NCBI GenBank assembly: GCA_021740745.1 | Contig: JAIOZF010000001.1 | Coordinates: forward strand, 1-64,000 | Length of the DNA stretch: 64,000 nt | Direction of reading: 5' to 3' | From: Crocinitomicaceae bacterium | GTDB taxonomy: Bacteria; Bacteroidota; Bacteroidia; Flavobacteriales_D; Crocinitomicaceae | Shown here: piece by piece, positions 1 through 64,000 of the stretch | Position numbering within the stretch: position 1 is the stretch's first letter | Layout of the letters: each line of letters opens with the position of its first letter | Position numbers and translations under genes: made by a program | Notes under the pieces: generated by a model | Databases searched by the model: none | Told to the model about the DNA's origin: nothing | What the model saw: the letters and a program-made list of their open reading frames with translations, nothing else

Positions 1-479
1 AGGTCGACATATTTTCGAAAAATATTCTGGTGAATACAATTTTTAACAGCTAAGTATCCGCCATCCAAATAAATTGCTCCCATAATTGCTTCAAAAGCAT
101 TTCCTTCAATTGTTGAAACGTTGATAGAGCGACCGGTATTGTAACGAAGAATCTTTCGAACCTCCATTTTTTCAGCAATTTCTGCTAATGTCTTTCTACT
201 AACAACTTTTGATTTAACTTTCGTCAAATAACCTTCATCTTCTTCCGGAAAACGGTGAAAGAGGTATTCAGCTATCACTGCATCGATAATGGTATCACCA
301 AGAAATTCAAGTCGTTCATTGGAATTTTCATCTGCATTTTTCAGTACAGATTTGTGCGTCACTGCTTTTTCGAAATGTTCTAGCTTCTTTGGTCTATAAC
401 CAAATTTAACCAAAATGAACCGAATGAGCTCAAGTTCGCTTTCAGTCTTCTTTTTCGAAAAGAATGAAAAGGTAGACAA
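1..479 (-). CDS. rnc: Ribonuclease III (3' end cut by window edge)
   Basis: Double-stranded RNA endonuclease used in rRNA and mRNA processing in the cytoplasm. About 159 N-terminal residues are visible and include the family signature NERLEFLGDTIIDAVIAEY, the VTHKS motif before it, and GNAFEAIMGAIYLDGGY, which carries the second group of metal-binding acidic residues. The double-stranded RNA-binding domain would lie beyond the edge. No ATG exists upstream in frame; a TTG immediately follows the fabF stop (TAA-TTG), giving a start LSTFSFFSKKKTE that resembles the basic N-terminal extension of Bacteroidota RNase III. The TTG start is therefore inferred. It is the last visible gene of an acpP-fabF-rnc operon, a common order in this phylum. 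Confidence 0.92.
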   Translation of the reverse strand, partial: MSTFSFFSKKKTESELELIRFILVKFGYRPKKLEHFEKAVTHKSVLKNADENSNERLEFLGDTIIDAVIAEYLFHRFPEEDEGYLTKVKSKVVSRKTLAEIAEKMEVRKILRYNTGRSINVSTIEGNAFEAIMGAIYLDGGYLAVKNCIHQNIFRKYVD

Positions 480-1733
480 TTATCCTTTGAATTTTTTCAC
501 GATCACTGAAGTGTTGTGTCCACCAAACCCAAATGTGTTTGAAATTGCAACATTCACGACTCTGTGTTGTGCTTTATTGAATGTAAAATTCAATTTATTA
601 TCCAACTCTGGATCATCTGTAAAGTGATTAATCGTAGGAGGCACGATATCATTTTTCACTGCTAGAATACAAGCAATAGCTTCGATGGCTCCCGCCGCAC
701 CTAACAAGTGACCTGTCATAGATTTTGTTGAACTAATGTTCAGATTGTACGCGTGTTCACCAAATACTTGTTGAATCGCTTTTACTTCAGCGATATCTCC
801 AAGTGGTGTAGATGTACCGTGCACATTCACATAATCAACTGCAGAAGCGTCAATTTCAGCATCCTCTAAGGCTGAAATCATGGTATTTCTAGCACCAATT
901 CCATCTGGATGAGGAGCTGTAATGTGATAAGCATCACCTGACATTCCACCACCGATTACTTCAGCATAAATTTTTGCACCACGCTTCATTGCATGTTCAT
1001 ATTCTTCAAGAATGATTGCGCCTGATCCTTCACCTAACACAAAACCATCTCTATCCAAATCGAATGGACGAGAAGCTGTTTCTGGAGAATCATTTCTTGT
1101 TGAAAGAGCTTTTAATGCATTAAATCCACCAACACCTACGATGTTAACAGCAGCCTCAGAACCACCTGTTACAAAAGCATCTGCCTTTCCTAAACGGATG
1201 TAGTTGAATGCATCTATTATTGCATTTGTTGAAGATGCACAAGCCGAAACTGTTACATAATTTGGTCCTCTCAAACCATATTTAATGGAAATGTGTCCAG
1301 CAGCGATATCTGCAATCATTTTTGGTATAAAGAACGGATTGAAACGTGGTGTTCCATCTCCTCCAAAAAAGTTTTCACACTCATCTTGGAATGTCTTTAA
1401 ACCACCAATTCCAGATCCCCAGATAACTCCGATACGATCTAAATTTGGGTTTGACTCCATTAACCCAGAGTCAGCCATAGCTTCTGTTGTAGAAACTATG
1501 GCGTACTGAGTAAATTGGTCAATTTTTCTTGCTTCCTTACGATCCATATGCTCTTCAGCATTGAAGTTCTTAATTTCGCAAGCAAATTGTGTTTTGAACA
1601 AAGAAGCATCGAATTGCTGAATTGGAGCAGCACCACTTTTTCCACTGACTAGACCGTCCCAGTATTCAGCTACAGTATTTCCAATGGGCGTAAGGGCACC
1701 TAAACCCGTTACAACAACTCTTTTTAATTCCAT
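480..1733 (-). CDS. fabF: Beta-ketoacyl-ACP synthase II
   Basis: Condensing enzyme of type II fatty acid synthesis: it joins malonyl-ACP to acyl-ACP, extending the chain by two carbons. At 417 aa it has the normal family length. The thiolase-fold catalytic triad is visible: Cys165 in TVSACASS, His305 in VNVHGTSTPLGD and His342 in STKSMTGHLLGAAGA, with the conserved Lys337. The glycine-rich C-terminus (NTFGFGGHNTS) is also present. It lies 36 bases downstream of acpP, its protein partner, and directly upstream of rnc with no gap, so the three are most likely co-transcribed. Confidence 0.97.
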   Translation of the reverse strand: MELKRVVVTGLGALTPIGNTVAEYWDGLVSGKSGAAPIQQFDASLFKTQFACEIKNFNAEEHMDRKEARKIDQFTQYAIVSTTEAMADSGLMESNPNLDRIGVIWGSGIGGLKTFQDECENFFGGDGTPRFNPFFIPKMIADIAAGHISIKYGLRGPNYVTVSACASSTNAIIDAFNYIRLGKADAFVTGGSEAAVNIVGVGGFNALKALSTRNDSPETASRPFDLDRDGFVLGEGSGAIILEEYEHAMKRGAKIYAEVIGGGMSGDAYHITAPHPDGIGARNTMISALEDAEIDASAVDYVNVHGTSTPLGDIAEVKAIQQVFGEHAYNLNISSTKSMTGHLLGAAGAIEAIACILAVKNDIVPPTINHFTDDPELDNKLNFTFNKAQHRVVNVAISNTFGFGGHNTSVIVKKFKG

Positions 1734-1769
1734 ACAGAATTTTCTTTATTCTACAATAATGATCACTAA

Positions 1770-2006
1770 TTAGTTAGCGTTCTCCTCGATATAAGAGATT
1801 GCGTCACCAACTGTTTGAATTTTTTCTGCTTGATCGTCTGGAATAGCAATATTGAATTCTTTTTCGAACTCCATTATCAACTCAACTGTATCCAATGAGT
1901 CAGCTCCTAGATCGTTTGTGAAAGACGCTTCGTGAGAAACTTCACTTTCTTCTACACCCAATTTATCTACGATGATAGAAATTACTTTTGATTTGATGTC
2001 AGACAT
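1770..2006 (-). CDS. acpP: Acyl carrier protein
   Basis: Small acidic carrier (78 aa) that holds growing acyl chains on a 4'-phosphopantetheine arm. The attachment site is Ser37 in the motif [11 protein letters not shown]; the rest is a four-helix acidic protein typical of AcpP. It is first in the acpP-fabF-rnc operon, and a Bacteroidota-type promoter precedes it. Length and sequence match the family throughout. Confidence 0.97.
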
Positions 2007-2037
2007 TTCTTCTTATTTTAAAGGTTAATTCAGCCTG

Positions 2038-2067
2038 CAAAGAAAAAAACAATGCGTTAAAAAACAA
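2038..2067 (-). promoter_or_regulatory. Candidate promoter of acpP-fabF-rnc
   Basis: Read on the minus strand, a TTG (2065-2067) is followed after 19 bases by TTTCTTTG (2038-2045). This matches the Bacteroidota -33 TTG / -7 TAnnTTTG layout except for T in place of A at box position 2. It would give a leader of roughly 25 bases before the acpP ATG. Confidence 0.5.
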
Positions 2068-2073
2068 AATTAT

Positions 2074-2742
2074 TTACTTATATAATTCAATTACTTCTGA
2101 ACTATCTTTTCGTTTCAAACTTGGAATTTGTGCCTTTTCGGCAGGAAAGCCCACTGGTATAAGGAGAAACGGACGTTCATTTTCTGGGCGACCTAAAGCT
2201 TTCGTTATGAAATTCATTGGATTTGGTGTGTGTGTTAAAGCGACTAATCCGGCATTATGGACCGCCATTAAGAAAAATCCGGCTGCAATTCCAACTGATT
2301 CTGCCACATAATAGTTGTTTTGTTTCTCTCCATTCGCATCATTTTCATAAATACGTTTCATCAAAACAACAATCCAAGGAGCTACATCAATGAACTCTTT
2401 TTCCCAATTTGTGCCTAACGGTGCTAAATCTTTCAACCATTCTTCACTCATCCTTCCATTGTAAGATTTGAACTCCTCCTCTTCGGCTAATTTTCGCAAT
2501 TCACTCTTCAATTCTTTATTCGAAATTAGGCAAAAGGTCCAAGGTTGTTTGTGTGCACCCGAGGGTGCTGTTGAGGCAGTCATAATAATGTTTTCCATGA
2601 CTTGTTGAGGAACAGGCTTCGAAGAAAAATCACGCACTGATCTTCGGGTATCAGCCCATTTAAGAAAATTTTCTGATCGTTCTAGTATTTCTTGCTCCGA
2701 ATATTGTTGGCCCGTATAGGGTTCGAATTCATTTGTTTTCAT
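2074..2742 (-). CDS. Nitroreductase family protein
   Basis: FMN-dependent oxidoreductase of the nitroreductase fold, 222 aa. The FMN phosphate-binding start TRRSVRDFSSKPVP lies near residue 32, followed by TAPSGAHKQPWTF and a C-terminal LIPVGFPAEKAQIP. The N-terminal part and the APSGAHKQPW segment resemble the iodotyrosine dehalogenase-like branch, but the natural substrate cannot be told from sequence. It is transcribed away from purN across a short shared intergenic region; a TATATTTA box on the minus strand at 2769-2776 could be its -7 element. It is a single-gene unit pointing towards acpP. Confidence 0.9.
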   Translation of the reverse strand: MKTNEFEPYTGQQYSEQEILERSENFLKWADTRRSVRDFSSKPVPQQVMENIIMTASTAPSGAHKQPWTFCLISNKELKSELRKLAEEEEFKSYNGRMSEEWLKDLAPLGTNWEKEFIDVAPWIVVLMKRIYENDANGEKQNNYYVAESVGIAAGFFLMAVHNAGLVALTHTPNPMNFITKALGRPENERPFLLIPVGFPAEKAQIPSLKRKDSSEVIELYK

Positions 2743-2788
2743 TCACTGCAATTTTTAAAATCAACACCTAAATATACAGGATACTTAC

Positions 2789-2796
2789 TAACTTTG
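2789..2796 (+). promoter_or_regulatory. -7 box of purN (TAACTTTG)
   Basis: A perfect TAnnTTTG box ends four bases before the purN ATG at 2801. With the usual distance of box to start site, transcription would begin at or next to the ATG, giving a leaderless or nearly leaderless mRNA. No clear TTG is seen at the expected -33 position. Confidence 0.55.
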
Positions 2797-2800
2797 CACG

Positions 2801-3400
2801 ATGGCAAAAATTCGTATCGCTTTATTCGCTTCTGGAAATGGAAGCAATGCAATGAACCTCATTCGTCATTTCGCTTCTAATACTTCAGTAGAAGTTGCTT
2901 TCGTGTTGTCGAACAAGGCTGATGCAGGAATTGTAAAAAGTGCCTCCTCAAAAGGAATTGAAACACTTGTTTTTACCAATGAAGAAGTCGCAGATGGTGA
3001 GTTTTTAGTCAATGTTTGCTCAAAATATTCGATAGATTTTATAGTTCTTGCTGGTTATTTACGTTTAATTCCAGCTCAACTCATACAGGCTTTTCCAGAA
3101 AGAATCATCAATATCCATCCGGCACTTTTGCCTAAATACGGTGGTAAAAATATGTACGGCGATAAGGTTCACCAAGCAATTGTAGACGCGAACGAAACAG
3201 AAACTGGCATAACTATTCATTTTGTCAATGAGCAATTTGACAAGGGGAAAATTATCGCGCAATATGTTTGTCCTGTTCATCCAACTGATTCAATTGACGA
3301 TGTTCGTGAGAATGTTCAACACTTAGAACATACGTTTTTTCCATTTGTAGTGGAGAAGGTTATCAAAGAATTGAAATTTGCACCTCGACGGGCTCGGTGA
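2801..3400 (+). CDS. purN: Phosphoribosylglycinamide formyltransferase (GART)
   Basis: Third step of purine synthesis: transfers a formyl group from 10-formyl-tetrahydrofolate to GAR in the cytoplasm. The phosphate-binding motif SGNGSN is at residues 11-16, the catalytic Asn104 and His106 lie in NIHPALLPKYGGKNMYG, and the catalytic Asp148 in EQFDKGKII. At 199 aa it is slightly longer than the fold needs: the last residues (PRRAR) are encoded by a GC-rich stretch, CCTCGACGGGCTCGGTGACC, unlike the surrounding AT-rich sequence, which also supplies the TGA stop. That suggests the natural C-terminus was replaced by a short interspersed repeat. Confidence 0.95.
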   Translation: MAKIRIALFASGNGSNAMNLIRHFASNTSVEVAFVLSNKADAGIVKSASSKGIETLVFTNEEVADGEFLVNVCSKYSIDFIVLAGYLRLIPAQLIQAFPERIINIHPALLPKYGGKNMYGDKVHQAIVDANETETGITIHFVNEQFDKGKIIAQYVCPVHPTDSIDDVRENVQHLEHTFFPFVVEKVIKELKFAPRRAR

Positions 3401-3471
3401 CCAATTAGAGGATTTGATTGATATTAAAATTCGAAGATTTGATATGTGTATTTTATTAAAAACAATTAATC

Positions 3472-4062
3472 ATGGGAGAATTTTTTGGAGGTTTTAATTG
3501 GGGTGATTTGTTCAAAGCTTCGACGGTTTTATTCGCTGTAATTGATATTGTTGGCTCGGTTCCGATTATCATTAAATTAAAGGAAACTTCTGGATCCATT
3601 AATGAATTACGCACAAGTTTGGTGTCTTTTGGGATTATGATTGGTTTCTTAATCCTTGGAGAAAGCATCTTAAAATTATTTGGTGTAACGATTGAAGCGT
3701 TCGCTGTAGCGGGTGCCCTTATTCTTTTTGCAATGGCACTGGAAATGATTTTAGGAGTTCGACTGTTTAGGGATGAAGTGACTGGTAAAACAGCGAGCAT
3801 AGTCCCTTTGGCCTTTCCCATTATTGCTGGTGCAGGAACTATGACAACACTCGTTTCACTAAAAGCAGAATTTGCTCAAATCAACATTCTCTTAGCAATT
3901 TTAATCAATATCATCATCGTTTTCATTGTATTGAAGTTGACTAGAAGAATTGAAAATCTGTTGGGAGAAGGTGGAATCGCCATCCTTAAAAAAGTCTTCG
4001 GGATTATTCTTTTGGCGATTGCTATCAAGTTGTTTACGACTAACTTACAAGCACTGATGTAG
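3472..4062 (+). CDS. MarC family integral membrane protein
   Basis: Inner-membrane protein of 196 aa with about six hydrophobic segments. Family features are the early FDIVGSVPI-type segment (here FAVIDIVGSVPIIIKL, about residues 22-37), the central FAVAGALILFAMALEMILG and the PLAFPIIAGAGTMTTLVSL segment in the second half, which mirrors the first half as in other MarC/YhgN/SnatA proteins. Transport of small molecules such as amino acids has been proposed for relatives, but the substrate here is unknown. It stands alone, converging on the MORN-repeat gene with only 45 bases between the stops. Confidence 0.9.
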   Translation: MGEFFGGFNWGDLFKASTVLFAVIDIVGSVPIIIKLKETSGSINELRTSLVSFGIMIGFLILGESILKLFGVTIEAFAVAGALILFAMALEMILGVRLFRDEVTGKTASIVPLAFPIIAGAGTMTTLVSLKAEFAQINILLAILINIIIVFIVLKLTRRIENLLGEGGIAILKKVFGIILLAIAIKLFTTNLQALM

Positions 4063-4107
4063 GATAAACTAATTTAAGAAATTCAACATTTGAAAATTTG
4101 AATTATT

Positions 4108-5820
4108 TTATCTTGGACTAAAACCTCCTCCAGTTGACGTTTTTTCTTTGATGACTTCCATCCCAAATTCAAAAGTCTTAGTGACAATTGCTTTACCTTT
4201 TTCGTCATAAAGAACAAACTTACCGTGCTTCAAGCCGTTTTGGTATTCCATTTCTTGTAAAAGCTTACCGCGACGGTCGTACTGCTTCATTGAGCCATGA
4301 AGTTCACCTTCCTTGTAATTGGAAACAACAGCCGGTATGCGCGCTCCTGGATAGTAAGCAATCCATTCTCCATCCTTGTTGCCATCTTTGTAATTCCCTT
4401 CTTCTGTCTTTTTGAAATCTTTATCAGAATATGAAATTGCGTGACCATGCTGGCGACTATCCAAACGAACGCGTTTTTTCATGATACCGTAATCCACTTT
4501 CGATTTCTCTTTAAAAATCTTGTAGGTCACTACATCTTTAGGTTTTCCATTCTCAAAATAATCGGTCCATTCACCTACTTTTAAGTTTGATTTATATTTA
4601 CCCGATAATTTCAGTTTCCCTGTTGGATAGTATGATAACCACGCTCCTTGCATCTGACCATTTTTAAAGGTCGCACTGTTTTTCAAGTTACCATTTTCCC
4701 AATAGTTGAGCCATTCGCCTTCCTCTTTACCATTCAAGTATTCACCACTCATTAGTAAAGTTCCATCCTCATACCACGTTTGCCATTTGCCGTTTTTCTC
4801 ATCATTAGCAAATGTTCCTTCTTTGAATTTACTGCCGTTAATGTATAAATATGTCCATTGCCCAGATCTCTTCCCTTCCGAATAATGCGCTGTATAAGAC
4901 AATTCACCAGTTGGAAACCAGTATGTCCACGAACCATGTTGTAAATCATCTTTAAATGTCCCTTCCTGGTCGCGCTGACCTTTGTTTGTGTACCATGTCC
5001 AAACGCCTTTTTTCTTTCCGTTTTCGTAAATTCCCTTCACGTTTAACTGACCAGAATCGTAGTAATAGCTATAATCACCATTTAACACTCCGTTTTTGTA
5101 ATTGGAAATTTTTTCAGTTTGACCTGTATAGTACATGTAGGTCCAAGTTGAATCTTTCTCACCACTATCGAAAAAGCCTGTTAGAGTTGGATAACCGTAA
5201 ATGCTGATTTCTTCAAATGGTCCGTCTTTTAAACCATCTTTGTAATTGTACCATTCTTTAACTCGACCTGTGTTGTAAAAAGTCGTTAACTCTCCAATTC
5301 CATTGGTTACAGTTTGGGTATGCAGTGAATCGGGCAACCAAAAAGAAACGATATAATTTACACCTAGTTTTGTTTCTTCGATTGATTTTTCTCTACCATC
5401 AAAATAGTAGTATTTCCAAGAACCTACTGGTTCATTCATTTTATAGTGCCCTTCAATGGAAAGTTTACCGTTTTCGTGCCATTCACGGTACACACTATCT
5501 TGCCGACCCATATAGAAATAACCTTCTTGTTTGGGTTTTTCATTTGGGTAATAAAACATTACTTTGCCTTGCAATTGTTCCTTGTAATAATTGCGTTCTT
5601 CTTCCAACACGCCTAGACGATCGTAGTACAGCCACTTTCCATGTTTATCCGACGTTGCGCCAAGTTCGTCCACATAATAGCACCCATTCGCTTGAATTTG
5701 TGTTCGATTGAAATCCCAATAAAGTGTTACCTTTTTAGAAAGATTTTCCTTTTTAATTTCTTGCGAAAAAACAATAAGAGCGGAGGAAAATACGATGGAA
5801 AGTATAAGTAGAAAGCGCAT
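4108..5820 (-). CDS. Secreted MORN/YwqK-type repeat protein
   Basis: 570 aa: a signal peptide (MRFLLILSIVFSSALIVFSQ) followed by some twenty consecutive units of the pattern G-x-W-x-x-Y/W-x-x-x-G-x-x-x-x-x-G-x-Y-x-x-G. These are the short beta-hairpin units of MORN and YwqK-type proteins, which often read ENGKKKGVWTWYTNKGQ. Such proteins in Bacteroidota are exported to the periplasm or outer membrane; their role is not known, and automatic names of the kind 'YwqK antitoxin' are not supported by any toxin gene nearby. No catalytic residues are evident. Single-gene unit. Confidence 0.8.
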   Translation of the reverse strand: MRFLLILSIVFSSALIVFSQEIKKENLSKKVTLYWDFNRTQIQANGCYYVDELGATSDKHGKWLYYDRLGVLEEERNYYKEQLQGKVMFYYPNEKPKQEGYFYMGRQDSVYREWHENGKLSIEGHYKMNEPVGSWKYYYFDGREKSIEETKLGVNYIVSFWLPDSLHTQTVTNGIGELTTFYNTGRVKEWYNYKDGLKDGPFEEISIYGYPTLTGFFDSGEKDSTWTYMYYTGQTEKISNYKNGVLNGDYSYYYDSGQLNVKGIYENGKKKGVWTWYTNKGQRDQEGTFKDDLQHGSWTYWFPTGELSYTAHYSEGKRSGQWTYLYINGSKFKEGTFANDEKNGKWQTWYEDGTLLMSGEYLNGKEEGEWLNYWENGNLKNSATFKNGQMQGAWLSYYPTGKLKLSGKYKSNLKVGEWTDYFENGKPKDVVTYKIFKEKSKVDYGIMKKRVRLDSRQHGHAISYSDKDFKKTEEGNYKDGNKDGEWIAYYPGARIPAVVSNYKEGELHGSMKQYDRRGKLLQEMEYQNGLKHGKFVLYDEKGKAIVTKTFEFGMEVIKEKTSTGGGFSPR

Positions 5821-5859
5821 GTAAAAAAATTTAATTCATAACCCAGAGAGTGTTATTCG

Positions 5860-6507
5860 TTACACTCCCATTGCCCCTTGAATAATCAAAACAATAGCGA
5901 ACAAAACAAAAACAATTCCAATCAGGTGGTTCAAAGCAACAAGTAGTTTATCAGTAACAAGTGGTCTCAATTTCTTTGCTCCAAATATTTTTAAAAGGTC
6001 AAATGAAAAAAATGTGACAAGAATTACACCTAAGAAAAACAAAATCGAAGCTTCTTGTGGATCATTTGAAGCAGAATTCTTTGTACCCAGCGTCATGACA
6101 CTAAACCAATAAAAAATAACCAAAGGATTCGCCATGTTCAATAAAAATCCCTTAAGCGCTAAAAGCACGTAATCACCGACTTTTTGGACAGGATTCCCAA
6201 TAGCGTCTACTTCTATTTTTTTAGGTTTTTTAAAAAACGTTACTATGCCGTAAACGAAAAAAAGTACTCCTCCAATAATTTTCAATAAATGTTGATTATC
6301 GCCTTTTGCAAGGGCTGAAACTTCAGAATAAAAGACAAAAGCGATTAGGATGTAAATAATATCGCTTATTAAAACTCCAAGATCTACAGCAAGTGCAGAA
6401 CGCACTCCACGGCGTATGCTTGTTTCAAGAAGAACGAAGAATACTGGACCTATCATTATGCTCAAAACAAATCCAGTTACAATACCTTTTAAAATAAGCT
6501 CGCCCAC
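5860..6507 (-). CDS. LysE family translocator
   Basis: Inner-membrane exporter of the LysE/RhtB superfamily with about six membrane segments. The family hallmark GIVTGFVLSIMIGPVFFVLLETSIRRG is spread over the first 35 residues, and NMANPLVIFYWFSVM follows near the middle. Members export amino acids or related small molecules; the substrate is not predictable. The reading frame stays open up to a TTG at 6534, but a TATTTTTG promoter box lies inside that extension (6524-6531), so the GTG at 6507 is chosen as start. It gives 215 aa beginning GELILKGIVTG, the usual family N-terminus. Confidence 0.85.
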   Translation of the reverse strand: MGELILKGIVTGFVLSIMIGPVFFVLLETSIRRGVRSALAVDLGVLISDIIYILIAFVFYSEVSALAKGDNQHLLKIIGGVLFFVYGIVTFFKKPKKIEVDAIGNPVQKVGDYVLLALKGFLLNMANPLVIFYWFSVMTLGTKNSASNDPQEASILFFLGVILVTFFSFDLLKIFGAKKLRPLVTDKLLVALNHLIGIVFVLFAIVLIIQGAMGV

Positions 6508-6523
6508 TATATAAGTCTTTTTA

Positions 6524-6531
6524 CAAAAATA
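6524..6531 (-). promoter_or_regulatory. -7 box of the LysE-family gene (TATTTTTG)
   Basis: Minus-strand match to TAnnTTTG, about 17 bases upstream of the GTG start at 6507. It decides against the longer TTG start at 6534. No TTG at the ideal -33 spacing was found. Confidence 0.45.
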
Positions 6532-6634
6532 CAATTTCAGTCAAGATTGAGGCTAAGAAAATCCATTCTCTCTTGAAAAAATGAAAAAAACAAGATGTTT
6601 TCTAACAAATCATTAAAATATTTAGGAAGTTGTT

Positions 6635-6642
6635 TACCTTTG
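6635..6642 (+). promoter_or_regulatory. -7 box (TACCTTTG) of the gene at 6687
   Basis: Matches TAnnTTTG, 44 bases before the ATG at 6687. It rules out an earlier in-frame start at 6630, which lies upstream of it. Confidence 0.5.
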
Positions 6643-6686
6643 CATGCAACAAAGAACAAAGTTCTGAACTGATTTTATTGAACATT

Positions 6687-7046
6687 ATGAAACTTGCAGC
6701 AGCAAATAAGAAGTTAGACGCGATCATCGAAAAGGTGGAGAAGAAAGGATTTAAGGCCGATAAATTAATTGAGGACTTGAAAGAACTTCGCGAATACGCA
6801 TTAAAAGAACAAGATCCGTTGGTGACTAAAGTTTTGCGTTTGACGTATGAATTTTTATCAGATCGTGATGGTTTTGATGTACAAGCACAGCACGAAGAAG
6901 ATGAAGAAGGGAATGAATATCCTATCGAAATCGAGGAAAAAGAAAATTTGTTGTATTTGCTGAACTTATTGAAAAATGCAGAACACAAAATCAACCGTGA
7001 GGAGATTAAAGATTACCGTTCAGCTTTGAAATTAGAATTATATTAA
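6687..7046 (+). CDS. Small acidic alpha-helical protein, unknown function
   Basis: 119 aa from the ATG at 6687. It is highly charged and predicted helical, beginning MKLAAANKKLDAIIEKVEKK, with an acidic stretch HEEDEEGNEYPIEIEEKEN in the middle and a final helix ending in LKLELY. No signal peptide, membrane segment or catalytic motif is seen, so a cytoplasmic location is likely. I do not recognise the family. Its own promoter (TACCTTTG at 6635) and a strong terminator directly after the stop mark it as a single-gene transcript. Confidence 0.75.
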   Translation: MKLAAANKKLDAIIEKVEKKGFKADKLIEDLKELREYALKEQDPLVTKVLRLTYEFLSDRDGFDVQAQHEEDEEGNEYPIEIEEKENLLYLLNLLKNAEHKINREEIKDYRSALKLELY

Positions 7047-7070
7047 TATTCAACTCCAAGATATAAAAGG

Positions 7071-7099
7071 CACTCACAGTTTTGTGAGTGTTTTTTTTT
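7071..7099 (+). terminator. Rho-independent terminator
   Basis: Perfect 8-bp stem CACTCACA (7071-7078) / TGTGAGTG (7083-7090) with a 4-base loop followed by nine T. It ends the transcript of the gene at 6687-7046. Confidence 0.9.
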
Positions 7100-7631
7100 G
7101 TCATTGACCCAACCATTTTATTTCATTTTACGTCTTCTAGTAGTTGGAACAAAAACGATTGTTCAACACTGGTTTTATTTTCCCTTGCAGGTACCTGAAA
7201 AGAATCCAACCTCTTACCGACTCTACAGGGTCGTTTTCTGGGTTCTTTTCAGGTTTTTTTTAAGAGCTTACTCCCAAAATAATGTATTCGATTATCGCTT
7301 ATAAACTTTAAGAAATCTCTTACTTTTTTTCCAAAGCAAAAAAAAGTAAGCAAAAAAGTGCTTTTCACAATTCATCCAAGGAATTTTCCGACTCTCCGCT
7401 CTGCTCCGAACGGAACCGCCGATAAAGCTCACGTTTTAGTTTTATCCATCAGATGCATATTATTTATTTGAAAATCATAGTAATCAATAATTTTCTGGGT
7501 TAGGTCGCTTTACGTCCTAATTCTGCGGATGAATTGTCATTCGATCATTCCCCCCGCGTCAAATGAACTTGTATGACACTTTTTTTCTATTTAACGATGA
7601 ATTACAATACTTGAAAACAATCATTAAAATT
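7100..7631. other. Gene-free region with nested inverted repeats
   Basis: About 530 bases without a convincing gene. Besides the hairpin at 7193-7261 it holds a perfect 12-bp inverted repeat, CTTACTTTTTTT / AAAAAAAGTAAG, around 7319-7350, and a perfect 11-bp inverted repeat, ACAATTCATCC (7367-7377) / GGATGAATTGT (7527-7537), spaced by 149 bases. The latter encloses a locally GC-richer stretch. The short frames in it look random. It may be a remnant of a repeat element or harbour a structured RNA. Confidence 0.5.
7193..7261 (+). terminator. Large hairpin with T-run (terminator-like)
   Basis: ACCTGAAAAGAATCC (7193-7207) pairs with GGGTTCTTTTCAGGT (7240-7254), 14 of 15 Watson-Crick plus one G-U. 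Inside it lies a second small stem CGAC (7218-7221) / GTCG (7230-7233), and eight T follow (7254-7261). No coding gene ends here, so it could end a non-coding RNA starting after 7100. Confidence 0.5.
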
Positions 7632-10454
7632 CTATTTACAGTAATTGCAATATGAAAATTGCTGGATAGTGTGTTCAAATGGAATTTCTGTATCATACAT
7701 TTCACTGAAAAGTTCTAGTAAAACTTCTGGAAAAGCATCGGTGATTTCCTCTAAGGTCATGCCTTTGTTTGTGTCCAACGCGAAAAATCCATTACTTATA
7801 TTGATGAGTGAAAATATTCCAACTTCTTTTGGCAATACTCCATACCGCGAACGATACAAATAACTATACATCGTTAATTGAAGTGCATGCTTTGTTGTTG
7901 TGAATCTTTTATAATAATCGTCATCTGACTTGCCAATTTTTACGAAAACATCTTCTTCTTTGACCTTGCCCGATTTATAATCAACAATGCGAATTTTTCC
8001 GCCAATGGAATCGACACGGTCAATTAATCCTTTCAGTTTGAATGATTTTTTACTGCCATTGATTTCTAATTCAATCGGTTCTATCAATTCTACCTCCAAA
8101 TATTCAATAAAAACGGGTTCGGTTTGTTTCAATAAAAATTCTCGTTCACTTTCCAAAAATCGTTTGGTTAACTCATTGGCCATTTGAAAACTCAATAAGT
8201 TCTTCCCAGAAGAAAATGCCGCTTTATCGTTATTGAAGTGATTCAAAAATTCGTTCTCCAAATACATGGGAAACTCTTTCAACATTCGATCAATATCGTA
8301 AGATGTAATTGCTGAGGGTTGAATCGTTTTTAAAATTCCTTGCTTGTCATGTCGTGCAAATGGCTCATACAATTCTTCAAGTACAGCATGAATAAATGTC
8401 CCCAAGGATGAACTTTCAACATCTTCTTCAATTTCCTTTACTTCCCCAAAACCTAGCACATAGCGGTAGTAAAAATCAAGCGGACAAGACAAATACTTGT
8501 TTAAAGCTGAAGCAGAAACGGATTCTTGGAAAATTTGATCCATGCGGTCGAGAATCTCAGGAGATTTCTGGACAATGCGATGCTCATTCAAAATGAGTTT
8601 TTCTTCGGGGATTGAATACAAGAGCTTTGACCAATTGATGAGTGAATTTCTTCGTCTTAATTCTAGCTCCAACTGCAACAAATAGCGACTAGCCTCATTA
8701 CTTCCAATGCTTTCCTTAGCACTACTGTAGGTAATCCACATTTTTTCACTCTGATGCAACAAACGGTAAAAATGGTGCGCAAAAAGTCCTTGTTTGTCGC
8801 GTGGTGTTGGCAATTTCAAGTATGCCCTCAAATCCAAAGGTATCATCGTTTGAATTGGATTCGTTGGCGGCATTTTTCCTTCATTCAAGCCTAAGACGAT
8901 GATGTTCTTAAAATCGAGTAAACGTGTTTCTAGAAGTCCCATGATTTGCAAGCCTTTAATTGGATTACCATGGTAAGCAATGCTTTTGTTCATCCAATGT
9001 TGCTGCAACAAATTCTTGAAACTTCGAATGCTCATGGCCGGAATCCCTTCGTGCAAAATGTTTTCAAAATCGACAATGGATTGATCAAATCCTTCAATCA
9101 AGGCCTTATTAAACTCATCGGTTTCCTGCAAATGGCCATGAATAAAACGAGAAAGTGAACGAATAACTGAAAGTGCCTTCGTCCAATCGTTCTGCCAATT
9201 TTCTGTCGCCATGTCAAGCAAAGCATCAATTTTCGGACTAACAGGAACGCTTTGTTTGTTTCTAAAAATCTTGTTTTTCCGTACTGCGTCAAGCTCCATT
9301 TCAGTCAAACTGTTCATTTCCTCCTTCGTGATAATGTTTGTCACAAAAGGATGATTCCACAATTTTTGTAAATCTTGGAAATAAACAGATTCTGTTTTAA
9401 AGCGTACTTTATTCTCTTGGATGTTAAACAAAATGTCCATCCACGTTCGAATTGCTGTTGTGCGTAGTGGTAATCCAAGCGTAATATTTGCTTTCCCAAC
9501 TTTACCAGGAATGTTACGAAGTAAAGGAACAATTAAGCCTTCATCAGCCAATAAAATTAAGGTTTGATCAATGTCTTCTTTCGACATTTCGGCTAAAATA
9601 CTTGCCGCGGCTTTGACTTGTCCCGTATGCTGAACGCATTCAATCACCGTAATGTCTTTTGCTTGCGTCAACAAATTATTCGTGACAAATGGAAGTTCCT
9701 TAATCACCAATTCTTTGAGCATATTCTTCATAAACATTCCCGCTTCGTGCACTGGACTGTCCATGTAATAGCTATCTGCATCTATCAAAATATGTCCGCG
9801 ACCCATCATGTGCAATTGTTTCATGATGCTCAATTCAGCCTTTGAAAGTGCATTAAAACCTGCAAATAAATAAATGCGTTTAGAATCTTTTTGGAAGAGT
9901 TTGTCAATATTTTCGGCCAAAGAGCGATAGGCTAGACCCATGTAACAAACACCTTCTTGTTTCAGTATTTCATTCAATCGTCGGTAGTAACCTGGCAATC
10001 GATCCCAAAATTCCATAAAGCGCTGTTGGGCTGGCGTTAATTCCTCCGAGTTGAAGGACCAACTTTCAATTTCCTTGATATCGGCCAAATTCTTAAACAC
10101 TTCTTCTGAAGACAAAAGGTAGCGGTCGATTTCGTCGTAATCGTTCAACAAAATACTTCCCCAAGTCATAAACTCATCAAAAGATGCGTCTTTTGGATCC
10201 GCTGGCTGCTCCATTTGAACGGCAAAGAGTCGAACCAACAAGCGCGTGCGATCGATCACCGTTCGTTCACTATGCGATTTTACCCAACGATCAATTGTGA
10301 CCATTTCAGGCGCCAACATTGGTTTTCCATTTGCACGGAAAAGTGATGCTGAAATGTACTTGATGGCACGCTCTGAGGGCAAAACAATTGTTAGATGTTT
10401 TGGATCAAGCTGATTCTCTTGAATGTATGCCGCAATTTTATCAGTGAAATACAT
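7632..10454 (-). CDS. AddB-like PD-(D/E)XK nuclease family protein
   Basis: 940 aa, of the RecB/AddB-type proteins that work in double-strand break processing. The N-terminal two thirds resembles the inactivated helicase half of AddB: instead of a Walker A loop it has TIVLPSERA near residue 24, and a helicase-like segment FKNIIVLGLNEGKMPPTNPI lies near 525. The C-terminal third is the nuclease: LKGLIDRVDSIGGKIRIVDYKSG contains the D-x(n)-D-x-K catalytic signature, and the QLTMYSYLYR helix follows. Cys in KYLSCPLDFYYRY and the terminal CNYC could be iron-sulphur ligands as in AddB, but the protein stops one residue after the last of these, so the usual fourth Cys is missing. It follows the ATPase gene by five bases. 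Confidence 0.85.
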   Translation of the reverse strand: MYFTDKIAAYIQENQLDPKHLTIVLPSERAIKYISASLFRANGKPMLAPEMVTIDRWVKSHSERTVIDRTRLLVRLFAVQMEQPADPKDASFDEFMTWGSILLNDYDEIDRYLLSSEEVFKNLADIKEIESWSFNSEELTPAQQRFMEFWDRLPGYYRRLNEILKQEGVCYMGLAYRSLAENIDKLFQKDSKRIYLFAGFNALSKAELSIMKQLHMMGRGHILIDADSYYMDSPVHEAGMFMKNMLKELVIKELPFVTNNLLTQAKDITVIECVQHTGQVKAAASILAEMSKEDIDQTLILLADEGLIVPLLRNIPGKVGKANITLGLPLRTTAIRTWMDILFNIQENKVRFKTESVYFQDLQKLWNHPFVTNIITKEEMNSLTEMELDAVRKNKIFRNKQSVPVSPKIDALLDMATENWQNDWTKALSVIRSLSRFIHGHLQETDEFNKALIEGFDQSIVDFENILHEGIPAMSIRSFKNLLQQHWMNKSIAYHGNPIKGLQIMGLLETRLLDFKNIIVLGLNEGKMPPTNPIQTMIPLDLRAYLKLPTPRDKQGLFAHHFYRLLHQSEKMWITYSSAKESIGSNEASRYLLQLELELRRRNSLINWSKLLYSIPEEKLILNEHRIVQKSPEILDRMDQIFQESVSASALNKYLSCPLDFYYRYVLGFGEVKEIEEDVESSSLGTFIHAVLEELYEPFARHDKQGILKTIQPSAITSYDIDRMLKEFPMYLENEFLNHFNNDKAAFSSGKNLLSFQMANELTKRFLESEREFLLKQTEPVFIEYLEVELIEPIELEINGSKKSFKLKGLIDRVDSIGGKIRIVDYKSGKVKEEDVFVKIGKSDDDYYKRFTTTKHALQLTMYSYLYRSRYGVLPKEVGIFSLINISNGFFALDTNKGMTLEEITDAFPEVLLELFSEMYDTEIPFEHTIQQFSYCNYCK

Positions 10455-10459
10455 TCTTT

Positions 10460-11605
10460 TTATTTTTTAGTAAGAAAACTCCAATACGTTGATCGATTCA
10501 AGGTATGTGTGCTAATCGTTGGATATAACTCAAGGAACATGGCAGGAAACTTCATTTTTTTCTTTTTCTCCCACGAAGTTTTGTACGCTTGAATTTTATC
10601 TTCTGAAAATTCAATGAAATCCATGGTTTGCTTGGTATGTGTGCGCCAGAATTTATAATCGACCGATTTACCGTTTAATTTATTCCATTTGATGCGCTCA
10701 GAAATCAACCAGTTACGCCAAAGTTGGTCAACATCGTTTCTTAAATCGATTGGATTAAAATTGCGAATCAAGGCATTGCGAATTCCATTATCTACAAAAT
10801 AGAACACGTGACTCTTCTTAAGTTCGTAGCGATGTTCGTTAAAGTATGTAGGAATGCGCAACAAGATATCTGAACGTTCCAAAAGATCAACATAGCGTTC
10901 GACCGTTTCATTGTCAATTCCACATTTTTCGCCGATCTCATTATACGAAAGCGGCTCCCCGATATTGAAGGCAATCGTTTGCAGCGCTTTGAATAATTTA
11001 TCGCTTTTGTTGATGCGATCTGTCACCCCCAAGTTGGTAAAAATAACTTCTTGCAACAAGTTCACTAAGGTGTTTTCCGCTTCAGGCAGATTCATCACGA
11101 CTTCTGGATAATTTCCAAAAATCAAGCGTTGTTCTAAGTTCTTTTCTTCTTCCGGAAGTGAAAAATGTTGTGCTAATTCATAAAATGAAGGAGGCAATAA
11201 ATTCAGTTCCAATCCTTGCAATTGTAATACTTCGCGGAGTACCTCATCCATTACCGGTTGGTAAGAACAACAAAGTACCAAGGTAGAATTGATTTCGCCC
11301 GATAATACCAACTCGATGATGTCTTGCAATTTCAACACATACTGTGCTTCGTAAATTATTACAAACGGAGATGCGTTAAAAAGTTCATTCAGCACTTGCG
11401 CACTTGGCTCTTCAAAAAGCTTCACGATTTTCTTGTCGGCAGCATTAAATTCGATGCAATTTACCTGCAATTCTTCTATGGCTTTTAAGACCATTGTTTG
11501 CTTTCCAACATGACGTGGGCCGCTTAATAAAAGCACTTTGTTGCGGGCTAAATTCGATTTAAACTGCGGAAATAGAAGACGAGAAATCATGCGGTTTTCT
11601 TTCAA
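10460..11605 (-). CDS. AAA_14/DUF4143-type ATPase with altered Walker motifs
   Basis: 381 aa. The layout fits the bacterial AAA_14 plus DUF4143 family: an N-terminal P-loop domain, a winged-helix segment around residues 215-265 (YNEIGEKCGIDNETVERYVDLLE), and a C-terminal PD-(D/E)XK-like part. Walker A is GPRHVGKQT where GPRQVGKTT is usual, so the residue after the invariant Lys is Gln. Walker B is FVIIYEAQ where a [hydrophobic]-D-E-x-Q pattern is expected, so the Asp is Tyr. The nucleotide may be bound weakly or not at all. It lies immediately upstream of the AddB-like gene (five-base gap), suggesting co-transcription and perhaps a joint role, but the function is unknown. Confidence 0.75.
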   Translation of the reverse strand: MKENRMISRLLFPQFKSNLARNKVLLLSGPRHVGKQTMVLKAIEELQVNCIEFNAADKKIVKLFEEPSAQVLNELFNASPFVIIYEAQYVLKLQDIIELVLSGEINSTLVLCCSYQPVMDEVLREVLQLQGLELNLLPPSFYELAQHFSLPEEEKNLEQRLIFGNYPEVVMNLPEAENTLVNLLQEVIFTNLGVTDRINKSDKLFKALQTIAFNIGEPLSYNEIGEKCGIDNETVERYVDLLERSDILLRIPTYFNEHRYELKKSHVFYFVDNGIRNALIRNFNPIDLRNDVDQLWRNWLISERIKWNKLNGKSVDYKFWRTHTKQTMDFIEFSEDKIQAYKTSWEKKKKMKFPAMFLELYPTISTHTLNRSTYWSFLTKK

Positions 11606-11819
11606 AAATAAGAAATTACCGCTTTAATATTTTAATTTTTGCGAAAAAATGATTTTTATTTCAGATGTATTATTCAATTAAATGTGAAAACAGATTCGGA
11701 GCTAAAGGACATATCTTAAATTACCAGAACATTGAAAGACGGAAAACAAGCCTCTTTAGAAACCAAATATAGAATTGAATTTTACATCCTTTCGACTTTT
11801 TATAAAAATTCGAAATGTT

Positions 11820-11850
11820 TTGCATTCTCTTGGATTAAATATTAATTTAG
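11820..11850 (+). promoter_or_regulatory. Promoter of the sensory operon
   Basis: TTG at 11820-11822 and TAATTTAG at 11843-11850 with 20 bases between them fit the Bacteroidota promoter layout (A for T at position 7 of the box). Transcription would start near 11857, upstream of the GTG chosen for the receiver protein. Confidence 0.5.
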
Positions 11851-11897
11851 CCATCCTTCCCTCTAATCTATTGTTTAATCAATTAACTGTTGACGTT

Positions 11898-12311
11898 GTG
11901 AGTGTGATTTATGTAATTATATGTGTGGACGATGACCCAATTATTTTACAAATGCTTGGGTTTCATATTCAGAAAATGTTTAAATTCAATAATCTGGAAG
12001 TTGAGTTTTATGCTAATGCGATTGAGGCCATTGAAGGCATTAAAAGTCTTAAGAATCAAGGCTATGAGCCATTACTTTTATTGACTGATTTCCAAATGCC
12101 TGAAATGAATGGGGCTGAATTAATCCGAACATTAAAACATTTGTACAATGATTTATCTTGTGTAATGCTTTCCGGAGAAGCAAATGCTATTCAAGTCGAT
12201 GATCTAGTTAATGAGGATTTATTGGATGCTTTTATTACCAAACCATGGAGTGAAAAGGACTTAATTAATGCCATCGGACCAATTCTTGAGAATAAAAATT
12301 TTCAAATTTGA
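11898..12311 (+). CDS. Stand-alone response regulator receiver domain
   Basis: About 137 aa from the GTG at 11898; the frame is open upstream to 11775, but the promoter lies within that stretch and the receiver fold begins at VIICVDDD. All receiver landmarks are visible: the acidic pocket CVDDDP, the phosphoacceptor Asp in LLLTDFQMPEMNG, Ser in VMLSGEA and Lys in FITKPW. No output domain follows, so it is CheY-like, acting by protein contact. It is the first gene of a four-gene operon whose last gene is a histidine kinase, its probable phosphodonor. The next frame overlaps its stop. Confidence 0.88.
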   Translation: MSVIYVIICVDDDPIILQMLGFHIQKMFKFNNLEVEFYANAIEAIEGIKSLKNQGYEPLLLLTDFQMPEMNGAELIRTLKHLYNDLSCVMLSGEANAIQVDDLVNEDLLDAFITKPWSEKDLINAIGPILENKNFQI

Positions 12312-12319
12312 TTAATGTT

Positions 12320-13399
12320 ATGAAATATTTCAGTGCTCTAGTAACCCAGATAATTGTTTTAGTTTTTATTAATACAACTTGTTTTGTTTTTGCTCAAAAA
12401 CCAGTTACACAATTTAACGGTTTTGGACATTTAGAGTTTACTTTTAACCAAGCTGAAGAACCAACTGCCTTTTTTAGTATCGGAGAACACGATTTTTTTG
12501 TATCCTCACAGATAAAAAAACGGATTTCTTTTTTAGGTGAATACGTTTTTAGATTTAATGGTAAATCACCAACTAACTATCTTCCAAGTATTGAGAGATC
12601 ACTATTAAAATTTAACTACAAGGGTAATCATAATGTGATTGTCGGAAAAATTCACACACCAGTTAATTATTGGAATGATGTTTATCATCACGGTAGATTA
12701 TTTTTCCCAACAATTGAAAGACCACTTGCCTTTAGTTATATCATTCCGCTGCATTCGCTTGGAGCTCAAATGCAAGGGCAAAATCTTGGTAAATACAATT
12801 TCGGTTACGACCTTGTTGTTGCAAATGGAATTTCCTCAACGGATGTCTTTCATGATGATACGCATATGTCATTAACTACAGCTATACATATTAAACCAAC
12901 AGAATTTACTCGTTTGGGAATATCCTACTATTATGATTTCTTGTCCGAAAACAACCCCGGTGCTCATAGTGGTCATTCTCCTAGTTATACTCACTATACA
13001 GGAGAACCATATGATGGTGCATTGGCATTTCAACTTACAAGTTTATCTATCGCCCATTTTAGCAATAAACTTGAAATACTGAGCGAATCCTCCTACAATT
13101 TAACCGAGACAGATAGTCTTGGAATTGCTAATAATTTCTCATCATTTTTATACGCGGGTTATATTATTAAGGAAAAACATGTCCCCTATTTGTTGATTGA
13201 TTTTATTAACATCGCCAAAAATGATTTGTATACACATGAATTAGGTATATACAAATTTGGTCTCGGATATAAACACGAATTTAATCATCTTCTAAATATT
13301 AAGGCGCAATTAGAATATCAGCGCTTTTTCCACGGTCATGTTGGACATGAACAGCATGATAATTTTGGTTTTAAAATTCAATTTGCGTATGGCTTTTAA
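12320..13399 (+). CDS. Outer-membrane porin-like beta-barrel protein
   Basis: 359 aa from the ATG at 12320 (an in-frame TTG at 12308 would overlap the previous stop). A signal peptide ending VFAQ is followed by alternating hydrophobic/polar segments rich in aromatic residues and ending in Phe (IQFAYGF), the usual C-terminal strand of outer-membrane barrels. Segments such as HNVIVGKIHTPVNYWNDVYH and RLGISYYYDF look like barrel strands. Several His-rich loops (GAHSGHSPSYTHY, HGHVGHEQHDN) could bind metal or an anion. It sits between a receiver gene and a PstS-like gene. The family was not identified; a phosphate-selective-porin-like role is a guess. Confidence 0.7.
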   Translation: MKYFSALVTQIIVLVFINTTCFVFAQKPVTQFNGFGHLEFTFNQAEEPTAFFSIGEHDFFVSSQIKKRISFLGEYVFRFNGKSPTNYLPSIERSLLKFNYKGNHNVIVGKIHTPVNYWNDVYHHGRLFFPTIERPLAFSYIIPLHSLGAQMQGQNLGKYNFGYDLVVANGISSTDVFHDDTHMSLTTAIHIKPTEFTRLGISYYYDFLSENNPGAHSGHSPSYTHYTGEPYDGALAFQLTSLSIAHFSNKLEILSESSYNLTETDSLGIANNFSSFLYAGYIIKEKHVPYLLIDFINIAKNDLYTHELGIYKFGLGYKHEFNHLLNIKAQLEYQRFFHGHVGHEQHDNFGFKIQFAYGF

Positions 13400-13400
13400 G

Positions 13401-13835
13401 ATGAGACAAATCAAAATTATATTCGTAATCTTAATTCTGAATATTTTTTCAGGAAAGGTATATTCACAAAATGATAAATTCACTTTCATTGCCAATGAAA
13501 TTGATTTCAAAACAACCACCTTGAAAAATATCAAGGCAGTATTTAGAGGGAAATATAGCTCGTGGAAAAACAATCAAGATGTTACAATTGTATTGCCATC
13601 AACAAAGTCTGAAAATGCGGGTGATGTGGCGAAATATTTATACGAAACAACTGTAACTGGAATGCAGAAATTCTGGCTCTCTCAGGTATTTCAGGGGAGA
13701 AGTAATCCGCCCGTTTTTTTAGAAAATGACAGTGAAATTATTGAGTATGTTCGAAAAAATCCGGGATCAATCGGTATTGTAAAAGCAAACACTCCCAATA
13801 TACCAAATAATATCAAAATTAACATTACAGGATAA
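13401..13835 (+). CDS. Short PstS-like periplasmic substrate-binding protein
   Basis: 144 aa from the ATG at 13401, one base after the upstream stop. Signal peptide ending KVYSQ, then LKNIKAVFRGKYSSWKNN, MQKFWLSQVFQGRSNPP and YVRKNPGSIGIV. These are the landmark segments of single-lobe phosphate-ABC-substrate-binding-like proteins ('I..IF.GK...W', 'FW....F.G', 'V...PGAIGYV'). No transporter genes follow; instead the stop overlaps the start of the histidine kinase by one base (TAATG). It may therefore present a ligand to the kinase rather than to a permease. The ligand is unknown. Confidence 0.72.
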   Translation: MRQIKIIFVILILNIFSGKVYSQNDKFTFIANEIDFKTTTLKNIKAVFRGKYSSWKNNQDVTIVLPSTKSENAGDVAKYLYETTVTGMQKFWLSQVFQGRSNPPVFLENDSEIIEYVRKNPGSIGIVKANTPNIPNNIKINITG

Positions 13836-16360
13836 TGAAATTCTTGAATACTATTTCAGTTAAAATTTGGGGTTCTTTTACTCTTGTTCTTTTTGTGATT
13901 TTTTTATTTATTACCATTTATTATCCAAATCAGCAGCATAAAGCATTCACTGATTTTAAAAAAAATGAACTTAAAGAAATCGCGAATACAATTGCCCTCG
14001 GGGTTGAATTGTCGCTTAAAAATGATGATTTTGAGGGATTAAAAAAAACAGTAGAACTAGCATCGAACAAAAAGGATTTTGAATACGTAGCAGTTTTTCT
14101 TTATGAAAACAATAAAAAACAATTACTTACTTCCTATCCTGAAATCAACAACGATAAAACTTTATCAGAAAATAATGATAAATTCATATTTGAAAAGGCA
14201 ACTTTTAACACTGATAACTTTAATGGTGAGGTGCTAATATCCTTTTCCAAGAAGAAAATTAACGATACAGTTAATGCCTTAAATAAGCCTCTGTATATAA
14301 CCATCTTTGCCTTGCTTGTACTGTCAGTAATTTTATTTTACTTAATCGCAAATCAAATTACAAAACCAATCAAAAAATTAATAAAGATTACAAAAGAACT
14401 GCAATCTGAAAACTATCAAACAAATATCCCAAAATCATATTCTAATGATGAAATTGGAAATTTGAATAATGCCATAATTGACCTACAAACAAGTTTGAAT
14501 GAATCTAGGAGAAACAATAAAAATCTTACAGAAGGCTTAGAGGAGGAGATTCAAAAACGTACAGTCGAATTAGAAAGGACCAACCTTAGTCTTGTAGATG
14601 CACAATCGAATGCAAGAATTAGTAATTTTCATTATTCTTCACAAGATGAAAAATGGGAAGCGTCTTCTGTATTTTATGATATTGTAGGTCTCGATAAGAG
14701 AGAAAACTATCCTATATCGAGCTTATTGACTCTCTTTATGCCAGAGGATCGGAATGAATTGGCACTTTTCTTAGATGGAAAAGACAATAAATCTAGAGAA
14801 CGCGCACGTGATTTCAAATTAGTAAGACAAGACAGTAAAAATACTGTTTGGATCGATCTAAGATGTTTGTTGGATTTTAACGAGAAGGGAGAACTATTAA
14901 ATTTTCAAGGCACCATACAAGATATTAGCTACCGAAAAAAGATTGAAGAAGAGCTCCAAGAATTGTCACTTGTGGCAAAAAATACTTCCAATGCAGTAAT
15001 TATAACTGACGCTAACAGAAGAATCAAATGGGTGAATAACAGTGCAATTAAAATGACCGGTTATTCTTTGGAAGAGATGATAGGCAAGTCGCCAAAAATG
15101 TTCCAGTTTGAAAAAACAAATCCAACAACAATTGCAAAAATAAAACAGCTTCTAGATAATAATCAGGAAGTTAAGGTTGAAGTATTAAACCGCGGTAAAA
15201 CAGGGAACGAATACTGGCTAGAATTAAACATAGTTCCTCTCAAAAATTCAAATAACGAGGTTTATGGTTACATTGCTGTAGAGACGGACATTACGGAATT
15301 AAAAAATTCTGAAGATGCTATCCGCAGAATGAATGAAACACTAGAAAATAGAGTTTTAGAAAACACCAAGAAGAACTTGGATCTTTCAAGAATGATTGTT
15401 GAACAAGAAAAACTTGCTACCATTGGAGAGATTTCTGCAGGAATTGCGCACGATTTAAATACACCTTTGGGTTCTGCTAAAGTCGGGGCAGAGAGCCTAG
15501 CGTATGTTTTAAATGAAATATCACAACTATTTCCTCTTTTAGGTAGTGAGGAGCAATTTTTAGTTTATGAACTTTCTAAAGAATTTAAATCCTCACTTCT
15601 TATCAGTGGTGTTCAAAAAAGAAAAGAAAAAGAATTCGTAGTCAATTTTCTGGAACAAGAACTGAATTATGAACCAGAAAATATTCCTTTATTAGCGCAA
15701 AAATTGATCGATTGCCGAATTCTGCATGAACAAAAAGACTTAATTGCGAAAATTACAAAACTATCAGATCCAATAATTTTTCTCACTGTGCTTGTTAACT
15801 TACAGCATAAAGATAGTCTACTAGAAAGTATAATTACATCCACAGAAAGAGCGGCTGAAGTTGTAAAAGATATTCGGTCATTTATAAATAAAGGCTCAAC
15901 ACCTGATCGAATTGAGGTTGATTTACAGAAGAATATTCAAGTTGTTTTGAATGTATTTAACTATGAACTTAGAAAAAATATTTCGCTTGAAACTTCTTTT
16001 GAAGATAATCTTAAAATTCAGGGATTCGACGTTAAATTATTTCAATTATGGTCCAACCTATTGAAGAATTCCATTGAAGCAATGGATAGTACAATCGATA
16101 AAAAAATTACTATTTCTACGAAGTCGATTGAAAACTTCTCAAGGGTAGAAATTTCAAATAATGGACCTCAAATTCCGGAGGAAATCATTCATAATATTTT
16201 TAAGAAGTTTTTTTCTACGAAACGAGACAAAAGCGGAACTGGACTAGGCCTTAGTATTGTAAAGAATGTTGTAGGTGAGCATAATGCCAAAATTCAGGTA
16301 ATTTCAACCGAAGAAAAAACTACATTTATTATTGATTTTCCAAGAATAAATGCATTCTGA
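13835..16360 (+). CDS. Membrane PAS-domain sensor histidine kinase
   Basis: 841 aa. Membrane helix 1 (residues about 8-28), a periplasmic domain of about 120 aa, membrane helix 2 (about 150-170), HAMP (KPIKKLIKITKELQ), a coiled coil, two PAS/PAC units (about 255-370 and 375-490; the second begins NAVIITDANRRIKWVNNSA), then the kinase core. The phosphoacceptor is His in GEISAGIAHDLNTPLGSAK (about residue 541). N box NLLKNSIEAMD, G1 VEISNNGPQIPEE and G2 KSGTGLGLSIVKNVV are all present. About 110 residues are inserted between the two helices of the dimerisation domain, an arrangement found in a distinct class of Bacteroidota and cyanobacterial kinases. The likely partner is the receiver at 11898-12311. 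Confidence 0.93.
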   Translation: MKFLNTISVKIWGSFTLVLFVIFLFITIYYPNQQHKAFTDFKKNELKEIANTIALGVELSLKNDDFEGLKKTVELASNKKDFEYVAVFLYENNKKQLLTSYPEINNDKTLSENNDKFIFEKATFNTDNFNGEVLISFSKKKINDTVNALNKPLYITIFALLVLSVILFYLIANQITKPIKKLIKITKELQSENYQTNIPKSYSNDEIGNLNNAIIDLQTSLNESRRNNKNLTEGLEEEIQKRTVELERTNLSLVDAQSNARISNFHYSSQDEKWEASSVFYDIVGLDKRENYPISSLLTLFMPEDRNELALFLDGKDNKSRERARDFKLVRQDSKNTVWIDLRCLLDFNEKGELLNFQGTIQDISYRKKIEEELQELSLVAKNTSNAVIITDANRRIKWVNNSAIKMTGYSLEEMIGKSPKMFQFEKTNPTTIAKIKQLLDNNQEVKVEVLNRGKTGNEYWLELNIVPLKNSNNEVYGYIAVETDITELKNSEDAIRRMNETLENRVLENTKKNLDLSRMIVEQEKLATIGEISAGIAHDLNTPLGSAKVGAESLAYVLNEISQLFPLLGSEEQFLVYELSKEFKSSLLISGVQKRKEKEFVVNFLEQELNYEPENIPLLAQKLIDCRILHEQKDLIAKITKLSDPIIFLTVLVNLQHKDSLLESIITSTERAAEVVKDIRSFINKGSTPDRIEVDLQKNIQVVLNVFNYELRKNISLETSFEDNLKIQGFDVKLFQLWSNLLKNSIEAMDSTIDKKITISTKSIENFSRVEISNNGPQIPEEIIHNIFKKFFSTKRDKSGTGLGLSIVKNVVGEHNAKIQVISTEEKTTFIIDFPRINAF

Positions 16361-16589
16361 TCAATTGAATAGATTTGTGCGTTTTGCAAAATTTAATTTT
16401 TAACGCCGAAAAACTCATCTTTAATTAGCCGGTTGATATACAAGAGCCTATCAAACGTATCTTAAGATGGTTAGAACTCAATTAACGTTCTAGGCAAGTA
16501 GAATTGGAAAAATGATGTAGATTTCTTTCAAAATTAGAAATGACCTCTTTAATTTTTGCGAAAAAATGATAAATTATTGTTTGAACAAT

Positions 16590-17807
16590 TTATTCAAACC
16601 ACACCTTGCTAAAGAAATAGCTTGGTCGATTAGAGTTCATGAATTTATTGCCACCGTATGCTTTCATCACAACGAGATAGCGGTCATTTTGCATTACGCG
16701 TACCCAGTGCATACCTTCTGTATAGGTATCAGAAATTCCTTCATAAATTTCTGTTTCATCATCCAAAAGCTTAAACTTGTAATGGGTTGCATCTGGACTA
16801 GCAATATGGATATCTGCTTGGTCTTTTAAACTTAAAGTACCATCAATTGGAATTAACTCAATTGAATAAGTGTTTCCCTGCCCCATTTCTCGGTACAATA
16901 AAAAAGTATTTCCTGCACCAATTTTCTTTTCGACAGGTTTCCCCGGAAATGTTGCCAATAAACCCACTTCATCATTTAAATAGGTAAATGTCCTTGATTC
17001 GCGCACACGCTTTTTCTCAGCAATAGGCACTTCATTGAAACTGGCTGTCACCTTTCTCAATTTGTATCCTTGTTTGCGCAATAATTGAATAATCCCTTTT
17101 TCTCCGGATAAATGTCCAGCACCAACAGCACAAAAAAGTCCTTGCTTGCGCATTAATGAATCGAGTCCTTTGACCATTAGAACATTGCGATCTACAATCA
17201 ACTGCTCGTAGCTTCCTGGGAAAGGAGATAAATTCACGCGCATAATTTTATCCAATGAACGAATATCACCTTTCAAATAGATATCCATCATTTTATCTTG
17301 TAAAATCTGCGCTGCTGCAAAATTTACGCCGCTTGCATCAGGTACAATAGCGTCTGCAAAGATGTTGATTTGATCTTCAACTGATTCTAACGGGAAGAAA
17401 ACTTTTCCTGCATTATAGCAATACTCTTGAAAATAAGCATCCAAAAACTGTGGCATCCCGTCTTCATCGCCGTAAATTGTTTTCGTTGATCGAGCAGATC
17501 CAGTGTATGGCTTTCCTTTATTATCGAACAACAACGTAACTTGTTCCTTTCGTGTGTCCCATTCTGGGAATAAAGAGAAAATATCTGCTTCCAATACAAT
17601 TGCTTTGGATTTATCTAAGGCAAAATAGGTAGAATCCGACAAGCGAAACAAACGTTTGTCGTTTGAATGTAAACTTCCGAAAAGGTATGATTTTTCTTTC
17701 AAGCCATTTCCTGAAATTTCCCAAAGCAATTCGTTTTCAGGCACAATGTTTTGCGCCCAAGTTAAACCGGGGAAAATTAGAAGGAATATGGAGAATAGTT
17801 TTTTCAT
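16590..17807 (-). CDS. TraB/GumN family protein
   Basis: 405 aa with a signal peptide (MKKLFSIFLLIFPGLTWAQ). The N-terminal 290 residues match the TraB/PrgY/GumN fold: LLWEISGNGLKEKSYLFGSLHSNDKR with the first G-x-x-H motif (GSLH) and AVGAGHLSGEKGIIQLLRKQG with the second (GAGH). These pairs are thought to bind metal in this presumed hydrolase family. A C-terminal domain of about 110 residues (VGLLATFPGKPVEKKIGAG onward) is beta-rich and of unknown role. Secreted or periplasmic. A TAACTTTA box at 17819-17826 on the minus strand may be its promoter. It stands alone, between the sensory operon and hutI. Confidence 0.85.
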   Translation of the reverse strand: MKKLFSIFLLIFPGLTWAQNIVPENELLWEISGNGLKEKSYLFGSLHSNDKRLFRLSDSTYFALDKSKAIVLEADIFSLFPEWDTRKEQVTLLFDNKGKPYTGSARSTKTIYGDEDGMPQFLDAYFQEYCYNAGKVFFPLESVEDQINIFADAIVPDASGVNFAAAQILQDKMMDIYLKGDIRSLDKIMRVNLSPFPGSYEQLIVDRNVLMVKGLDSLMRKQGLFCAVGAGHLSGEKGIIQLLRKQGYKLRKVTASFNEVPIAEKKRVRESRTFTYLNDEVGLLATFPGKPVEKKIGAGNTFLLYREMGQGNTYSIELIPIDGTLSLKDQADIHIASPDATHYKFKLLDDETEIYEGISDTYTEGMHWVRVMQNDRYLVVMKAYGGNKFMNSNRPSYFFSKVWFE

Positions 17808-17910
17808 CGTTTGATGCGTAAAGTTAAGCTATTTCGATAGATTTCAGTTCTAAACTTTTGTTAATAGACTTCAACAATTTGAAAATTCAATAATTTGAAG
17901 GATTTAATGA

Positions 17911-19143
17911 TTAGTATATTATTTGTTCTATGTGTTGATCGCCGAATGCGTAAGGAATGTATGCAATACTTGGGATTTGCTTTGTAATTAAAATCGGCGA
18001 CTTTCGACCGAGTGCAATTTTTCCATGTGTTTCACTTAATCCCATTGCGTATGCAGCATTCACCGTTAATGCATTAAGCGCTTCTTCGGGAGTCATTTTC
18101 ATTTTGACACAAGCTAGTGACCAAACAAAAGCTAAATTTCCACTTGGTGTAGTACCTGGATTAAAATCGCTTGCAAGTGATACAGGTAATCCTTCGTCCA
18201 TCATTCTTCGTGCATCACCAAAGGGAATTCCTATAAAATGAGAACAACTTGGTAAAAGTGTAGGTATCGTTGTGGATGACTTCAATGCTGTAATATCATC
18301 TTCGCTAATTTCCTCTAAATGATCAACTGATAGAGCACCCAATTCAATTGCCTTCTTAATTCCACCCATCACGGTAAATTGATTAACATGCACTTTTGCT
18401 TGTAAACCATACTTTTTCCCAGCCGTCAGAATTTCTTCCATTTCCTCAACAGAAAAATAATTTCGTTCGCAAAATATATCAATGTAGTCCGCCAAATTGT
18501 CTTTCTCAATAGCTGGTAGCATTTCATGAATAATCAAATCGATATAGGCACGGTGATTTTCCTTAAATTCTTTTGGAAAGGCATGTGCGCCTAAGAACGT
18601 TGCTTTGATTGCTATTCCACTCGTTTCTTTTAAGCGTTTTATGACACGCAACATTTTTAATTCAGCCTGAAGTGATAAACCATAACCTGATTTAATCTCA
18701 ATCGCTCCTGTCCCGTATGACTTTAGTAAATTCAAGCGTTTAGTTGCCTGTTCGAATAATTCTTCTTCAGACATTTCACCCAAACGACGCGCAGAATTCA
18801 AAATCCCACCACCTTTTAAGGCTATTTCTTCATACGTCAATCCCTTGATTCGGTCAACGAATTCCTCTTCACGACTTCGTGCAAATACTAAATGCGTGTG
18901 TGAATCGCAAAAAGCAGGAAGCACATATTTTCCTTCGGCATCGATTATTTCCAAATCTCGCCAATCTGAAATTCCTTCCCAATCATCCATTGAACCATAG
19001 GCAACAACGACTCCATCTTCAAGCGCTAAATAAGCGTTTTCAATTTGAGGTACTGTTGCCATTTCCTTTCCGCGCAAAACAGCGGGAATCTCTTCTCCAA
19101 CTTGAAGTAAGGCTTTAATATTTTTAATGAGTATTTTTATCAT
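17911..19143 (-). CDS. hutI: Imidazolonepropionase
   Basis: Third enzyme of histidine breakdown: hydrolyses 4-imidazolone-5-propionate to N-formimino-glutamate in the cytoplasm. 410 aa, the standard length of this amidohydrolase. The metal-binding CDSHTHLVFARSREEEF has His82 and His84; GTGAIEIKSGYGLSLQAELKML, KATFLGAHAFPKEF and LPSCSHFIG are the other signature segments. No other hut genes lie beside it, so the pathway must be dispersed. A TATTTTTG box upstream on the minus strand is a candidate promoter, within the 53-base region shared with the divergent CotH gene. Confidence 0.95.
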   Translation of the reverse strand: MIKILIKNIKALLQVGEEIPAVLRGKEMATVPQIENAYLALEDGVVVAYGSMDDWEGISDWRDLEIIDAEGKYVLPAFCDSHTHLVFARSREEEFVDRIKGLTYEEIALKGGGILNSARRLGEMSEEELFEQATKRLNLLKSYGTGAIEIKSGYGLSLQAELKMLRVIKRLKETSGIAIKATFLGAHAFPKEFKENHRAYIDLIIHEMLPAIEKDNLADYIDIFCERNYFSVEEMEEILTAGKKYGLQAKVHVNQFTVMGGIKKAIELGALSVDHLEEISEDDITALKSSTTIPTLLPSCSHFIGIPFGDARRMMDEGLPVSLASDFNPGTTPSGNLAFVWSLACVKMKMTPEEALNALTVNAAYAMGLSETHGKIALGRKSPILITKQIPSIAYIPYAFGDQHIEQIIY

Positions 19144-19177
19144 GGCTCGAGTCGGAAAAAATAATAACTTAGTTATA

Positions 19178-19185
19178 CAAAAATA
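19178..19185 (-). promoter_or_regulatory. -7 box of hutI (TATTTTTG)
   Basis: Minus-strand TAnnTTTG match in the 53-base divergent region between hutI and the CotH gene, about 35 bases before the hutI ATG. No TTG is seen at the ideal -33 position. Confidence 0.45.
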
Positions 19186-19196
19186 GCACGAAAAAA

Positions 19197-21260
19197 ATGA
19201 AAATTGTCTTTACACTCTTTACGATACTTTTACTAAACGGACTTTTTGCACAAACTTTTACAGGAGGAACAGGTCCAATTTTAGATAATCAAACAATCGA
19301 TATTCCATTAACGGTAAGCGTTCCTCAAACATCTATCAATACAACAACGTTTGGTGTTGAGACAATCTGTTTGAATTTGACACATACCTATCTAGCTGAT
19401 TTAACGATTCAAATTGTTGCCCCAGATGGAACTATCAAAAACCTTGCATCTGGAATTGGCGGGGGAGATGACGACATGACAAATACTTGTTTTAATGCAA
19501 ATGCTACCACATCTATTTCTGCAGGAACTGCACCTTTTACTGGGACGTTCATTCCAATGGGTCAAATGGGTGCTGTCAATAATGGACAAAATCCGAATGG
19601 AACTTGGTACTTGCGCGTGAGCGATAATTATGGAGCAGATGAAGGCATTTTAATTGATTGGACATTAACATTTGGTTCGGCCCCTGCTGACTATTTTGAA
19701 TTCAGCGAATCCGATTTACCGATTGTTGTCATCAACACAAATGGGAATACAATTGATTATGATATTAAAGTGACTGCCGATATGGGAATTGTTTACAATG
19801 GACCCGGAAACCGCAATCACCTTATTGATCCATTCAATGAATACAATGGAAAAATTGGGATTGAATACCGTGGGAATTATTCTCTTTCCTTACCACAAAA
19901 ACCTTATTCAATCGAATTAATTGACAATTTGGGAGTGGCGATTGATTCATCTATATTCGGAATGCCAGCTGAAAATGATTGGTTGTTATTGGCGAATTAC
20001 AACGATAAATCATTTGCGCGAAATGCCTTGCCGAATGAAACTTTTGAAAGTATGGGCAATTATGGTGTGCGTTCTCATCATGTCGATGTGGTGCTAAATG
20101 GAGAATACCAAGGAATTTATTTGTTCTCAGAAAAAGTTAAAAGAGACTCCAATCGAGTTGATATTTCGAAACTAGATACTTTAGAAATTTTAGGGCAAGA
20201 TGTAACTGGTGGATACATCATCAAAGTTGATTATTGGGACAATACTGATTCATGGCAATCGAATTTTTCACCGATTGGTTTCCCGGGTTTAGATATTCAT
20301 TATGTGTATTATTATCCGAAGCCTGATGTAATCGTTTTAGAACAACAGACGTACATTCAAAATTTCATGGATGAATTTGAAACAGCTTTATATGCAGCGA
20401 ATTTTGATGATCCGAATTTCGGCTACCGTCGCTATATCAGTGTCCCAACATTCGTTGATTACCTAATCATAAATGAACTCGCAAGAAATGTAGATGGTTA
20501 TAAGAAAAGTCGCTTTTTGTATAAGGACAAAGACCACGCGGACGGTACTTACCGAAAATTAAAAGCAGGTCCAGTTTGGGATTTCGATTGGGCATTGAAA
20601 GATATGTGGAGTGGTGCTGAAGATGGTTCAGGATTTATGTATTCAGAAGTTGATCAAGATGTGAATGCTCCAGGTTGGTATATACGCTTATTGCAGGATA
20701 CCTTATTTGCGAATGAAGTACGTTGTCGTTACGATGATTTACGTCGCAATATACTGAGTGAAGCCTACATGCATAATAAAATTGATTCAATCGCAGCAGT
20801 AGTGAATGAGAGTCAAGATTGGCATTATCTAACATGGGGACACATGGGCGCCGCAACGGGTACGGGAGAAGTACAAGCTCCTTCACAAACTTATGCAGAA
20901 GAAGTTCAGCGTTTAAAAGATTGGTTAACACGTCGCGTAAACTGGTTAGACATCAACATGCCTGGGACATTAAATGGCTGCAGTTTTGCTGGTTTGGAAG
21001 AAATCTCTAGTGTTTCGTTCGAAGTATATCCCAATCCATTTAGCTCAACTTTGTACTTAAACTTTGAAAACAAAAACCTGGATAAAGGGCAGATTCTAAT
21101 GCGCGATGCAGCAGGAAGAATTGTTTCTCAATTCAGTATAGATTCACCACAACTGCAAGAGCAAGTGGAACTTACGGGACTTGGTGAATTACAATCGGGG
21201 ATCTATTTTGTAGAAGTTCAACTTGGTACACGCAAATCAGTTCAAAAAGTTGTGAAGTAA
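19197..21260 (+). CDS. Secreted CotH-family protein with P-domain and T9SS type A sorting domain
   Basis: 687 aa. A signal peptide (ending LFAQ) is followed by a proprotein-convertase-like P-domain (about residues 20-160; LTHTYLADLTIQIVAPDG and NPNGTWYLRVSDNYGADEG). A CotH-type domain covers about 190-560 (YRGNYSLSLPQKPYSIEL, GMPAENDWLLLANYNDKSF, LNGEYQGIYLFSEKVKRDSN, GPVWDFDWALKDMW). CotH proteins are atypical protein kinases of spore coats and surfaces; activity here is unproven. The last 80 residues (FEVYPNPFSSTLYLNFEN to YFVEVQLGTRKSVQKVVK) are a type A sorting domain, predicting export through the type IX system to the cell surface or medium. Single gene, divergent from hutI. Confidence 0.9.
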   Translation: MKIVFTLFTILLLNGLFAQTFTGGTGPILDNQTIDIPLTVSVPQTSINTTTFGVETICLNLTHTYLADLTIQIVAPDGTIKNLASGIGGGDDDMTNTCFNANATTSISAGTAPFTGTFIPMGQMGAVNNGQNPNGTWYLRVSDNYGADEGILIDWTLTFGSAPADYFEFSESDLPIVVINTNGNTIDYDIKVTADMGIVYNGPGNRNHLIDPFNEYNGKIGIEYRGNYSLSLPQKPYSIELIDNLGVAIDSSIFGMPAENDWLLLANYNDKSFARNALPNETFESMGNYGVRSHHVDVVLNGEYQGIYLFSEKVKRDSNRVDISKLDTLEILGQDVTGGYIIKVDYWDNTDSWQSNFSPIGFPGLDIHYVYYYPKPDVIVLEQQTYIQNFMDEFETALYAANFDDPNFGYRRYISVPTFVDYLIINELARNVDGYKKSRFLYKDKDHADGTYRKLKAGPVWDFDWALKDMWSGAEDGSGFMYSEVDQDVNAPGWYIRLLQDTLFANEVRCRYDDLRRNILSEAYMHNKIDSIAAVVNESQDWHYLTWGHMGAATGTGEVQAPSQTYAEEVQRLKDWLTRRVNWLDINMPGTLNGCSFAGLEEISSVSFEVYPNPFSSTLYLNFENKNLDKGQILMRDAAGRIVSQFSIDSPQLQEQVELTGLGELQSGIYFVEVQLGTRKSVQKVVK

Positions 21261-21466
21261 GATTTCGTAGGAAAATTAAGTTTCTATTGACAAATTGAAA
21301 TCTGTTTCTCCGAGTACTTGAATTATCAAATAAGGAAATAGAGTTGAAAAGCATATTAAGCGAATGAAATCAAGGAGATATATTCATGAACTGAAAGAAT
21401 CGTCAGAATTAGAATTAAGCCTAAAAACAAAATATTCTCTTTGAAATTTTTCTTTAATGCACTTAC

Positions 21467-21496
21467 TTGCAGATTTGAATAAAAACCTTAACTTTG
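21467..21496 (+). promoter_or_regulatory. Promoter of tRNA-Leu
   Basis: TTG (21467-21469), 19 bases, then TAACTTTG (21489-21496): an exact Bacteroidota-type promoter. It lies about 43 bases before the mature tRNA, leaving room for a short 5' leader removed by RNase P. Confidence 0.75.
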
Positions 21497-21538
21497 CACC
21501 CGCTTATCCTGTTAAACAGGAAGTCCTAACAAGCAAAT

Positions 21539-21620
21539 GCCCCGGTGGCGGAACTGGTAGACGCGCTGGATTCAAAATCCTGTACTTTCGGGTGTGCCGG
21601 TTCGATTCCGGCCCGGGGTA
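21539..21620 (+). tRNA. tRNA-Leu (anticodon CAA)
   Basis: A class II tRNA of 82 bases. The acceptor stem GCCCCGG pairs with CCGGGGT (one G-U), with discriminator A. The D-arm is GGTGGCGGAACTGGTAGAC; the anticodon loop TTCAAAA reads CAA (codon UUG); a long variable arm follows, then the T-arm CCGGTTCGATTCCGG. The CCA end is not encoded. It has its own promoter and terminator, so it is a single-tRNA transcript. The 3' end is followed by an accessory patch, making it a possible insertion site, but no repeated copy of the 3' end was found. Confidence 0.96.
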
Positions 21621-21627
21621 CTTCAAT

Positions 21628-21660
21628 CCCTCTGAAACACTTGTTTTCAGAGGGTTTTTT
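21628..21660 (+). terminator. Rho-independent terminator of tRNA-Leu
   Basis: CCCTCTGAAA (21628-21637) pairs with the TTTCAGAGGG part of 21645-21654, followed by TTTTTT (21655-21660). It begins seven bases after the tRNA. Confidence 0.9.
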
Positions 21661-21851
21661 GATTTTGAGTAACACTGGAGTAACAAGAATTTTTGAAATT
21701 CTCTAGTTTGATTTTAAACTTATCAATGCTCAATTACGTGTTTTTTCTATAAATTCAAAAATGATTACTAATAGCAAATCACAAAAAAAATAGCGCTTAA
21801 TGCAGATTGAGATTTACTTCAGTACCTTAAAAGAAAAAATTCAAGTCAATT

Positions 21852-22067
21852 TTACTCTTTTTCAGTAAAAACTGATTCGGTAGACAAATTAAAGTGTTCA
21901 TCTATCCAAAGAATTGTGTCGTGGGGGGTTTGTTTTAATTTCAAAACAGCTGATAATCTACCTAAACTTTGAAAACATCTTGGATCAAACATGTTTCTAT
22001 TTTGTTCAACCTCTTCGCTTGACAGTTCTTTACCTTTTAAAAGATATTTTACAGTTACATTACCCAT
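21852..22067 (-). CDS. Small hypothetical protein
   Basis: 71 aa, soluble, charged: MGNVTVKYLLKGKELSSEEV at the start and an acidic C-terminus (STESVFTEKE). No signal peptide or known motif. It lies downstream of the XRE regulator on the same strand with an 86-base gap and could be part of its transcript. I do not recognise it; the coherent residue composition and position make a real gene likely but not certain. Confidence 0.5.
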   Translation of the reverse strand: MGNVTVKYLLKGKELSSEEVEQNRNMFDPRCFQSLGRLSAVLKLKQTPHDTILWIDEHFNLSTESVFTEKE

Positions 22068-22153
22068 TTCATTAAACTATTTCATCGTAAATCTAGCAAA
22101 TTAACCTACAAGTTAACTCAAAGGAATCGTTTCTAAAATATATTATCTTAGAC

Positions 22154-22399
22154 TCATTGTTGTTGAGACTTAAAAAACTCTTCCAAGGTTACACCCAAAT
22201 GGTCTAATATTTTCACCAATGTTGCAATCGTGATATTCGCTCCATTCTCATAAGTTCCTAACTGAGATCTAGACATCCCAATCTCATAAGCAAGGTATTC
22301 ATAGTTCGTATAACCTTTGGCTATTCGAAGTGCTTTTAAACGCTCGCTAACGAACATTAAAGCATCGATTTGGCTTTTACTTAATTGATCTTTTTTCAT
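22154..22399 (-). CDS. XRE-family helix-turn-helix regulator
   Basis: 81 aa DNA-binding protein. The helix-turn-helix covers about residues 17-72: LKALRIAKGYTNYEYLAYEI forms helices 1-2, GMSRSQLGTYENGANITIAT the recognition helix and turn, and LVKILDHLGVTLEEFF the end. No other domain. It is divergent from the secreted-protein gene at 22506; the region between contains three tandem 15-bp-spaced repeats that are the obvious candidate binding site, so it probably controls itself and that gene. Confidence 0.85.
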   Translation of the reverse strand: MKKDQLSKSQIDALMFVSERLKALRIAKGYTNYEYLAYEIGMSRSQLGTYENGANITIATLVKILDHLGVTLEEFFKSQQQ

Positions 22400-22420
22400 A
22401 AATCAAAAGAAAGGCTAAGC

Positions 22421-22464
22421 CCGTATTTATGTAACCTTATTTATATGCGCCTTATATATATGGC
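22421..22464. promoter_or_regulatory. Tandem 15-bp operator repeats
   Basis: CCTTATTTATATGCG (22435-22449) and CCTTATATATATGGC (22450-22464) are back-to-back copies differing at few positions. An imperfect third copy, CCGTATTTATGTAA (22421-22434), precedes them. They lie between the divergent XRE gene (22399) and the promoter of the gene at 22506, covering its -33 region, so a bound repressor would block it. Confidence 0.5.
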
Positions 22465-22466
22465 AT

Positions 22467-22482
22467 TAATTTTGTATTTTTG
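22467..22482 (+). promoter_or_regulatory. Two adjacent -7 boxes before the gene at 22506
   Basis: TAATTTTG (22467-22474) and TATTTTTG (22475-22482) are consecutive TAnnTTTG matches, 24-31 bases ahead of the ATG. The operator repeats end three bases before the first. Confidence 0.5.
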
Positions 22483-22505
22483 ATTTAAACCAAAAACAAT
22501 TATAC

Positions 22506-23060
22506 ATGAAAACAATATTCTTTTCTTTTTCACTGATAATCAGCACAGCTCTTTCAGCACAGACAATTGATCAACTCAAAAAGGAAAATGAAAAACTGAA
22601 AATAGAAAATCAGACTCTTTATCAAAACAACACTTATTTGTTTGAAAAACTAAGCTATCATAATACTTTAGCAGGAGCACAGAATCAACTAAAATCCTTT
22701 GATTCTAATTTTGAAATAAAAGTTTTATCATGCACTGGGAATACAAATTCACAGGAAGTAACCCTAGAACTAGTTTATGTGAATAAAACGACTAATAAGA
22801 ATTTACTCCATTTCCAAGCATCTTCGGTTGCTACAGATGGTATTGGTCAAACATATAACATCAATCTTCCAAGAATGGAAAAACTTCTTTTAACTGGAAT
22901 TGAAACAAGAGTAGTCTATAAAATTCAAGCAATTATGCCTGGTACTGATACATTGTCAGCAGTTTCAATTTCATGCAGAGCTAACAATCCAAATGGTGGG
23001 GCGCAACCACAACCAACTCTAACCGAAATTCGCAATATAAAAATCACTTGGGTTAATTAA
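22506..23060 (+). CDS. Secreted protein with coiled coil, unknown function
   Basis: 184 aa. Signal peptide (MKTIFFSFSLIISTALSAQ) followed by a short coiled coil (IDQLKKENEKLKIENQTLY, about residues 20-38) and a beta-rich domain of about 120 residues (FEIKVLSCTGNTNSQEVTLE, TRVVYKIQAIMPGTDTLSAV). No catalytic motif is evident. It is divergent from an XRE regulator and preceded by operator-like repeats, suggesting tight control. The short 17-base gap to the converging gene at 23078 leaves no room for a separate terminator. Family not recognised. Confidence 0.7.
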   Translation: MKTIFFSFSLIISTALSAQTIDQLKKENEKLKIENQTLYQNNTYLFEKLSYHNTLAGAQNQLKSFDSNFEIKVLSCTGNTNSQEVTLELVYVNKTTNKNLLHFQASSVATDGIGQTYNINLPRMEKLLLTGIETRVVYKIQAIMPGTDTLSAVSISCRANNPNGGAQPQPTLTEIRNIKITWVN

Positions 23061-23077
23061 TAAGAGTTAAGAACATC

Positions 23078-23407
23078 TCAATCAAACAGTGAATCAACTT
23101 CATTATGCGACGGGAATGGTAAATTGAATTTTAAAAGATGTGTTGTAACACGCACCTTATGCTTAAGTAGCATTTTTACTCGTTCCTCAAATGTTATTAC
23201 CGTTGTTAATGAAATAAATAAAAAGAGATCTGTTTGAGGCGCTGAATGACTAAAAAAGAGTCCAGACCTAGGGCAAAGTTTTATGTAGTTCCAATCTTTT
23301 TGATTAAAAAGCACATCAAAATAATCATATCCTAAAAATATCAGTTTGCGACAATCAGATTGACTGAGGTGAATAAAATATGTGTTGCCTAATTTAAACG
23401 AATCCAT
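23078..23407 (-). CDS. Hypothetical protein downstream of HNH-like gene
   Basis: 109 aa, no signal peptide; mixed hydrophobic and basic (FKLGNTYFIHLSQSDCRKLI at the start). It begins on the base directly next to the stop of the HNH-like gene, so the two are almost certainly co-transcribed and possibly functionally linked. No motif recognised. It could be a partner or immunity protein of the HNH-like product, but nothing in the sequence proves this. Confidence 0.6.
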   Translation of the reverse strand: MDSFKLGNTYFIHLSQSDCRKLIFLGYDYFDVLFNQKDWNYIKLCPRSGLFFSHSAPQTDLFLFISLTTVITFEERVKMLLKHKVRVTTHLLKFNLPFPSHNEVDSLFD

Positions 23408-24112
23408 TTACGATGCTTTTTTAACTGACATTACGTGTTTTTTCACTTGTACTTCAATATGTTTGATTTCCTTGTAACTCTCAAAATGATCCATTTGCGT
23501 TATTGAAATATGGCAAGGTCTGCATACAGAAATCAAATCGAAAAGAGGTTCATTTTTAAAATGTTTATAAGTGAGGTGATGCACTTCTTTTGCTTTTGAA
23601 ACTAGACAACTCTGACAGAGATAATTATCTCGTTTTAAAACCAAAATTCGTTTTGCCTTCCAATCGGCACTATCAAGGTAATCATTATAAATTTGTAGCT
23701 CATCTTTATAATCCGTTACTATATCCAACTTTTCTTTCAAATTGGACATAATTTTTTTCTCCATTGAACGATATTCCAAATTTCGCTTTTCGTCTTCTAT
23801 TTCCATTAAATGGTAAAAAGAATCAGGCAATGAATAAATATCATCTACCGATTTGAAAGGTAATGAATCACCTAAAGATGTTGCACAATGTGTGCATTGT
23901 CTTTTCACTTGAAAACGTCCATCTCTTATAGTATGTCTAACTAAAATAGGAGATGGTTTTATACAGCATACCCCTCTTTGTCTGACGACTCCAGCAAATA
24001 GTTTACATTTAGGACAAAATCCATAATAATCATATTCTCCTTCCTCTAACGTAAGTTGATGATTGCACTTTTTACAATTCATAATATTCAAGTTCACATT
24101 TTCTGCACACAT
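23408..24112 (-). CDS. Zinc-ribbon/HNH-endonuclease-like protein
   Basis: 234 aa. The N-terminus has a zinc ribbon (MNCKKCNHQL and FCPKCK, about residues 11-37), followed by a second Cys cluster (GVCCIKPS, QCTHCATSLGD). Near residues 150-210 an HNH-type segment reads WKAKRILVLKRDNYLCQSC, KEVHHLTYKHFKNEPLFDL, SVCRPCHISIT. This has the C-x2-C, HH and C-x2-C-H spacing of HNH nucleases with a structural zinc. Met11 (24082) is an alternative start. It is divergent from an XRE regulator, with an inverted repeat between them. A DNA-cleaving role, as in restriction or mobile elements, is plausible; target unknown. Confidence 0.75.
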   Translation of the reverse strand: MCAENVNLNIMNCKKCNHQLTLEEGEYDYYGFCPKCKLFAGVVRQRGVCCIKPSPILVRHTIRDGRFQVKRQCTHCATSLGDSLPFKSVDDIYSLPDSFYHLMEIEDEKRNLEYRSMEKKIMSNLKEKLDIVTDYKDELQIYNDYLDSADWKAKRILVLKRDNYLCQSCLVSKAKEVHHLTYKHFKNEPLFDLISVCRPCHISITQMDHFESYKEIKHIEVQVKKHVMSVKKAS

Positions 24113-24142
24113 AGTTTCGATTTTTACTTACTTAAATATAAG

Positions 24143-24170
24143 AAAAACTAACCATATACGGTTAGTTTTT
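24143..24170. promoter_or_regulatory. Perfect 11-bp inverted repeat, operator candidate
   Basis: AAAAACTAACC (24143-24153), spacer ATATAC, GGTTAGTTTTT (24160-24170). It lies in the 89-base region between the divergent HNH-like gene (start 24112) and the XRE gene (start 24202), next to a TATATTTA-like box for the HNH-like gene. A dimeric XRE protein bound here would control both. Confidence 0.6.
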
Positions 24171-24201
24171 TGTGCTTTTTTTTAAGGAATTTGGCTGAAT
24201 T

Positions 24202-24438
24202 ATGGAAAAATCTGAATTTGATAGAAGACTTGGTTTGTATGTTCGAGAACTAAGAACAAAAAAAGGTTGGTCCCAACAAATCCTCGCTTCTAAAATGGGG
24301 AACAATTTTCAAAACATTTCCCGCCTTGAGCGAGGAGAAGTCAGCCCTACCTTTTTTTGGATTGATGAACTTGCTACAGTATTTGAAATGAAGCTAAAAG
24401 ACTTTGTGGAAGGATTTGAGAATCAACTTTTACATTAA
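24202..24438 (+). CDS. XRE-family helix-turn-helix regulator
   Basis: 78 aa, consisting only of a Cro/C1-type helix-turn-helix: LGLYVRELRTKKGWSQQILA (helices 1-2), MGNNFQNISRLERGEVSPTF (recognition helix) and DELATVFEMKLKDFVEGF (last helices). The LERGE and SP/T-x motifs are typical. It is divergent from the HNH-like gene and has a perfect inverted repeat in its upstream region, so autoregulation and control of the neighbouring pair are likely. Confidence 0.88.
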   Translation: MEKSEFDRRLGLYVRELRTKKGWSQQILASKMGNNFQNISRLERGEVSPTFFWIDELATVFEMKLKDFVEGFENQLLH

Positions 24439-24893
24439 AATTCCTTTCTAATAGCTTTCAACTATTGAAAACACTTTAACCCCTAAAGGGCTTTTGTAAA
24501 AAGCCACATATCAAATTTGGATTAAATTACTTCCTGCTTTTAAATAATTAAGATCTAGAACTATTGAAAAAAAATGTCAAATAGCGATAGATTTTTTATC
24601 AACACCTCTCTCCTTGGTTTACATAATTGGTTTTATCAAAAAATGCATTCAAAGAAAAACTTCCTTTCGACCTTTTTATAAAAATTGTAATTCGATTTAA
24701 GAGTTGAAAATAATTACTTGAATTATTCAATGTGTTAAGATTAAAACAAAAAAATAGTTGCTATGACTTAAAAACTCTTTTTTCATTGACTTTAATGAAT
24801 TTAGTTAACTGAACAGAATTATAGAAAAAACCAAGTACAACTATTAAAGTAATTTGAATTCATTACTTTTAGCGCAAATTCTAACCAAATTAT
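24439..24893. other. AT-rich intergenic region before the first Rhs gene
   Basis: 455 bases with no gene. A hairpin GGCTTTT (24489-24495) / AAAAGCC (24499-24505) lacks a T-run, and CCCTAAAGGG beside it could form a competing small hairpin. A weak box TTACTTTTAG about 25 bases before the Rhs ATG may be its promoter. I see nothing else. Confidence 0.4.
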
Positions 24894-27800
24894 ATGAGGA
24901 CCACTATTCCCCTTTTAGCTCTGGCAATTCTATTAAATTCATTTTCCATTTTTTCTCAAGTTGTGGGTGGACGCACAAATAGTGAGCAAACTCCAAAAAA
25001 CGCAGAGGCTACAAAATTGTCTGGAGGAGGATTTACAGGAGATGTTAATCACATGACTGGCGAATATAATGGTACTATTCCTTTAGGTACTGTTGGAACA
25101 CCTGCAGGGTTGAGTTTTTCATTGTCACTGAATTATACCAGTTCGTTTAGTTTTAGTACGAATATGCCAATTCTTTCTGGAGTGCCATATGGTGAGGGCT
25201 GGAGTCCAAATATTCCAACAATAAGTATTGAAACAGATGTTTTTCATCGCTTTTCAAAATATGATGAATGTAATGAAGAAAATTTAGTTGGATCAAATTC
25301 CATTAACAATTCATCAACTGACTTTTCACCCAATGATGAAGGAGATTTGTACTGGTTCTCTCCAATTATTAGTATCCCAGGTGTTGGTTCTGGTCGAGCT
25401 GTTTTTAAATACATTGATGTTTCTGATAGTAAATGTGCGGTATTTGTTCTTAATAAATTTGAAAGTCCCGTTGAAATTCGATTTTATGGAAATACCTGGA
25501 CTGTTAAAGTTGCAGACGGAACTGTCTATCAGTTTGGAACTCATTTAGCGAACTACCAATCACCATCCAATGATCGAACAATGTATTATGACCATACAAT
25601 TTCAACTGGTTCTGATCCAAATGAAACAGAGGATGCAATGTTAAGTGGTGTATATACTAATCCTGAAAAAGTAAGAAATGCTATTGAGCCTAAACTGAGT
25701 TTCAGTGTTTGGCATTGTGATTTGATTTATAATCAAAATTTTCCTTTACAAGGAATTAAATTTGAGTATGAGAAGTATGGAGGGTTTAATTACTTCAAAG
25801 AATTTCAACAGTCTCGATATTCAATGGTAAATCCTCAAGTATTTAATACTACAACACTTCCATATAGTCCAGATTATATTGCCTATAATGATGTTTTTTT
25901 AAAGACGCTCAAATCATTTGTAATGGAGTCTTCTTTAGATATTTTGGAACTTGAATATGTCAAACAAAATAATTTAATGGGTGGTGGTGTAATACTTGAC
26001 CCAACAGATGCTTCTGTAGTACCCTATGATGCATTATATAGTTCACAAGTTATTCAATCATTTGGTGTTTCGAATAATTTTACTGGTTGGTCAAGGTATC
26101 CTCATCGTTCAAGTGATTTAAATTATGTACAAAATGATAGTAACCCTTTTACAGATTTAAATGGCAATTATAAACGTGAAACGATTGCTTCCACCAACAT
26201 TGTACCTTTTAACCATAGTTTTTTAGAAAGTGGAAGAATTTCAAATTCTGCTATATATCCCGGCGATATTTATGAATTGCGTTCTAGGATCACACGCCTT
26301 TCCGGAGAAGATTTGCAAAATGGTAACGGAACATTAGACCTTGCTATTGTTACCAATAATGGGCCACATGGAAGTGTAACACTTAGTAATCCTACAATAG
26401 TAACTGCTAGTGAATACTTAAATTCAAGAGGTCTGGAAATTTTTTCAACTTTCAATATGGCAATGAAATGGCAAATGGGTTGGCAACAAAATGAGCTAAG
26501 AACTTCTAATTTTTTCGTAATGCCAAATTTGCCGTCAACATTCGACGGATTTAATATACAGATTGGACCAGGGAATTCAGATATCGACTATAGTTATCAT
26601 GATATCTACCTTAACGATCAAGATGACGATGCAAACGCATTGAATTGCTATCCTCAAACTTTTGGATCACGAATATTAAAATCAGGTGCTACAGTACCAT
26701 CTAATTTTGGAACAGGACATCCTTGGGCCATGATGGTTCCTATTTATGCAAAAATGGCTTTACAAAATGGTGCGATGTCAGGATCTTTAGGGTCAATATT
26801 AGACCTTTTTAAAAATTGGTGGCAAGATCCAAATAATCCTGAAACAGTGAATATTCCAACAAAATTCGACAACCAAGTTAAATTAGAAGAAGTTGAGTTA
26901 GTTCGTTATTCGAAAAATGCGTACATGTTAAAAGGAGTGAAACAATACCGTATTAATGGTGAATATTCATTTTATGTGCCATCAGGTGTTAATCCTCCAG
27001 ATGGCAAAAAATTGGTATCCCAAAAATATCTAGATTATGATTTTAAAGATGAGTATGTGTTAAGAAATTATGACTACAGTAACAATGATATTGTAGAAAT
27101 TGAAGAAAATCGCAGAAGAAGAATTATTTTTTTAAAATCCGTATCCGAGGTTCCTGTAAATGGTGATTTATATGCTGTTAATTTTAATTTACCCAATCCA
27201 AATGTAGTTCTAAAAACTTCGTTAGTTTATTCCAAAGTTATTAATACGGCCGTTTCTGGTGATATGATTTTCACACCAGAAAAACCATTTGCCGGTTTAA
27301 ATAAATATTTACTTACAGAATATATTGACCATCTTGGAGGTATTACAAAACTTGAATATTATTCGGCTGGTTCTGATGAGTCACGAGTGTCGAACAACTA
27401 TGAATCTATTGCCGGATGTAACGGGATGCTTTATAAAAAGCCTTTTGGAACCGATCGTGCATACACAATGCACATGGCCGTTAAGTATTTAATGAAGAAT
27501 GATGAAGATGATCAGTTGAATCCTTTGGTGATTTCAACCCCAAATAGTCAGCAATTAAAACGTTGGGAATATGTGTATGATGTAGCAAGCATCATTAAAA
27601 ATCCAAAAGAAATTGTTTTAAGACCTGCCAATTCTAGTGACACTGCACATTTTAGATCTAGACATCACATGGACGTAGATGTAGCATTTTCCAAGATTAG
27701 GGTGTATGAGCCAGGACTTTTTGATGCTGTGAATAGTGAATATTTAAGAAACTATACAGATTATGAGTATTATGGTGGTCAGACCGACATCTATCTTTCT

Positions 27801-30800
27801 CCTTCCATTTTCCCAACTGAAGATGAATATTTATTTTATGGTAAATTAAAATCTTCGAAAACCTACGATCACTACGGTGTTCTGCATGAAGAAAAATTTA
27901 TTAAATATGGCAAGACATTGGCGTTTCAGAATGGTTTTGAACGACCAAATCCATGGCGAGAACAAATAGGTTATTATGATGATTTATTAGTGCGTTCTTA
28001 TGAATATGAGGACATCTACAAGAACGAAGTTTTGACAATGGATGTTCCAAATGGAACCGGCACAATAACAGTAAGTGGTCCTTCCGCTTATAGTTATTTA
28101 GATATTCCTTCCTTTGATGGCAAATCTGGTGGTATTATGGAAAGTCCAAAGTTTCTGGAGTTTTACTTTTTTGAAATGTTACAACCAAACAATAGACCCT
28201 ATATGTTTGATTCGTACTTTATCAAAAAAACATCAGAAATTGTTAGGACATACGATGCGGGGTTGTCTAAAATGGCAGATGTTGTTTTACCATCAATTCC
28301 TGCAAGTGCAACTAAATCTGCGAATCCATTTGGAATTGGTGTTTTGAATTCAAAGATGAGTGTTCCATCTGAGGATAGCTTGTTGATCTTATCAATACAC
28401 CAAGACCTGAATGCTTCATTGCCTACACTCATTAATCAATCTCCATTGTCCGATATTGTGCTTTTTGAATTACTGACCGAATCTGGAATTAGGTCTGATA
28501 AAAAGGCTGAAATATGTGCGCTTCAAAATGGCTTATCAAACGAAATTTGGATTCGATTGATTAATGATATGAAAGAATACTCTCCACTCAGTATGGATAA
28601 AATAATTGCAACACAACCCTATTTTTCTGATACGATTTTATTTCATCTAATAAACAACTCTAGCTATTTGACAAACGACATTGTTTATCAGAATGCTTTA
28701 TTAAAAAACCCATACCTATCAGATACAGTTGTAAAAGCTCTATTAAATGCCTCTGAAATCCCTGGAGAAAGTTTTAGTGTTGTATTAGAAAAGCAAACCC
28801 AGTTTACAGAACCATTGTTAAAGTCAATAATTTCTTCTCCTAACTTACGTGATGCACATCTTGTAAGTGTTTTGAAAAATCAACTATTGACAAATTCCTT
28901 GTGCTTTCAGATTTTAGATTTAGATAAGTATAGCGAATCCAGTATTGTTTCTTTAATTGAATCGACTATCGCTTATCCAAGTGATAAAGTGTTACAAATT
29001 ATTTTAAGGGAAACTCCTCTTTATCAGGCTGCCTCAATGAGAAGAATTTTAGCCGCTGCCGATAGAGAAATCGGATTAGATGTACTAAATATGATAGATA
29101 CATTGTATTCGAAACGTGATGCTGCTTCGATTAAACCTCCAGCTTTTATTGGTAATCGATTGAATCAATACTGCCAGAATCCAGTTTTGACAAGTCGAAC
29201 TTTTATTGAAAATAAAACAGAATATGAATATTACGAGGCCAACGATAAAGGTGAAGTCATTGGAAAACCTTTTGAACTACTGTTAGGTCATATTTCAAAT
29301 GTTGATCAAGCAAGCTCATTTCCAAAAACAGTAAATTTAAGCACCTACGGATTGGGTTCAGGAACTAGAACTATTGGCGCACTCCGTCTAAAACATGAGC
29401 CGTCATGGCAACTTTTCTCTACCAAACAAAGTTCGCCTCACCTTCCTGGAGTGTATCAGCGTCAAGAGTATTTCTACTGGTATGATCTTCAGAACCGATA
29501 CGATCGTTATTGGTTCAATTTCGATAATCAGAATACGAACCTTGAAGTATTGATTCATAGTTACGGAACAGGTGGTTTTACTGATACATTAGTTACTAAC
29601 TTGAATTGGCATTTAGATTTTCAAAATCAAGGAGGAGTGCCGATATTACCACAAATTGATGGTATGGAAAGGTCAAGAACTTATGGAAACAGAGTTATTG
29701 CTTTTCAAAAAAGTACATTCTCTAAAAATGCAACTGATTTAAAACCATTAATGCAATCGGAATATTATGATTATGACCGCCGATGGGAATTTGACGATTT
29801 ACCAAAATCAGCAACAACTGTATATTATGAAGGACCAGCTTGTTCAAATACACCACCTCAAGAAGGTTGTCTTGATTTAATTGATTGTACTGATTGTTAT
29901 TATTTCAAATATACAACGGAACAAGCGCTTATCGCAAACGTACCGTTAAATCACTGTGCATGGAGTCTCTATGGAAATGTAGTTATCTGTCCTATTGGAC
30001 AATCACCGATTGAATACTACCCAGGTACTGAACAAATTTATTGCAATGTTGGAATTTCAGATGTGCCATATGAAGGCAATAAGGCCATGGATCCTGGAGC
30101 TGTATTAGCAAATACACTACAATTGAGATCTATTATTATTCAATTAGACACAATCCACAATAGTCAAGATGATGATTTTTACATTAAACGTTTAGATCCA
30201 AAGAATAAATACATTGTAGATTTTTATATGGGGGGTAGTGAAGAAGAAGATGTTTATGGCTTCGAAAATCCTATTGAAATGTTAATGCCATTTGATAATT
30301 TGAATGTAAGAACAATACTTGAACGTAATAGGTATCTCCAGCCTGAATTAGAAAAGAATCAGGTCGATTTAAAAACAAGATATTACTACAATCAATCTGA
30401 GAACACTTGGAACGTAAATACAACTTGCCCAAGTGAAGGTGCATATAACACAATTGTTAATACAGATATAGGTTTACCAGTTCGTATAACAGTAGGTTGG
30501 GATCGTATAGAAGGAGATTCGCTTGCAACACAATATGAATATAATGAAATAGGACTCGTGAATAAGGTTATTGAGCCTTCAGGGAAATTTACAGAGTTTA
30601 CTTTTGATGATTATTGGCGTATGACATCGGTTGAAGAAAATAATAATCGACTTCTATTGACAAATGAATATCATACATGGGACAAAAATAATTCATTGAC
30701 CTTTACTGAAAAAACAAATCAAAATTTTGTACTTAATCGCGTTTACAATGGGGCTGATTTGACAAATGAAATCAATACGGAATATATCAAAGGATTTGTT

Positions 30801-33800
30801 GATCCATTAGGTCGAGAACATAGCTCAATTAGGGCATATAAGTTAGGCGATAAATATATGGAAATTCATAGTGGTACGCTAAGTAGAGATAATTGGAGCA
30901 GAACAATAGATGGACATAAAAACCACCTTGAAGTTATTATTCCTTCTTTAGGTGGTGTTCCTCTTGAAATGATTGATAATAACAATTTAGCATACTCTAG
31001 TATCACTTATGAAAACAATCCGAAAAGCAGAGCGAAACGAAATTCAAATTTTGGAGTGGATATAAATGATATTCATGTTGTTAAAAGTAATTATGCGATA
31101 GCTAATAATATATTTACCTCTTGTGAATTAGGGCTAAACGTTAAAGAGCTACAGATGATTATGGGAACAGGCAGTACTAATATGTGTCGTTTTTACCGCA
31201 CTGAAGTATTTGACCAGGATAATAAAGTAAATGTTCAATACATTAATTCAATGGGTCAAAAAGTCGCGACCTTAAGCTATAGTGAAAACAATCTTAAAAT
31301 AGTTACTTTATTTGTTTACGATAGTTATGGAAACCTGACAAGAGTTATTAACCCAGAAAAACAACAGGCTTTCTATTCCTACAATATGATTGGCCAACTA
31401 GTGAAGGAACAAACAGTGGATGCGGGGAAAAAGTCTTATATGTACAACAAACAAGGTTTAGTGTCTGTGATGCAAGATGAGTCAGGAAACAAAAATAGCG
31501 TGAGCGGAGTGTCTCGACCATATTTCCGAGTATTTGTATATGATGACTTTGGTAGACTTCTATCTTCTGGTAGAACAGATCAAGCTGAAACGAATGGAAA
31601 ATATCCATTATATAATTCGCAATACCATCCCTTACTTTATGAAACAAAATTTGTTGGTTTAGGTCCAAATCAGCCAACGAATATAGGAGGACAAGAATTT
31701 TATTTTGATTACGTTTTTACAAACATTTCAACTCAAGATTGGTTAGCAAATTATAAAGGAATGGTTGGTGCAATTGGTGGTGGTGGAATGCTTTATTATA
31801 CCATTTCTACGCTTACTGATTTCAATTCCGTACTTACTTCAATTAATCCAATACTATGGGAGAAAGAGACCTTTTATGGATCAGATGCTCTTGTGAGCTC
31901 AATCGGAAAAGTAATACAAACAAATAGTTTTGATAATGATGGTGAAATCATTCAACGAGTTAAATACTTCTATGATGTGAATGATAATTTAGCTCAAGAA
32001 ATCATTCAATTCCATCCTCTAAATCTTGGAATTAACCCTTTGAGCCCACCATCAGATGCAATCACTTCAGTTATTAGCTATCCAAAGTACAACTACCGCA
32101 ATTCGGTATTGGAACAAAAGGTAGATGTTGATAACAACGGAATTGTAGATATTCATTATTTTAATGAATATGATGCTTTAAACCGACTAAAAACAATTTA
32201 CGCTGCTTCAGAAGAGGTAAATGATATTTCATCCGCAACTAAATTAATGAGTTATGCTTATGATGACGCGAATGGATTGCTTATTCAGAAAATACAACAT
32301 GTAATGAGTGACAATGGATTATTGGATGTTACGAGCATTAATTATACCTTTGATATTCGCGACAGATTAAAAGAAATAAACGGATTACACACGAATGCCG
32401 CGTTTATGGAATATGAGCTGTTTTATGACAATGATAGTCCAATGTATTTCGATGGTATAACTGAAATAGTAGGTCATCATCAAAATTGGAATGGAAATAT
32501 TAATGGTTCCTTGATGCAATATGATTTTTCGTCTGCTTCAAATCCAATCAATAATTTTCAAGAACCAACATTGTATGGATTTAAGTATGATAAAATTAAT
32601 AGGTTAACAATTGCTGATGCAACCGTTGGAGATTTGATCGTTACAGGTACATCAGAGCAAGTGATGAATTCATATCAAATTGGAGATGAGAGTATGACAT
32701 ATGATAAGATTGGAAACATCAAAACAATGTTACGTGTTTTAAAGAACACTAATCCACAGGCTACCAATCCAATTATTGCTTTTGATCATTTTAATTACAA
32801 TTATCAAACTGGAAATAACCGCTTAATGAGTGTAACAGGTTTAAGTGGCTCACAAAATAGATCATATACTTATGATGTGAATGGAAATATGCTGACAGAT
32901 AGTTACAAAGGCATTAGTGCAACAACTGTTGGTCGTGCAGCATACACCTACAACCTAGTAAAGAATAGTGATGCTATTTCCTATTTATATTCCTTAAAAG
33001 ACCAGCGTACATACAAGAAGGTTGTAAGCACAAGTGGTACAACTGAGGAATATTACTTAATGGATGCAATGGGTAGAACGGTGGCGTTAAAAAACATGCA
33101 AGGCAATAATTGGGAGTACTATGTTTCAGCAGGTGAACGAGAAGCCCGTTTGAAGCCAACAGATGGGAATGGCAATTATTCATACGGTGAAGTTCAGTTC
33201 TTTGCATACGATCATTTAGGAAACACGAGAGTTACCTACTCGCTAAATATGAATCCTACGACCCATGAAACTGAATTCAACATTGATTATGTCGCAGATT
33301 ATTACCCTTATGGCAAAATTTTAAGAGAATTTGTGAATGGTCAAAAGGAACGTTTTTTGACCACTCAACATGAAAGAGATGCTGAGACAGGACTTGATTA
33401 TAGAGGAGCTCGTTACTACGATTCCGATGTTGCACGGTTCCTTTCTATTGATCCTTGGCAAGACAAGTACCCAGCTTGGAGTACCTATAATTACGTGATG
33501 GGGAACCCGATTATATTTATAGATCCAACAGGTAAGGGACCAACTGATTGGGTGAAAAACATTAATACTGGAGAATATATTTGGGATAATACCGTTACAA
33601 ACCAACTTCAAGCGCATGAAGGACAAAGATACATTGGTAACGATGATAGTGATATAATTAATGACCTCTTTGGGAAATCGAGATTCACTGCAGAAACTGT
33701 AGATTACGGGATATATAATGTAGAAAATGATTTGGCTTGGGTTGCCTCATTTTCTGCATCAGTTTATACAACTCTCGTCGTTAATATTAAAGCAGATGTT

Positions 33801-34181
33801 ACTGTTGATGGTGACAACAGAACATTTAATGGAATAAATTTTAACGCAAGTACTTGTGGAGTTACTTATGCACCTCTAAAACCAGATCAACAGATGGATT
33901 TTACAACAACTGAAGCCAAATTTCATGGATATGATATGAATCCTCCTAAAAAATATGAAGGGACATTGATGGATGCACAGTCTGGTAGTGGAGCTTATAG
34001 CTATAGTTGGAGTGCAAAAAGAGTTTATAATGATTTCAATAAATCATATCACAGAAAGATTAGTATTGAGGGGTATTATACTTTTGGAGATACCCCATTA
34101 AAACATTTAACTGCTGCAGGGTTAATAATACCAATTAACAAAACAGCTGTTTCGTTAACATTACCATTCAACAATAAATAA
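24894..34181 (+). CDS. Giant secreted Rhs-repeat protein with variable C-terminal tail (Rhs-1)
   Basis: 3095 aa. Signal peptide (ending IFSQ), then a Bacteroidota Rhs N-terminal region (GTPAGLSFSLSLNYTSSFSF, GVPYGEGWSPN). Residues about 1155-1415 form a helical insertion made of diverged repeats of the type P-x-LSD-x-VL-x-x-LL. YD-type Rhs repeats follow from about 1850 (YDSYGNLTRVINPEKQQAFY and similar). The Rhs-associated core ends the shell (AYDHLGNTRVTY, YRGARYYDSDVARFLSIDPW, YNYVMGNPIIFIDPTG, about 2765-2880). Rhs shells enclose a toxic C-terminal tail that is released by cleavage; here the tail of about 210 aa (GPTDWVKNINTGEYIWDN onward) is beta-rich with no motif I recognise. A small lipoprotein gene follows after five bases. 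Confidence 0.9.
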   Translation: MRTTIPLLALAILLNSFSIFSQVVGGRTNSEQTPKNAEATKLSGGGFTGDVNHMTGEYNGTIPLGTVGTPAGLSFSLSLNYTSSFSFSTNMPILSGVPYGEGWSPNIPTISIETDVFHRFSKYDECNEENLVGSNSINNSSTDFSPNDEGDLYWFSPIISIPGVGSGRAVFKYIDVSDSKCAVFVLNKFESPVEIRFYGNTWTVKVADGTVYQFGTHLANYQSPSNDRTMYYDHTISTGSDPNETEDAMLSGVYTNPEKVRNAIEPKLSFSVWHCDLIYNQNFPLQGIKFEYEKYGGFNYFKEFQQSRYSMVNPQVFNTTTLPYSPDYIAYNDVFLKTLKSFVMESSLDILELEYVKQNNLMGGGVILDPTDASVVPYDALYSSQVIQSFGVSNNFTGWSRYPHRSSDLNYVQNDSNPFTDLNGNYKRETIASTNIVPFNHSFLESGRISNSAIYPGDIYELRSRITRLSGEDLQNGNGTLDLAIVTNNGPHGSVTLSNPTIVTASEYLNSRGLEIFSTFNMAMKWQMGWQQNELRTSNFFVMPNLPSTFDGFNIQIGPGNSDIDYSYHDIYLNDQDDDANALNCYPQTFGSRILKSGATVPSNFGTGHPWAMMVPIYAKMALQNGAMSGSLGSILDLFKNWWQDPNNPETVNIPTKFDNQVKLEEVELVRYSKNAYMLKGVKQYRINGEYSFYVPSGVNPPDGKKLVSQKYLDYDFKDEYVLRNYDYSNNDIVEIEENRRRRIIFLKSVSEVPVNGDLYAVNFNLPNPNVVLKTSLVYSKVINTAVSGDMIFTPEKPFAGLNKYLLTEYIDHLGGITKLEYYSAGSDESRVSNNYESIAGCNGMLYKKPFGTDRAYTMHMAVKYLMKNDEDDQLNPLVISTPNSQQLKRWEYVYDVASIIKNPKEIVLRPANSSDTAHFRSRHHMDVDVAFSKIRVYEPGLFDAVNSEYLRNYTDYEYYGGQTDIYLSPSIFPTEDEYLFYGKLKSSKTYDHYGVLHEEKFIKYGKTLAFQNGFERPNPWREQIGYYDDLLVRSYEYEDIYKNEVLTMDVPNGTGTITVSGPSAYSYLDIPSFDGKSGGIMESPKFLEFYFFEMLQPNNRPYMFDSYFIKKTSEIVRTYDAGLSKMADVVLPSIPASATKSANPFGIGVLNSKMSVPSEDSLLILSIHQDLNASLPTLINQSPLSDIVLFELLTESGIRSDKKAEICALQNGLSNEIWIRLINDMKEYSPLSMDKIIATQPYFSDTILFHLINNSSYLTNDIVYQNALLKNPYLSDTVVKALLNASEIPGESFSVVLEKQTQFTEPLLKSIISSPNLRDAHLVSVLKNQLLTNSLCFQILDLDKYSESSIVSLIESTIAYPSDKVLQIILRETPLYQAASMRRILAAADREIGLDVLNMIDTLYSKRDAASIKPPAFIGNRLNQYCQNPVLTSRTFIENKTEYEYYEANDKGEVIGKPFELLLGHISNVDQASSFPKTVNLSTYGLGSGTRTIGALRLKHEPSWQLFSTKQSSPHLPGVYQRQEYFYWYDLQNRYDRYWFNFDNQNTNLEVLIHSYGTGGFTDTLVTNLNWHLDFQNQGGVPILPQIDGMERSRTYGNRVIAFQKSTFSKNATDLKPLMQSEYYDYDRRWEFDDLPKSATTVYYEGPACSNTPPQEGCLDLIDCTDCYYFKYTTEQALIANVPLNHCAWSLYGNVVICPIGQSPIEYYPGTEQIYCNVGISDVPYEGNKAMDPGAVLANTLQLRSIIIQLDTIHNSQDDDFYIKRLDPKNKYIVDFYMGGSEEEDVYGFENPIEMLMPFDNLNVRTILERNRYLQPELEKNQVDLKTRYYYNQSENTWNVNTTCPSEGAYNTIVNTDIGLPVRITVGWDRIEGDSLATQYEYNEIGLVNKVIEPSGKFTEFTFDDYWRMTSVEENNNRLLLTNEYHTWDKNNSLTFTEKTNQNFVLNRVYNGADLTNEINTEYIKGFVDPLGREHSSIRAYKLGDKYMEIHSGTLSRDNWSRTIDGHKNHLEVIIPSLGGVPLEMIDNNNLAYSSITYENNPKSRAKRNSNFGVDINDIHVVKSNYAIANNIFTSCELGLNVKELQMIMGTGSTNMCRFYRTEVFDQDNKVNVQYINSMGQKVATLSYSENNLKIVTLFVYDSYGNLTRVINPEKQQAFYSYNMIGQLVKEQTVDAGKKSYMYNKQGLVSVMQDESGNKNSVSGVSRPYFRVFVYDDFGRLLSSGRTDQAETNGKYPLYNSQYHPLLYETKFVGLGPNQPTNIGGQEFYFDYVFTNISTQDWLANYKGMVGAIGGGGMLYYTISTLTDFNSVLTSINPILWEKETFYGSDALVSSIGKVIQTNSFDNDGEIIQRVKYFYDVNDNLAQEIIQFHPLNLGINPLSPPSDAITSVISYPKYNYRNSVLEQKVDVDNNGIVDIHYFNEYDALNRLKTIYAASEEVNDISSATKLMSYAYDDANGLLIQKIQHVMSDNGLLDVTSINYTFDIRDRLKEINGLHTNAAFMEYELFYDNDSPMYFDGITEIVGHHQNWNGNINGSLMQYDFSSASNPINNFQEPTLYGFKYDKINRLTIADATVGDLIVTGTSEQVMNSYQIGDESMTYDKIGNIKTMLRVLKNTNPQATNPIIAFDHFNYNYQTGNNRLMSVTGLSGSQNRSYTYDVNGNMLTDSYKGISATTVGRAAYTYNLVKNSDAISYLYSLKDQRTYKKVVSTSGTTEEYYLMDAMGRTVALKNMQGNNWEYYVSAGEREARLKPTDGNGNYSYGEVQFFAYDHLGNTRVTYSLNMNPTTHETEFNIDYVADYYPYGKILREFVNGQKERFLTTQHERDAETGLDYRGARYYDSDVARFLSIDPWQDKYPAWSTYNYVMGNPIIFIDPTGKGPTDWVKNINTGEYIWDNTVTNQLQAHEGQRYIGNDDSDIINDLFGKSRFTAETVDYGIYNVENDLAWVASFSASVYTTLVVNIKADVTVDGDNRTFNGINFNASTCGVTYAPLKPDQQMDFTTTEAKFHGYDMNPPKKYEGTLMDAQSGSGAYSYSWSAKRVYNDFNKSYHRKISIEGYYTFGDTPLKHLTAAGLIIPINKTAVSLTLPFNNK

Positions 34182-34186
34182 AAAAT

Positions 34187-34759
34187 ATGAAAGGGAAAAA
34201 ATTTGGATTGATTTGTCTATGCATTGTATTATTTACTTTAAGCTGTTCAAAGAAGTTGAATTTTGATGAACTTACAACAGAGAATCTCACAGGAATTCCT
34301 TTGTGGAATTATCGAAGTTCGCAATTAAATTATTCAATTTCTTTAACTGAAAACTTAAAATTGGTTGAAAATGATTACAGCGATACATCGGGATTTGAAT
34401 TGTTTATTGATACTACACGTGAATTTGAAAAAGGAACGAATATACTGTCGGTTGTGCAATTCTATTCTCAAGAAACAAAACTAGAAGAGACATGGAAATC
34501 TCTTAAATCAAAAAGGTTACCAATTGAAAGTTTTAAGATAATTTCTGAAGGGTTAACAAATTATCTTGGTAAACCAGCATATTATGAGCATTCAACAAGT
34601 TTCCTAAGTAATAATGAAACTGAGTCCATTAGTTTTTTGTTCCACGGCGATTCTTCAAAGTTTTACCTTTTGAGTGTTCAGACAGTTATAGATGAAGGTT
34701 ACCCTGATAATTTGAAAAAATTACTTTACTGCGCAAAATCTATTAAAATGTTGCCCTAA
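34187..34759 (+). CDS. Small lipoprotein, candidate immunity partner of Rhs-1
   Basis: 190 aa lipoprotein: signal ending LFTLSCSKK with the lipobox Cys at about residue 21. The mature part is an alpha/beta domain (IPLWNYRSSQLNYSISLTEN, GKPAYYEHSTSFLSNNETES, CAKSIKMLP) of a kind seen in periplasmic PsbP-like folds, though I cannot assign it. It starts five bases after the Rhs-1 stop, the position where Rhs systems carry the immunity protein that protects against the cognate tail. Lipid anchoring would place it where an exported toxin arrives. Function inferred from position only. Confidence 0.65.
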   Translation: MKGKKFGLICLCIVLFTLSCSKKLNFDELTTENLTGIPLWNYRSSQLNYSISLTENLKLVENDYSDTSGFELFIDTTREFEKGTNILSVVQFYSQETKLEETWKSLKSKRLPIESFKIISEGLTNYLGKPAYYEHSTSFLSNNETESISFLFHGDSSKFYLLSVQTVIDEGYPDNLKKLLYCAKSIKMLP

Positions 34760-34770
34760 TTTTTGTATTT

Positions 34771-36150
34771 ATGGGAATATTATCAAAACTAAAACTTGTT
34801 GTTTTTTTTTTCATACCATATAATTTCCATTCACAAACTTTCATTAATTCAGACCTTGAAAATAATTCAAATGCAATTTCATTGGCTCCTTCTGGTTGGC
34901 AAATGATACCATACACCGATCCATACTGTCAAGCAAGCTCATCAAGTCAGGCAACAGTTGATATTTACAATTTCAATGGCCCCTACTCTATGAGTGGTGG
35001 ATTCGGAACACCTTATTCTGGGAATACATTTGTTGGAGGTGGACATAGTTATTCAGCTGCAGATGGCTGGTTGTGGCATGAAGGTATTATGCAAACAGTT
35101 ACGGGTTTTATTCCTGATAGTATGTATCAAATTGGGTTATATCAATGTGTGGTACTTCAATCAACGTTATTAGATCCATCTGGATCTTGGGCAGTTTTGG
35201 TAGATGATATACTAATCGGAATTACCGTACCAACCGTTTCAACAATTGGATATTTAGACTCAAATCTAGAATGGGAAAAAAGAGAATTCGTGTTTCAGGC
35301 AACATCAACATCACATACGCTGAAATTTTTCCCTATGGATGATGATTTATCAATTGAAGTTTTCTCTGAAGGTCAAGCAGGTGGAATTCGGATGGGGATT
35401 GATAGCATCTATCTCAAAAAATACAATTGTTCCAAAATCTTCGATCTAGGTCCTGATCTTGTTTTTTGTGAAGGAGGAGTCGCAATGCTAGATGCTTTCC
35501 AAGTAAATTCGTCAGTTGAATGGAGCACTGGTGCCATAACAAATAGCATTTTTGTAGATTCAAGCGGATATTATTCTGTCGCTGTTACAGCATACGATTG
35601 TCCTATTACTGATTCGCTTACCTTTTTTGATACTTTGCTTGTTACAGTGGTTCCTTACCCTGAAATCAATTTAGGAGACAATGTCCAATTTGTTTGCTCA
35701 AACGAAACAGTTTTATTGGACGCTTATTCAGAAAATTCGACCTACTTATGGCAAGATGGCTCAACTGAATCTACCTTTCTTGTTAGTGATTCTGGAATGT
35801 ATTATGTGACTGTAAATAGACAAGGATGTATAACCACGGATTATGTAAAAATTGAATTAAAACCCTGTGAATCAAGACTTGAAATGCCGAATGTTTTTAC
35901 CCCAAATGGAGACGGTGATAATGATGTTTTCAAGCCAATAATCTCAGAGAGAATAGCAAGTCTCTACACCATTATTTTAAATCGGTGGGGCGATATTGTT
36001 TTTCAGACAAATGAGTTGTTAGTTGGATGGGATGGAAAATTAGTTGATGGTACTGAAATATCTGCGGGTGTTTATTTTTGGAAAGTGGTTTATATGGATG
36101 AATTGGGAGGTCAATTTGAACAATATGGGAATGTTTCTTTAATGAGATGA
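34771..36150 (+). CDS. Secreted protein with gliding-type (T9SS type B) C-terminal domain, copy 1
   Basis: 459 aa. Signal peptide, then a beta-sandwich domain (about residues 22-215: GWQMIPYTDPYCQ, GGGHSYSAADGWLWHEGIMQ, GSWAVLVDDILIG) that resembles carbohydrate-binding-like modules. Two Ig-like repeats follow (DLGPDLVFCEGGVAMLDA, NLGDNVQFVCSNETVLLDA). The C-terminal sorting domain begins MPNVFTPNGDGDNDVFKPI and ends QYGNVSLMR, the hallmark of proteins sent to the surface by the type IX system and attached or released there. A second copy lies at 45655-47046; the two share an almost identical C-terminal half. It follows the Rhs-1/lipoprotein pair by 11 bases and is probably in its transcript. 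Confidence 0.88.
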   Translation: MGILSKLKLVVFFFIPYNFHSQTFINSDLENNSNAISLAPSGWQMIPYTDPYCQASSSSQATVDIYNFNGPYSMSGGFGTPYSGNTFVGGGHSYSAADGWLWHEGIMQTVTGFIPDSMYQIGLYQCVVLQSTLLDPSGSWAVLVDDILIGITVPTVSTIGYLDSNLEWEKREFVFQATSTSHTLKFFPMDDDLSIEVFSEGQAGGIRMGIDSIYLKKYNCSKIFDLGPDLVFCEGGVAMLDAFQVNSSVEWSTGAITNSIFVDSSGYYSVAVTAYDCPITDSLTFFDTLLVTVVPYPEINLGDNVQFVCSNETVLLDAYSENSTYLWQDGSTESTFLVSDSGMYYVTVNRQGCITTDYVKIELKPCESRLEMPNVFTPNGDGDNDVFKPIISERIASLYTIILNRWGDIVFQTNELLVGWDGKLVDGTEISAGVYFWKVVYMDELGGQFEQYGNVSLMR

Positions 36151-36257
36151 AACAATCAAATCCAAGTCAAATTAAAAACAATTGCTTGTAGATTTTAAAG
36201 CGTTCGAAACAATTTACAATTGTCATTAATTAGTTCGAATTGTCAAAAATATTTTTA

Positions 36258-36265
36258 TAGTTTTG
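36258..36265 (+). promoter_or_regulatory. -7 box candidate of the second Rhs gene (TAGTTTTG)
   Basis: TAnnTTTG match 50 bases before the ATG at 36316. A TTG at 36240-36242 is closer (15 bases) than the usual spacing, so the call is weak, but it fits the choice of the start at 36316. Confidence 0.35.
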
Positions 36266-36315
36266 TTCGAAATAAAATACTAGAAGAATGCGTTTCTAGT
36301 AATTCAAAACACTAT

Positions 36316-39300
36316 ATGAAAATACACCTAATCATTTTGTGTGCCTTTTTGGCATTTCAGTCAACTGGTCAAAATAATGCGCCAAGTAAAACATTTACCG
36401 AGAAACTTGATGGAATATCGACAAGTGCAAAGGAGCTAACAAAGAACGCTTCTACAGATAACTCTTCTGTTGGACAGTCTGGAATTATGTCGACGAGTGT
36501 TCCCTTAGTAACTGTTAGTTCTAGAACAATGTCGTTTCCAATTGAATTACAATATGGATCTGGAATAAAGGTTGATCAAAATAGCGGTCCTGTAGGTTTA
36601 GGTTGGGCCATGCCAATTGGCAGTATCACGAGAGATTATGGAGCGTTTCAACCAGATTATTCCTCAACCTTACATGAAGGTGATATGTTAGATGTAAGCT
36701 CAAGTACGGTGCCTCAAAATGGGTGGTTAAACACCAGTGGAATTGGTATCAATCCAGATTACAATTCAACATTTCTAGGGTATGATATTTTGCCTGCCTC
36801 TCAACAACCAATACCTTTAAGTGATTATTATCATATTAGTGTTCCTGGTCTTGGCTCGAATTCATTTTGGAATGGAGGTTCTATTGGTGGTTCACACAAT
36901 TGGAAATTAACTGAGTATGAAAATTGGCGAATTCAACACAATGTCAAAACATACAGTATCGATCAGGAATATTCGAGGATTAATGAATTGAATCGATTGG
37001 ATAATTCAAGTGGTGTTTTTGATAATTCAGGCAGTTTTGCTGCAGCGATTGGAATGTTGCCTTATGTAATCAATGGATGGGCGTCAGCATATGATGCTTC
37101 AGAAGTTAAAAAAGTTACTTATGAAGATTTTAAAGAGTTCATCATTACGGATCCTAATGGCACACAATATGTGTTTGGAAGAGCTCTTCGCGGTCAAAAG
37201 TTTGTGTTCAATGATAATCCATATTGGTCAACAGGTACTAATTTGATTGGAAGCTCCAACGCAGCGAATGGTAGTTTTTGGAAGATTGATTACATAGCGG
37301 AATGGCTATTAACAGAAATCCGTACTGTAGATTATGTGGATGTAAATAATAATGGGATAGCTGATGATGGAGATGCGGGTGATTGGATTCGATTTGAGTA
37401 TACAAATCCTACACAAAGCATTCATACGGTTCCTAAAGAATCAAGTTCTGATTTTCTTTCAACAGTTCCAGCACATAGAGAATGGAGCTCTTATTCACAA
37501 ACGGATCAAGCTTCCTCATTGATGAGAGAGAGAGCATATTTGACAAAGATTATTACCCCAACTCAGCTTGTAGATTTTACTATCTCTCAACGTTTTGATG
37601 TTGAGCACGATTACTATAGTAAACCTGCTAATAAAAAAGGAACCGAATTCTATTATGAAGATAAAAAGGTGGGTATTGCAAATGGTTCAACGAGTGATTT
37701 TGATATTGAATATCCTGTTGAAACTATGAAATATGATTCAATTAAAGTTTATTCAAAATTGATTGACAAGAATCTTTACCCAACTGAAAATCTAATGATT
37801 CAGGCTGTAGCATTAAATTACGCTCAAAAAGGAAGCGCGCAAGAACTTGCAGTATCTGAATATCTTATTAGAAACAATGATAATAATCCAAAACTTAAAT
37901 CTGACGGATCTGTTTTGGGCGCGCCTTCAGGAACAGATTTTGAAATAGAAAATTACAAAAATAATACTGATAAACGAGGGAAAACTACATTATTATCAGT
38001 TGATTATTTTGGCGATATAATTCAAGATAATGAAAAGACTTCTTATCGTTTTGAATATGGTTATAATCCAAGTTTTAATGAAATACACAAACGGGAAATA
38101 GTAAGGAAATGGTCCTCACCATCAGTAAGGCAATCTGGAGATTATTATCCAAATATAAAAGCTAGTGGTAACATTAGTTATACGGAATTGGTTATGGACC
38201 AAACTGGTTCAAATTATACGTCAATAAATCATACATCGCTGGTAGCTCATGAATTCTTGATTGATTTCCCCTATGAGGAAAAATATTACAAAGTAGATTT
38301 TGGAGGAAATAATAACAACCTTAATTATTTTGTAGAGCAAGGGGCAATTTTACCATTAAGTTATCCAGTAATAAGTGAAGCAAGAACACATCCATTATCA
38401 CCAGTTAAAGATGTTTTCGGTTTTTTATTTTCAACTAATTATTCTAAAGCTGCAGAAGCATGGAGTTTGACTAAAATAATATATCCGACAGGGGGGGAGG
38501 TTTCGTTCATGTATGAAAAAGGTTCGTTTGAAATGCAAACAGACCAAGCAAATTGGTCTTTTGATCAAACTGAAATACCGATAATCAAACAATACAATGA
38601 ACTAGCCAAACAACGTTCGTATGTTCAAAATGCAGTTAATGAGTATGCTGTTGAACATTCTTCACCTGGTGTTGGAGTAAATAATGCTCAAAAGACATTA
38701 ACAGCTACTTTTGAGGTGCCCTTGCCTTCTAACTACGGTATCCGTCTAGAATCCAAAGTAATAAATGATAAAATTAATCCTTCTGTTACAGTTCGTTACG
38801 AATATAATTCTGGTCATTTTACAGGTTTGCCGTCTGAATATGTTCAATCAACTGTTGGTGCTTTTAATCAGTTTATTCTCCGCGAAAAACACCGACATTC
38901 ATGGGAACTAGGTCATTATGGTCCAAATCTATCATTATGGACAACAGACTATGAAACAAAAATGAAGTTTGCCGCGATCTCTGGATTATCACTTGACGAA
39001 TATGCAACTACTCACTTTTACGAAAAAATTGATCAAATATATTCGGACAATTCATTTGTTAGAACGCATTATGGACCAATTGAATCATTATTAAATGTAG
39101 AATATGATAATTTCAATCTTTTTTGTTACAGATTACCTAGATCAGAAGCTGGATATGATGGTGGATTTATTTTGGCTAGAACCAATTTAAATTTAAAACC
39201 AATTAACTCATTAATTGTAGAACATTTTGAAACTGGAAATAACATTCCATATAAATCAATATCGTACACCTATACCCGTGAAAAACTGTTAGGATACGAG

Positions 39301-42300
39301 TTTAAGGTTGATTATACTGGAGGTTTACCAGATCCTAACGACCCAAATGACCATTATAATCAAGTTGAAATGTGGGATAACACATTCGAAGTTTGGGCTC
39401 CAATATCAAATTTATATACTGGAAACTCAATTAATTCTGGCAATGTTCAATATTGGGTAATTTATCCAAACTCAAGCGCATATGGTTTCGGTTATTTAGC
39501 AGAATGTGTTGTTCCAAGTTCATTTTATTTACCTTATCAAGGTGTATCGACATATTCATATGAAAGATGGGCATCTTTTAAAACAACACTCAAAAGCACA
39601 CAGTCAGATTATAAGGGAATGGTGAATTCTTCGAAATATTTCTACCATCCTACTCTTTTTACTCTAATTAAAAAAGAAGATAACTTCCCTTCCCTAAACA
39701 AGAAACATATAACTACATATGAGTACGCGCATGAAACATATTCATCGTTGACAACAAAATTCCAAGATTTAAATTTAATGAATGTTCCCACAAGAACTAC
39801 TTCATATTTAAATTCAATTGACCTAAGCAATGTACTTAGTGCTCAAATGTCGACTTATGATGTTTCTTCATATGACGTTCCTAAATCCAAAAACAATTTT
39901 GTCTTTGAAACATCTATAAACCAAAATACTGGGACATTTACACTTGTACATTTCGATATTAACTCAACGATGAATCCAAATTGGCGAATTGATCAAAATG
40001 TTAACTTAGAATATAATAATAATTCGAATCTTATTTTATCAAAAACAAACAGATTGTATAACAAAACTGTTTTTGGAAATAACCTTAATCTTACAAAAGC
40101 AACATTTGCTTATCCTGAAAATAAATTTGACGCCACTTATTCAGGTTTTGAAGATTTTCATGATTTAAATTCTATAGCTGATTGGAATACACTAGAGTAT
40201 AAAAACGAAACATGGTTCGCAGATGGAATTGTATCTGAACCTGAGATTAAACTGAGTATTTCTAACGACGATATCTGTGGGAATAGTTCTTTTTGGTTAT
40301 TTTCTCCAGGTACTGATTTTTATCATGTGGTTTCAATAGATGATGTTACAAACGTTTCTGTTGGAAGTGATATTGAATTCATATTTAACGCGAATGGAGT
40401 TACATCTGTTTTTTCGACTAAAATCAATTCAATAGTTGAAAAACAGGTCGCAATTAATGATTTTGGAGCAACATCATACACATTGGACTACGTACTATGT
40501 TTTTCAAATGAAATTGATTTTCCATTTACCAATCCACTGAATTCAGGTAACGAAGACCCTTTGCTATCTAGTAATTCGCACACCATTTCTTGTGAAATTG
40601 GGTCTGTAAATTACTCCCTCTCTAAATCATACTCACGAACAGGAGAATACAGTTATAAATTACCAACGAAGCGCATTGATAATGAATCATTCAATCAAAC
40701 ACCAATAAGACCAGTAAAAATTTATACAACAGCCGAAGAGGGATGTTTGTTAGAGGTTCCTGATGATGCTACCGCAAAAAGTTTGATCGTTCCAGAACAT
40801 TGCAAATGGAAATACGAAGCAAGTGTATGGTTGAAATATGACACAGATTTGCCAGGACTAAAGCCAACTAATAATGTTGTGCCTAAAACACTTGATCCTG
40901 CTGGTGATGCCCGCTACATTAGAGGAACTATTAGTGAAACTGATAATGGCTCACAAGTCAAAATAATATGTGATGTTTACAATAGCACAAGATCAATTTT
41001 GATAGACCAAAAAATCTATTACGTTGAAGATTTAAATGCAGAGTGGAAACAATTCACTGTAGATGTTTCAATGCTTAAGCAAGGGGAAAAATGGTTAGAT
41101 GTATATGTAGTCAATGAACGTTCACAACTTGGTCAACCTATTAGCAGTTATAAATCAGTTTTTGTTGATGACATTGCGATTTACCCTCAAGGAGCGAAGT
41201 ATAGTTATATGACTGCAAATAAATTCGGAGCTACCACCTTTGCGGTTGATAATAATGATGTATATGTAGAATCCATTTTTGATTCGAAAGCTCGACCAAT
41301 AGCTGCAATAAATCAATATGGAAACAAAACAAAGGTTTTCGAATATTTCGAACACCCAAATTGGACAAACCAACAGAATTATATTACCGAACGTAATTGG
41401 GTTGATGATGGATTGTATAACCAATCACGATATTACATTGATGGATTTGGTAAAACAAAACAAGTGATGACCGCAGACCAAACAAGGGGAGCAAGAATTG
41501 TAAGTGAGACAAATATCTTCAACAATAAAGGTCAAGTGATTCGAGCCTACAAGCCATATGTTTTAAAAGGTTCAAATTTTACGGCGAAATTCGATAATAA
41601 TTATGCTTCAAAAACCCTAGAGTTTTATGGTTCAAATTATGCTTATGTAGAAGCCACATATGAACAAAAACCAGATGAATACTTGGTTTCTTTAACTTCT
41701 CCTAGACTTAATTCCGAAAGTTTAATTTCAAAAACTCAAAGTGAATATTTAAGTTATACTTCTATCACCAATACATTTACCAATCAAGTCTATGGGGTGG
41801 GTTCATTAATGGTGCATCAAATGATAGATGAAGCTGGTAGTATCGTAAGAACGTACATAGATGCTATGTCTAGAGTTATCATGGAGGAACATCAGATTGG
41901 ACAAAATCATATTCAAAATGCAGATGGTTCAATTAGCCCAGTAGTTTCGCCTAATGTTTTTGCACAAACATGGTTTAACTATGATGACGCTGGTAGATTA
42001 ATTAATGTTTACGATCCAGAGGGTAAAATAACAGCATATACTTATAATAGTTTAGGTGTGTTAATTAAATCTCAATCACCTGATAAAGGTACTGCAGAAT
42101 TGAGATATGATAAATACGGACAGGTTCGTTTTATAAAGAATGAAAAGGATATTATTGCTACTGATAATAGTATTTACAATACTGATCAGTTTAAGTATTC
42201 GAAATACGATGTTTGGGGCAGAGTCGTGGAAAGTGGAATGATAATGGCTGCAGCAAATAATGCAGGTTTAGATCCATCAAATCTTCCATTCCCTTCTGGT

Positions 42301-45225
42301 GATTTTTTCAATAATAGTCAAAAAATTAACGATCAAGATTTCCCATTATCTACTACAAAATTGGTTCAGGTACATGCTCAATTTAATTATGATGGATCAA
42401 GAGAGCAGTTCAATAGCAATCATTTACTAAAGGAGGGTAGCCTTTCTGGTCATAATTTGAGTACAGGGTATATCTACACGCCTGCTAGTGTCGATAAAAA
42501 AGAATATCAATACATGGCAGATGGTCAGTTAGCTAAGGTAGAATATTATTATCAGGGATTAACTGGTGTGCATAGTATTGAACCCATCTATAACAATATG
42601 AGATTGCCTGTTGGTAAATCTTATACAAATTCATCTCAGTCTAATTACAATTTCACGTGGAAATCAGAATTGGACAATTTTGGGCGAGTTAAAGTGAATA
42701 GCACAGCACATAATGGTATAAGTACACAAACTGGTAAATACTATTACGATCTTTTTGGAAATCTTTTAATGCAGGGATTAGGTTCAACAGGTAACACAGT
42801 GAATCCACATATCGATTATGTTGTTTATAAGCGAAATATTCGAAATCAAGTGGTAAATGAAATGTCCAAGAAATTACGAATTGGTCTTTCATATGATATG
42901 GTCGGAAACATTACTAATCAGTATTGGAGTAATGAACATTTCGACCCAACAACTGGAGCCACAGTAAATGTTAACCAATATCAATACTATTATGATAAAA
43001 TGAACCGTTTGGTTGGAGCAGATTACAAGACAGGTAGTTATGCACAGAACCCATTCTCCTATTTCAATAATATCTCTGCTAATATGCCGAATGACTTCAT
43101 TTGTGGGGTAGATGAACGTGAATTTAAACAAATTTTGGATCCTATCTTTAATGAACTCAGAGACAATATAAAAAATCGGATAAATGTTGATTTATCAAAC
43201 AGTTCAATAAATGCACTTAATTCATTACAAGAACAGTATTTTGCAAATAATGTTTCATATCCAACAATGACAGATGACGAAAGGGTAGTGTTTTTGAAAA
43301 ATTATATTGTTAGTGCTTTTAAATTGGGTACAGATCCCAAGCATTACGAACAATACATGGCTGAGAAAAATAAAGACCAAACACATTTAAATATACTGCG
43401 ATCTGGGGTAACTGATGTTTCTAAATTAAAATACATCAAATTACTGCTTCAGTTTATTTCAGTTACTGAATACATGGAATGCGAACCAAATGCTTCTGCA
43501 ACAGTTTATGCATATTTGCCAAATTTCCAAACACCAACAACTACAACAAATGTTACTAAGTATGATGCTGCTTATTGGTACTCAAAAAATGGAAATTTAA
43601 ATCTATTGAATAGAAATGATCAAACAGGTGTGAAAACACAACAAAACTATGCATACTCCAATCCTTCGAATAATCAATTAACAGGGGTTACATGGACCAA
43701 TATCAATACCTCAGTTTCTTTTAATCATTTATATCAATATGATCAAACAGGGAATTTATTGAATGATCCAAGAAACGGCGTTACATCAATTGATTATATA
43801 AGTTATAATGATTTACCACAAGGAATAACAAATGGAAGTGGATTGAAAACTTATCGATATGACAATAGTGGTCAGCGTATAGTAAAAACAAATAGCGCGA
43901 GCGATATTGAATTTTATATTGGCGATGTAATAGTTGCTTCAAGTGGTGAAGTAAAAAGTTATCAAACCAATGAAGGTTTTGCAGTACCTGCAAGTGCTGG
44001 TGGAAATACAATAGAATATTTCTATAACTTGAAAGATTGGTTAGGTACCAATCGAATTGTGCTCGATGCAACAGGAGCGATACAAAATGCGTCTGACCAC
44101 TACCCTTATGGACTTAGTATGCCAGGTCGCCATATGTCATCTGAAACAGAAGGAGATCGCTATCAATTTACTGGTCATGAATTTGATGGTGAAACGAATT
44201 ATGAATACCATGGAGCACGTTATTACAATCGAGAGCTTGGAAGGTATATGAGTGTTGACCCCTTGGCAAGTCAATTTGCTGGGTGGAGTTCGTATAATTA
44301 TACCATGAGTAATCCTATCATGTTAGTTGATCCAAACGGCTTATCACCCACTGATCCTAGTGCAAGCGATAATATTCCAATATACGATCAAAATATAAGT
44401 GAAGTAAATGCAGAAACAAAGGGATTATCTCAAAGGCAAGTTGATCGAAATCAGAAAAGAATGTTGCTTGGAAGAGGTAAATACAGAGGCAGTGAATTCG
44501 ATGAGCGCAGAGTTTCAGCAGGTTCTTACGAAATGGGGCGCAATTTAATGGAGAAAGGAAAGCTAAGTACAAGACAATATGCAAGTTTGTATAATGAACA
44601 TGGATGGGCACAGCATGATTTTAACACAGCAAAATTCAGTCGAAACTCTATGAATAATTCACTTGCAGAGGCTCAAAACAGGAAAATTGGTAACTTAGAT
44701 GAGGCCGCATACATGGTCGCAGGAGCAGCAGCTATTTTTGCAGCACCACTATTAATAGAAGGAGCTATTTTTGCAGCACCGCACATAGCAAATGGTGCGG
44801 GAACTTTAGGTCGATTAACAATTGAAGGTGGTAAAATGTATCATAATACATTTGGTATAAATGGCGGGTATTTAAATGCTGCGGGTAATTTTACAAGTCA
44901 AACAATTTCAAATGGTGGTCAACTTTCAAAAACAAATGTATTGGGAGTTGCTTTTTCTGGGTTTATCCGTACTGGGTTTATCGGTTCTGGAAATAACATA
45001 ATATCAAATGGAGCATTGGGTGGATTGGCTTCTGGTGGTTTAGTTTCAATCAACGTAGATGGGACATCTCAAACATTTTTCGACAATCCTAACCACGGTG
45101 GACTAACAACCATAAATGGAATTTTATTAGGTCCTACCTTAAGCCCTTTCGGGCCTATGGTGGAACATATCGGTACAGGTATATATCAAGGGTTTTTAAA
45201 TCAAACAAGTGAGAAGCTAAAATAG
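36316..45225 (+). CDS. Giant secreted Rhs-repeat protein with variable C-terminal tail (Rhs-2)
   Basis: About 2969 aa from the ATG at 36316, which begins a proper signal peptide (MKIHLIILCAFLAFQSTGQ); the frame is open to 36220 but that extension is not signal-like. N-terminal shell region: FPIELQYGSGIKVDQNSGPV, GLGWAMPIGSITRDYG. Central YD-repeats are clear (YDDAGRLINVYDPEGKITAY, YNSLGVLIKSQSPDKGTAEL). The Rhs core (LKDWLGTNRIVLDATGAIQN, YEYHGARYYNRELGRYMSVD, YNYTMSNPIMLVDPNG) lies at about 2565-2675. The tail of about 290 aa has a charged part (RQVDRNQKRMLLGRGKYRG) and a hydrophobic part (YMVAGAAAIFAAPLLIEGAI), then glycine-rich sequence; no toxin family recognised. Not closely similar to Rhs-1 outside the core. 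The next gene starts at the base after its stop. Confidence 0.9.
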   Translation: MKIHLIILCAFLAFQSTGQNNAPSKTFTEKLDGISTSAKELTKNASTDNSSVGQSGIMSTSVPLVTVSSRTMSFPIELQYGSGIKVDQNSGPVGLGWAMPIGSITRDYGAFQPDYSSTLHEGDMLDVSSSTVPQNGWLNTSGIGINPDYNSTFLGYDILPASQQPIPLSDYYHISVPGLGSNSFWNGGSIGGSHNWKLTEYENWRIQHNVKTYSIDQEYSRINELNRLDNSSGVFDNSGSFAAAIGMLPYVINGWASAYDASEVKKVTYEDFKEFIITDPNGTQYVFGRALRGQKFVFNDNPYWSTGTNLIGSSNAANGSFWKIDYIAEWLLTEIRTVDYVDVNNNGIADDGDAGDWIRFEYTNPTQSIHTVPKESSSDFLSTVPAHREWSSYSQTDQASSLMRERAYLTKIITPTQLVDFTISQRFDVEHDYYSKPANKKGTEFYYEDKKVGIANGSTSDFDIEYPVETMKYDSIKVYSKLIDKNLYPTENLMIQAVALNYAQKGSAQELAVSEYLIRNNDNNPKLKSDGSVLGAPSGTDFEIENYKNNTDKRGKTTLLSVDYFGDIIQDNEKTSYRFEYGYNPSFNEIHKREIVRKWSSPSVRQSGDYYPNIKASGNISYTELVMDQTGSNYTSINHTSLVAHEFLIDFPYEEKYYKVDFGGNNNNLNYFVEQGAILPLSYPVISEARTHPLSPVKDVFGFLFSTNYSKAAEAWSLTKIIYPTGGEVSFMYEKGSFEMQTDQANWSFDQTEIPIIKQYNELAKQRSYVQNAVNEYAVEHSSPGVGVNNAQKTLTATFEVPLPSNYGIRLESKVINDKINPSVTVRYEYNSGHFTGLPSEYVQSTVGAFNQFILREKHRHSWELGHYGPNLSLWTTDYETKMKFAAISGLSLDEYATTHFYEKIDQIYSDNSFVRTHYGPIESLLNVEYDNFNLFCYRLPRSEAGYDGGFILARTNLNLKPINSLIVEHFETGNNIPYKSISYTYTREKLLGYEFKVDYTGGLPDPNDPNDHYNQVEMWDNTFEVWAPISNLYTGNSINSGNVQYWVIYPNSSAYGFGYLAECVVPSSFYLPYQGVSTYSYERWASFKTTLKSTQSDYKGMVNSSKYFYHPTLFTLIKKEDNFPSLNKKHITTYEYAHETYSSLTTKFQDLNLMNVPTRTTSYLNSIDLSNVLSAQMSTYDVSSYDVPKSKNNFVFETSINQNTGTFTLVHFDINSTMNPNWRIDQNVNLEYNNNSNLILSKTNRLYNKTVFGNNLNLTKATFAYPENKFDATYSGFEDFHDLNSIADWNTLEYKNETWFADGIVSEPEIKLSISNDDICGNSSFWLFSPGTDFYHVVSIDDVTNVSVGSDIEFIFNANGVTSVFSTKINSIVEKQVAINDFGATSYTLDYVLCFSNEIDFPFTNPLNSGNEDPLLSSNSHTISCEIGSVNYSLSKSYSRTGEYSYKLPTKRIDNESFNQTPIRPVKIYTTAEEGCLLEVPDDATAKSLIVPEHCKWKYEASVWLKYDTDLPGLKPTNNVVPKTLDPAGDARYIRGTISETDNGSQVKIICDVYNSTRSILIDQKIYYVEDLNAEWKQFTVDVSMLKQGEKWLDVYVVNERSQLGQPISSYKSVFVDDIAIYPQGAKYSYMTANKFGATTFAVDNNDVYVESIFDSKARPIAAINQYGNKTKVFEYFEHPNWTNQQNYITERNWVDDGLYNQSRYYIDGFGKTKQVMTADQTRGARIVSETNIFNNKGQVIRAYKPYVLKGSNFTAKFDNNYASKTLEFYGSNYAYVEATYEQKPDEYLVSLTSPRLNSESLISKTQSEYLSYTSITNTFTNQVYGVGSLMVHQMIDEAGSIVRTYIDAMSRVIMEEHQIGQNHIQNADGSISPVVSPNVFAQTWFNYDDAGRLINVYDPEGKITAYTYNSLGVLIKSQSPDKGTAELRYDKYGQVRFIKNEKDIIATDNSIYNTDQFKYSKYDVWGRVVESGMIMAAANNAGLDPSNLPFPSGDFFNNSQKINDQDFPLSTTKLVQVHAQFNYDGSREQFNSNHLLKEGSLSGHNLSTGYIYTPASVDKKEYQYMADGQLAKVEYYYQGLTGVHSIEPIYNNMRLPVGKSYTNSSQSNYNFTWKSELDNFGRVKVNSTAHNGISTQTGKYYYDLFGNLLMQGLGSTGNTVNPHIDYVVYKRNIRNQVVNEMSKKLRIGLSYDMVGNITNQYWSNEHFDPTTGATVNVNQYQYYYDKMNRLVGADYKTGSYAQNPFSYFNNISANMPNDFICGVDEREFKQILDPIFNELRDNIKNRINVDLSNSSINALNSLQEQYFANNVSYPTMTDDERVVFLKNYIVSAFKLGTDPKHYEQYMAEKNKDQTHLNILRSGVTDVSKLKYIKLLLQFISVTEYMECEPNASATVYAYLPNFQTPTTTTNVTKYDAAYWYSKNGNLNLLNRNDQTGVKTQQNYAYSNPSNNQLTGVTWTNINTSVSFNHLYQYDQTGNLLNDPRNGVTSIDYISYNDLPQGITNGSGLKTYRYDNSGQRIVKTNSASDIEFYIGDVIVASSGEVKSYQTNEGFAVPASAGGNTIEYFYNLKDWLGTNRIVLDATGAIQNASDHYPYGLSMPGRHMSSETEGDRYQFTGHEFDGETNYEYHGARYYNRELGRYMSVDPLASQFAGWSSYNYTMSNPIMLVDPNGLSPTDPSASDNIPIYDQNISEVNAETKGLSQRQVDRNQKRMLLGRGKYRGSEFDERRVSAGSYEMGRNLMEKGKLSTRQYASLYNEHGWAQHDFNTAKFSRNSMNNSLAEAQNRKIGNLDEAAYMVAGAAAIFAAPLLIEGAIFAAPHIANGAGTLGRLTIEGGKMYHNTFGINGGYLNAAGNFTSQTISNGGQLSKTNVLGVAFSGFIRTGFIGSGNNIISNGALGGLASGGLVSINVDGTSQTFFDNPNHGGLTTINGILLGPTLSPFGPMVEHIGTGIYQGFLNQTSEKLK

Positions 45226-45546
45226 ATGGAGAAATTAGAAAAAAGACAGTTATATCTATTATTGTTGTTTTTAGTTTTAACTATATCTTGCATACATTTA
45301 TACAGGTATTTAATGCTAAGAAATACAAAAGAAACATTTGCTGTTTTCGTTGAGTACAACATTGGTGGAGGAGTTACTCAAAAATACTTCAGCTTTAAAA
45401 CTGAAAATGGAGAAGAATATAAATCTTCTGTTGTTTATACAGAAAAACTGAATATTGGAGATACTGTATGGATTGAATATTCTCTTTCAAATCCAAAGGT
45501 AATAAGGGTTATAGATAAAGATTTTAGAGCTAATTTGAAAAATTAA
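45226..45546 (+). CDS. Small membrane protein, candidate immunity partner of Rhs-2
   Basis: 106 aa: one N-terminal membrane helix (YLLLLFLVLTISCIHLY, about residues 10-26) and an outward-facing beta domain (VEYNIGGGVTQKYFSFKTEN, IGDTVWIEYSLSNPKVIRVI). It begins on the base following the Rhs-2 stop, a classic position for an immunity gene. Similar single-helix proteins with the 'GD-x-V-x-I-x-Y' pattern are common in Bacteroidota, without known role. Immunity is inferred from position only. Confidence 0.65.
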   Translation: MEKLEKRQLYLLLLFLVLTISCIHLYRYLMLRNTKETFAVFVEYNIGGGVTQKYFSFKTENGEEYKSSVVYTEKLNIGDTVWIEYSLSNPKVIRVIDKDFRANLKN

Positions 45547-45606
45547 TGCTCATTTTAATAAAAGATCTTTTGGATATTAAAAACTTTTGGGAATGCGAGC
45601 AAAACA

Positions 45607-45638
45607 TTGGGTCTCCACACAAATAATCCTTATTTTAG
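45607..45638 (+). promoter_or_regulatory. Promoter candidate of the gene at 45655
   Basis: TTG (45607-45609), 21 bases, TATTTTAG (45631-45638), close to the Bacteroidota layout with A in place of the second-last T. It ends 16 bases before the ATG, so the second T9SS protein may be transcribed separately from Rhs-2. Confidence 0.4.
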
Positions 45639-45654
45639 TCATTGATTAAATTTA

Positions 45655-47046
45655 ATGAGTAAATATTTGAATAGATTTATTTTCTTCTTGATATGCCAGT
45701 TTGCGGTAGTTGGGTCATTGTGTTCACAAACTTTTGTAAATGGTGATCTTGAAAATATTTATGTAGCAACGACTGCAGTGCCTTCAGGATGGCAAATGAT
45801 TCCTTTTACAGACCCTTTTTGTCAAGCCACATCTTATCCGCAAGCCACACCAGATATATTTTCACTTACTGGTCCCTTTCAATCAAATGGAGGATTAGGA
45901 AAACCCTATTCTGGAAATACATTTGCGGGCGGTTCACATGCCTTCTTAAATACGGATGGTTTACTTTGGCATGAAGGTTTAATGCAAACCGTTTCTGGTT
46001 TTATCCCCGATAGTGCGTATTTAATTGGATTGCATCAATGTGTAATATATGAAACGCCAAATGGATCAGACCCATCAGGTTCATGGGCAGTTTTAGTAGA
46101 TGACATACTCATTGGAATTACTGCGCCTACTTATTCAACAATCGGACATTTCAACGTGAATTTAGAATGGGACAGAAGAGAACTGGTATTTCAAGCTACA
46201 TTACCCTCTCACACCATAAAGTTTATTCCTATGGATGATGACCCATCAATTGAATTGTTACAAGTTGGTCAAGCAGGAAGCGTGCGCATGGGGCTTGATA
46301 GTGTCTATATTAAAAATTACAATTGTGCTAAAATCTTCGATCTAGGTCCTGATCTTGTATTTTGTGAAGGAGGAGTCGCGATGCTAGATGCCTTCCAAGT
46401 AAATTCGTCCGTTGAATGGAGCACCGGTGCCACAACAAATAGCATTCTTGTAGATTCAAGTGGATATTATTCTGTCGCTGTTACGGCATACAATTGTCCT
46501 ATTACTGATTCGCTTACCTTTTTTGATACTTTGCTTGTTACTGTGGTTCCTTATCCTGAAATCAATTTAGGAGACAATGTCCAATTTATTTGCTCAAACG
46601 AAACAGTTCTATTGGACGCTTATTCAGAAAATTCGACCTACTTATGGCAAGATGGCTCAACTCAATCTACCTTTCTTGTTAGTGATTCTGGAATGTATTA
46701 TGTGACTGCAAATAGACAAGGATGTATAAACACGGATTATGTAAAAATTGAATTAAAGCCCTGTGAATCGAGACTTGAAATGCCGAATGTTTTTACCCCA
46801 AATGGAGACGGCGATAATGATATTTTCAAGCCAATAATCTCAGAGAGAATAGCAAGTCTCTACACCATTATTTTAAATCGGTGGGGCGATATTGTTTTTC
46901 AGACAAATGATTTGTTAGTTGGATGGGATGGAAAATTAGTTGATGGTACTGAAATATCTGCGGGGGTTTATTTTTGGAAAGTGGTTTATATGGATGAATT
47001 GGGAGGTCAATTTGAACAATATGGGAATGTTTCTTTAATGAGGTGA
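45655..47046 (+). CDS. Secreted protein with gliding-type (T9SS type B) C-terminal domain, copy 2
   Basis: 463 aa; same domain order as the protein at 34771-36150: signal peptide (ending SLCSQ), beta-sandwich (GWQMIPFTDPFCQ, GLLWHEGLMQTVSGFIPDSA, GSWAVLVDDILIG), two Ig-like repeats, and the type B sorting domain MPNVFTPNGDGDNDIFKPI to the end. The N-terminal half is clearly diverged from copy 1 (roughly two thirds identical by eye) whereas the C-terminal half differs at only a few residues. The contrast points to gene conversion or selection on the C-terminal half. Confidence 0.88.
   Translation: MSKYLNRFIFFLICQFAVVGSLCSQTFVNGDLENIYVATTAVPSGWQMIPFTDPFCQATSYPQATPDIFSLTGPFQSNGGLGKPYSGNTFAGGSHAFLNTDGLLWHEGLMQTVSGFIPDSAYLIGLHQCVIYETPNGSDPSGSWAVLVDDILIGITAPTYSTIGHFNVNLEWDRRELVFQATLPSHTIKFIPMDDDPSIELLQVGQAGSVRMGLDSVYIKNYNCAKIFDLGPDLVFCEGGVAMLDAFQVNSSVEWSTGATTNSILVDSSGYYSVAVTAYNCPITDSLTFFDTLLVTVVPYPEINLGDNVQFICSNETVLLDAYSENSTYLWQDGSTQSTFLVSDSGMYYVTANRQGCINTDYVKIELKPCESRLEMPNVFTPNGDGDNDIFKPIISERIASLYTIILNRWGDIVFQTNDLLVGWDGKLVDGTEISAGVYFWKVVYMDELGGQFEQYGNVSLMR
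46327..47046. repeat. Long near-identical repeat (other copy 35435-36150)
   Basis: From the codons for KIFDLGPDLVF to the stop, this stretch and 35435-36150 are almost identical at the nucleotide level, with scattered single differences (for example GTTTTT/GTATTT and GCAATG/GCGATG near the start). It covers the Ig-like repeats and sorting domain of the two paralogues. The direct copies are about 10.9 kb apart and flank the whole Rhs-2 unit, so recombination between them could delete or amplify it. Confidence 0.85.
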
Positions 47047-47209
47047 ATTATTTGAATTTTACTCAACCAATCAAGGGATTATTTAAATTACTATTGCCGA
47101 AGTTTATATTCCAATTTTCTATTTGAAAATTGTCTTAAAGTGTGAATAGAATCCTGTGTTTTGTTGATAAACAAATGAGTTAATGGCCGCCATAAACGCC
47201 CTGATTTGC

Positions 47210-47217
47210 TATTTTTG
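47210..47217 (+). promoter_or_regulatory. -7 box (TATTTTTG) before the MORN-type gene
   Basis: TAnnTTTG match lying within the upstream part of the open frame, so the true start of the next gene must be further downstream (TTG 47242 or 47248). It may drive the whole secretion operon, since no good box is seen between 47887 and 47951. Confidence 0.45.
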
Positions 47218-47241
47218 ACTCAATCATTTATCCTGAAAAAA

Positions 47242-47886
47242 TTGAACTTGGAACATAGAAATCTATATCTACTTATTTTCATTTTTAGTATCTCTTTCAC
47301 ATTTGGTCAAAAGCCCGATAAAGATTTTCATTTGAACAAATCATTAAAACAAGATGGTTATCATTATCAGTTTTCGATTTTAGATGAAGACAAAAGAGGT
47401 GTTTGGTCTTTCAACAAAACAAAATTTTATTTTTGGTACAAAGCACAACATATTCTTTCAACTCAAGGCGGTGGATCCGGTGAATTATTAAACGGTGATT
47501 TTATAGCTTATCATGAAAATAAACAACTCGCACAAAAGGGAAGTTTTCATAAGGGTTTGAAGGATGGAAAGTGGATGTATTGGAGAACAGATGGCACATT
47601 GATGACAATTGAATCTTGGAGGAAAGGCATGCCTAGTGGAGAAAAGGAGGTATTTAATGACAATGGAGAATCAATTGAAACTGTCAAATTCTCTCGAATA
47701 AGAACTATAAGAACTGTTTCAGACAGTATTATAATAAGCAACCACATTAGAAAGAGAAAGTCCATTATGTTGAAAGATGCAAATGGAAAAGTAATTGATA
47801 AACAACACTTTAAAAATGGTGTTATAATCAACAAAAAATCTGGGAAACTACTTCCAAAACTCTTTAGAAAGAAGGATGTCGAATAG
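47242..47886 (+). CDS. Secreted MORN/YwqK-type protein
   Basis: About 214 aa from TTG at 47242 (TTG 47248 is equally possible; no in-frame ATG precedes the signal peptide). Signal peptide LYLLIFIFSISFTFGQ, then a MORN-like region (GDFIAYHENKQLAQKGSFHK, GLKDGKWMYWRTDGTL, WRKGMPSGEKEVFNDNGES) and a basic C-terminus (SGKLLPKLFRKKDVE). It resembles a short version of the protein at 4108-5820. It precedes the secretion operon by 65 bases in the same direction and may be co-transcribed, but a role in secretion is not shown. Confidence 0.7.
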   Translation: MNLEHRNLYLLIFIFSISFTFGQKPDKDFHLNKSLKQDGYHYQFSILDEDKRGVWSFNKTKFYFWYKAQHILSTQGGGSGELLNGDFIAYHENKQLAQKGSFHKGLKDGKWMYWRTDGTLMTIESWRKGMPSGEKEVFNDNGESIETVKFSRIRTIRTVSDSIIISNHIRKRKSIMLKDANGKVIDKQHFKNGVIINKKSGKLLPKLFRKKDVE

Positions 47887-47951
47887 TTTTTGAAAACGTC
47901 ATCGACTACAAAAACAATGATTTTCCGCACTAAAGAAATTATCACAAAAAT

Positions 47952-49193
47952 TTGAAACTTCACAACCATATTCGAATTAAATCAACAGCCTTAGGTTATG
48001 CTATTGCCTTTCTGCTGTTAGTTGGTTTGATTTGCTCTGGATTATTATTTGTGGCCAGTGTCAATAAGCGGATTGAGAGAAACTACTCGGTAAACGAGCA
48101 TCTCGTATTTGATAATTATTTTGCTTTCTTATATGGAATTGAACGGGCAACTTTAGGAGATTTGGAATTGCCACATCCTTCGGGCGATACAAGTATCATA
48201 CATGTAAAAAGATGGGGAGCATATATGGTAATGGAAGTGACAACACGCCATGGAAATAGAAAGTTAACAAAAACTGCTTTAATTGGAAATAAAAACAAGG
48301 ATGTGTTGTCTGCGGTATATGTACCAAACAATAATCAATCATTAAAGGTTTGTGGCAATACAAAAATTGAAGGGATTGCTTCGCTTTCAGAAAGAGGAAT
48401 TGAACGGTCTTATATTGCTGGCAATCATTATCTAAATGATAAATTACTTTATGGATCCATGGAGGTGTCTGATCAATTTCTACCAACACTTAATGAAAAT
48501 TTCAAGAATTTGACCTTGGAATCGTTTTATCCTGAAACTGTAAAATTAGATTGGAACCATAAGGATTCTATCTTTTCATTTGGAACACGAACAACTTTGA
48601 TTACGCAACTTGAACCAATTGTATTAGAACAAAATCTTAAGGGCAATGTGATCATTCATTCTTTTGATTCGATTACTGTTAAGGCAAGTGCTAGATTGGA
48701 AAACGTAATTCTTATTTCACCGAAAATACGTTTTGAAAAAGGATTTACGGGTAGTGTTCAAGTAATTGCTCATGAGCGTATTACATGTGAAAAAGAAGTA
48801 CACCTACTCTATCCATCAGTTTTGATACTTAATGAAACAAAACCAAATAATTCAGAAAAAAAACTCGAGATACTGTTGGCAAACAAAAGCAAGGTGTTAG
48901 GAGGTATACTTTTAGTCTCTCAATACCCTGACAAACGAAAACCAATTAGTTTGAAGATTGATGAAGGTATAGTTGCTGGGTTTGTATACAATCAAGGTGA
49001 AACTGAACTTATAGGTAAAATTGCTGGTCATATCTACACACAACAGTTTGTATTGTATACAGGCGGAGGACAATATAATAACCAACTAATGGATGCTATT
49101 ATCTCGGAAAAAGATCTGCCAAAGTATTTTGTTTATCCTGAATGGATAACAAGCTCAATGAAACCTCAACCTGAAATATTAGCATGGTTTTAA
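47952..49193 (+). CDS. GspK-like minor pseudopilin (no Glu5) with beta-helix-like body
   Basis: 413 aa. The start is a TTG; the leader LKLHNHIRIKS is followed by TALGYAIAFLLLVGLICSGLLF, a prepilin-type hydrophobic helix. Aligned to the other prepilins of this operon, position 5 of the mature protein is Tyr, not Glu; absence of Glu5 together with large size is the mark of the GspK tip subunit in type II systems. The body contains repeated short strands (KGNVIIHSFDSITVKASARL, NVILISPKIRFEKGFTGSVQ, VIAHERITCEKEVHLL) reminiscent of bactofilin-like or beta-helical folds. First structural gene of the operon, overlapping the next by ten bases. Confidence 0.65.
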   Translation: MKLHNHIRIKSTALGYAIAFLLLVGLICSGLLFVASVNKRIERNYSVNEHLVFDNYFAFLYGIERATLGDLELPHPSGDTSIIHVKRWGAYMVMEVTTRHGNRKLTKTALIGNKNKDVLSAVYVPNNNQSLKVCGNTKIEGIASLSERGIERSYIAGNHYLNDKLLYGSMEVSDQFLPTLNENFKNLTLESFYPETVKLDWNHKDSIFSFGTRTTLITQLEPIVLEQNLKGNVIIHSFDSITVKASARLENVILISPKIRFEKGFTGSVQVIAHERITCEKEVHLLYPSVLILNETKPNNSEKKLEILLANKSKVLGGILLVSQYPDKRKPISLKIDEGIVAGFVYNQGETELIGKIAGHIYTQQFVLYTGGGQYNNQLMDAIISEKDLPKYFVYPEWITSSMKPQPEILAWF

Positions 49194-49504
49194 TTAAACA
49201 CATAAAATCTTCCGGAATTGCGGAGGTAGTAATCGCTTTGGCAGTTATTGCTATGTGTTTTACAGTAGCATCTTTGGTCTTTATACGAACATCATCTGCT
49301 CCAATGAAATTTCAAGACGTTCGAAAACAAACTGAAATCCAGTCTTCCATTCTTATGAAAATGTATCAAGAAGATAGAGATATTGAAATTGATGAGACAG
49401 AAATGGGAAAAGAAACTGACATGCTTTCTGATAGTTTAGAAGTTTTGACTTTCACTGGATCCGATAATAGAATTTTGTGGCAGCAACAATGGTTTAAAAA
49501 ATGA
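49184..49504 (+). CDS. GspI-like minor pseudopilin
   Basis: 106 aa. Leader MVLIKHIKS then SGIAEVVIALAVIAMCFTVA: Glu at mature position 5 and a long hydrophobic helix, as in class III prepilins. The body is short (about 75 aa) and mostly polar. It overlaps the GspK-like gene by ten bases and the following prepilin gene by four (ATGA), so translation is coupled. By its place between K-like and J-like genes it is probably the GspI-type part of the tip complex. Confidence 0.65.
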   Translation: MVLIKHIKSSGIAEVVIALAVIAMCFTVASLVFIRTSSAPMKFQDVRKQTEIQSSILMKMYQEDRDIEIDETEMGKETDMLSDSLEVLTFTGSDNRILWQQQWFKK

Positions 49505-49989
49505 GAATTAAAAAAAATAAGAATCATTTTGCTGCATTTACATTGTTAGAGATAACAGTGGTACTGGCAATTATGAGCATTTTAATTTCGATAGTGTCGT
49601 TAACACTTAATCGCTTTAATGAACAAATGAAACAGAGTGCTGAATTACAGGAAGAATTAAATCATTGGTATCAGTTCCGATCAAATTTATGGCGAGAATT
49701 ATATTGTTCAGACTCATTAAGATTTAATAATGATATTCTAACTATTCACAGTTCAAATGAAAATATTCAATATAAAGCAAACAATGATGTATTATATAGA
49801 AAAAATGGGGAGAGCGAATGGATTGAATCAAAGATAAAAGCAGATTACCTAAAAGAAATAATTAGTGATGAAAAACGCGTTTTAGAGTTTTCATTTATTT
49901 GGAAAGGTGAACCTTTAGTATTGAACTATTTGTGTAAGGAATCAAAGAAACAAAAAATTGATACTTACTTCAATAAACTAACAAAATGA
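49501..49989 (+). CDS. GspJ-like prepilin protein
   Basis: 162 aa. Leader MRIKKNKNHFAA followed by FTLLEITVVLAIMSILISIV: canonical FTLLE start with Glu5 after an Ala at -1. The body (about 130 aa) begins with a coiled stretch (QMKQSAELQEELNHWYQFRS) and then beta strands; size and place fit GspJ/PilW-type minor pilins. Starts overlap on both sides by four bases. It would be cleaved by the peptidase at 51561-52031. Confidence 0.75.
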   Translation: MRIKKNKNHFAAFTLLEITVVLAIMSILISIVSLTLNRFNEQMKQSAELQEELNHWYQFRSNLWRELYCSDSLRFNNDILTIHSSNENIQYKANNDVLYRKNGESEWIESKIKADYLKEIISDEKRVLEFSFIWKGEPLVLNYLCKESKKQKIDTYFNKLTK

Positions 49990-51080
49990 TGGTGGAAACT
50001 GCTCAACAACCGCTTTCGTTTTTCCAACAGGAAATTAAATTTGGCAAGGCTTTTCCTGATAAGCTGAAGGAAGGGTTCTACACTGAATTCACCTCTTTAT
50101 TGGAAAGTGGAATAGACATTCAAAGAGCCTTGAATTTATTAGTTGAGGAACAAGAAAATAAAAAAGTCCTTTCGATTTTAGATGGTATACGAAGTGATTT
50201 AATTGGAGGTAGCACCTTGGCTGAAGCCATGAAAAAATCAGGGCATTTTATTTCTTATGAATATCAAAGTATTCGCATAGGCGAAGAAACTGGACAATTG
50301 AAAAACGTGTTACATCATCTAGCAAAATTTTTCTCAGATAAAGTAAAACTCAAACGTCAACTAATTGGAGTTTTTACATATCCAGCCTTTGTTTTCTTAA
50401 TTACCATAGGCGTATTGTATTTTATGCTCAATAGTGTCGTACCTATGTTTGAAGATGTTTTTAAACAATTCGGACAAGAGCTTCCTTTTTTAACAAAGAA
50501 AATAATTTGGCTTTCAAAACACTTTACGACCTTTTTTATGATTTTTTTAGGGATCACAATTCTTATGTTTATCTATGGATATTACTCACGTAAAGAAATT
50601 TGGTTTCGTTCAATAACTTCAAGAATTGTATTAAAAATCCCTGTTTTCGGAATCTTAATTGAAAAAATATATCTTGCTCGAATGTGTCAAAGTATGTCTT
50701 TGTTATTATCAGCGCGAACTCCTTTAATTAATGCCTTAGATTTGGTAGAGGAAATGATCGGTTTTTATCCAATTGAACACGCCATTCATGAAGTGAAAAA
50801 TGATATCCGAAAAGGTGAATCTTTGCATCAAGGAATGTCAAAATTCCCTATTTTTAATAAACGATTAATCTCATTAACTAAAATTGCCGAGGAAATAAAT
50901 CAATTAGATTTAACTTATGACCGCTTAGCCAAACAGTATCAAGAGGACATTGATTTTAGAACAAAATTAATCGGAACAATCATCGAACCACTAATAATTG
51001 TTGTAATTGGGCTTATTGTAGGAGTAATTATGGTTTCAATGTATTTGCCAATGTTTAATTTGTCAAATGTTATAAAATAA
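49986..51080 (+). CDS. Type II secretion / type IV pilus platform protein (GspF/PilC)
   Basis: 364 aa inner-membrane protein. Two GspF-type domains are visible: the first with FTSLLESGIDIQRALNLLVE, GGSTLAEAMKK and IRIGEETGQLKNVLHHLAKF, then the membrane pair (FTYPAFVFLITIGVLYFMLN and FTTFFMIFLGITILMFIYGY). The second half has SMSLLLSARTPLINALDLVE and KGESLHQGMSKFPIFNKRLI, and a final helix IEPLIIVVIGLIVGVIMVSM. It couples the extension ATPase to pilin assembly. It is slightly short for the family, lacking an extended N-terminus. Overlaps the GspJ-like gene by four bases. Confidence 0.92.
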   Translation: MMVETAQQPLSFFQQEIKFGKAFPDKLKEGFYTEFTSLLESGIDIQRALNLLVEEQENKKVLSILDGIRSDLIGGSTLAEAMKKSGHFISYEYQSIRIGEETGQLKNVLHHLAKFFSDKVKLKRQLIGVFTYPAFVFLITIGVLYFMLNSVVPMFEDVFKQFGQELPFLTKKIIWLSKHFTTFFMIFLGITILMFIYGYYSRKEIWFRSITSRIVLKIPVFGILIEKIYLARMCQSMSLLLSARTPLINALDLVEEMIGFYPIEHAIHEVKNDIRKGESLHQGMSKFPIFNKRLISLTKIAEEINQLDLTYDRLAKQYQEDIDFRTKLIGTIIEPLIIVVIGLIVGVIMVSMYLPMFNLSNVIK

Positions 51081-51140
51081 GAACTACTAAAATTACAGGG
51101 AAAAAGTGATTTTGTCAACGGAAAAAATAGAGAAGAAATT

Positions 51141-51560
51141 ATGAAATTCAAAGAAAAAAAACAAAAGGGATATATTAAAGCATTCTCATTAGCAGAAATT
51201 CTAATTGTACTGGCTATTATGGGAATTCTTATAATGTTAGTTGTCCCAAACCAAGCTGGTGTGGCTTCCCGAACAAAAAGTTTAGAGGCTCAACAAGAAT
51301 TGAAGATGATACACAATTTACAGTATGCTTATTTTTTACAGTTTTCCAAATATTCAGTTGATCTTCCTTCTATTAATTATATTCCTCATAAGTTGGTTAA
51401 TTCTGGCGGTACGGCGAATTATGAAATATCGATCTTGGAAGGTTCAACTACTGGATTTAGAGCGAAAGCAGAAGCTGTTGTAGATTTTAATGGAGACGGT
51501 AAAAAGAATATCTGGGAAATTGATCAAGATGGAGTATTAAAAGAAGTTCAACCAGATTAA
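51141..51560 (+). CDS. Major pseudopilin-like protein (GspG-like)
   Basis: 139 aa. Leader MKFKEKKQKGYIKA, then FSLAEILIVLAIMGILIMLV: mature Glu5 and the classic hydrophobic helix, Ala instead of Gly at -1. The body has the GspG-like pattern of an early helix (AQQELKMIHNLQYAYFLQFS) followed by a C-terminal strand region with DFNGDGKKNIWEIDQDG, an Asp-rich stretch that could bind calcium as in GspG. A 60-base gap upstream is the largest inside the operon and may hold a ribosome site giving higher expression, as expected for the main pilin. Confidence 0.8.
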   Translation: MKFKEKKQKGYIKAFSLAEILIVLAIMGILIMLVVPNQAGVASRTKSLEAQQELKMIHNLQYAYFLQFSKYSVDLPSINYIPHKLVNSGGTANYEISILEGSTTGFRAKAEAVVDFNGDGKKNIWEIDQDGVLKEVQPD

Positions 51561-52031
51561 ATGATAAAAATTATTCTAATTATATTGTTTTTAATTGTTC
51601 TATTTCAAGATATGAAATGGCGTTCGGTACATTGGAGTTTGTTCCCGCTAATGTTTTGTTGTTCCGTATTTATTGGAATTCAACAAATCGAAATACAACA
51701 ATGGGGATTTAGTTTATTGTTTATTATTTTCTTACTTCTATCATTGACCCTTTACCTTACAATCAGAACAGGAGCATTGGTAAATATAACAGATGGTTTT
51801 TTTAGTTGGGGCGATATTCTCTTTTTAATTGTTATCATACCCATTTTTGATCTATCGAGTTATATGTTAGTATTCACAATTGGGACTTTGCTGACTTTAG
51901 TTATCCATGCTATTATAACTCAATTTGATAAAAAAGAGACGATTCCGTACGCTGGTTATATGGCTTTTATAACATCATTTTATTTAATTTTCGAAACATC
52001 AATCATTCATTTTAAATCTATTTTGATATGA
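51561..52031 (+). CDS. Minimal prepilin peptidase (catalytic membrane domain only)
   Basis: 156 aa, about six membrane helices and no N-terminal zinc/methylase domain. The two Asp of this aspartic protease family are visible: Asp17 in LFQDMKWRSV and Asp85 in FFSWGDILFL (the usual GxGD becomes SWGD). Related short enzymes are the TadV/CpaA type. It would cut the leaders of the four prepilin-like proteins of the operon; absence of the methylase part predicts that the mature N-termini are not methylated by this protein. It starts directly after the GspG-like stop and overlaps the ATPase gene by four bases. Confidence 0.8.
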   Translation: MIKIILIILFLIVLFQDMKWRSVHWSLFPLMFCCSVFIGIQQIEIQQWGFSLLFIIFLLLSLTLYLTIRTGALVNITDGFFSWGDILFLIVIIPIFDLSSYMLVFTIGTLLTLVIHAIITQFDKKETIPYAGYMAFITSFYLIFETSIIHFKSILI

Positions 52032-53440
52032 GTGAAATATTAAATATCACTATTGCTCCTGAAATTCAACAACTAATTCGTTCTGATTTGGCTTGGCATT
52101 ATAGAATAATGCCTAAGTCTTCTGATTTAGATTCTATAACTTTTTATATTGACCAAACAACTGACACGGATATAGCACAAGAAGAATTAGAGGCTCTATT
52201 GGGAATTAAAATTCACATTGAAAAGGTTGAACCAGAACTTATTCAAAGAAGTCTCGGTAAATACTATCGTAATTCGACAGATGTAGATAATAAGATAACT
52301 TTTGATTCAAAAGTTGATTTTGTTGACCGTTTAATCCAAGAGGCGAATCACCTAGGCAGTAGTGATATTCACATTGAAATTTACAATGATAAAGCACGTG
52401 TTCGGATTCGGATAGATGGTCATCTAATTCAGCGTTATACTATTGATAAAGAAGAATACCCCGAGCTTGTAAACAAAATTAAAATTCGTTCAAATTTAGA
52501 TATTTCAGAAAAACGATTGCCTCAAGATGGTCGTATACAATACCAAGATTTTGATATTCGCGTTTCGATATTACCAACACTTCATGGAGAAAAACTGGTA
52601 TTACGAATTCTAGGGCATGACGCCTCCTCAATCAATATTGAAAAGGTTGGTTTCTCAATTGATGAACAAAAAAAATATCTTGAAGGAGTTAGAAAACCAA
52701 ATGGAATTATATTGATTAGTGGTCCTACTGGTTCTGGAAAAACAACAACGTTGTACGCAACATTAAAAATGTTAAATGATGAGAAAAGGAATATTGTGAC
52801 AGTTGAAGATCCGGTCGAATATACATTAGACGGCATTAATCAAGTTCAGCTTAAAGAATCAATAGGTCTTTCATTCTCGTCAGCCTTACGTTCGTTTTTA
52901 AGACAAGACCCAGATGTAATAATGCTTGGTGAAATCAGAGATAGTGAAACAGCACAAATGGCTATAAGAGCCGCGCTTACCGGTCACCTTGTTCTTTCAA
53001 CAATACATACAAATTCTGCATGGGGCACAATTTCTAGATTAATTGATATGGGTGTCCCTCCATTTTTACTTGCAAACACGATGAATACGTCAGTAGCTCA
53101 AAGATTGGTGCGTAAATTATGTAGTTCATGTAAAACAGAAGTACCATTGAATCCAAGTGATTGGCCTTTAAATCAGGATAATTTTGAAATCCCATCTGTT
53201 CACTCCATTTCAGTAGGTTGTGATAAATGTCATTATACTGGTTACAAAGGTAGAATGGCACTTTATGAGGTAATTCCAATTGACCATCAACTTGCAGAGA
53301 AAATTAAGAATAATGAACAGCCTTCTGAAACATTGCTTAAGGAACGAGGGATTAAAAAATTGGCTGAAAGAGCATACGAATTATTAACGGAAGGAACTTC
53401 GTCACTCGAAGAGGTTTATCCACTTTTAACAGGTTATTGA
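52028..53440 (+). CDS. Type II secretion / type IV pilus extension ATPase (GspE/PilB)
   Basis: 470 aa cytoplasmic motor. N-terminal domain (about 1-100), then the core: SDIHIEIYNDKARVRIRIDG, Asp box, Walker A GPTGSGKTTTLYATL (about residues 230-244), Walker B DPDVIMLGEIRDSETAQMAI (about 296-315), His box TGHLVLSTIHTN. The zinc-binding tetracysteine (CSSC near 366 and CDKC near 399) is present, as in true GspE/PilB; PilT lacks it. Hence this is an assembly ATPase, and no retraction ATPase is seen nearby. Overlaps the genes on both sides. Confidence 0.95.
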   Translation: MSEILNITIAPEIQQLIRSDLAWHYRIMPKSSDLDSITFYIDQTTDTDIAQEELEALLGIKIHIEKVEPELIQRSLGKYYRNSTDVDNKITFDSKVDFVDRLIQEANHLGSSDIHIEIYNDKARVRIRIDGHLIQRYTIDKEEYPELVNKIKIRSNLDISEKRLPQDGRIQYQDFDIRVSILPTLHGEKLVLRILGHDASSINIEKVGFSIDEQKKYLEGVRKPNGIILISGPTGSGKTTTLYATLKMLNDEKRNIVTVEDPVEYTLDGINQVQLKESIGLSFSSALRSFLRQDPDVIMLGEIRDSETAQMAIRAALTGHLVLSTIHTNSAWGTISRLIDMGVPPFLLANTMNTSVAQRLVRKLCSSCKTEVPLNPSDWPLNQDNFEIPSVHSISVGCDKCHYTGYKGRMALYEVIPIDHQLAEKIKNNEQPSETLLKERGIKKLAERAYELLTEGTSSLEEVYPLLTGY

Positions 53441-55329
53441 TGAAATTAGCAAGTTTTTTAGTTTTGACTTTTGTATTCTGTTCATTTTATGGATCGTCCC
53501 AGAAATATACAGAACAAGAAATAAGAACAGTATTAGATTCTTTAAGTAAGAAATATAAAGGGTATAATAACACATTACAGCTTAATGTTACCAGTCTTTC
53601 ATTATCAGAATTAGTAAATTCTGTTGCACTTGAAAACAATATGAATATCAGTGTTGATCCATCCTTGAATCAAATGATAACTTATAATTTTTATGATGCC
53701 CAGGTTAAAGATATGATGGTTTTTCTTTATTTAAATTTTGAAATCGAATTTGAATTTGTAGGTTCTATTCTATCAATTAAAAAAAGAGTTACAACCATTG
53801 AAAAACCAAAACCAGCAGTTTACAAAAAACCTGAAATATCATATAATCCGGCAAACCACTTCTTGTCAGTTGATTTGAAAGGCGATACTTTATGGAGGGT
53901 TGCAGAGGAGATTACAAGACTTTCTGGAAAGAACTTTGTGATCAGCCCGGATATTCGAAATAAAACACTGAATGCATTTATCCAGAATCGACCAATTGAA
54001 CAAGTTGTGGAAATGATTGGAAGATCAAACTCTATCGTTCTGAAGAATTCGGATGATTTTTATATGCTTTCAGCTCAATTTTCAGAAACAGATATTACTC
54101 AAAACAAAGGAAGCAATAAGACATCTGCAGGCCGAGGAACGGAATATACTATCAAAAAAAATTCTATTGGTAATTTGGATGTTTCAGCTACGGATGCTAA
54201 TATGAACGATTTACTAATGGAAGCGGCCAATAAAATGGGAGTTCATTACGTCGTTTATTCGACAATCGATGGAAAAGCAACATTGGAATTGAAGGATGTT
54301 AGTTTTGAAGATTTGATAGGTCGATTATTCAATGGAACGAAGTATAGCTTTACCAAAGATTCAGATTTATATATAATAGGTGAAATAAAACAAGAAGGGA
54401 TTCGGAAAACAGATTTGATTCGTATTGAAAATCGAACCATTGAATCTGTGAAAACAGCAATTCCCAAAGAACTCCTAGAAGAACTTGAAATATCTGAGTT
54501 TGTAGAGTTAAATGGATTAATCGTTACAGGAGGTGAACGTAAAATTGAGGAGTTAAAAAGATTTATTACTCAAATAGACGTAGTTGTTCCAATGGTACAA
54601 ATCGATGTAATGCTTTTGTTTTCAAAGTCAGGTGCTACTAATAAAACAGGTATAAAAGCAGGATTAAAGGATGTGCCAACCCAAACTCAAGGAGAAGTGT
54701 TTCCAGGTTTAGATGTGGAAATGGGATCGGAAACAATTAATAATATTCTAAATGCAATTTCTGGTTTTGGTATTGTAAATCTAGGACAAGTAACTGAGAA
54801 CTTCTATATTTCACTTCAAGCACTTGAGACCAACAATATCATCGAAATAGAAAGTACACCGAAGGTTTCAACTCTTAATGGACATGAGGCTTCAATTTCT
54901 ATTGGAGAAACAACCTATTATCAAGAAACTCAAGTTAACGTGCAAACATCTGTTACTAATTCAGGAGTTGTACAGTCGAAAATTTGGAAATCAATAGAAG
55001 CTAATCTAACTGTCAAAATTAAACCATTTGTTAGCACTGATGAACATGTTACTTTAACTATTTCAGTTGAGCAAGATGATTTTTCAGGGAAAATAGATCC
55101 AACTTCACCACCTAATATTTCGACTCAAACATTTGAATCAATGGTGCGTGTCAAAAATGGTGAAGTCATCCTTTTAGGTGGCTTGGAAAAAAAGAAAAAA
55201 AATGATTCAGGTTCTGGTGTTCCTTTACTTTCAAGAATACCTGTTTTGAAATGGTTGTTTAGCAGTCGTTTAAAAGAAAAAGAAAAATCGAAATTACATA
55301 TTTTGGTTAGGCCAATAGTTACATACTAA
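53440..55329 (+). CDS. Secretin (GspD/PilQ family)
   Basis: 629 aa from the ATG at 53440, which overlaps the ATPase stop by one base. Signal peptide (ending YGSSQ), N-terminal N0/N1-like domains (LNVTSLSLSELVNSVALENN; LKGDTLWRVAEEITRLSGKN), then the secretin domain with SLQALETNNIIEIESTPKVS, TLNGHEASISIGE and, near the end, VRVKNGEVILLGGLEKKKKN plus VPLLSRIPVLKWLFSS. It forms the outer-membrane channel of the machine. The protein ends soon after the secretin domain, without a pilotin-binding S-domain extension. Confidence 0.95.
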   Translation: MKLASFLVLTFVFCSFYGSSQKYTEQEIRTVLDSLSKKYKGYNNTLQLNVTSLSLSELVNSVALENNMNISVDPSLNQMITYNFYDAQVKDMMVFLYLNFEIEFEFVGSILSIKKRVTTIEKPKPAVYKKPEISYNPANHFLSVDLKGDTLWRVAEEITRLSGKNFVISPDIRNKTLNAFIQNRPIEQVVEMIGRSNSIVLKNSDDFYMLSAQFSETDITQNKGSNKTSAGRGTEYTIKKNSIGNLDVSATDANMNDLLMEAANKMGVHYVVYSTIDGKATLELKDVSFEDLIGRLFNGTKYSFTKDSDLYIIGEIKQEGIRKTDLIRIENRTIESVKTAIPKELLEELEISEFVELNGLIVTGGERKIEELKRFITQIDVVVPMVQIDVMLLFSKSGATNKTGIKAGLKDVPTQTQGEVFPGLDVEMGSETINNILNAISGFGIVNLGQVTENFYISLQALETNNIIEIESTPKVSTLNGHEASISIGETTYYQETQVNVQTSVTNSGVVQSKIWKSIEANLTVKIKPFVSTDEHVTLTISVEQDDFSGKIDPTSPPNISTQTFESMVRVKNGEVILLGGLEKKKKNDSGSGVPLLSRIPVLKWLFSSRLKEKEKSKLHILVRPIVTY

Positions 55330-56501
55330 TGAAACAAAAGCTAAATATATTTGGAGCCAAACGAGTGATTATAATCTTTGTTGAATTAAGCAAAGAAAAT
55401 AATCATTTTTATGCTATGTCTTCTGGATATAAAGAAAATATCCTTAAAAGTGATGCGGAAAAATTTGCTTCGATTGATGATATAGTCAGAAAATATGGCG
55501 CATCTAGGGCATATTGGGTTCATGTTTCTGGAAGTGGTGTGTTATCTCGACTAGTAGACAGAAGTACTGGTTATAAAGACGATATAATTATAAACGGTGA
55601 CAAGGATGATTTTCTATTTTCCTCCTATACAGATGGGGAAAAGAGTGCAGTTTCATTTGTTAGGAAAACATTATTAAACAATGTTATAGAAACCTTAACA
55701 AAATTGAAAGTTATTTTAATTGGTATTTCAGCAGGAAATATTCCTCATTTTGCCTTATTAAGCCCTGATGATTCGTTAGAATATGAATTCAAAATTGTGA
55801 CAAAAAATGGATTAATAAGTGAATTCAAAAGAAATGAAATTAGAAACAATTTAACGACTTTTCGAAATCAAGTTGTAAGTGAAAAACAATTCATTGCTTC
55901 ATCAATAATTACATTTTTGAATGATTTTAAATCAGGATTTGAATTTTGTTTGTCAGATAAGGATATGGCTGTTGCATTGGAAGAATACAGTCAACGCAGA
56001 AGATTCACATATATCGGTGTAGCATCACTGCTATTAATATTTTTGATCGTCGCTTCTAATTATTTTTATATTAATTTTTTAAATAATCAAGTAGCTCAAT
56101 TGGAAATGGATCTCTCGTTAAGCAATAATAATTTAACACTTATTGATCAACTAGATCAGGAAAAAATCAGAAAAGAACAACTAATTGAAACATCGGGTTT
56201 GTCTGGTAATAAATTTATTTCTTTTTATCTCGACAAAATTGGTCAAAGTGTTCCTCCTTCGATTTATTTAAAGGAAATGACAGTTTTTCCATTGGTAGAA
56301 AAGCTTAAAGATAAACGGAAGGTATCTGTGGATACACAAAAAATAGAAATTCTTGGTTTAACTGGGAGTAGTGTAGTTTTTGATGACTGGATTGAAAAAA
56401 TGAATCGATTAGAATGGGTGAAAAGTGTAGAGGTTATGAATTATTCTAAAATTAACGAGTCGCAAGCTGAATTTAAATTAATTATGTTCCTAACAAAATG
56501 A
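55329..56501 (+). CDS. GspL/PilN-like assembly platform protein
   Basis: 390 aa, start overlapping the secretin stop by one base. About 220 cytoplasmic residues (possible degenerate actin-like, PilM/GspL-type fold: RVIIIFVELSKENNHFYAMS, KLKVILIGISAGNIPHFALL), one membrane helix (FTYIGVASLLLIFLIVASNY, about 225-245), then a coiled coil (VAQLEMDLSLSNNNLTLIDQ) and a PilN-type periplasmic domain (PPSIYLKEMTVFPLVEKL, IEILGLTGSSVVFDDWIEKM). The layout is that of GspL, in which PilM-like and PilN-like parts are fused. Sequence similarity to known GspL is faint, so the call leans on architecture and gene order. Confidence 0.7.
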   Translation: MKQKLNIFGAKRVIIIFVELSKENNHFYAMSSGYKENILKSDAEKFASIDDIVRKYGASRAYWVHVSGSGVLSRLVDRSTGYKDDIIINGDKDDFLFSSYTDGEKSAVSFVRKTLLNNVIETLTKLKVILIGISAGNIPHFALLSPDDSLEYEFKIVTKNGLISEFKRNEIRNNLTTFRNQVVSEKQFIASSIITFLNDFKSGFEFCLSDKDMAVALEEYSQRRRFTYIGVASLLLIFLIVASNYFYINFLNNQVAQLEMDLSLSNNNLTLIDQLDQEKIRKEQLIETSGLSGNKFISFYLDKIGQSVPPSIYLKEMTVFPLVEKLKDKRKVSVDTQKIEILGLTGSSVVFDDWIEKMNRLEWVKSVEVMNYSKINESQAEFKLIMFLTK

Positions 56502-57025
56502 CATTTTTTGAAAAATATAGTTACAAAAAAAAGAACTACGCACTATTAGTTCTCATTATCCTTCTGCTTGCTGTTGTGTATAAGCGTTCAATAAAAACAA
56601 CACTTGAAATTAAAAAATATAGTAATGAATTAAATGCCAAACTAGACAAGGCAAAATTCGCCACCACAGACATTCGATTAAAGCAACAACAAATATCTAA
56701 ATTAAACGATTATCTTGGGCAAGAAAACAATTCTGTTGAAAAGGTGCAGCAAGGATTTCTTAATTTTTTTGCACGAAACTCTTCACGTTTAATAGTCTAT
56801 CAAATCGATGAAGTTCTAACTTTTAAACACCCAGATTTTTCGATTAAAACACATCGAATTGTTCTTAAAGGCGGTTTTATCAATTCACTCAAGTTTATTC
56901 ATTTATTGGAAAAAGATTTTGATTTAGCACGTCTAATAAATGTAACTTTTAAATATCAGAAAAATCCTAATGACGATAAAGAATCTCTATACACCACTTT
57001 GATTTTACAAAATTATTTACGTTAA
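56498..57025 (+). CDS. PilO/GspM-like protein
   Basis: 175 aa: a short cytoplasmic start (MTFFEKYSYKKK), one membrane helix (NYALLVLIILLLAVVYKRS, about 13-31), a coiled coil (KKYSNELNAKLDKAKFATTD) and a small periplasmic alpha/beta domain (HRIVLKGGFINSLKFIHLLE). This is the standard layout of PilO and GspM, which pair with PilN/GspL. It follows the GspL-like gene with a four-base overlap. Motif conservation is low; assignment is by architecture and position. Confidence 0.7.
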   Translation: MTFFEKYSYKKKNYALLVLIILLLAVVYKRSIKTTLEIKKYSNELNAKLDKAKFATTDIRLKQQQISKLNDYLGQENNSVEKVQQGFLNFFARNSSRLIVYQIDEVLTFKHPDFSIKTHRIVLKGGFINSLKFIHLLEKDFDLARLINVTFKYQKNPNDDKESLYTTLILQNYLR

Positions 57026-57034
57026 TTTAGAATT

Positions 57035-58009
57035 ATGAAAAATATATTGTACCTAACCACATTGCTTGTTATTTCTGCAATTTTCACCTCTTGTAAAGAA
57101 ATAATAGCAGAAGACATCACAAATAGAACTCCAGAATTAATTGTCCCAACCATTTCAGATACTGTAATGTCAAATCCAGTTCAATTTAAATGGGAAGCAA
57201 TGGACGGTGCTACTAAATATCATTTACAAGTTGTTTCACCCTCTTTTTCGACAATTTCAGATTATGTTATCGATACTATTATTTATACTACGAATTTCTC
57301 GTTTCCGTTAGATTCGAATGAATTTGAATTAAAGTTAACAGCGCTTAATGGTGGATACACATCCAAAACTTTAGGACCCATTCATTTTTGGGTGGGCATC
57401 TCCCCTTCCTCATCCACAGGGACTATTACCCTGCTATCCCCGTCGGAAGATGCTTATATAAATGAGAGTTTTGATGGAACGTTCACTTGGCAAGGTTTCA
57501 TGAGTGCATCAAGTTATGAATATAGTTTAAGAAAGGGAAGTTCATTTGCTACTGGTAGCATACAACATACACAAAATGGTATTACCGCCAGTTCATATGT
57601 AATACCAAATACTGTTGAGCTAACTGAAGGATTATATTATTGGGGGGTAAAAGGGTATACGCAATTTGGAGAAACATATTTTAAAACGAGTACTTTTCAG
57701 GTTGATTTAACCGACCCAACAACTCCCTCATTACTCTATCCAACGAGTATGGATTTTCCTAGTTCAGGATTAATTAACTTCACTTGGAACAATGGAACAG
57801 ACGTTGGTGTCATTCAATCTCCAATTCAGTCAATTATTGAAGTTTCTGTTGATCCTGGGTTTTCATCGATACTAAAAACTGATACGCTTATTGGCTCATC
57901 ACAGGGTTATACGCTTTCACCGGGTACATATTACTGGCGAGTAATTAATATGGACTTGGCTGGGAATTCATCTGCTTATTCCATTGTTCATCAATTTTTC
58001 GCAAACTAA
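57035..58009 (+). CDS. Lipoprotein with Fn3-like repeats in the secretion operon
   Basis: 324 aa. Lipoprotein signal with Cys at residue 20 (LVISAIFTSCKE). The mature part is three Fn3/Ig-like units, each with a 'F-x-W-x-x-x-x-x-A-x-x-Y' core: VQFKWEAMDGATKYHLQV, FTWQGFMSASSYEYSLRKGS and FTWNNGTDVG, each ending in a 'YYWGV/YYWRV' strand. It has no counterpart in model type II systems. It sits nine bases after the PilO-like gene and its stop overlaps the start of the PilP-like gene, so it is part of the operon; it could act as a pilotin-like or envelope-anchoring protein. Confidence 0.7.
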   Translation: MKNILYLTTLLVISAIFTSCKEIIAEDITNRTPELIVPTISDTVMSNPVQFKWEAMDGATKYHLQVVSPSFSTISDYVIDTIIYTTNFSFPLDSNEFELKLTALNGGYTSKTLGPIHFWVGISPSSSTGTITLLSPSEDAYINESFDGTFTWQGFMSASSYEYSLRKGSSFATGSIQHTQNGITASSYVIPNTVELTEGLYYWGVKGYTQFGETYFKTSTFQVDLTDPTTPSLLYPTSMDFPSSGLINFTWNNGTDVGVIQSPIQSIIEVSVDPGFSSILKTDTLIGSSQGYTLSPGTYYWRVINMDLAGNSSAYSIVHQFFAN

Positions 58010-58491
58010 TGAAAAACAAAGGATTGATTTATGTTTTATTAATTGTTGTTGCCGTTATCTGGTACAACGTATTCTATAGGGTTGTTTCTAATCTTAATGA
58101 AAATGAAACTACTCTCCTTGAATCAAATGCAATTAAACCAACAGTAAAAACTATTGACCGTGATACCTTTAAAATCAATGCGAACTACCGTGACCCATTT
58201 GGTGGTACCTCCGTTGTTTTGAATAATGATTTATATAACGAATCTATACCAGAAATAAGGTTGTCTGTTCCCAAACAGAAACAAAGAATTCAATGGCCAA
58301 TTGTAGAATATAAGGGACTTGTGCGTAAAACAGATTCACCCAACCCTTTAGCAATTATTTATATCGATGGCATTCAACTGCATATGCGAAAAGGTGAATC
58401 AGTTTTTGATGGTATCCTTCTGAAGAATATTGGGAGAGATTCAGTCGTAATAACTTACAAGAAAGAAAAAAGGGTTTTTTGGAGAGATTGA
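58009..58491 (+). CDS. PilP/GspC-like protein
   Basis: 160 aa, start overlapping the lipoprotein stop by one base. N-terminal membrane helix (GLIYVLLIVVAVIWYNVFY, about 4-22), linker, then NYRDPFGG (about residue 63), the 'RDPF' signature shared by PilP and the homology region of GspC, followed by a beta domain (WPIVEYKGLVRKTDSPNPLA, IYIDGIQLHMRKGESVFDGI, YKKEKRVFWRD). It would link the inner-membrane platform to the secretin. Last gene of the operon; no terminator hairpin is visible before the 12-bp repeats. Confidence 0.75.
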   Translation: MKNKGLIYVLLIVVAVIWYNVFYRVVSNLNENETTLLESNAIKPTVKTIDRDTFKINANYRDPFGGTSVVLNNDLYNESIPEIRLSVPKQKQRIQWPIVEYKGLVRKTDSPNPLAIIYIDGIQLHMRKGESVFDGILLKNIGRDSVVITYKKEKRVFWRD

Positions 58492-58527
58492 TTTACGGGA
58501 AAATTAACGCTGAACTTTAAATTAGAA

Positions 58528-58755
58528 ATGCATTGTTTAATAAACTATGTAGCAAACTATTTATTATATAAGATATTAAATAATGCTGTATATTATTTAG
58601 CAAACTATGTAGTAAATAATATATTAAATAACTCATTAAATAACTCATTAAATAACTCATTAAATAACTCATTAAATAACTCATTAAATAACTCATTAAA
58701 TAACTCATTAAATAACTCATTAAATAACTCATTAAATAACTCAGTATATAATATT
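58528..58755. repeat. 12-bp minisatellite
   Basis: Ten exact tandem copies of TTAAATAACTCA (58624-58743). In the same 12-base phase, eight degenerate units precede them from 58528 (for example GCAAACTATTTA, TTAAATAATGCT, GCAAACTATGTA, GTAAATAATATA) and one, GTATATAATATT, follows at 58744-58755. The phase keeps one plus-strand frame open from an ATG at 58528 to a stop at 58767 (79 codons, mostly L-N-N-S), and a minus-strand frame of M-S-Y-L units. There are no spacers of unique sequence, so it is not a CRISPR array. Confidence 0.9.
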
Positions 58756-58770
58756 TACGAATATTGAATT

Positions 58771-60018
58771 TTATATTCTAAACCGAATCATCTTTGGTTT
58801 TTTCGACTTATACTGTTGCATCCGTTCCCATTCAAGCGCATCCTTATTGTAGCGCCTTGGAACATAGATGACTGGTATCTCCCAAGTATCATTTATGTGC
58901 TGAGATAGGTCCATTGTGACCTCTTTAGTGAATACTTCATGCAAGCTAATGACCATATCTTGGTATTCGATGGTGATGTTATATAATTCGCTACCACTTT
59001 GTTGAAATTTCAAATCAGAACCAGGTAATAAAGCCTTTATTTGACCAAGTGTTTCACAAGATTCGATTCCTTCAGAAAGAATTTTTCTTACTTCGAGATA
59101 CTGAGGGTCATGATCCTTGGTTCTGATATTACGATATATCATGTTTAATCGGCATGCTTTAGGCAATTGATCTTCTTTCCAAGATATTACTTTTTTAACT
59201 GAAAACTTTTCTTTTCCACCCGGTTGAAACTTTACGAAAACTCCCTTTTTCTGAAGATAAAATTTGAATTCACTTTGTGTTTTTGTGTTTCTTTTGGCTA
59301 GGGCAATTAAATAAGCAACCTCTTCTGTAGATGGAATATTCACATTTGGAATCATATAAATAAATTCCGAGTCTTTATTGATTTTAGTTCTAACGCCATG
59401 TCTTCTCAGTATATCTTGAAAATTCTGCAAACCATTAGCCTCTTTTGTTGCATAGTCAATTAGCTTCATTAGATCCCCTTTATATGTGGGTTTGTAAAGG
59501 TGCTTTTTGTCTATTGTGATTTTAGAATTGTTCTTTTCTGGGTGATATAAATTGTATTTTTTGTTCATTTTCTTCGCAAATTCACCCATTCTTTTGCCGA
59601 TTTTCTGATCATTAAACACAGAATTTCCCTCTCCAACTCGACTAAACAACACATGGATATGTGGGTGTTCTTTGTCGTTATGCACAAAAATATTTGCTAA
59701 ATGTTGTTCAGGATCTATTCCCAATTCTTTGTGCAAATCTTCAATGATTTTGTCTTTCACAACATCAAAACGCTCTTTATCTTTATTGTGAAAACTCACC
59801 ACAAGGTGTTTAATATTGTTGTTTCTTTCTAGTTCTTTGCCAATTTCTAAACCGTATGTATCCTTTAAAGCGTTGCTTTGAGTTAAAAAACTTTTGGCAG
59901 TAAGATTACTTAAATATTTATCGTGCGAACCAGTAATAGAGGGTTTATTATCCATTTTTGAATACAAATAATTGACTGAATTCGTCATATTGTTATGCTG
60001 GATAACTTTAACTATCAT
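58771..60018 (-). CDS. Relaxase/mobilization nuclease (MobB-type, MOBP)
   Basis: 415 aa. It nicks the transfer origin of a mobilizable element and stays bound to the DNA end. The HUH metal site is FVHNDKEHPHIHVLFSRV (His113, His120, His122), and the early VNYLYSK (Tyr17, Tyr19) supplies the likely nicking tyrosine. This fits the Bacteroidota relaxase family usually called MobB or BmgA. The C-terminal 200 residues are specific and without known motif. It overlaps the MobC-like gene by four bases. Its 3' end lies only 15 bases from the minisatellite. Confidence 0.92.
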   Translation of the reverse strand: MIVKVIQHNNMTNSVNYLYSKMDNKPSITGSHDKYLSNLTAKSFLTQSNALKDTYGLEIGKELERNNNIKHLVVSFHNKDKERFDVVKDKIIEDLHKELGIDPEQHLANIFVHNDKEHPHIHVLFSRVGEGNSVFNDQKIGKRMGEFAKKMNKKYNLYHPEKNNSKITIDKKHLYKPTYKGDLMKLIDYATKEANGLQNFQDILRRHGVRTKINKDSEFIYMIPNVNIPSTEEVAYLIALAKRNTKTQSEFKFYLQKKGVFVKFQPGGKEKFSVKKVISWKEDQLPKACRLNMIYRNIRTKDHDPQYLEVRKILSEGIESCETLGQIKALLPGSDLKFQQSGSELYNITIEYQDMVISLHEVFTKEVTMDLSQHINDTWEIPVIYVPRRYNKDALEWERMQQYKSKKPKMIRFRI

Positions 60019-60359
60019 GGTTTAATCCGATATAATTGATCTATTAACTCATGAATTTCCATTAACTGAAGCTTTAACATTGATAATGCTGGAATTTCTT
60101 TTTTTGCGTTTGCTAGGTTTGCAAGTTGATTGATGTTGTTGCCTATTCTCCTCAGTTCTGTGCGCACTTCAGGTAAAAGTGGGTCAATGTTTCGTGTTAT
60201 GACTTTAAGCTCTCCTGTAAGTAATATTTCTTTTGCTTCTGTTGCGGTAAGAATTTTACCGTATTTAGTTTTCATTAATGACTTGTCTTTTGCGTATAAG
60301 GATATTTGAATTCTTGTACGTTTTGAGTCATGTTTTTTATCTTTATTTTCTCTCTCCAT
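60015..60359 (-). CDS. MobC-family relaxosome protein
   Basis: 114 aa, basic N-terminus (MERENKDKKHDSKRTRIQIS), then the MobC-type segment LRRIGNNINQLANLANAKKE near residue 70-90 and a terminal helix (LMEIHELIDQLYRIKP). MobC proteins bind near oriT and help the relaxase open the strands. Its stop overlaps the start of the relaxase gene by four bases; the candidate oriT lies directly upstream. Confidence 0.85.
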   Translation of the reverse strand: MERENKDKKHDSKRTRIQISLYAKDKSLMKTKYGKILTATEAKEILLTGELKVITRNIDPLLPEVRTELRRIGNNINQLANLANAKKEIPALSMLKLQLMEIHELIDQLYRIKP

Positions 60360-60413
60360 ATCAATCTATATTACATCCCATTCGCTTGTCGTTCCCAATA
60401 ATTGAAAATTGTG

Positions 60414-60441
60414 GTAGTACTTCGGAATCCGAGTGCACTAC
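60414..60441. other. Candidate oriT hairpin
   Basis: An imperfect inverted repeat: GTAGTACTTCGGA (60414-60426) facing TCCGAGTGCACTAC (60428-60441), which share GTAGT/ACTAC and CGGA/TCCG stems. It sits in the 165-base non-coding gap immediately upstream of the mobC-relaxase pair, where oriT is normally found in such elements. The nick site cannot be placed by eye. Confidence 0.4.
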
Positions 60442-60524
60442 TTGCCTTCGATAACTTTTAATTATTTGCCAAATTTTGATTGTTCGATGACTTTGTAGTT
60501 CTTGGCTTTAGGGGTGAAAATAAA

Positions 60525-61151
60525 TCAAACATCTGATAAGAAAATTTCGTCTGTTAGCGCTTTTAAATAAAAAAATGTTTCTTCGGAATAGCGTTTTTTA
60601 AGCAATTCTTTAGAGCATTTGTTAATAATATAAAGAGGAGAATTTGCATTTCGATATCGCAGATTACGATGTCGTTTTTTAATTAATTCTGGTATAAAAT
60701 CAATCTTATTATGGTACTCCAATTTGGCGATTCCCTCCTCCCCAAAATCTGTTATACACAGTATTCTTTGAGCAGAAATTTTTTGAAAAATTTCGTCAAT
60801 TTTTCTTGAATGAATTAATTCAAAAAACAATTCAGTTGATGAGAAAGTATACGGTCGAATTTGATATTCTTTTGGGACTTTATCGTAAGAAGAATTTTCT
60901 TCCAATTGCTTATAAAGTTCAGCCAAATAAAACATTATTAAATGGGTGAATAAAATAGCTTCATCCTCCAGTTTGGCAACTATAAAAAGTCCCTTTTTTG
61001 GAGTAATTAGCTCTTTATTTTCAATCGAATATTGCTGAAAATGTGTAATAATTTCATTCCATGCTTCAGTATTCCATGAAGCAGGAACTTGGATTTTATT
61101 TAAAAAATTAGCCATTGCCAGTTCGGCATATTGATTCGTTTTGTTAATCAT
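60525..61151 (-). CDS. Hypothetical protein, possibly a degenerate DnaC/IstB-like ATPase
   Basis: 208 aa, soluble. The order of segments recalls DnaC/IstB-type helicase loaders: an ITPKKGLFIVAKLEDEAILF stretch where 'GLLLxGPxGxGKT' would be, then ILCITDFGEEG at the Walker B position, and SPLYIINKCSKELLKKRYSE resembling the 'TNLSLEELxxRYG' segment. The P-loop glycines and Lys are absent, so it would not bind ATP in the normal way. This reading is tentative. It lies between the MobC-like gene and a winged-helix protein, all on the same strand; a terminator separates it from the latter. Confidence 0.5.
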   Translation of the reverse strand: MINKTNQYAELAMANFLNKIQVPASWNTEAWNEIITHFQQYSIENKELITPKKGLFIVAKLEDEAILFTHLIMFYLAELYKQLEENSSYDKVPKEYQIRPYTFSSTELFFELIHSRKIDEIFQKISAQRILCITDFGEEGIAKLEYHNKIDFIPELIKKRHRNLRYRNANSPLYIINKCSKELLKKRYSEETFFYLKALTDEIFLSDV

Positions 61152-61170
61152 TTTATTTGATTTAAGATTT

Positions 61171-61211
61171 AAAAAAGGGAGCCTAAAGGGATTCTTCCCC
61201 TAAAGGCTCCC
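61171..61211 (-). terminator. Rho-independent terminator (minus strand)
   Basis: Read on the minus strand, GGGAGCCT (61204-61211) pairs with AGGCTCCC (61177-61184), with a second inner GGG/CCC stem, followed by TTTTTT (61171-61176). It ends the transcript of the gene at 61246-61689. Confidence 0.75.
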
Positions 61212-61245
61212 GCAGCGCAGCGAGGACTTTATAAAGGAATTATTT

Positions 61246-61689
61246 TCAGTCAAAAAAACTGTTTCTTTTCTTTTCCTTTTTTTTAGAATTGTTTTCTTGT
61301 TTTATTATGTGAGGCATTTCTGCATCGCTCTCCGTAGCATTTTTGTCACCCTCTTGTTGCAATTCTGCTTCGGTTAAAGATTCATTTCTGTCAAATACCC
61401 CTAACATTTTTATTGGAACCTTTTGATATTGATACTTTCTTTCAAGAATCTCCAAGACTTTTGCAGACTCAAGATTATTCAATGCTGATTTCAAAGTCGT
61501 TGCATTTCCAATTCTTGATTTTTTCATTAGTAACACTCTAGAAGGATTTATAACATCCTTGAAATAAGATGAATTCCAGATTCGAAAAAGTGCCATGTAA
61601 AGAGCTATTTCCTTTTTGTTGATACAATCTGTTTGATCAAACTTTTTAAACGCACTATCAAGACTTAAAATAAAATTTGGACGTTTCAT
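61246..61689 (-). CDS. Winged-helix-like protein of mobile element
   Basis: 147 aa. Residues about 15-85 look like a winged helix (KKEIALYMALFRIWNSSYFK, MKKSRIGNATTLKSALNNLE, KVLEILERKYQYQKVPIKML), with the helix-turn-wing rhythm of the DNA-binding proteins found beside mobilization genes in Bacteroidota elements. The C-terminus is low-complexity and charged (NNSKKKEKKRNSFFD). The upstream region holds an inverted repeat and two direct repeats that are candidate binding sites. It may be a regulator or a replication-associated protein; the sequence does not decide. Confidence 0.6.
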   Translation of the reverse strand: MKRPNFILSLDSAFKKFDQTDCINKKEIALYMALFRIWNSSYFKDVINPSRVLLMKKSRIGNATTLKSALNNLESAKVLEILERKYQYQKVPIKMLGVFDRNESLTEAELQQEGDKNATESDAEMPHIIKQENNSKKKEKKRNSFFD

Positions 61690-61694
61690 TTTTC

Positions 61695-61769
61695 ATTGGT
61701 TTACACCAATAGTAAATTCGGCTACGAATAGAATTCACTTAAAGATTTTTAGTAAATTCGTAACGTTAC
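61695..61769. promoter_or_regulatory. Repeat-rich control region of the mobile element
   Basis: ATTGGT (61695-61700), spacer TTAC, ACCAAT (61705-61710) form an inverted repeat six bases upstream of the start of the winged-helix gene. Two exact direct repeats AGTAAATTCG lie at 61711-61720 and 61751-61760, 40 bases apart (about four DNA turns). The second runs into the palindrome GTAACGTTAC (61760-61769). Confidence 0.45.
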
Positions 61770-61797
61770 TATAGGTAGATGAATAATTAAGATTAAA

Positions 61798-61821
61798 GCA
61801 CGGCTGCAACCGTGCTTTTTT
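61798..61821. terminator. Rho-independent terminator after the excisionase-type gene
   Basis: GCACGG (61798-61803), loop CTGCAA, CCGTGC (61810-61815), flanked by T on the plus strand (61816-61821) and by TTTAATC on the minus strand. It begins three bases past the stop of the gene at 61824 and could work in both directions. Confidence 0.7.
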
Positions 61822-61823
61822 AT

Positions 61824-62111
61824 TTATGCACGTTTACGACGGAAAGTAATTGAAGAAGCTTCTTCAGCAATTTCATCTGTGCTTTTGCGAGGTTTTGAAA
61901 GTAACCACTCATCTATTTTCTCGCGATCAAAAAAGAGCTTACGACCTAAGGGTTGACTATGTGGTATTTTGCGCTGGGTAGTTAGCCGATGAATAGTTGT
62001 TTGTGAAAGACCTGTATAGATGACAAGCTCTTCTGTGTTTAGTACTTTCTTTTGAGCAAGCATTTGTTTTGCGAGATTCGAATATAAATCCGATGTGAAA
62101 TTTTCTTCCAT
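61824..62111 (-). CDS. Excisionase-type helix-turn-helix protein
   Basis: 95 aa. A MerR/HTH_17-like DNA-binding domain covers residues about 22-72: VLNTEELVIYTGLSQTTIHR (helix-turn-helix), then LTTQRKIPHSQPLGRKLFFD and REKIDEWLLSKP, which together are the signature of excisionase-family proteins. The basic tail ends FRRKRA. In mobilizable and conjugative elements of Bacteroidota such a protein directs excision together with a tyrosine recombinase; the recombinase is not in view. Confidence 0.88.
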   Translation of the reverse strand: MEENFTSDLYSNLAKQMLAQKKVLNTEELVIYTGLSQTTIHRLTTQRKIPHSQPLGRKLFFDREKIDEWLLSKPRKSTDEIAEEASSITFRRKRA

Positions 62112-62512
62112 TTTTGTTTCGATTTAAAGATGAGACATTGGCGCCTGTAATTGAATTCGAAGCAATGTTATGGAAGGTTTTTTTAATTGAAAATATGGAC
62201 GAAAGAGCATTTTGCGTATTGTCCATGTTTTTCTCCTTATTTTTTTCTCTATTGGCTTTTACAGTGTTCTTAACTTCTTAAAAAGAATTGTTTTTTTAAT
62301 GAACGTTATGTGTTTTGTCCATACAAAAAGACTTAAGACGGTTTAGTTCCTTAATTACGTAAGTATAATTTGGTTAATTAGAAAATTCCAAAGGGGAATG
62401 AAATAGATGCGATCCCTTTATAGTTATTAATTATTATCCATTAAATCACGAAAAAATAATGCATGACAATGACACCATTTCATAGGAAATAGGATATCGC
62501 CTGATGATTATT
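62112..62512. other. Intergenic region upstream of the excisionase-type gene
   Basis: About 400 bases without a credible gene. ATGGAC (62195-62200) faces GTCCAT (62221-62226), and GTCCAT recurs near 62317, so the hexamer may be a protein site. No promoter box is convincing. Confidence 0.3.
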
Positions 62513-62662
62513 CTAGCAGATTTTTTCAGAATTTATTTTGCACCGAAACTCCCACTCGTATTCCACACAAATTGTCATTGCATTATTGAAATCTTCTCGA
62601 CATTTTACCAACAATTCTAAAATTTCCATACCATCAAATTGAAATCGTAGTTGTAAAATCAT
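62513..62662 (-). CDS. Possible small protein of 49 aa
   Basis: Open frame from ATG at 62660-62662 to TAG: MILQLRFQFDGMEILELLVK then CREDFNNAMTICVEYEWEFR. It is acidic with ordinary codon use, beginning with a plausible strand-helix pattern, but has no recognised family and no clear ribosome site. It points towards the excisionase-type gene. It could be a real small element-borne gene or chance. Confidence 0.35.
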   Translation of the reverse strand: MILQLRFQFDGMEILELLVKCREDFNNAMTICVEYEWEFRCKINSEKIC

Positions 62663-62711
62663 TTTAATTTAACCGATGAAATAATTACATTGGTTAAATA
62701 ATTTAAGCGCA

Positions 62712-64000
62712 ATGAGGGATAACGCCAACTATTCAAAAAAAGAAAATGACGATTTAGAAGGAACACCCAGATATACTTCAAACTCAAAATTAGGTATAGG
62801 CGTTACTGAACACCTATTTAATAAATCAATGAGAGACTTAACAAGTATTGGCGCAATGTCTCAGCTAGCAAAGCAACAAAACGCAATTAGAGAAATGATA
62901 AAGATGCCCATTTCAAATACTTTAAAGGCATTATCCGCAGCAAGTATCATTTCAGAAATGTCAAAACATCAAAACGCTTTGAGGGAGAAGTATAATCACA
63001 TATTTAGCTTTCAAGACGCAATTCGAGAATTGTCCAAATCAGCACTTAGAGACATTTCGGATAATTCTGCATCATCCATCATTCTGGGAGGATCTGCAGC
63101 AAGCGCTCTTGCAAGACTAAAATATGAAAATTCTGGTGGGTTCAATCCCACCTCTTCCGCATTGAATTTTATAACATCTAATCCCAACTTATTCAACAAA
63201 CAAGTTTCAATCTTCGAAAAGCTAAACAAACATTTTCATGAGATAAATCAATTGAGTACTCCTTCATGGTTGGAACAAATTAGTTCTACTAAGGATTACT
63301 CAAAAGCAACTGCACTTTCTGCATTTGAAATTATAAGCGCAAACACACTTAGTCAAATCATAGGTGAATATCCTGACGAGCAGAATATTGAAAATCCGGA
63401 GGATGAGCTTGATAAAATGAGTTCGCTTATTCAAGAAAATAAGGCGTTGAAATTAGAAATAGAAAAGCTCCTAAAAAAAATAGCTTGTCCAACAAAGAGT
63501 AAAAGCTTAAAAAAACAATTGGCAGAACTTGAAGAGCCAATCAAGCAATTTTCGCATTATGTTCATCTGAACTTATTCAAATGCTCTGAAAAATGGACAT
63601 TAAGGACAACACACTATTTCATTTCTCTAGTGAGTTATCTTATTATTAGCATATATCTTTCTAAAAAACTAGAAAACCTCTTTTTTACTGATACTTCACC
63701 CACCCAAACAATTTTCAACAATAATGATGTAAATATTGACAACAGAAGAACCATTAATGTCTACGGATTTGACAACACTACCTTATGGGGACTAACTTCT
63801 AAAGATCTCAAGGTTTACCAAAGAAAAAGTGTGAAAACTAATTGCATTGGAATGGTTCTCTTTAAAACAACAGTTAGAATTTTAAGAAAGAAGGGGGAAT
63901 GGCTTTTTATTGAATCGGTAATTACCAAGTTCGACAAAAAAACCAAAGAGGAAGTCGAATTCGTTTCGAGAGGATGGGTCAAAAAAGATGCAATAGTATT
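62712..64000 (+). CDS. Membrane protein with helical repeats and SH3-like end (3' end cut)
   Basis: An uninterrupted frame of 429 codons runs from the ATG at 62712 through the right edge. Order: a polar start (MRDNAN), helical repeats with the recurring pattern S-x-x-x-K-x-Q-N-A-[IL]-R-E (AKQQNAIREM near residue 60, SKHQNALREK near 89, DAIRELSKSALRDIS near 103), a coiled coil (DELDKMSSLIQENKALKLEI, about 235-260), a membrane helix (FISLVSYLIISIYLSKKLEN, about 305-325) and an outer or luminal part. The last 60 residues (VLFKTTVRILRKKGEWLFIE, VSRGWVKKDAIV) look like a bacterial SH3 domain. No known family recognised. It is probably cargo of the mobile element. Confidence 0.75.
   Translation, partial: MRDNANYSKKENDDLEGTPRYTSNSKLGIGVTEHLFNKSMRDLTSIGAMSQLAKQQNAIREMIKMPISNTLKALSAASIISEMSKHQNALREKYNHIFSFQDAIRELSKSALRDISDNSASSIILGGSAASALARLKYENSGGFNPTSSALNFITSNPNLFNKQVSIFEKLNKHFHEINQLSTPSWLEQISSTKDYSKATALSAFEIISANTLSQIIGEYPDEQNIENPEDELDKMSSLIQENKALKLEIEKLLKKIACPTKSKSLKKQLAELEEPIKQFSHYVHLNLFKCSEKWTLRTTHYFISLVSYLIISIYLSKKLENLFFTDTSPTQTIFNNNDVNIDNRRTINVYGFDNTTLWGLTSKDLKVYQRKSVKTNCIGMVLFKTTVRILRKKGEWLFIESVITKFDKKTKEEVEFVSRGWVKKDAIV

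What the first reader, a model, noticed from the sequence alone, without database searches (positions are those of the whole stretch)
47952..58491. Complete type II secretion/type IV pilus-like operon in a Bacteroidota genome that also uses T9SS
Seen: twelve genes on one strand, most overlapping by 1-10 bases, encode four prepilin-like proteins, platform protein, short peptidase, extension ATPase with tetracysteine, secretin, and GspL/PilN-, PilO- and PilP/GspC-like proteins plus an Fn3-like lipoprotein. Known: in type II systems K, I and J form the pseudopilus tip and no PilT is used. Inference: K-I-J order at the 5' end and absence of PilT make this a secretion machine rather than a twitching pilus. 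The neighbouring surface proteins carry T9SS signals, so its own substrates are unknown.
Basis: partly seen in the sequence, partly recalled or inferred. Interest (0 to 1): 0.7.

Follow-up and report, generated by a model that had tools for sequence, protein, structure and literature searches.

The report
Type-II-like secretion operon beside RHS giants
This Bacteroidota genome carries a complete operon for a pilus-like machine that probably pushes proteins out of the cell; the machine type was already described, but across its class it keeps turning up next to genes for giant RHS proteins, which makes those proteins its best candidate cargo.

Summary
The operon is real. Twelve genes on one strand encode a secretin, extension ATPase, platform protein, short prepilin peptidase, prepilins and a GspL/PilO/GspC-like inner-membrane complex. 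A conserved 13th gene (MORN protein, 47206-47886) was missed. It is the same kind as the published putative T2SS of Cytophaga hutchinsonii (PMC5553014), which a later phylogeny places with T4aP and not with T2SS (PMC6668835). My ATPase tree gives it its own clade, nearest neighbour unresolved. A fused GspL and no PilT support a secretion-type machine. The new result concerns substrates. In class Bacteroidia all 69 of 396 genomes with the machine have RHS proteins (147/327 without it do). In 18 near-complete genomes 13 machines lie within 20 kb of an RHS core (0.5 expected, P about 3e-17; T9SS gene control 0/18). The window has two Sec-signal RHS giants just upstream, without T9SS signals. Best explanation: a T2SS-like secretion machine, derived from type IV filaments, whose cargo includes RHS proteins. 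Counter-evidence: 65 genomes have the same RHS type without the machine.

The parts
24894..34181 (+). RHS giant 1 (3095 aa), Sec signal, candidate substrate
   Evidence: RHS_repeat Pfam 3e-8, no T9SS domain; Rhs_assc_core 69.9 bits; N-terminus
36220..45225 (+). RHS giant 2 (ORF 3001 aa; likely start at the internal Met 'MKIHLIILCAF'), Sec signal, candidate substrate
   Evidence: RHS_repeat Pfam 9e-7, no T9SS domain; Rhs_assc_core 66.5 bits; near-operon N-terminal domain A3 at 36397-36669, E 7e-29
47206..47886 (+). W: conserved 13th gene, exported MORN-repeat protein, role unknown
   Evidence: precedes K in 43 of 48 loci with both; MORN_2 in 20 of 23 members, best 8.5e-12; alignment A4
47952..49193 (+). 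'K-like' tip pilin: long N-terminal helix plus beta-solenoid; not GspK
   Evidence: AlphaFold pLDDT 93; best PDB match ComZ 6qvi, E 1.5e-3, prob 0.75; Bactofilin Pfam hits in 12 of 38 members; GspK prob 0.3%
49184..49504 (+). I-like minor prepilin (cleavage probably after Ser)
   Evidence: family profile vs GspI prob 91%, GspG/H/J 78-88%; site
49501..49989 (+). J-like minor prepilin (cleavage after Ala)
   Evidence: N_methyl 9e-6; GspJ prob 97%
49986..51080 (+). Platform protein GspF/PilC
   Evidence: T2SSF 4e-46; GspF 239.7 bits
51141..51560 (+). Major (pseudo)pilin GspG/PilA-like (cleavage after Ala)
   Evidence: NCBIfam PilA_Myxo 40.2 bits, GspG 32.4 bits; GspG profile prob 98%
51561..52031 (+). 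Short prepilin peptidase, both Asp motifs present, no room for an N-methylation domain
   Evidence: Peptidase_A24 E 0.0074; GspO profile 84%; QD and GxGD-type motifs
52028..53440 (+). Assembly ATPase GspE/PilB
   Evidence: T2SSE 8e-123; PilB 474 vs GspE 454 bits; own clade
53437..55329 (+). Secretin GspD/PilQ
   Evidence: Secretin 5e-40; PilQ 128.8 vs GspD 127.3 bits; GspD profile 99.8%
55329..56501 (+). Fused GspL: actin-like cytoplasmic domain, one membrane helix, ferredoxin-like periplasmic domain
   Evidence: AlphaFold pLDDT 92.6; GspL 4pht E 6e-8 prob 1.0, above PilM 3e-4; periplasmic XcpY/PulL TM 0.75-0.80 of target
56498..57025 (+). PilO/GspM-like protein
   Evidence: PilO-like profile 96% vs GspM 29%
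57035..58009 (+). Fn: conserved lipoprotein with Ig/Fn3-type domains, invariant lipobox Cys; system-specific, role unknown
   Evidence: A5, invariant C20; fn3 in 8 of 24 members; next to C in 62 of 65 loci
58009..58491 (+). GspC/PilP-like inner-membrane protein
   Evidence: T2SSC in 4 of 24 members, best 1.4e-5; GspC profile 88%

Best explanation
The operon encodes a type IV filament machine that works like a type II secretion system. RHS giants made with Sec signals reach the periplasm, where a short pseudopilus pushes them through the secretin. Shown by computation: the component set, the fused GspL, no second or retraction ATPase, a beta-solenoid tip pilin in place of GspK, two extra conserved subunits (MORN protein W and Ig/Fn3 lipoprotein Fn), and a strong genome-wide and positional association with RHS proteins. 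Inferred: the filament is a periplasmic pseudopilus and not a surface pilus, the RHS proteins are its cargo, and the tip pilin or the GspC-like protein selects them. The machine belongs to the already described Bacteroidota 'putative T2SS' kind.
For: Component identification. GspL fold. One T2SSE ATPase in this genome; one match each in 14 of 14 class members with the system and one full-length ATPase in all four checked with PF00437. RHS co-occurrence 69/69 versus 147/327, Fisher P 2e-21; the near-operon RHS N-terminal domain in 66/69 versus 65/327, P 3e-34. Position: 13 of 18 within 20 kb of an RHS core, expected 0.52, P 3e-17; RHS found in 46 of 79 operon windows versus 0 of 40 random windows from 20 of these genomes; T9SS gldL control 0 of 18. 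RHS proteins in the window have Sec signals and no T9SS domain. An annotated Flavobacterium jumunjinense record shows the same adjacency. In C. hutchinsonii knock-outs of D, F and G change cellulose-bound outer-membrane proteins but not gliding (PMC5553014).
Against: 65 of 327 system-negative genomes carry the same RHS N-terminal domain, and 28 of them checked lack any full-length T2SSE ATPase, so this RHS type does not always need the machine. RHS genes can lie next to proteins with T9SS sorting signals, including two in this window, so T9SS could export them. In C. hutchinsonii the secreted-protein profile was hardly changed in the mutants (PMC5553014). Genomes are related, so the P values are too small, although the positives span 23 family codes. 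The tip pilin's best structural match is a DNA-uptake pilin (weak). No experiment links RHS to the machine.
Confidence: 0.58

Rival explanations
1. It is a T2SS-like secretion machine, but RHS proteins are not its cargo. RHS genes and the operon share mobile islands or insertion hot spots, and RHS giants leave by T9SS or another route.
For: 65 system-negative genomes have the same RHS domain. T9SS-sorted neighbours sit beside the RHS genes. Mobilisation genes and an integrase lie just downstream. TANFOR toxins of Bacteroidetes were proposed as T9SS substrates from neighbourhoods (PMC7073777).
Against: Linkage is specific: 0 of 40 random windows and 0 of 18 gldL loci within 20 kb. All 69 machine-bearing genomes have RHS. 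RHS in the window lack T9SS sorting domains.
Confidence: 0.2
2. It is a competence (DNA uptake) pilus.
For: The tip pilin is a beta-solenoid whose best PDB match is ComZ, a competence pilin of Thermus. Com pili also lack PilT (PMC6668835).
Against: F. johnsoniae has the operon but was not competent under the tested conditions (PMC7965970). RHS linkage is not explained. The ComZ match is weak (E 1.5e-3, TM 0.2). The fused GspL is a T2SS feature.
Confidence: 0.1
3. It is a non-retracting type IV pilus used for adhesion, with RHS proteins as surface partners.
For: Phylogeny places the system with T4aP (PMC6668835). The major pilin scores slightly higher as PilA than as GspG. C. hutchinsonii mutants adhere less to cellulose (PMC5553014).
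Against: Fused GspL. No PilT. Electron microscopy of the C. [quoted passage not shown]
Confidence: 0.12

Closest known systems
Putative T2SS of Cytophaga hutchinsonii (CHU_3191-3202) and relatives in F. johnsoniae (Fjoh_0611-0622) and Pedobacter heparinus (Phep_1100-1112), PMC5553014
   Same: Same component set; the 12 consecutive Fjoh locus tags fit K-I-J-F-G-O-E-D-L-M-Fn-C, and the 13 Phep tags fit G-O-E-D-L-M-Fn-C-W-K-I-J-F, the two orders seen here (inferred by counting tags).
   Different: In the passages read, that paper did not assign W or Fn, recognised minor pseudopilins only by their N-termini and did not mention RHS proteins.
Proteobacterial type II secretion system (E. coli Gsp, O157 Etp)
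   Same: Secretin, ATPase, platform, I/J/G-like pseudopilins, fused GspL, GspC-like protein, no PilT.
   Different: No GspK, beta-solenoid tip instead; no separate GspH; M closer to PilO; short peptidase; mostly Ala before the cleavage site; extra W and Fn; separate ATPase clade.
Type IVa pilus
   Same: PilB- and PilQ-like scores as high as GspE/GspD; PilO-like M; published trees place the system near T4aP (PMC6668835).
   Different: No PilT; PilM and PilN fused as GspL.
Thermus thermophilus competence pilin ComZ
   Same: Pilin helix plus large beta-rich tip domain.
   Different: Weak structural match only; sequence similarity not tested; no evidence of DNA uptake.
RHS/YD-repeat polymorphic toxins of Bacteroidetes (PMC3482391)
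   Same: Sec signal, RHS repeats, core domain, variable C-terminus, small downstream genes.
   Different: There 'T2SS' is listed as one export pathway among several; no link to this operon was made in the passages read.

Membership tests
Bacteroidota putative T2SS (C. hutchinsonii type) | Cluster with D, E, F, G, O, minor pilins and L/M/C-like genes in this order | tested here: met
   order matches published locus tags
Bacteroidota putative T2SS (C. hutchinsonii type) | Orthology by sequence to CHU or Fjoh proteins | not tested
   Those genomes were not fetched by name; an F. jumunjinense record carries homologues
Type II secretion system | Fused GspL with cytoplasmic actin-like and periplasmic ferredoxin-like domains | tested here: met
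Type II secretion system | Pseudopilus tip with GspK | tested here: not met
   hhalign prob 0.3%; fold search lists ComZ first, no GspK
Type II secretion system | ATPase in the GspE clade | tested here: inconclusive
   Own clade; clade with GspE not rejected, AU p 0.22
Type II secretion system | Secretes folded periplasmic proteins | not testable with these tools
   Needs mutants
Type IVa pilus | PilT retraction ATPase | tested here: not met
   Single full-length T2SSE ATPase in this genome and relatives
Type IVa pilus | Separate PilM and PilN | tested here: not met
   One fused protein
Competence pilus | Needed for DNA uptake | not testable with these tools
   Only a weak ComZ-like fold of the tip

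The most novel reading that the evidence does not exclude
The Bacteroidota system is an independent, T4P-derived protein secretion system dedicated to RHS giants, with its own tip pilin and two private subunits (MORN protein and Ig/Fn3 lipoprotein): a second outer-membrane route for large polymorphic-toxin-like proteins beside T9SS.
Probability: 0.35. Interest if true: 0.82.

Novelty: new variant of a known kind. Interest (0 to 1): 0.6.

Why it matters
The Bacteroidota 'T2SS' has no established substrate, and its classification is disputed. A specific, repeated link to RHS giants gives concrete cargo candidates and a simple test in a laboratory strain. If true, it would explain how these very large Sec-exported proteins without T9SS signals cross the outer membrane, and would show secretion by a type IV filament machine that may have evolved apart from the classical T2SS.

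Tried and rejected
GspK identity of the first pilin was rejected. Placing the ATPase firmly with T2SS or T4aP failed: with few references both stay open. Proteobacterial genomes could not be reached through 'of', so references came from plasmid and E. coli records. A single-protein scan of named genomes gave only six near relatives, mostly Crocinitomicaceae-type. RHS as a strict dependency on the machine was rejected: system-negative genomes with the same RHS domain exist. GC content gives no sign of an island boundary around the operon.
Full report
Observation. The twelve genes are present at 47952-58491 on the + strand with the short overlaps described. Pfam and NCBIfam identify the platform protein, the ATPase and the secretin strongly; the peptidase, GspC-like and PilN-like proteins only weakly. 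NCBIfam scores for ATPase and secretin are nearly equal for pilus and type II models (PilB 474 and GspE 454 bits; PilQ 128.8 and GspD 127.3 bits), so naming by best hit is unsafe. The operon has a 13th conserved member: the exported MORN protein at 47206-47886 (W) stands directly before K in 43 of 48 loci that have both genes. The lipoprotein with Ig/Fn3 domains (Fn) is next to the GspC-like gene in 62 of 65 loci and has an invariant lipobox cysteine.

What each part is. Profile comparison with reference T2SS genes from E. coli K-12, O157 Etp, Providencia, Bradyrhizobium and Sulfitobacter records gives GspG 98%, GspJ 97%, GspI 91%, GspC 88% and GspD 99.8%; the pilin scores partly reflect the shared N-terminal helix. 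The M-like protein is closer to PilO-like proteins (96%) than to GspM (29%), and K is unrelated to GspK (0.3%). The AlphaFold model of L (pLDDT 92.6) matches the cytoplasmic domain of GspL best (E 6e-8) ahead of PilM (3e-4), and its periplasmic part matches XcpY/PulL; this is the fused GspL architecture. The model of K (pLDDT 93.3) is a pilin helix carrying a large beta-solenoid; the best solved structure is ComZ, a competence pilin (E 1.5e-3, probability 0.75), no match passes E 0.001, and 12 of 38 members hit the Bactofilin beta-solenoid family. By a simple scan of the N-termini, the residue before the prepilin cleavage site is Ala in 111, Gly in 32 and Ser in 15 of 158 prepilins; Gly is the usual residue in T2SS and T4P (own knowledge). 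The peptidase keeps both aspartate motifs but is only about 156 residues long.

Genome and distribution. The nearest named relatives are Crocinitomicaceae-type genomes (Taishania, Fluviicola; ATPase 69-84% identical). The window's genome has one ATPase over the family cut-off, hence no PilT, with the caveat that it is 96% complete in 137 contigs. Fourteen class members with the system show a single match each, while T4aP-bearing genomes of other classes show two or more. The system is patchy: 69 of 396 genomes of the class. Gene order follows two main arrangements, K-I-J-F-G-O-E-D-L-M-Fn-C and G-O-E-D-L-M-Fn-C-W-K-I-J-F.

Phylogeny. In a tree of 67 ATPases the system forms its own clade (100/99 within the class; 95/87 with related systems of other Bacteroidota classes), apart from proteobacterial GspE, from Bacteroidota PilB and from PilT. 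Its nearest neighbour is unresolved: grouping with Neisseria PilF and HofB has support 55/41, and grouping with GspE is not rejected (AU p 0.22). Denise et al. found that Bacteroidetes 'T2SS' always cluster with T4aP and suggested an independent secretion system (PMC6668835).

Substrate lead. RHS/YD-repeat giants flank the operon in the window (24894-34181 and 36220-45225) and in many relatives. Five tests follow. (a) Co-occurrence: 69 of 69 system-positive genomes have an RHS core, against 147 of 327 others (Fisher P 2e-21). (b) Distance in 18 near-complete genomes, with an independent curated model: 13 within 20 kb, 0.52 expected, P 3e-17. (c) Windows of up to 20 kb around the ATPase: 46 of 79 contain RHS sequence, against 0 of 40 random windows from 20 of these genomes. 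(d) Control locus: gldL of T9SS lies within 20 kb of the near-operon RHS N-terminal domain in 0 of 18 genomes, against 13 of 18 for the operon. (e) Subtype: the N-terminal domain of near-operon RHS (alignment A3, 94 positions) occurs in 66 of 69 positive and 65 of 327 negative genomes; RHS sampled from negative genomes are mostly of another N-terminal type, several without an evident signal peptide. A3 was built from near-operon proteins, so test (b) with the curated model is the cleaner one. Genomes are related, so P values are nominal; the positives span 23 family codes.

Limits of the lead. Twenty-eight system-negative genomes that carry the same RHS N-terminal domain were checked for T2SSE ATPases, and none has a full-length one, so the machine is not always needed. 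T9SS-sorted proteins stand next to RHS genes, in this window too. In C. hutchinsonii, mutants of D, F and G showed altered cellulose-bound outer-membrane proteins, slower growth on cellulose and normal motility, but almost unchanged extracellular proteins (PMC5553014). F. johnsoniae carries the operon and was not competent under the conditions tested (PMC7965970), which speaks against a plain competence pilus. No paper found in the open library links this operon to RHS proteins; papers behind subscription were not searched.

Verdict. The kind of machine is already described, so the operon itself is a further member of the Bacteroidota 'putative T2SS'; as compared with the classical T2SS it is a variant with a replaced tip pilin and two private subunits. 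The new and testable claim is that RHS giants are its cargo.

Noticed in passing
window 58771-62226 and own contig C4:72577-73029: MobA/VirD2-type relaxase, MobC, an HTH_17 protein and, 8.6 kb beyond the window, a phage-type integrase suggest an integrative mobilisable element abutting the 3' end of the operon.
   Followed up: partly
window 34187-34759, 34771-36150, 45226-45546, 45655-47046: Each RHS giant is followed by a small ORF (possible immunity gene) and a 460-aa protein with a CHU_C type IX signal, so the unit RHS-small-CHU_C occurs twice.
   Followed up: no
L056:18007-19815, L057:2648-4438, L083:12694-15303, L091:4686-6467: Next to several near-operon RHS genes stands a protein with a distinctive C-terminal domain (CBM96 in L056) that may be a conserved RHS partner.
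   Followed up: no
L190-L193, L195, L205, L208: RHS proteins from genomes without the machine are mostly of SpvB/Tc-like N-terminal type and these lack an evident signal peptide.
   Followed up: partly
L047-L049, L022, L024, L027, L030, L033, L185: Related systems occur in other Bacteroidota classes, some with K-, L-, M- and C-like genes.
   Followed up: partly
G660:C2:1260705-1262123 (L098): The ATPase of this relative has one in-frame TAA stop, so its system may be decaying.
   Followed up: no
PMC7073777 Table 1: Fn3 domains were reported as enriched near TANFOR toxins of Bacteroidetes; part of that signal might be the Fn lipoprotein of this operon.
   Followed up: no
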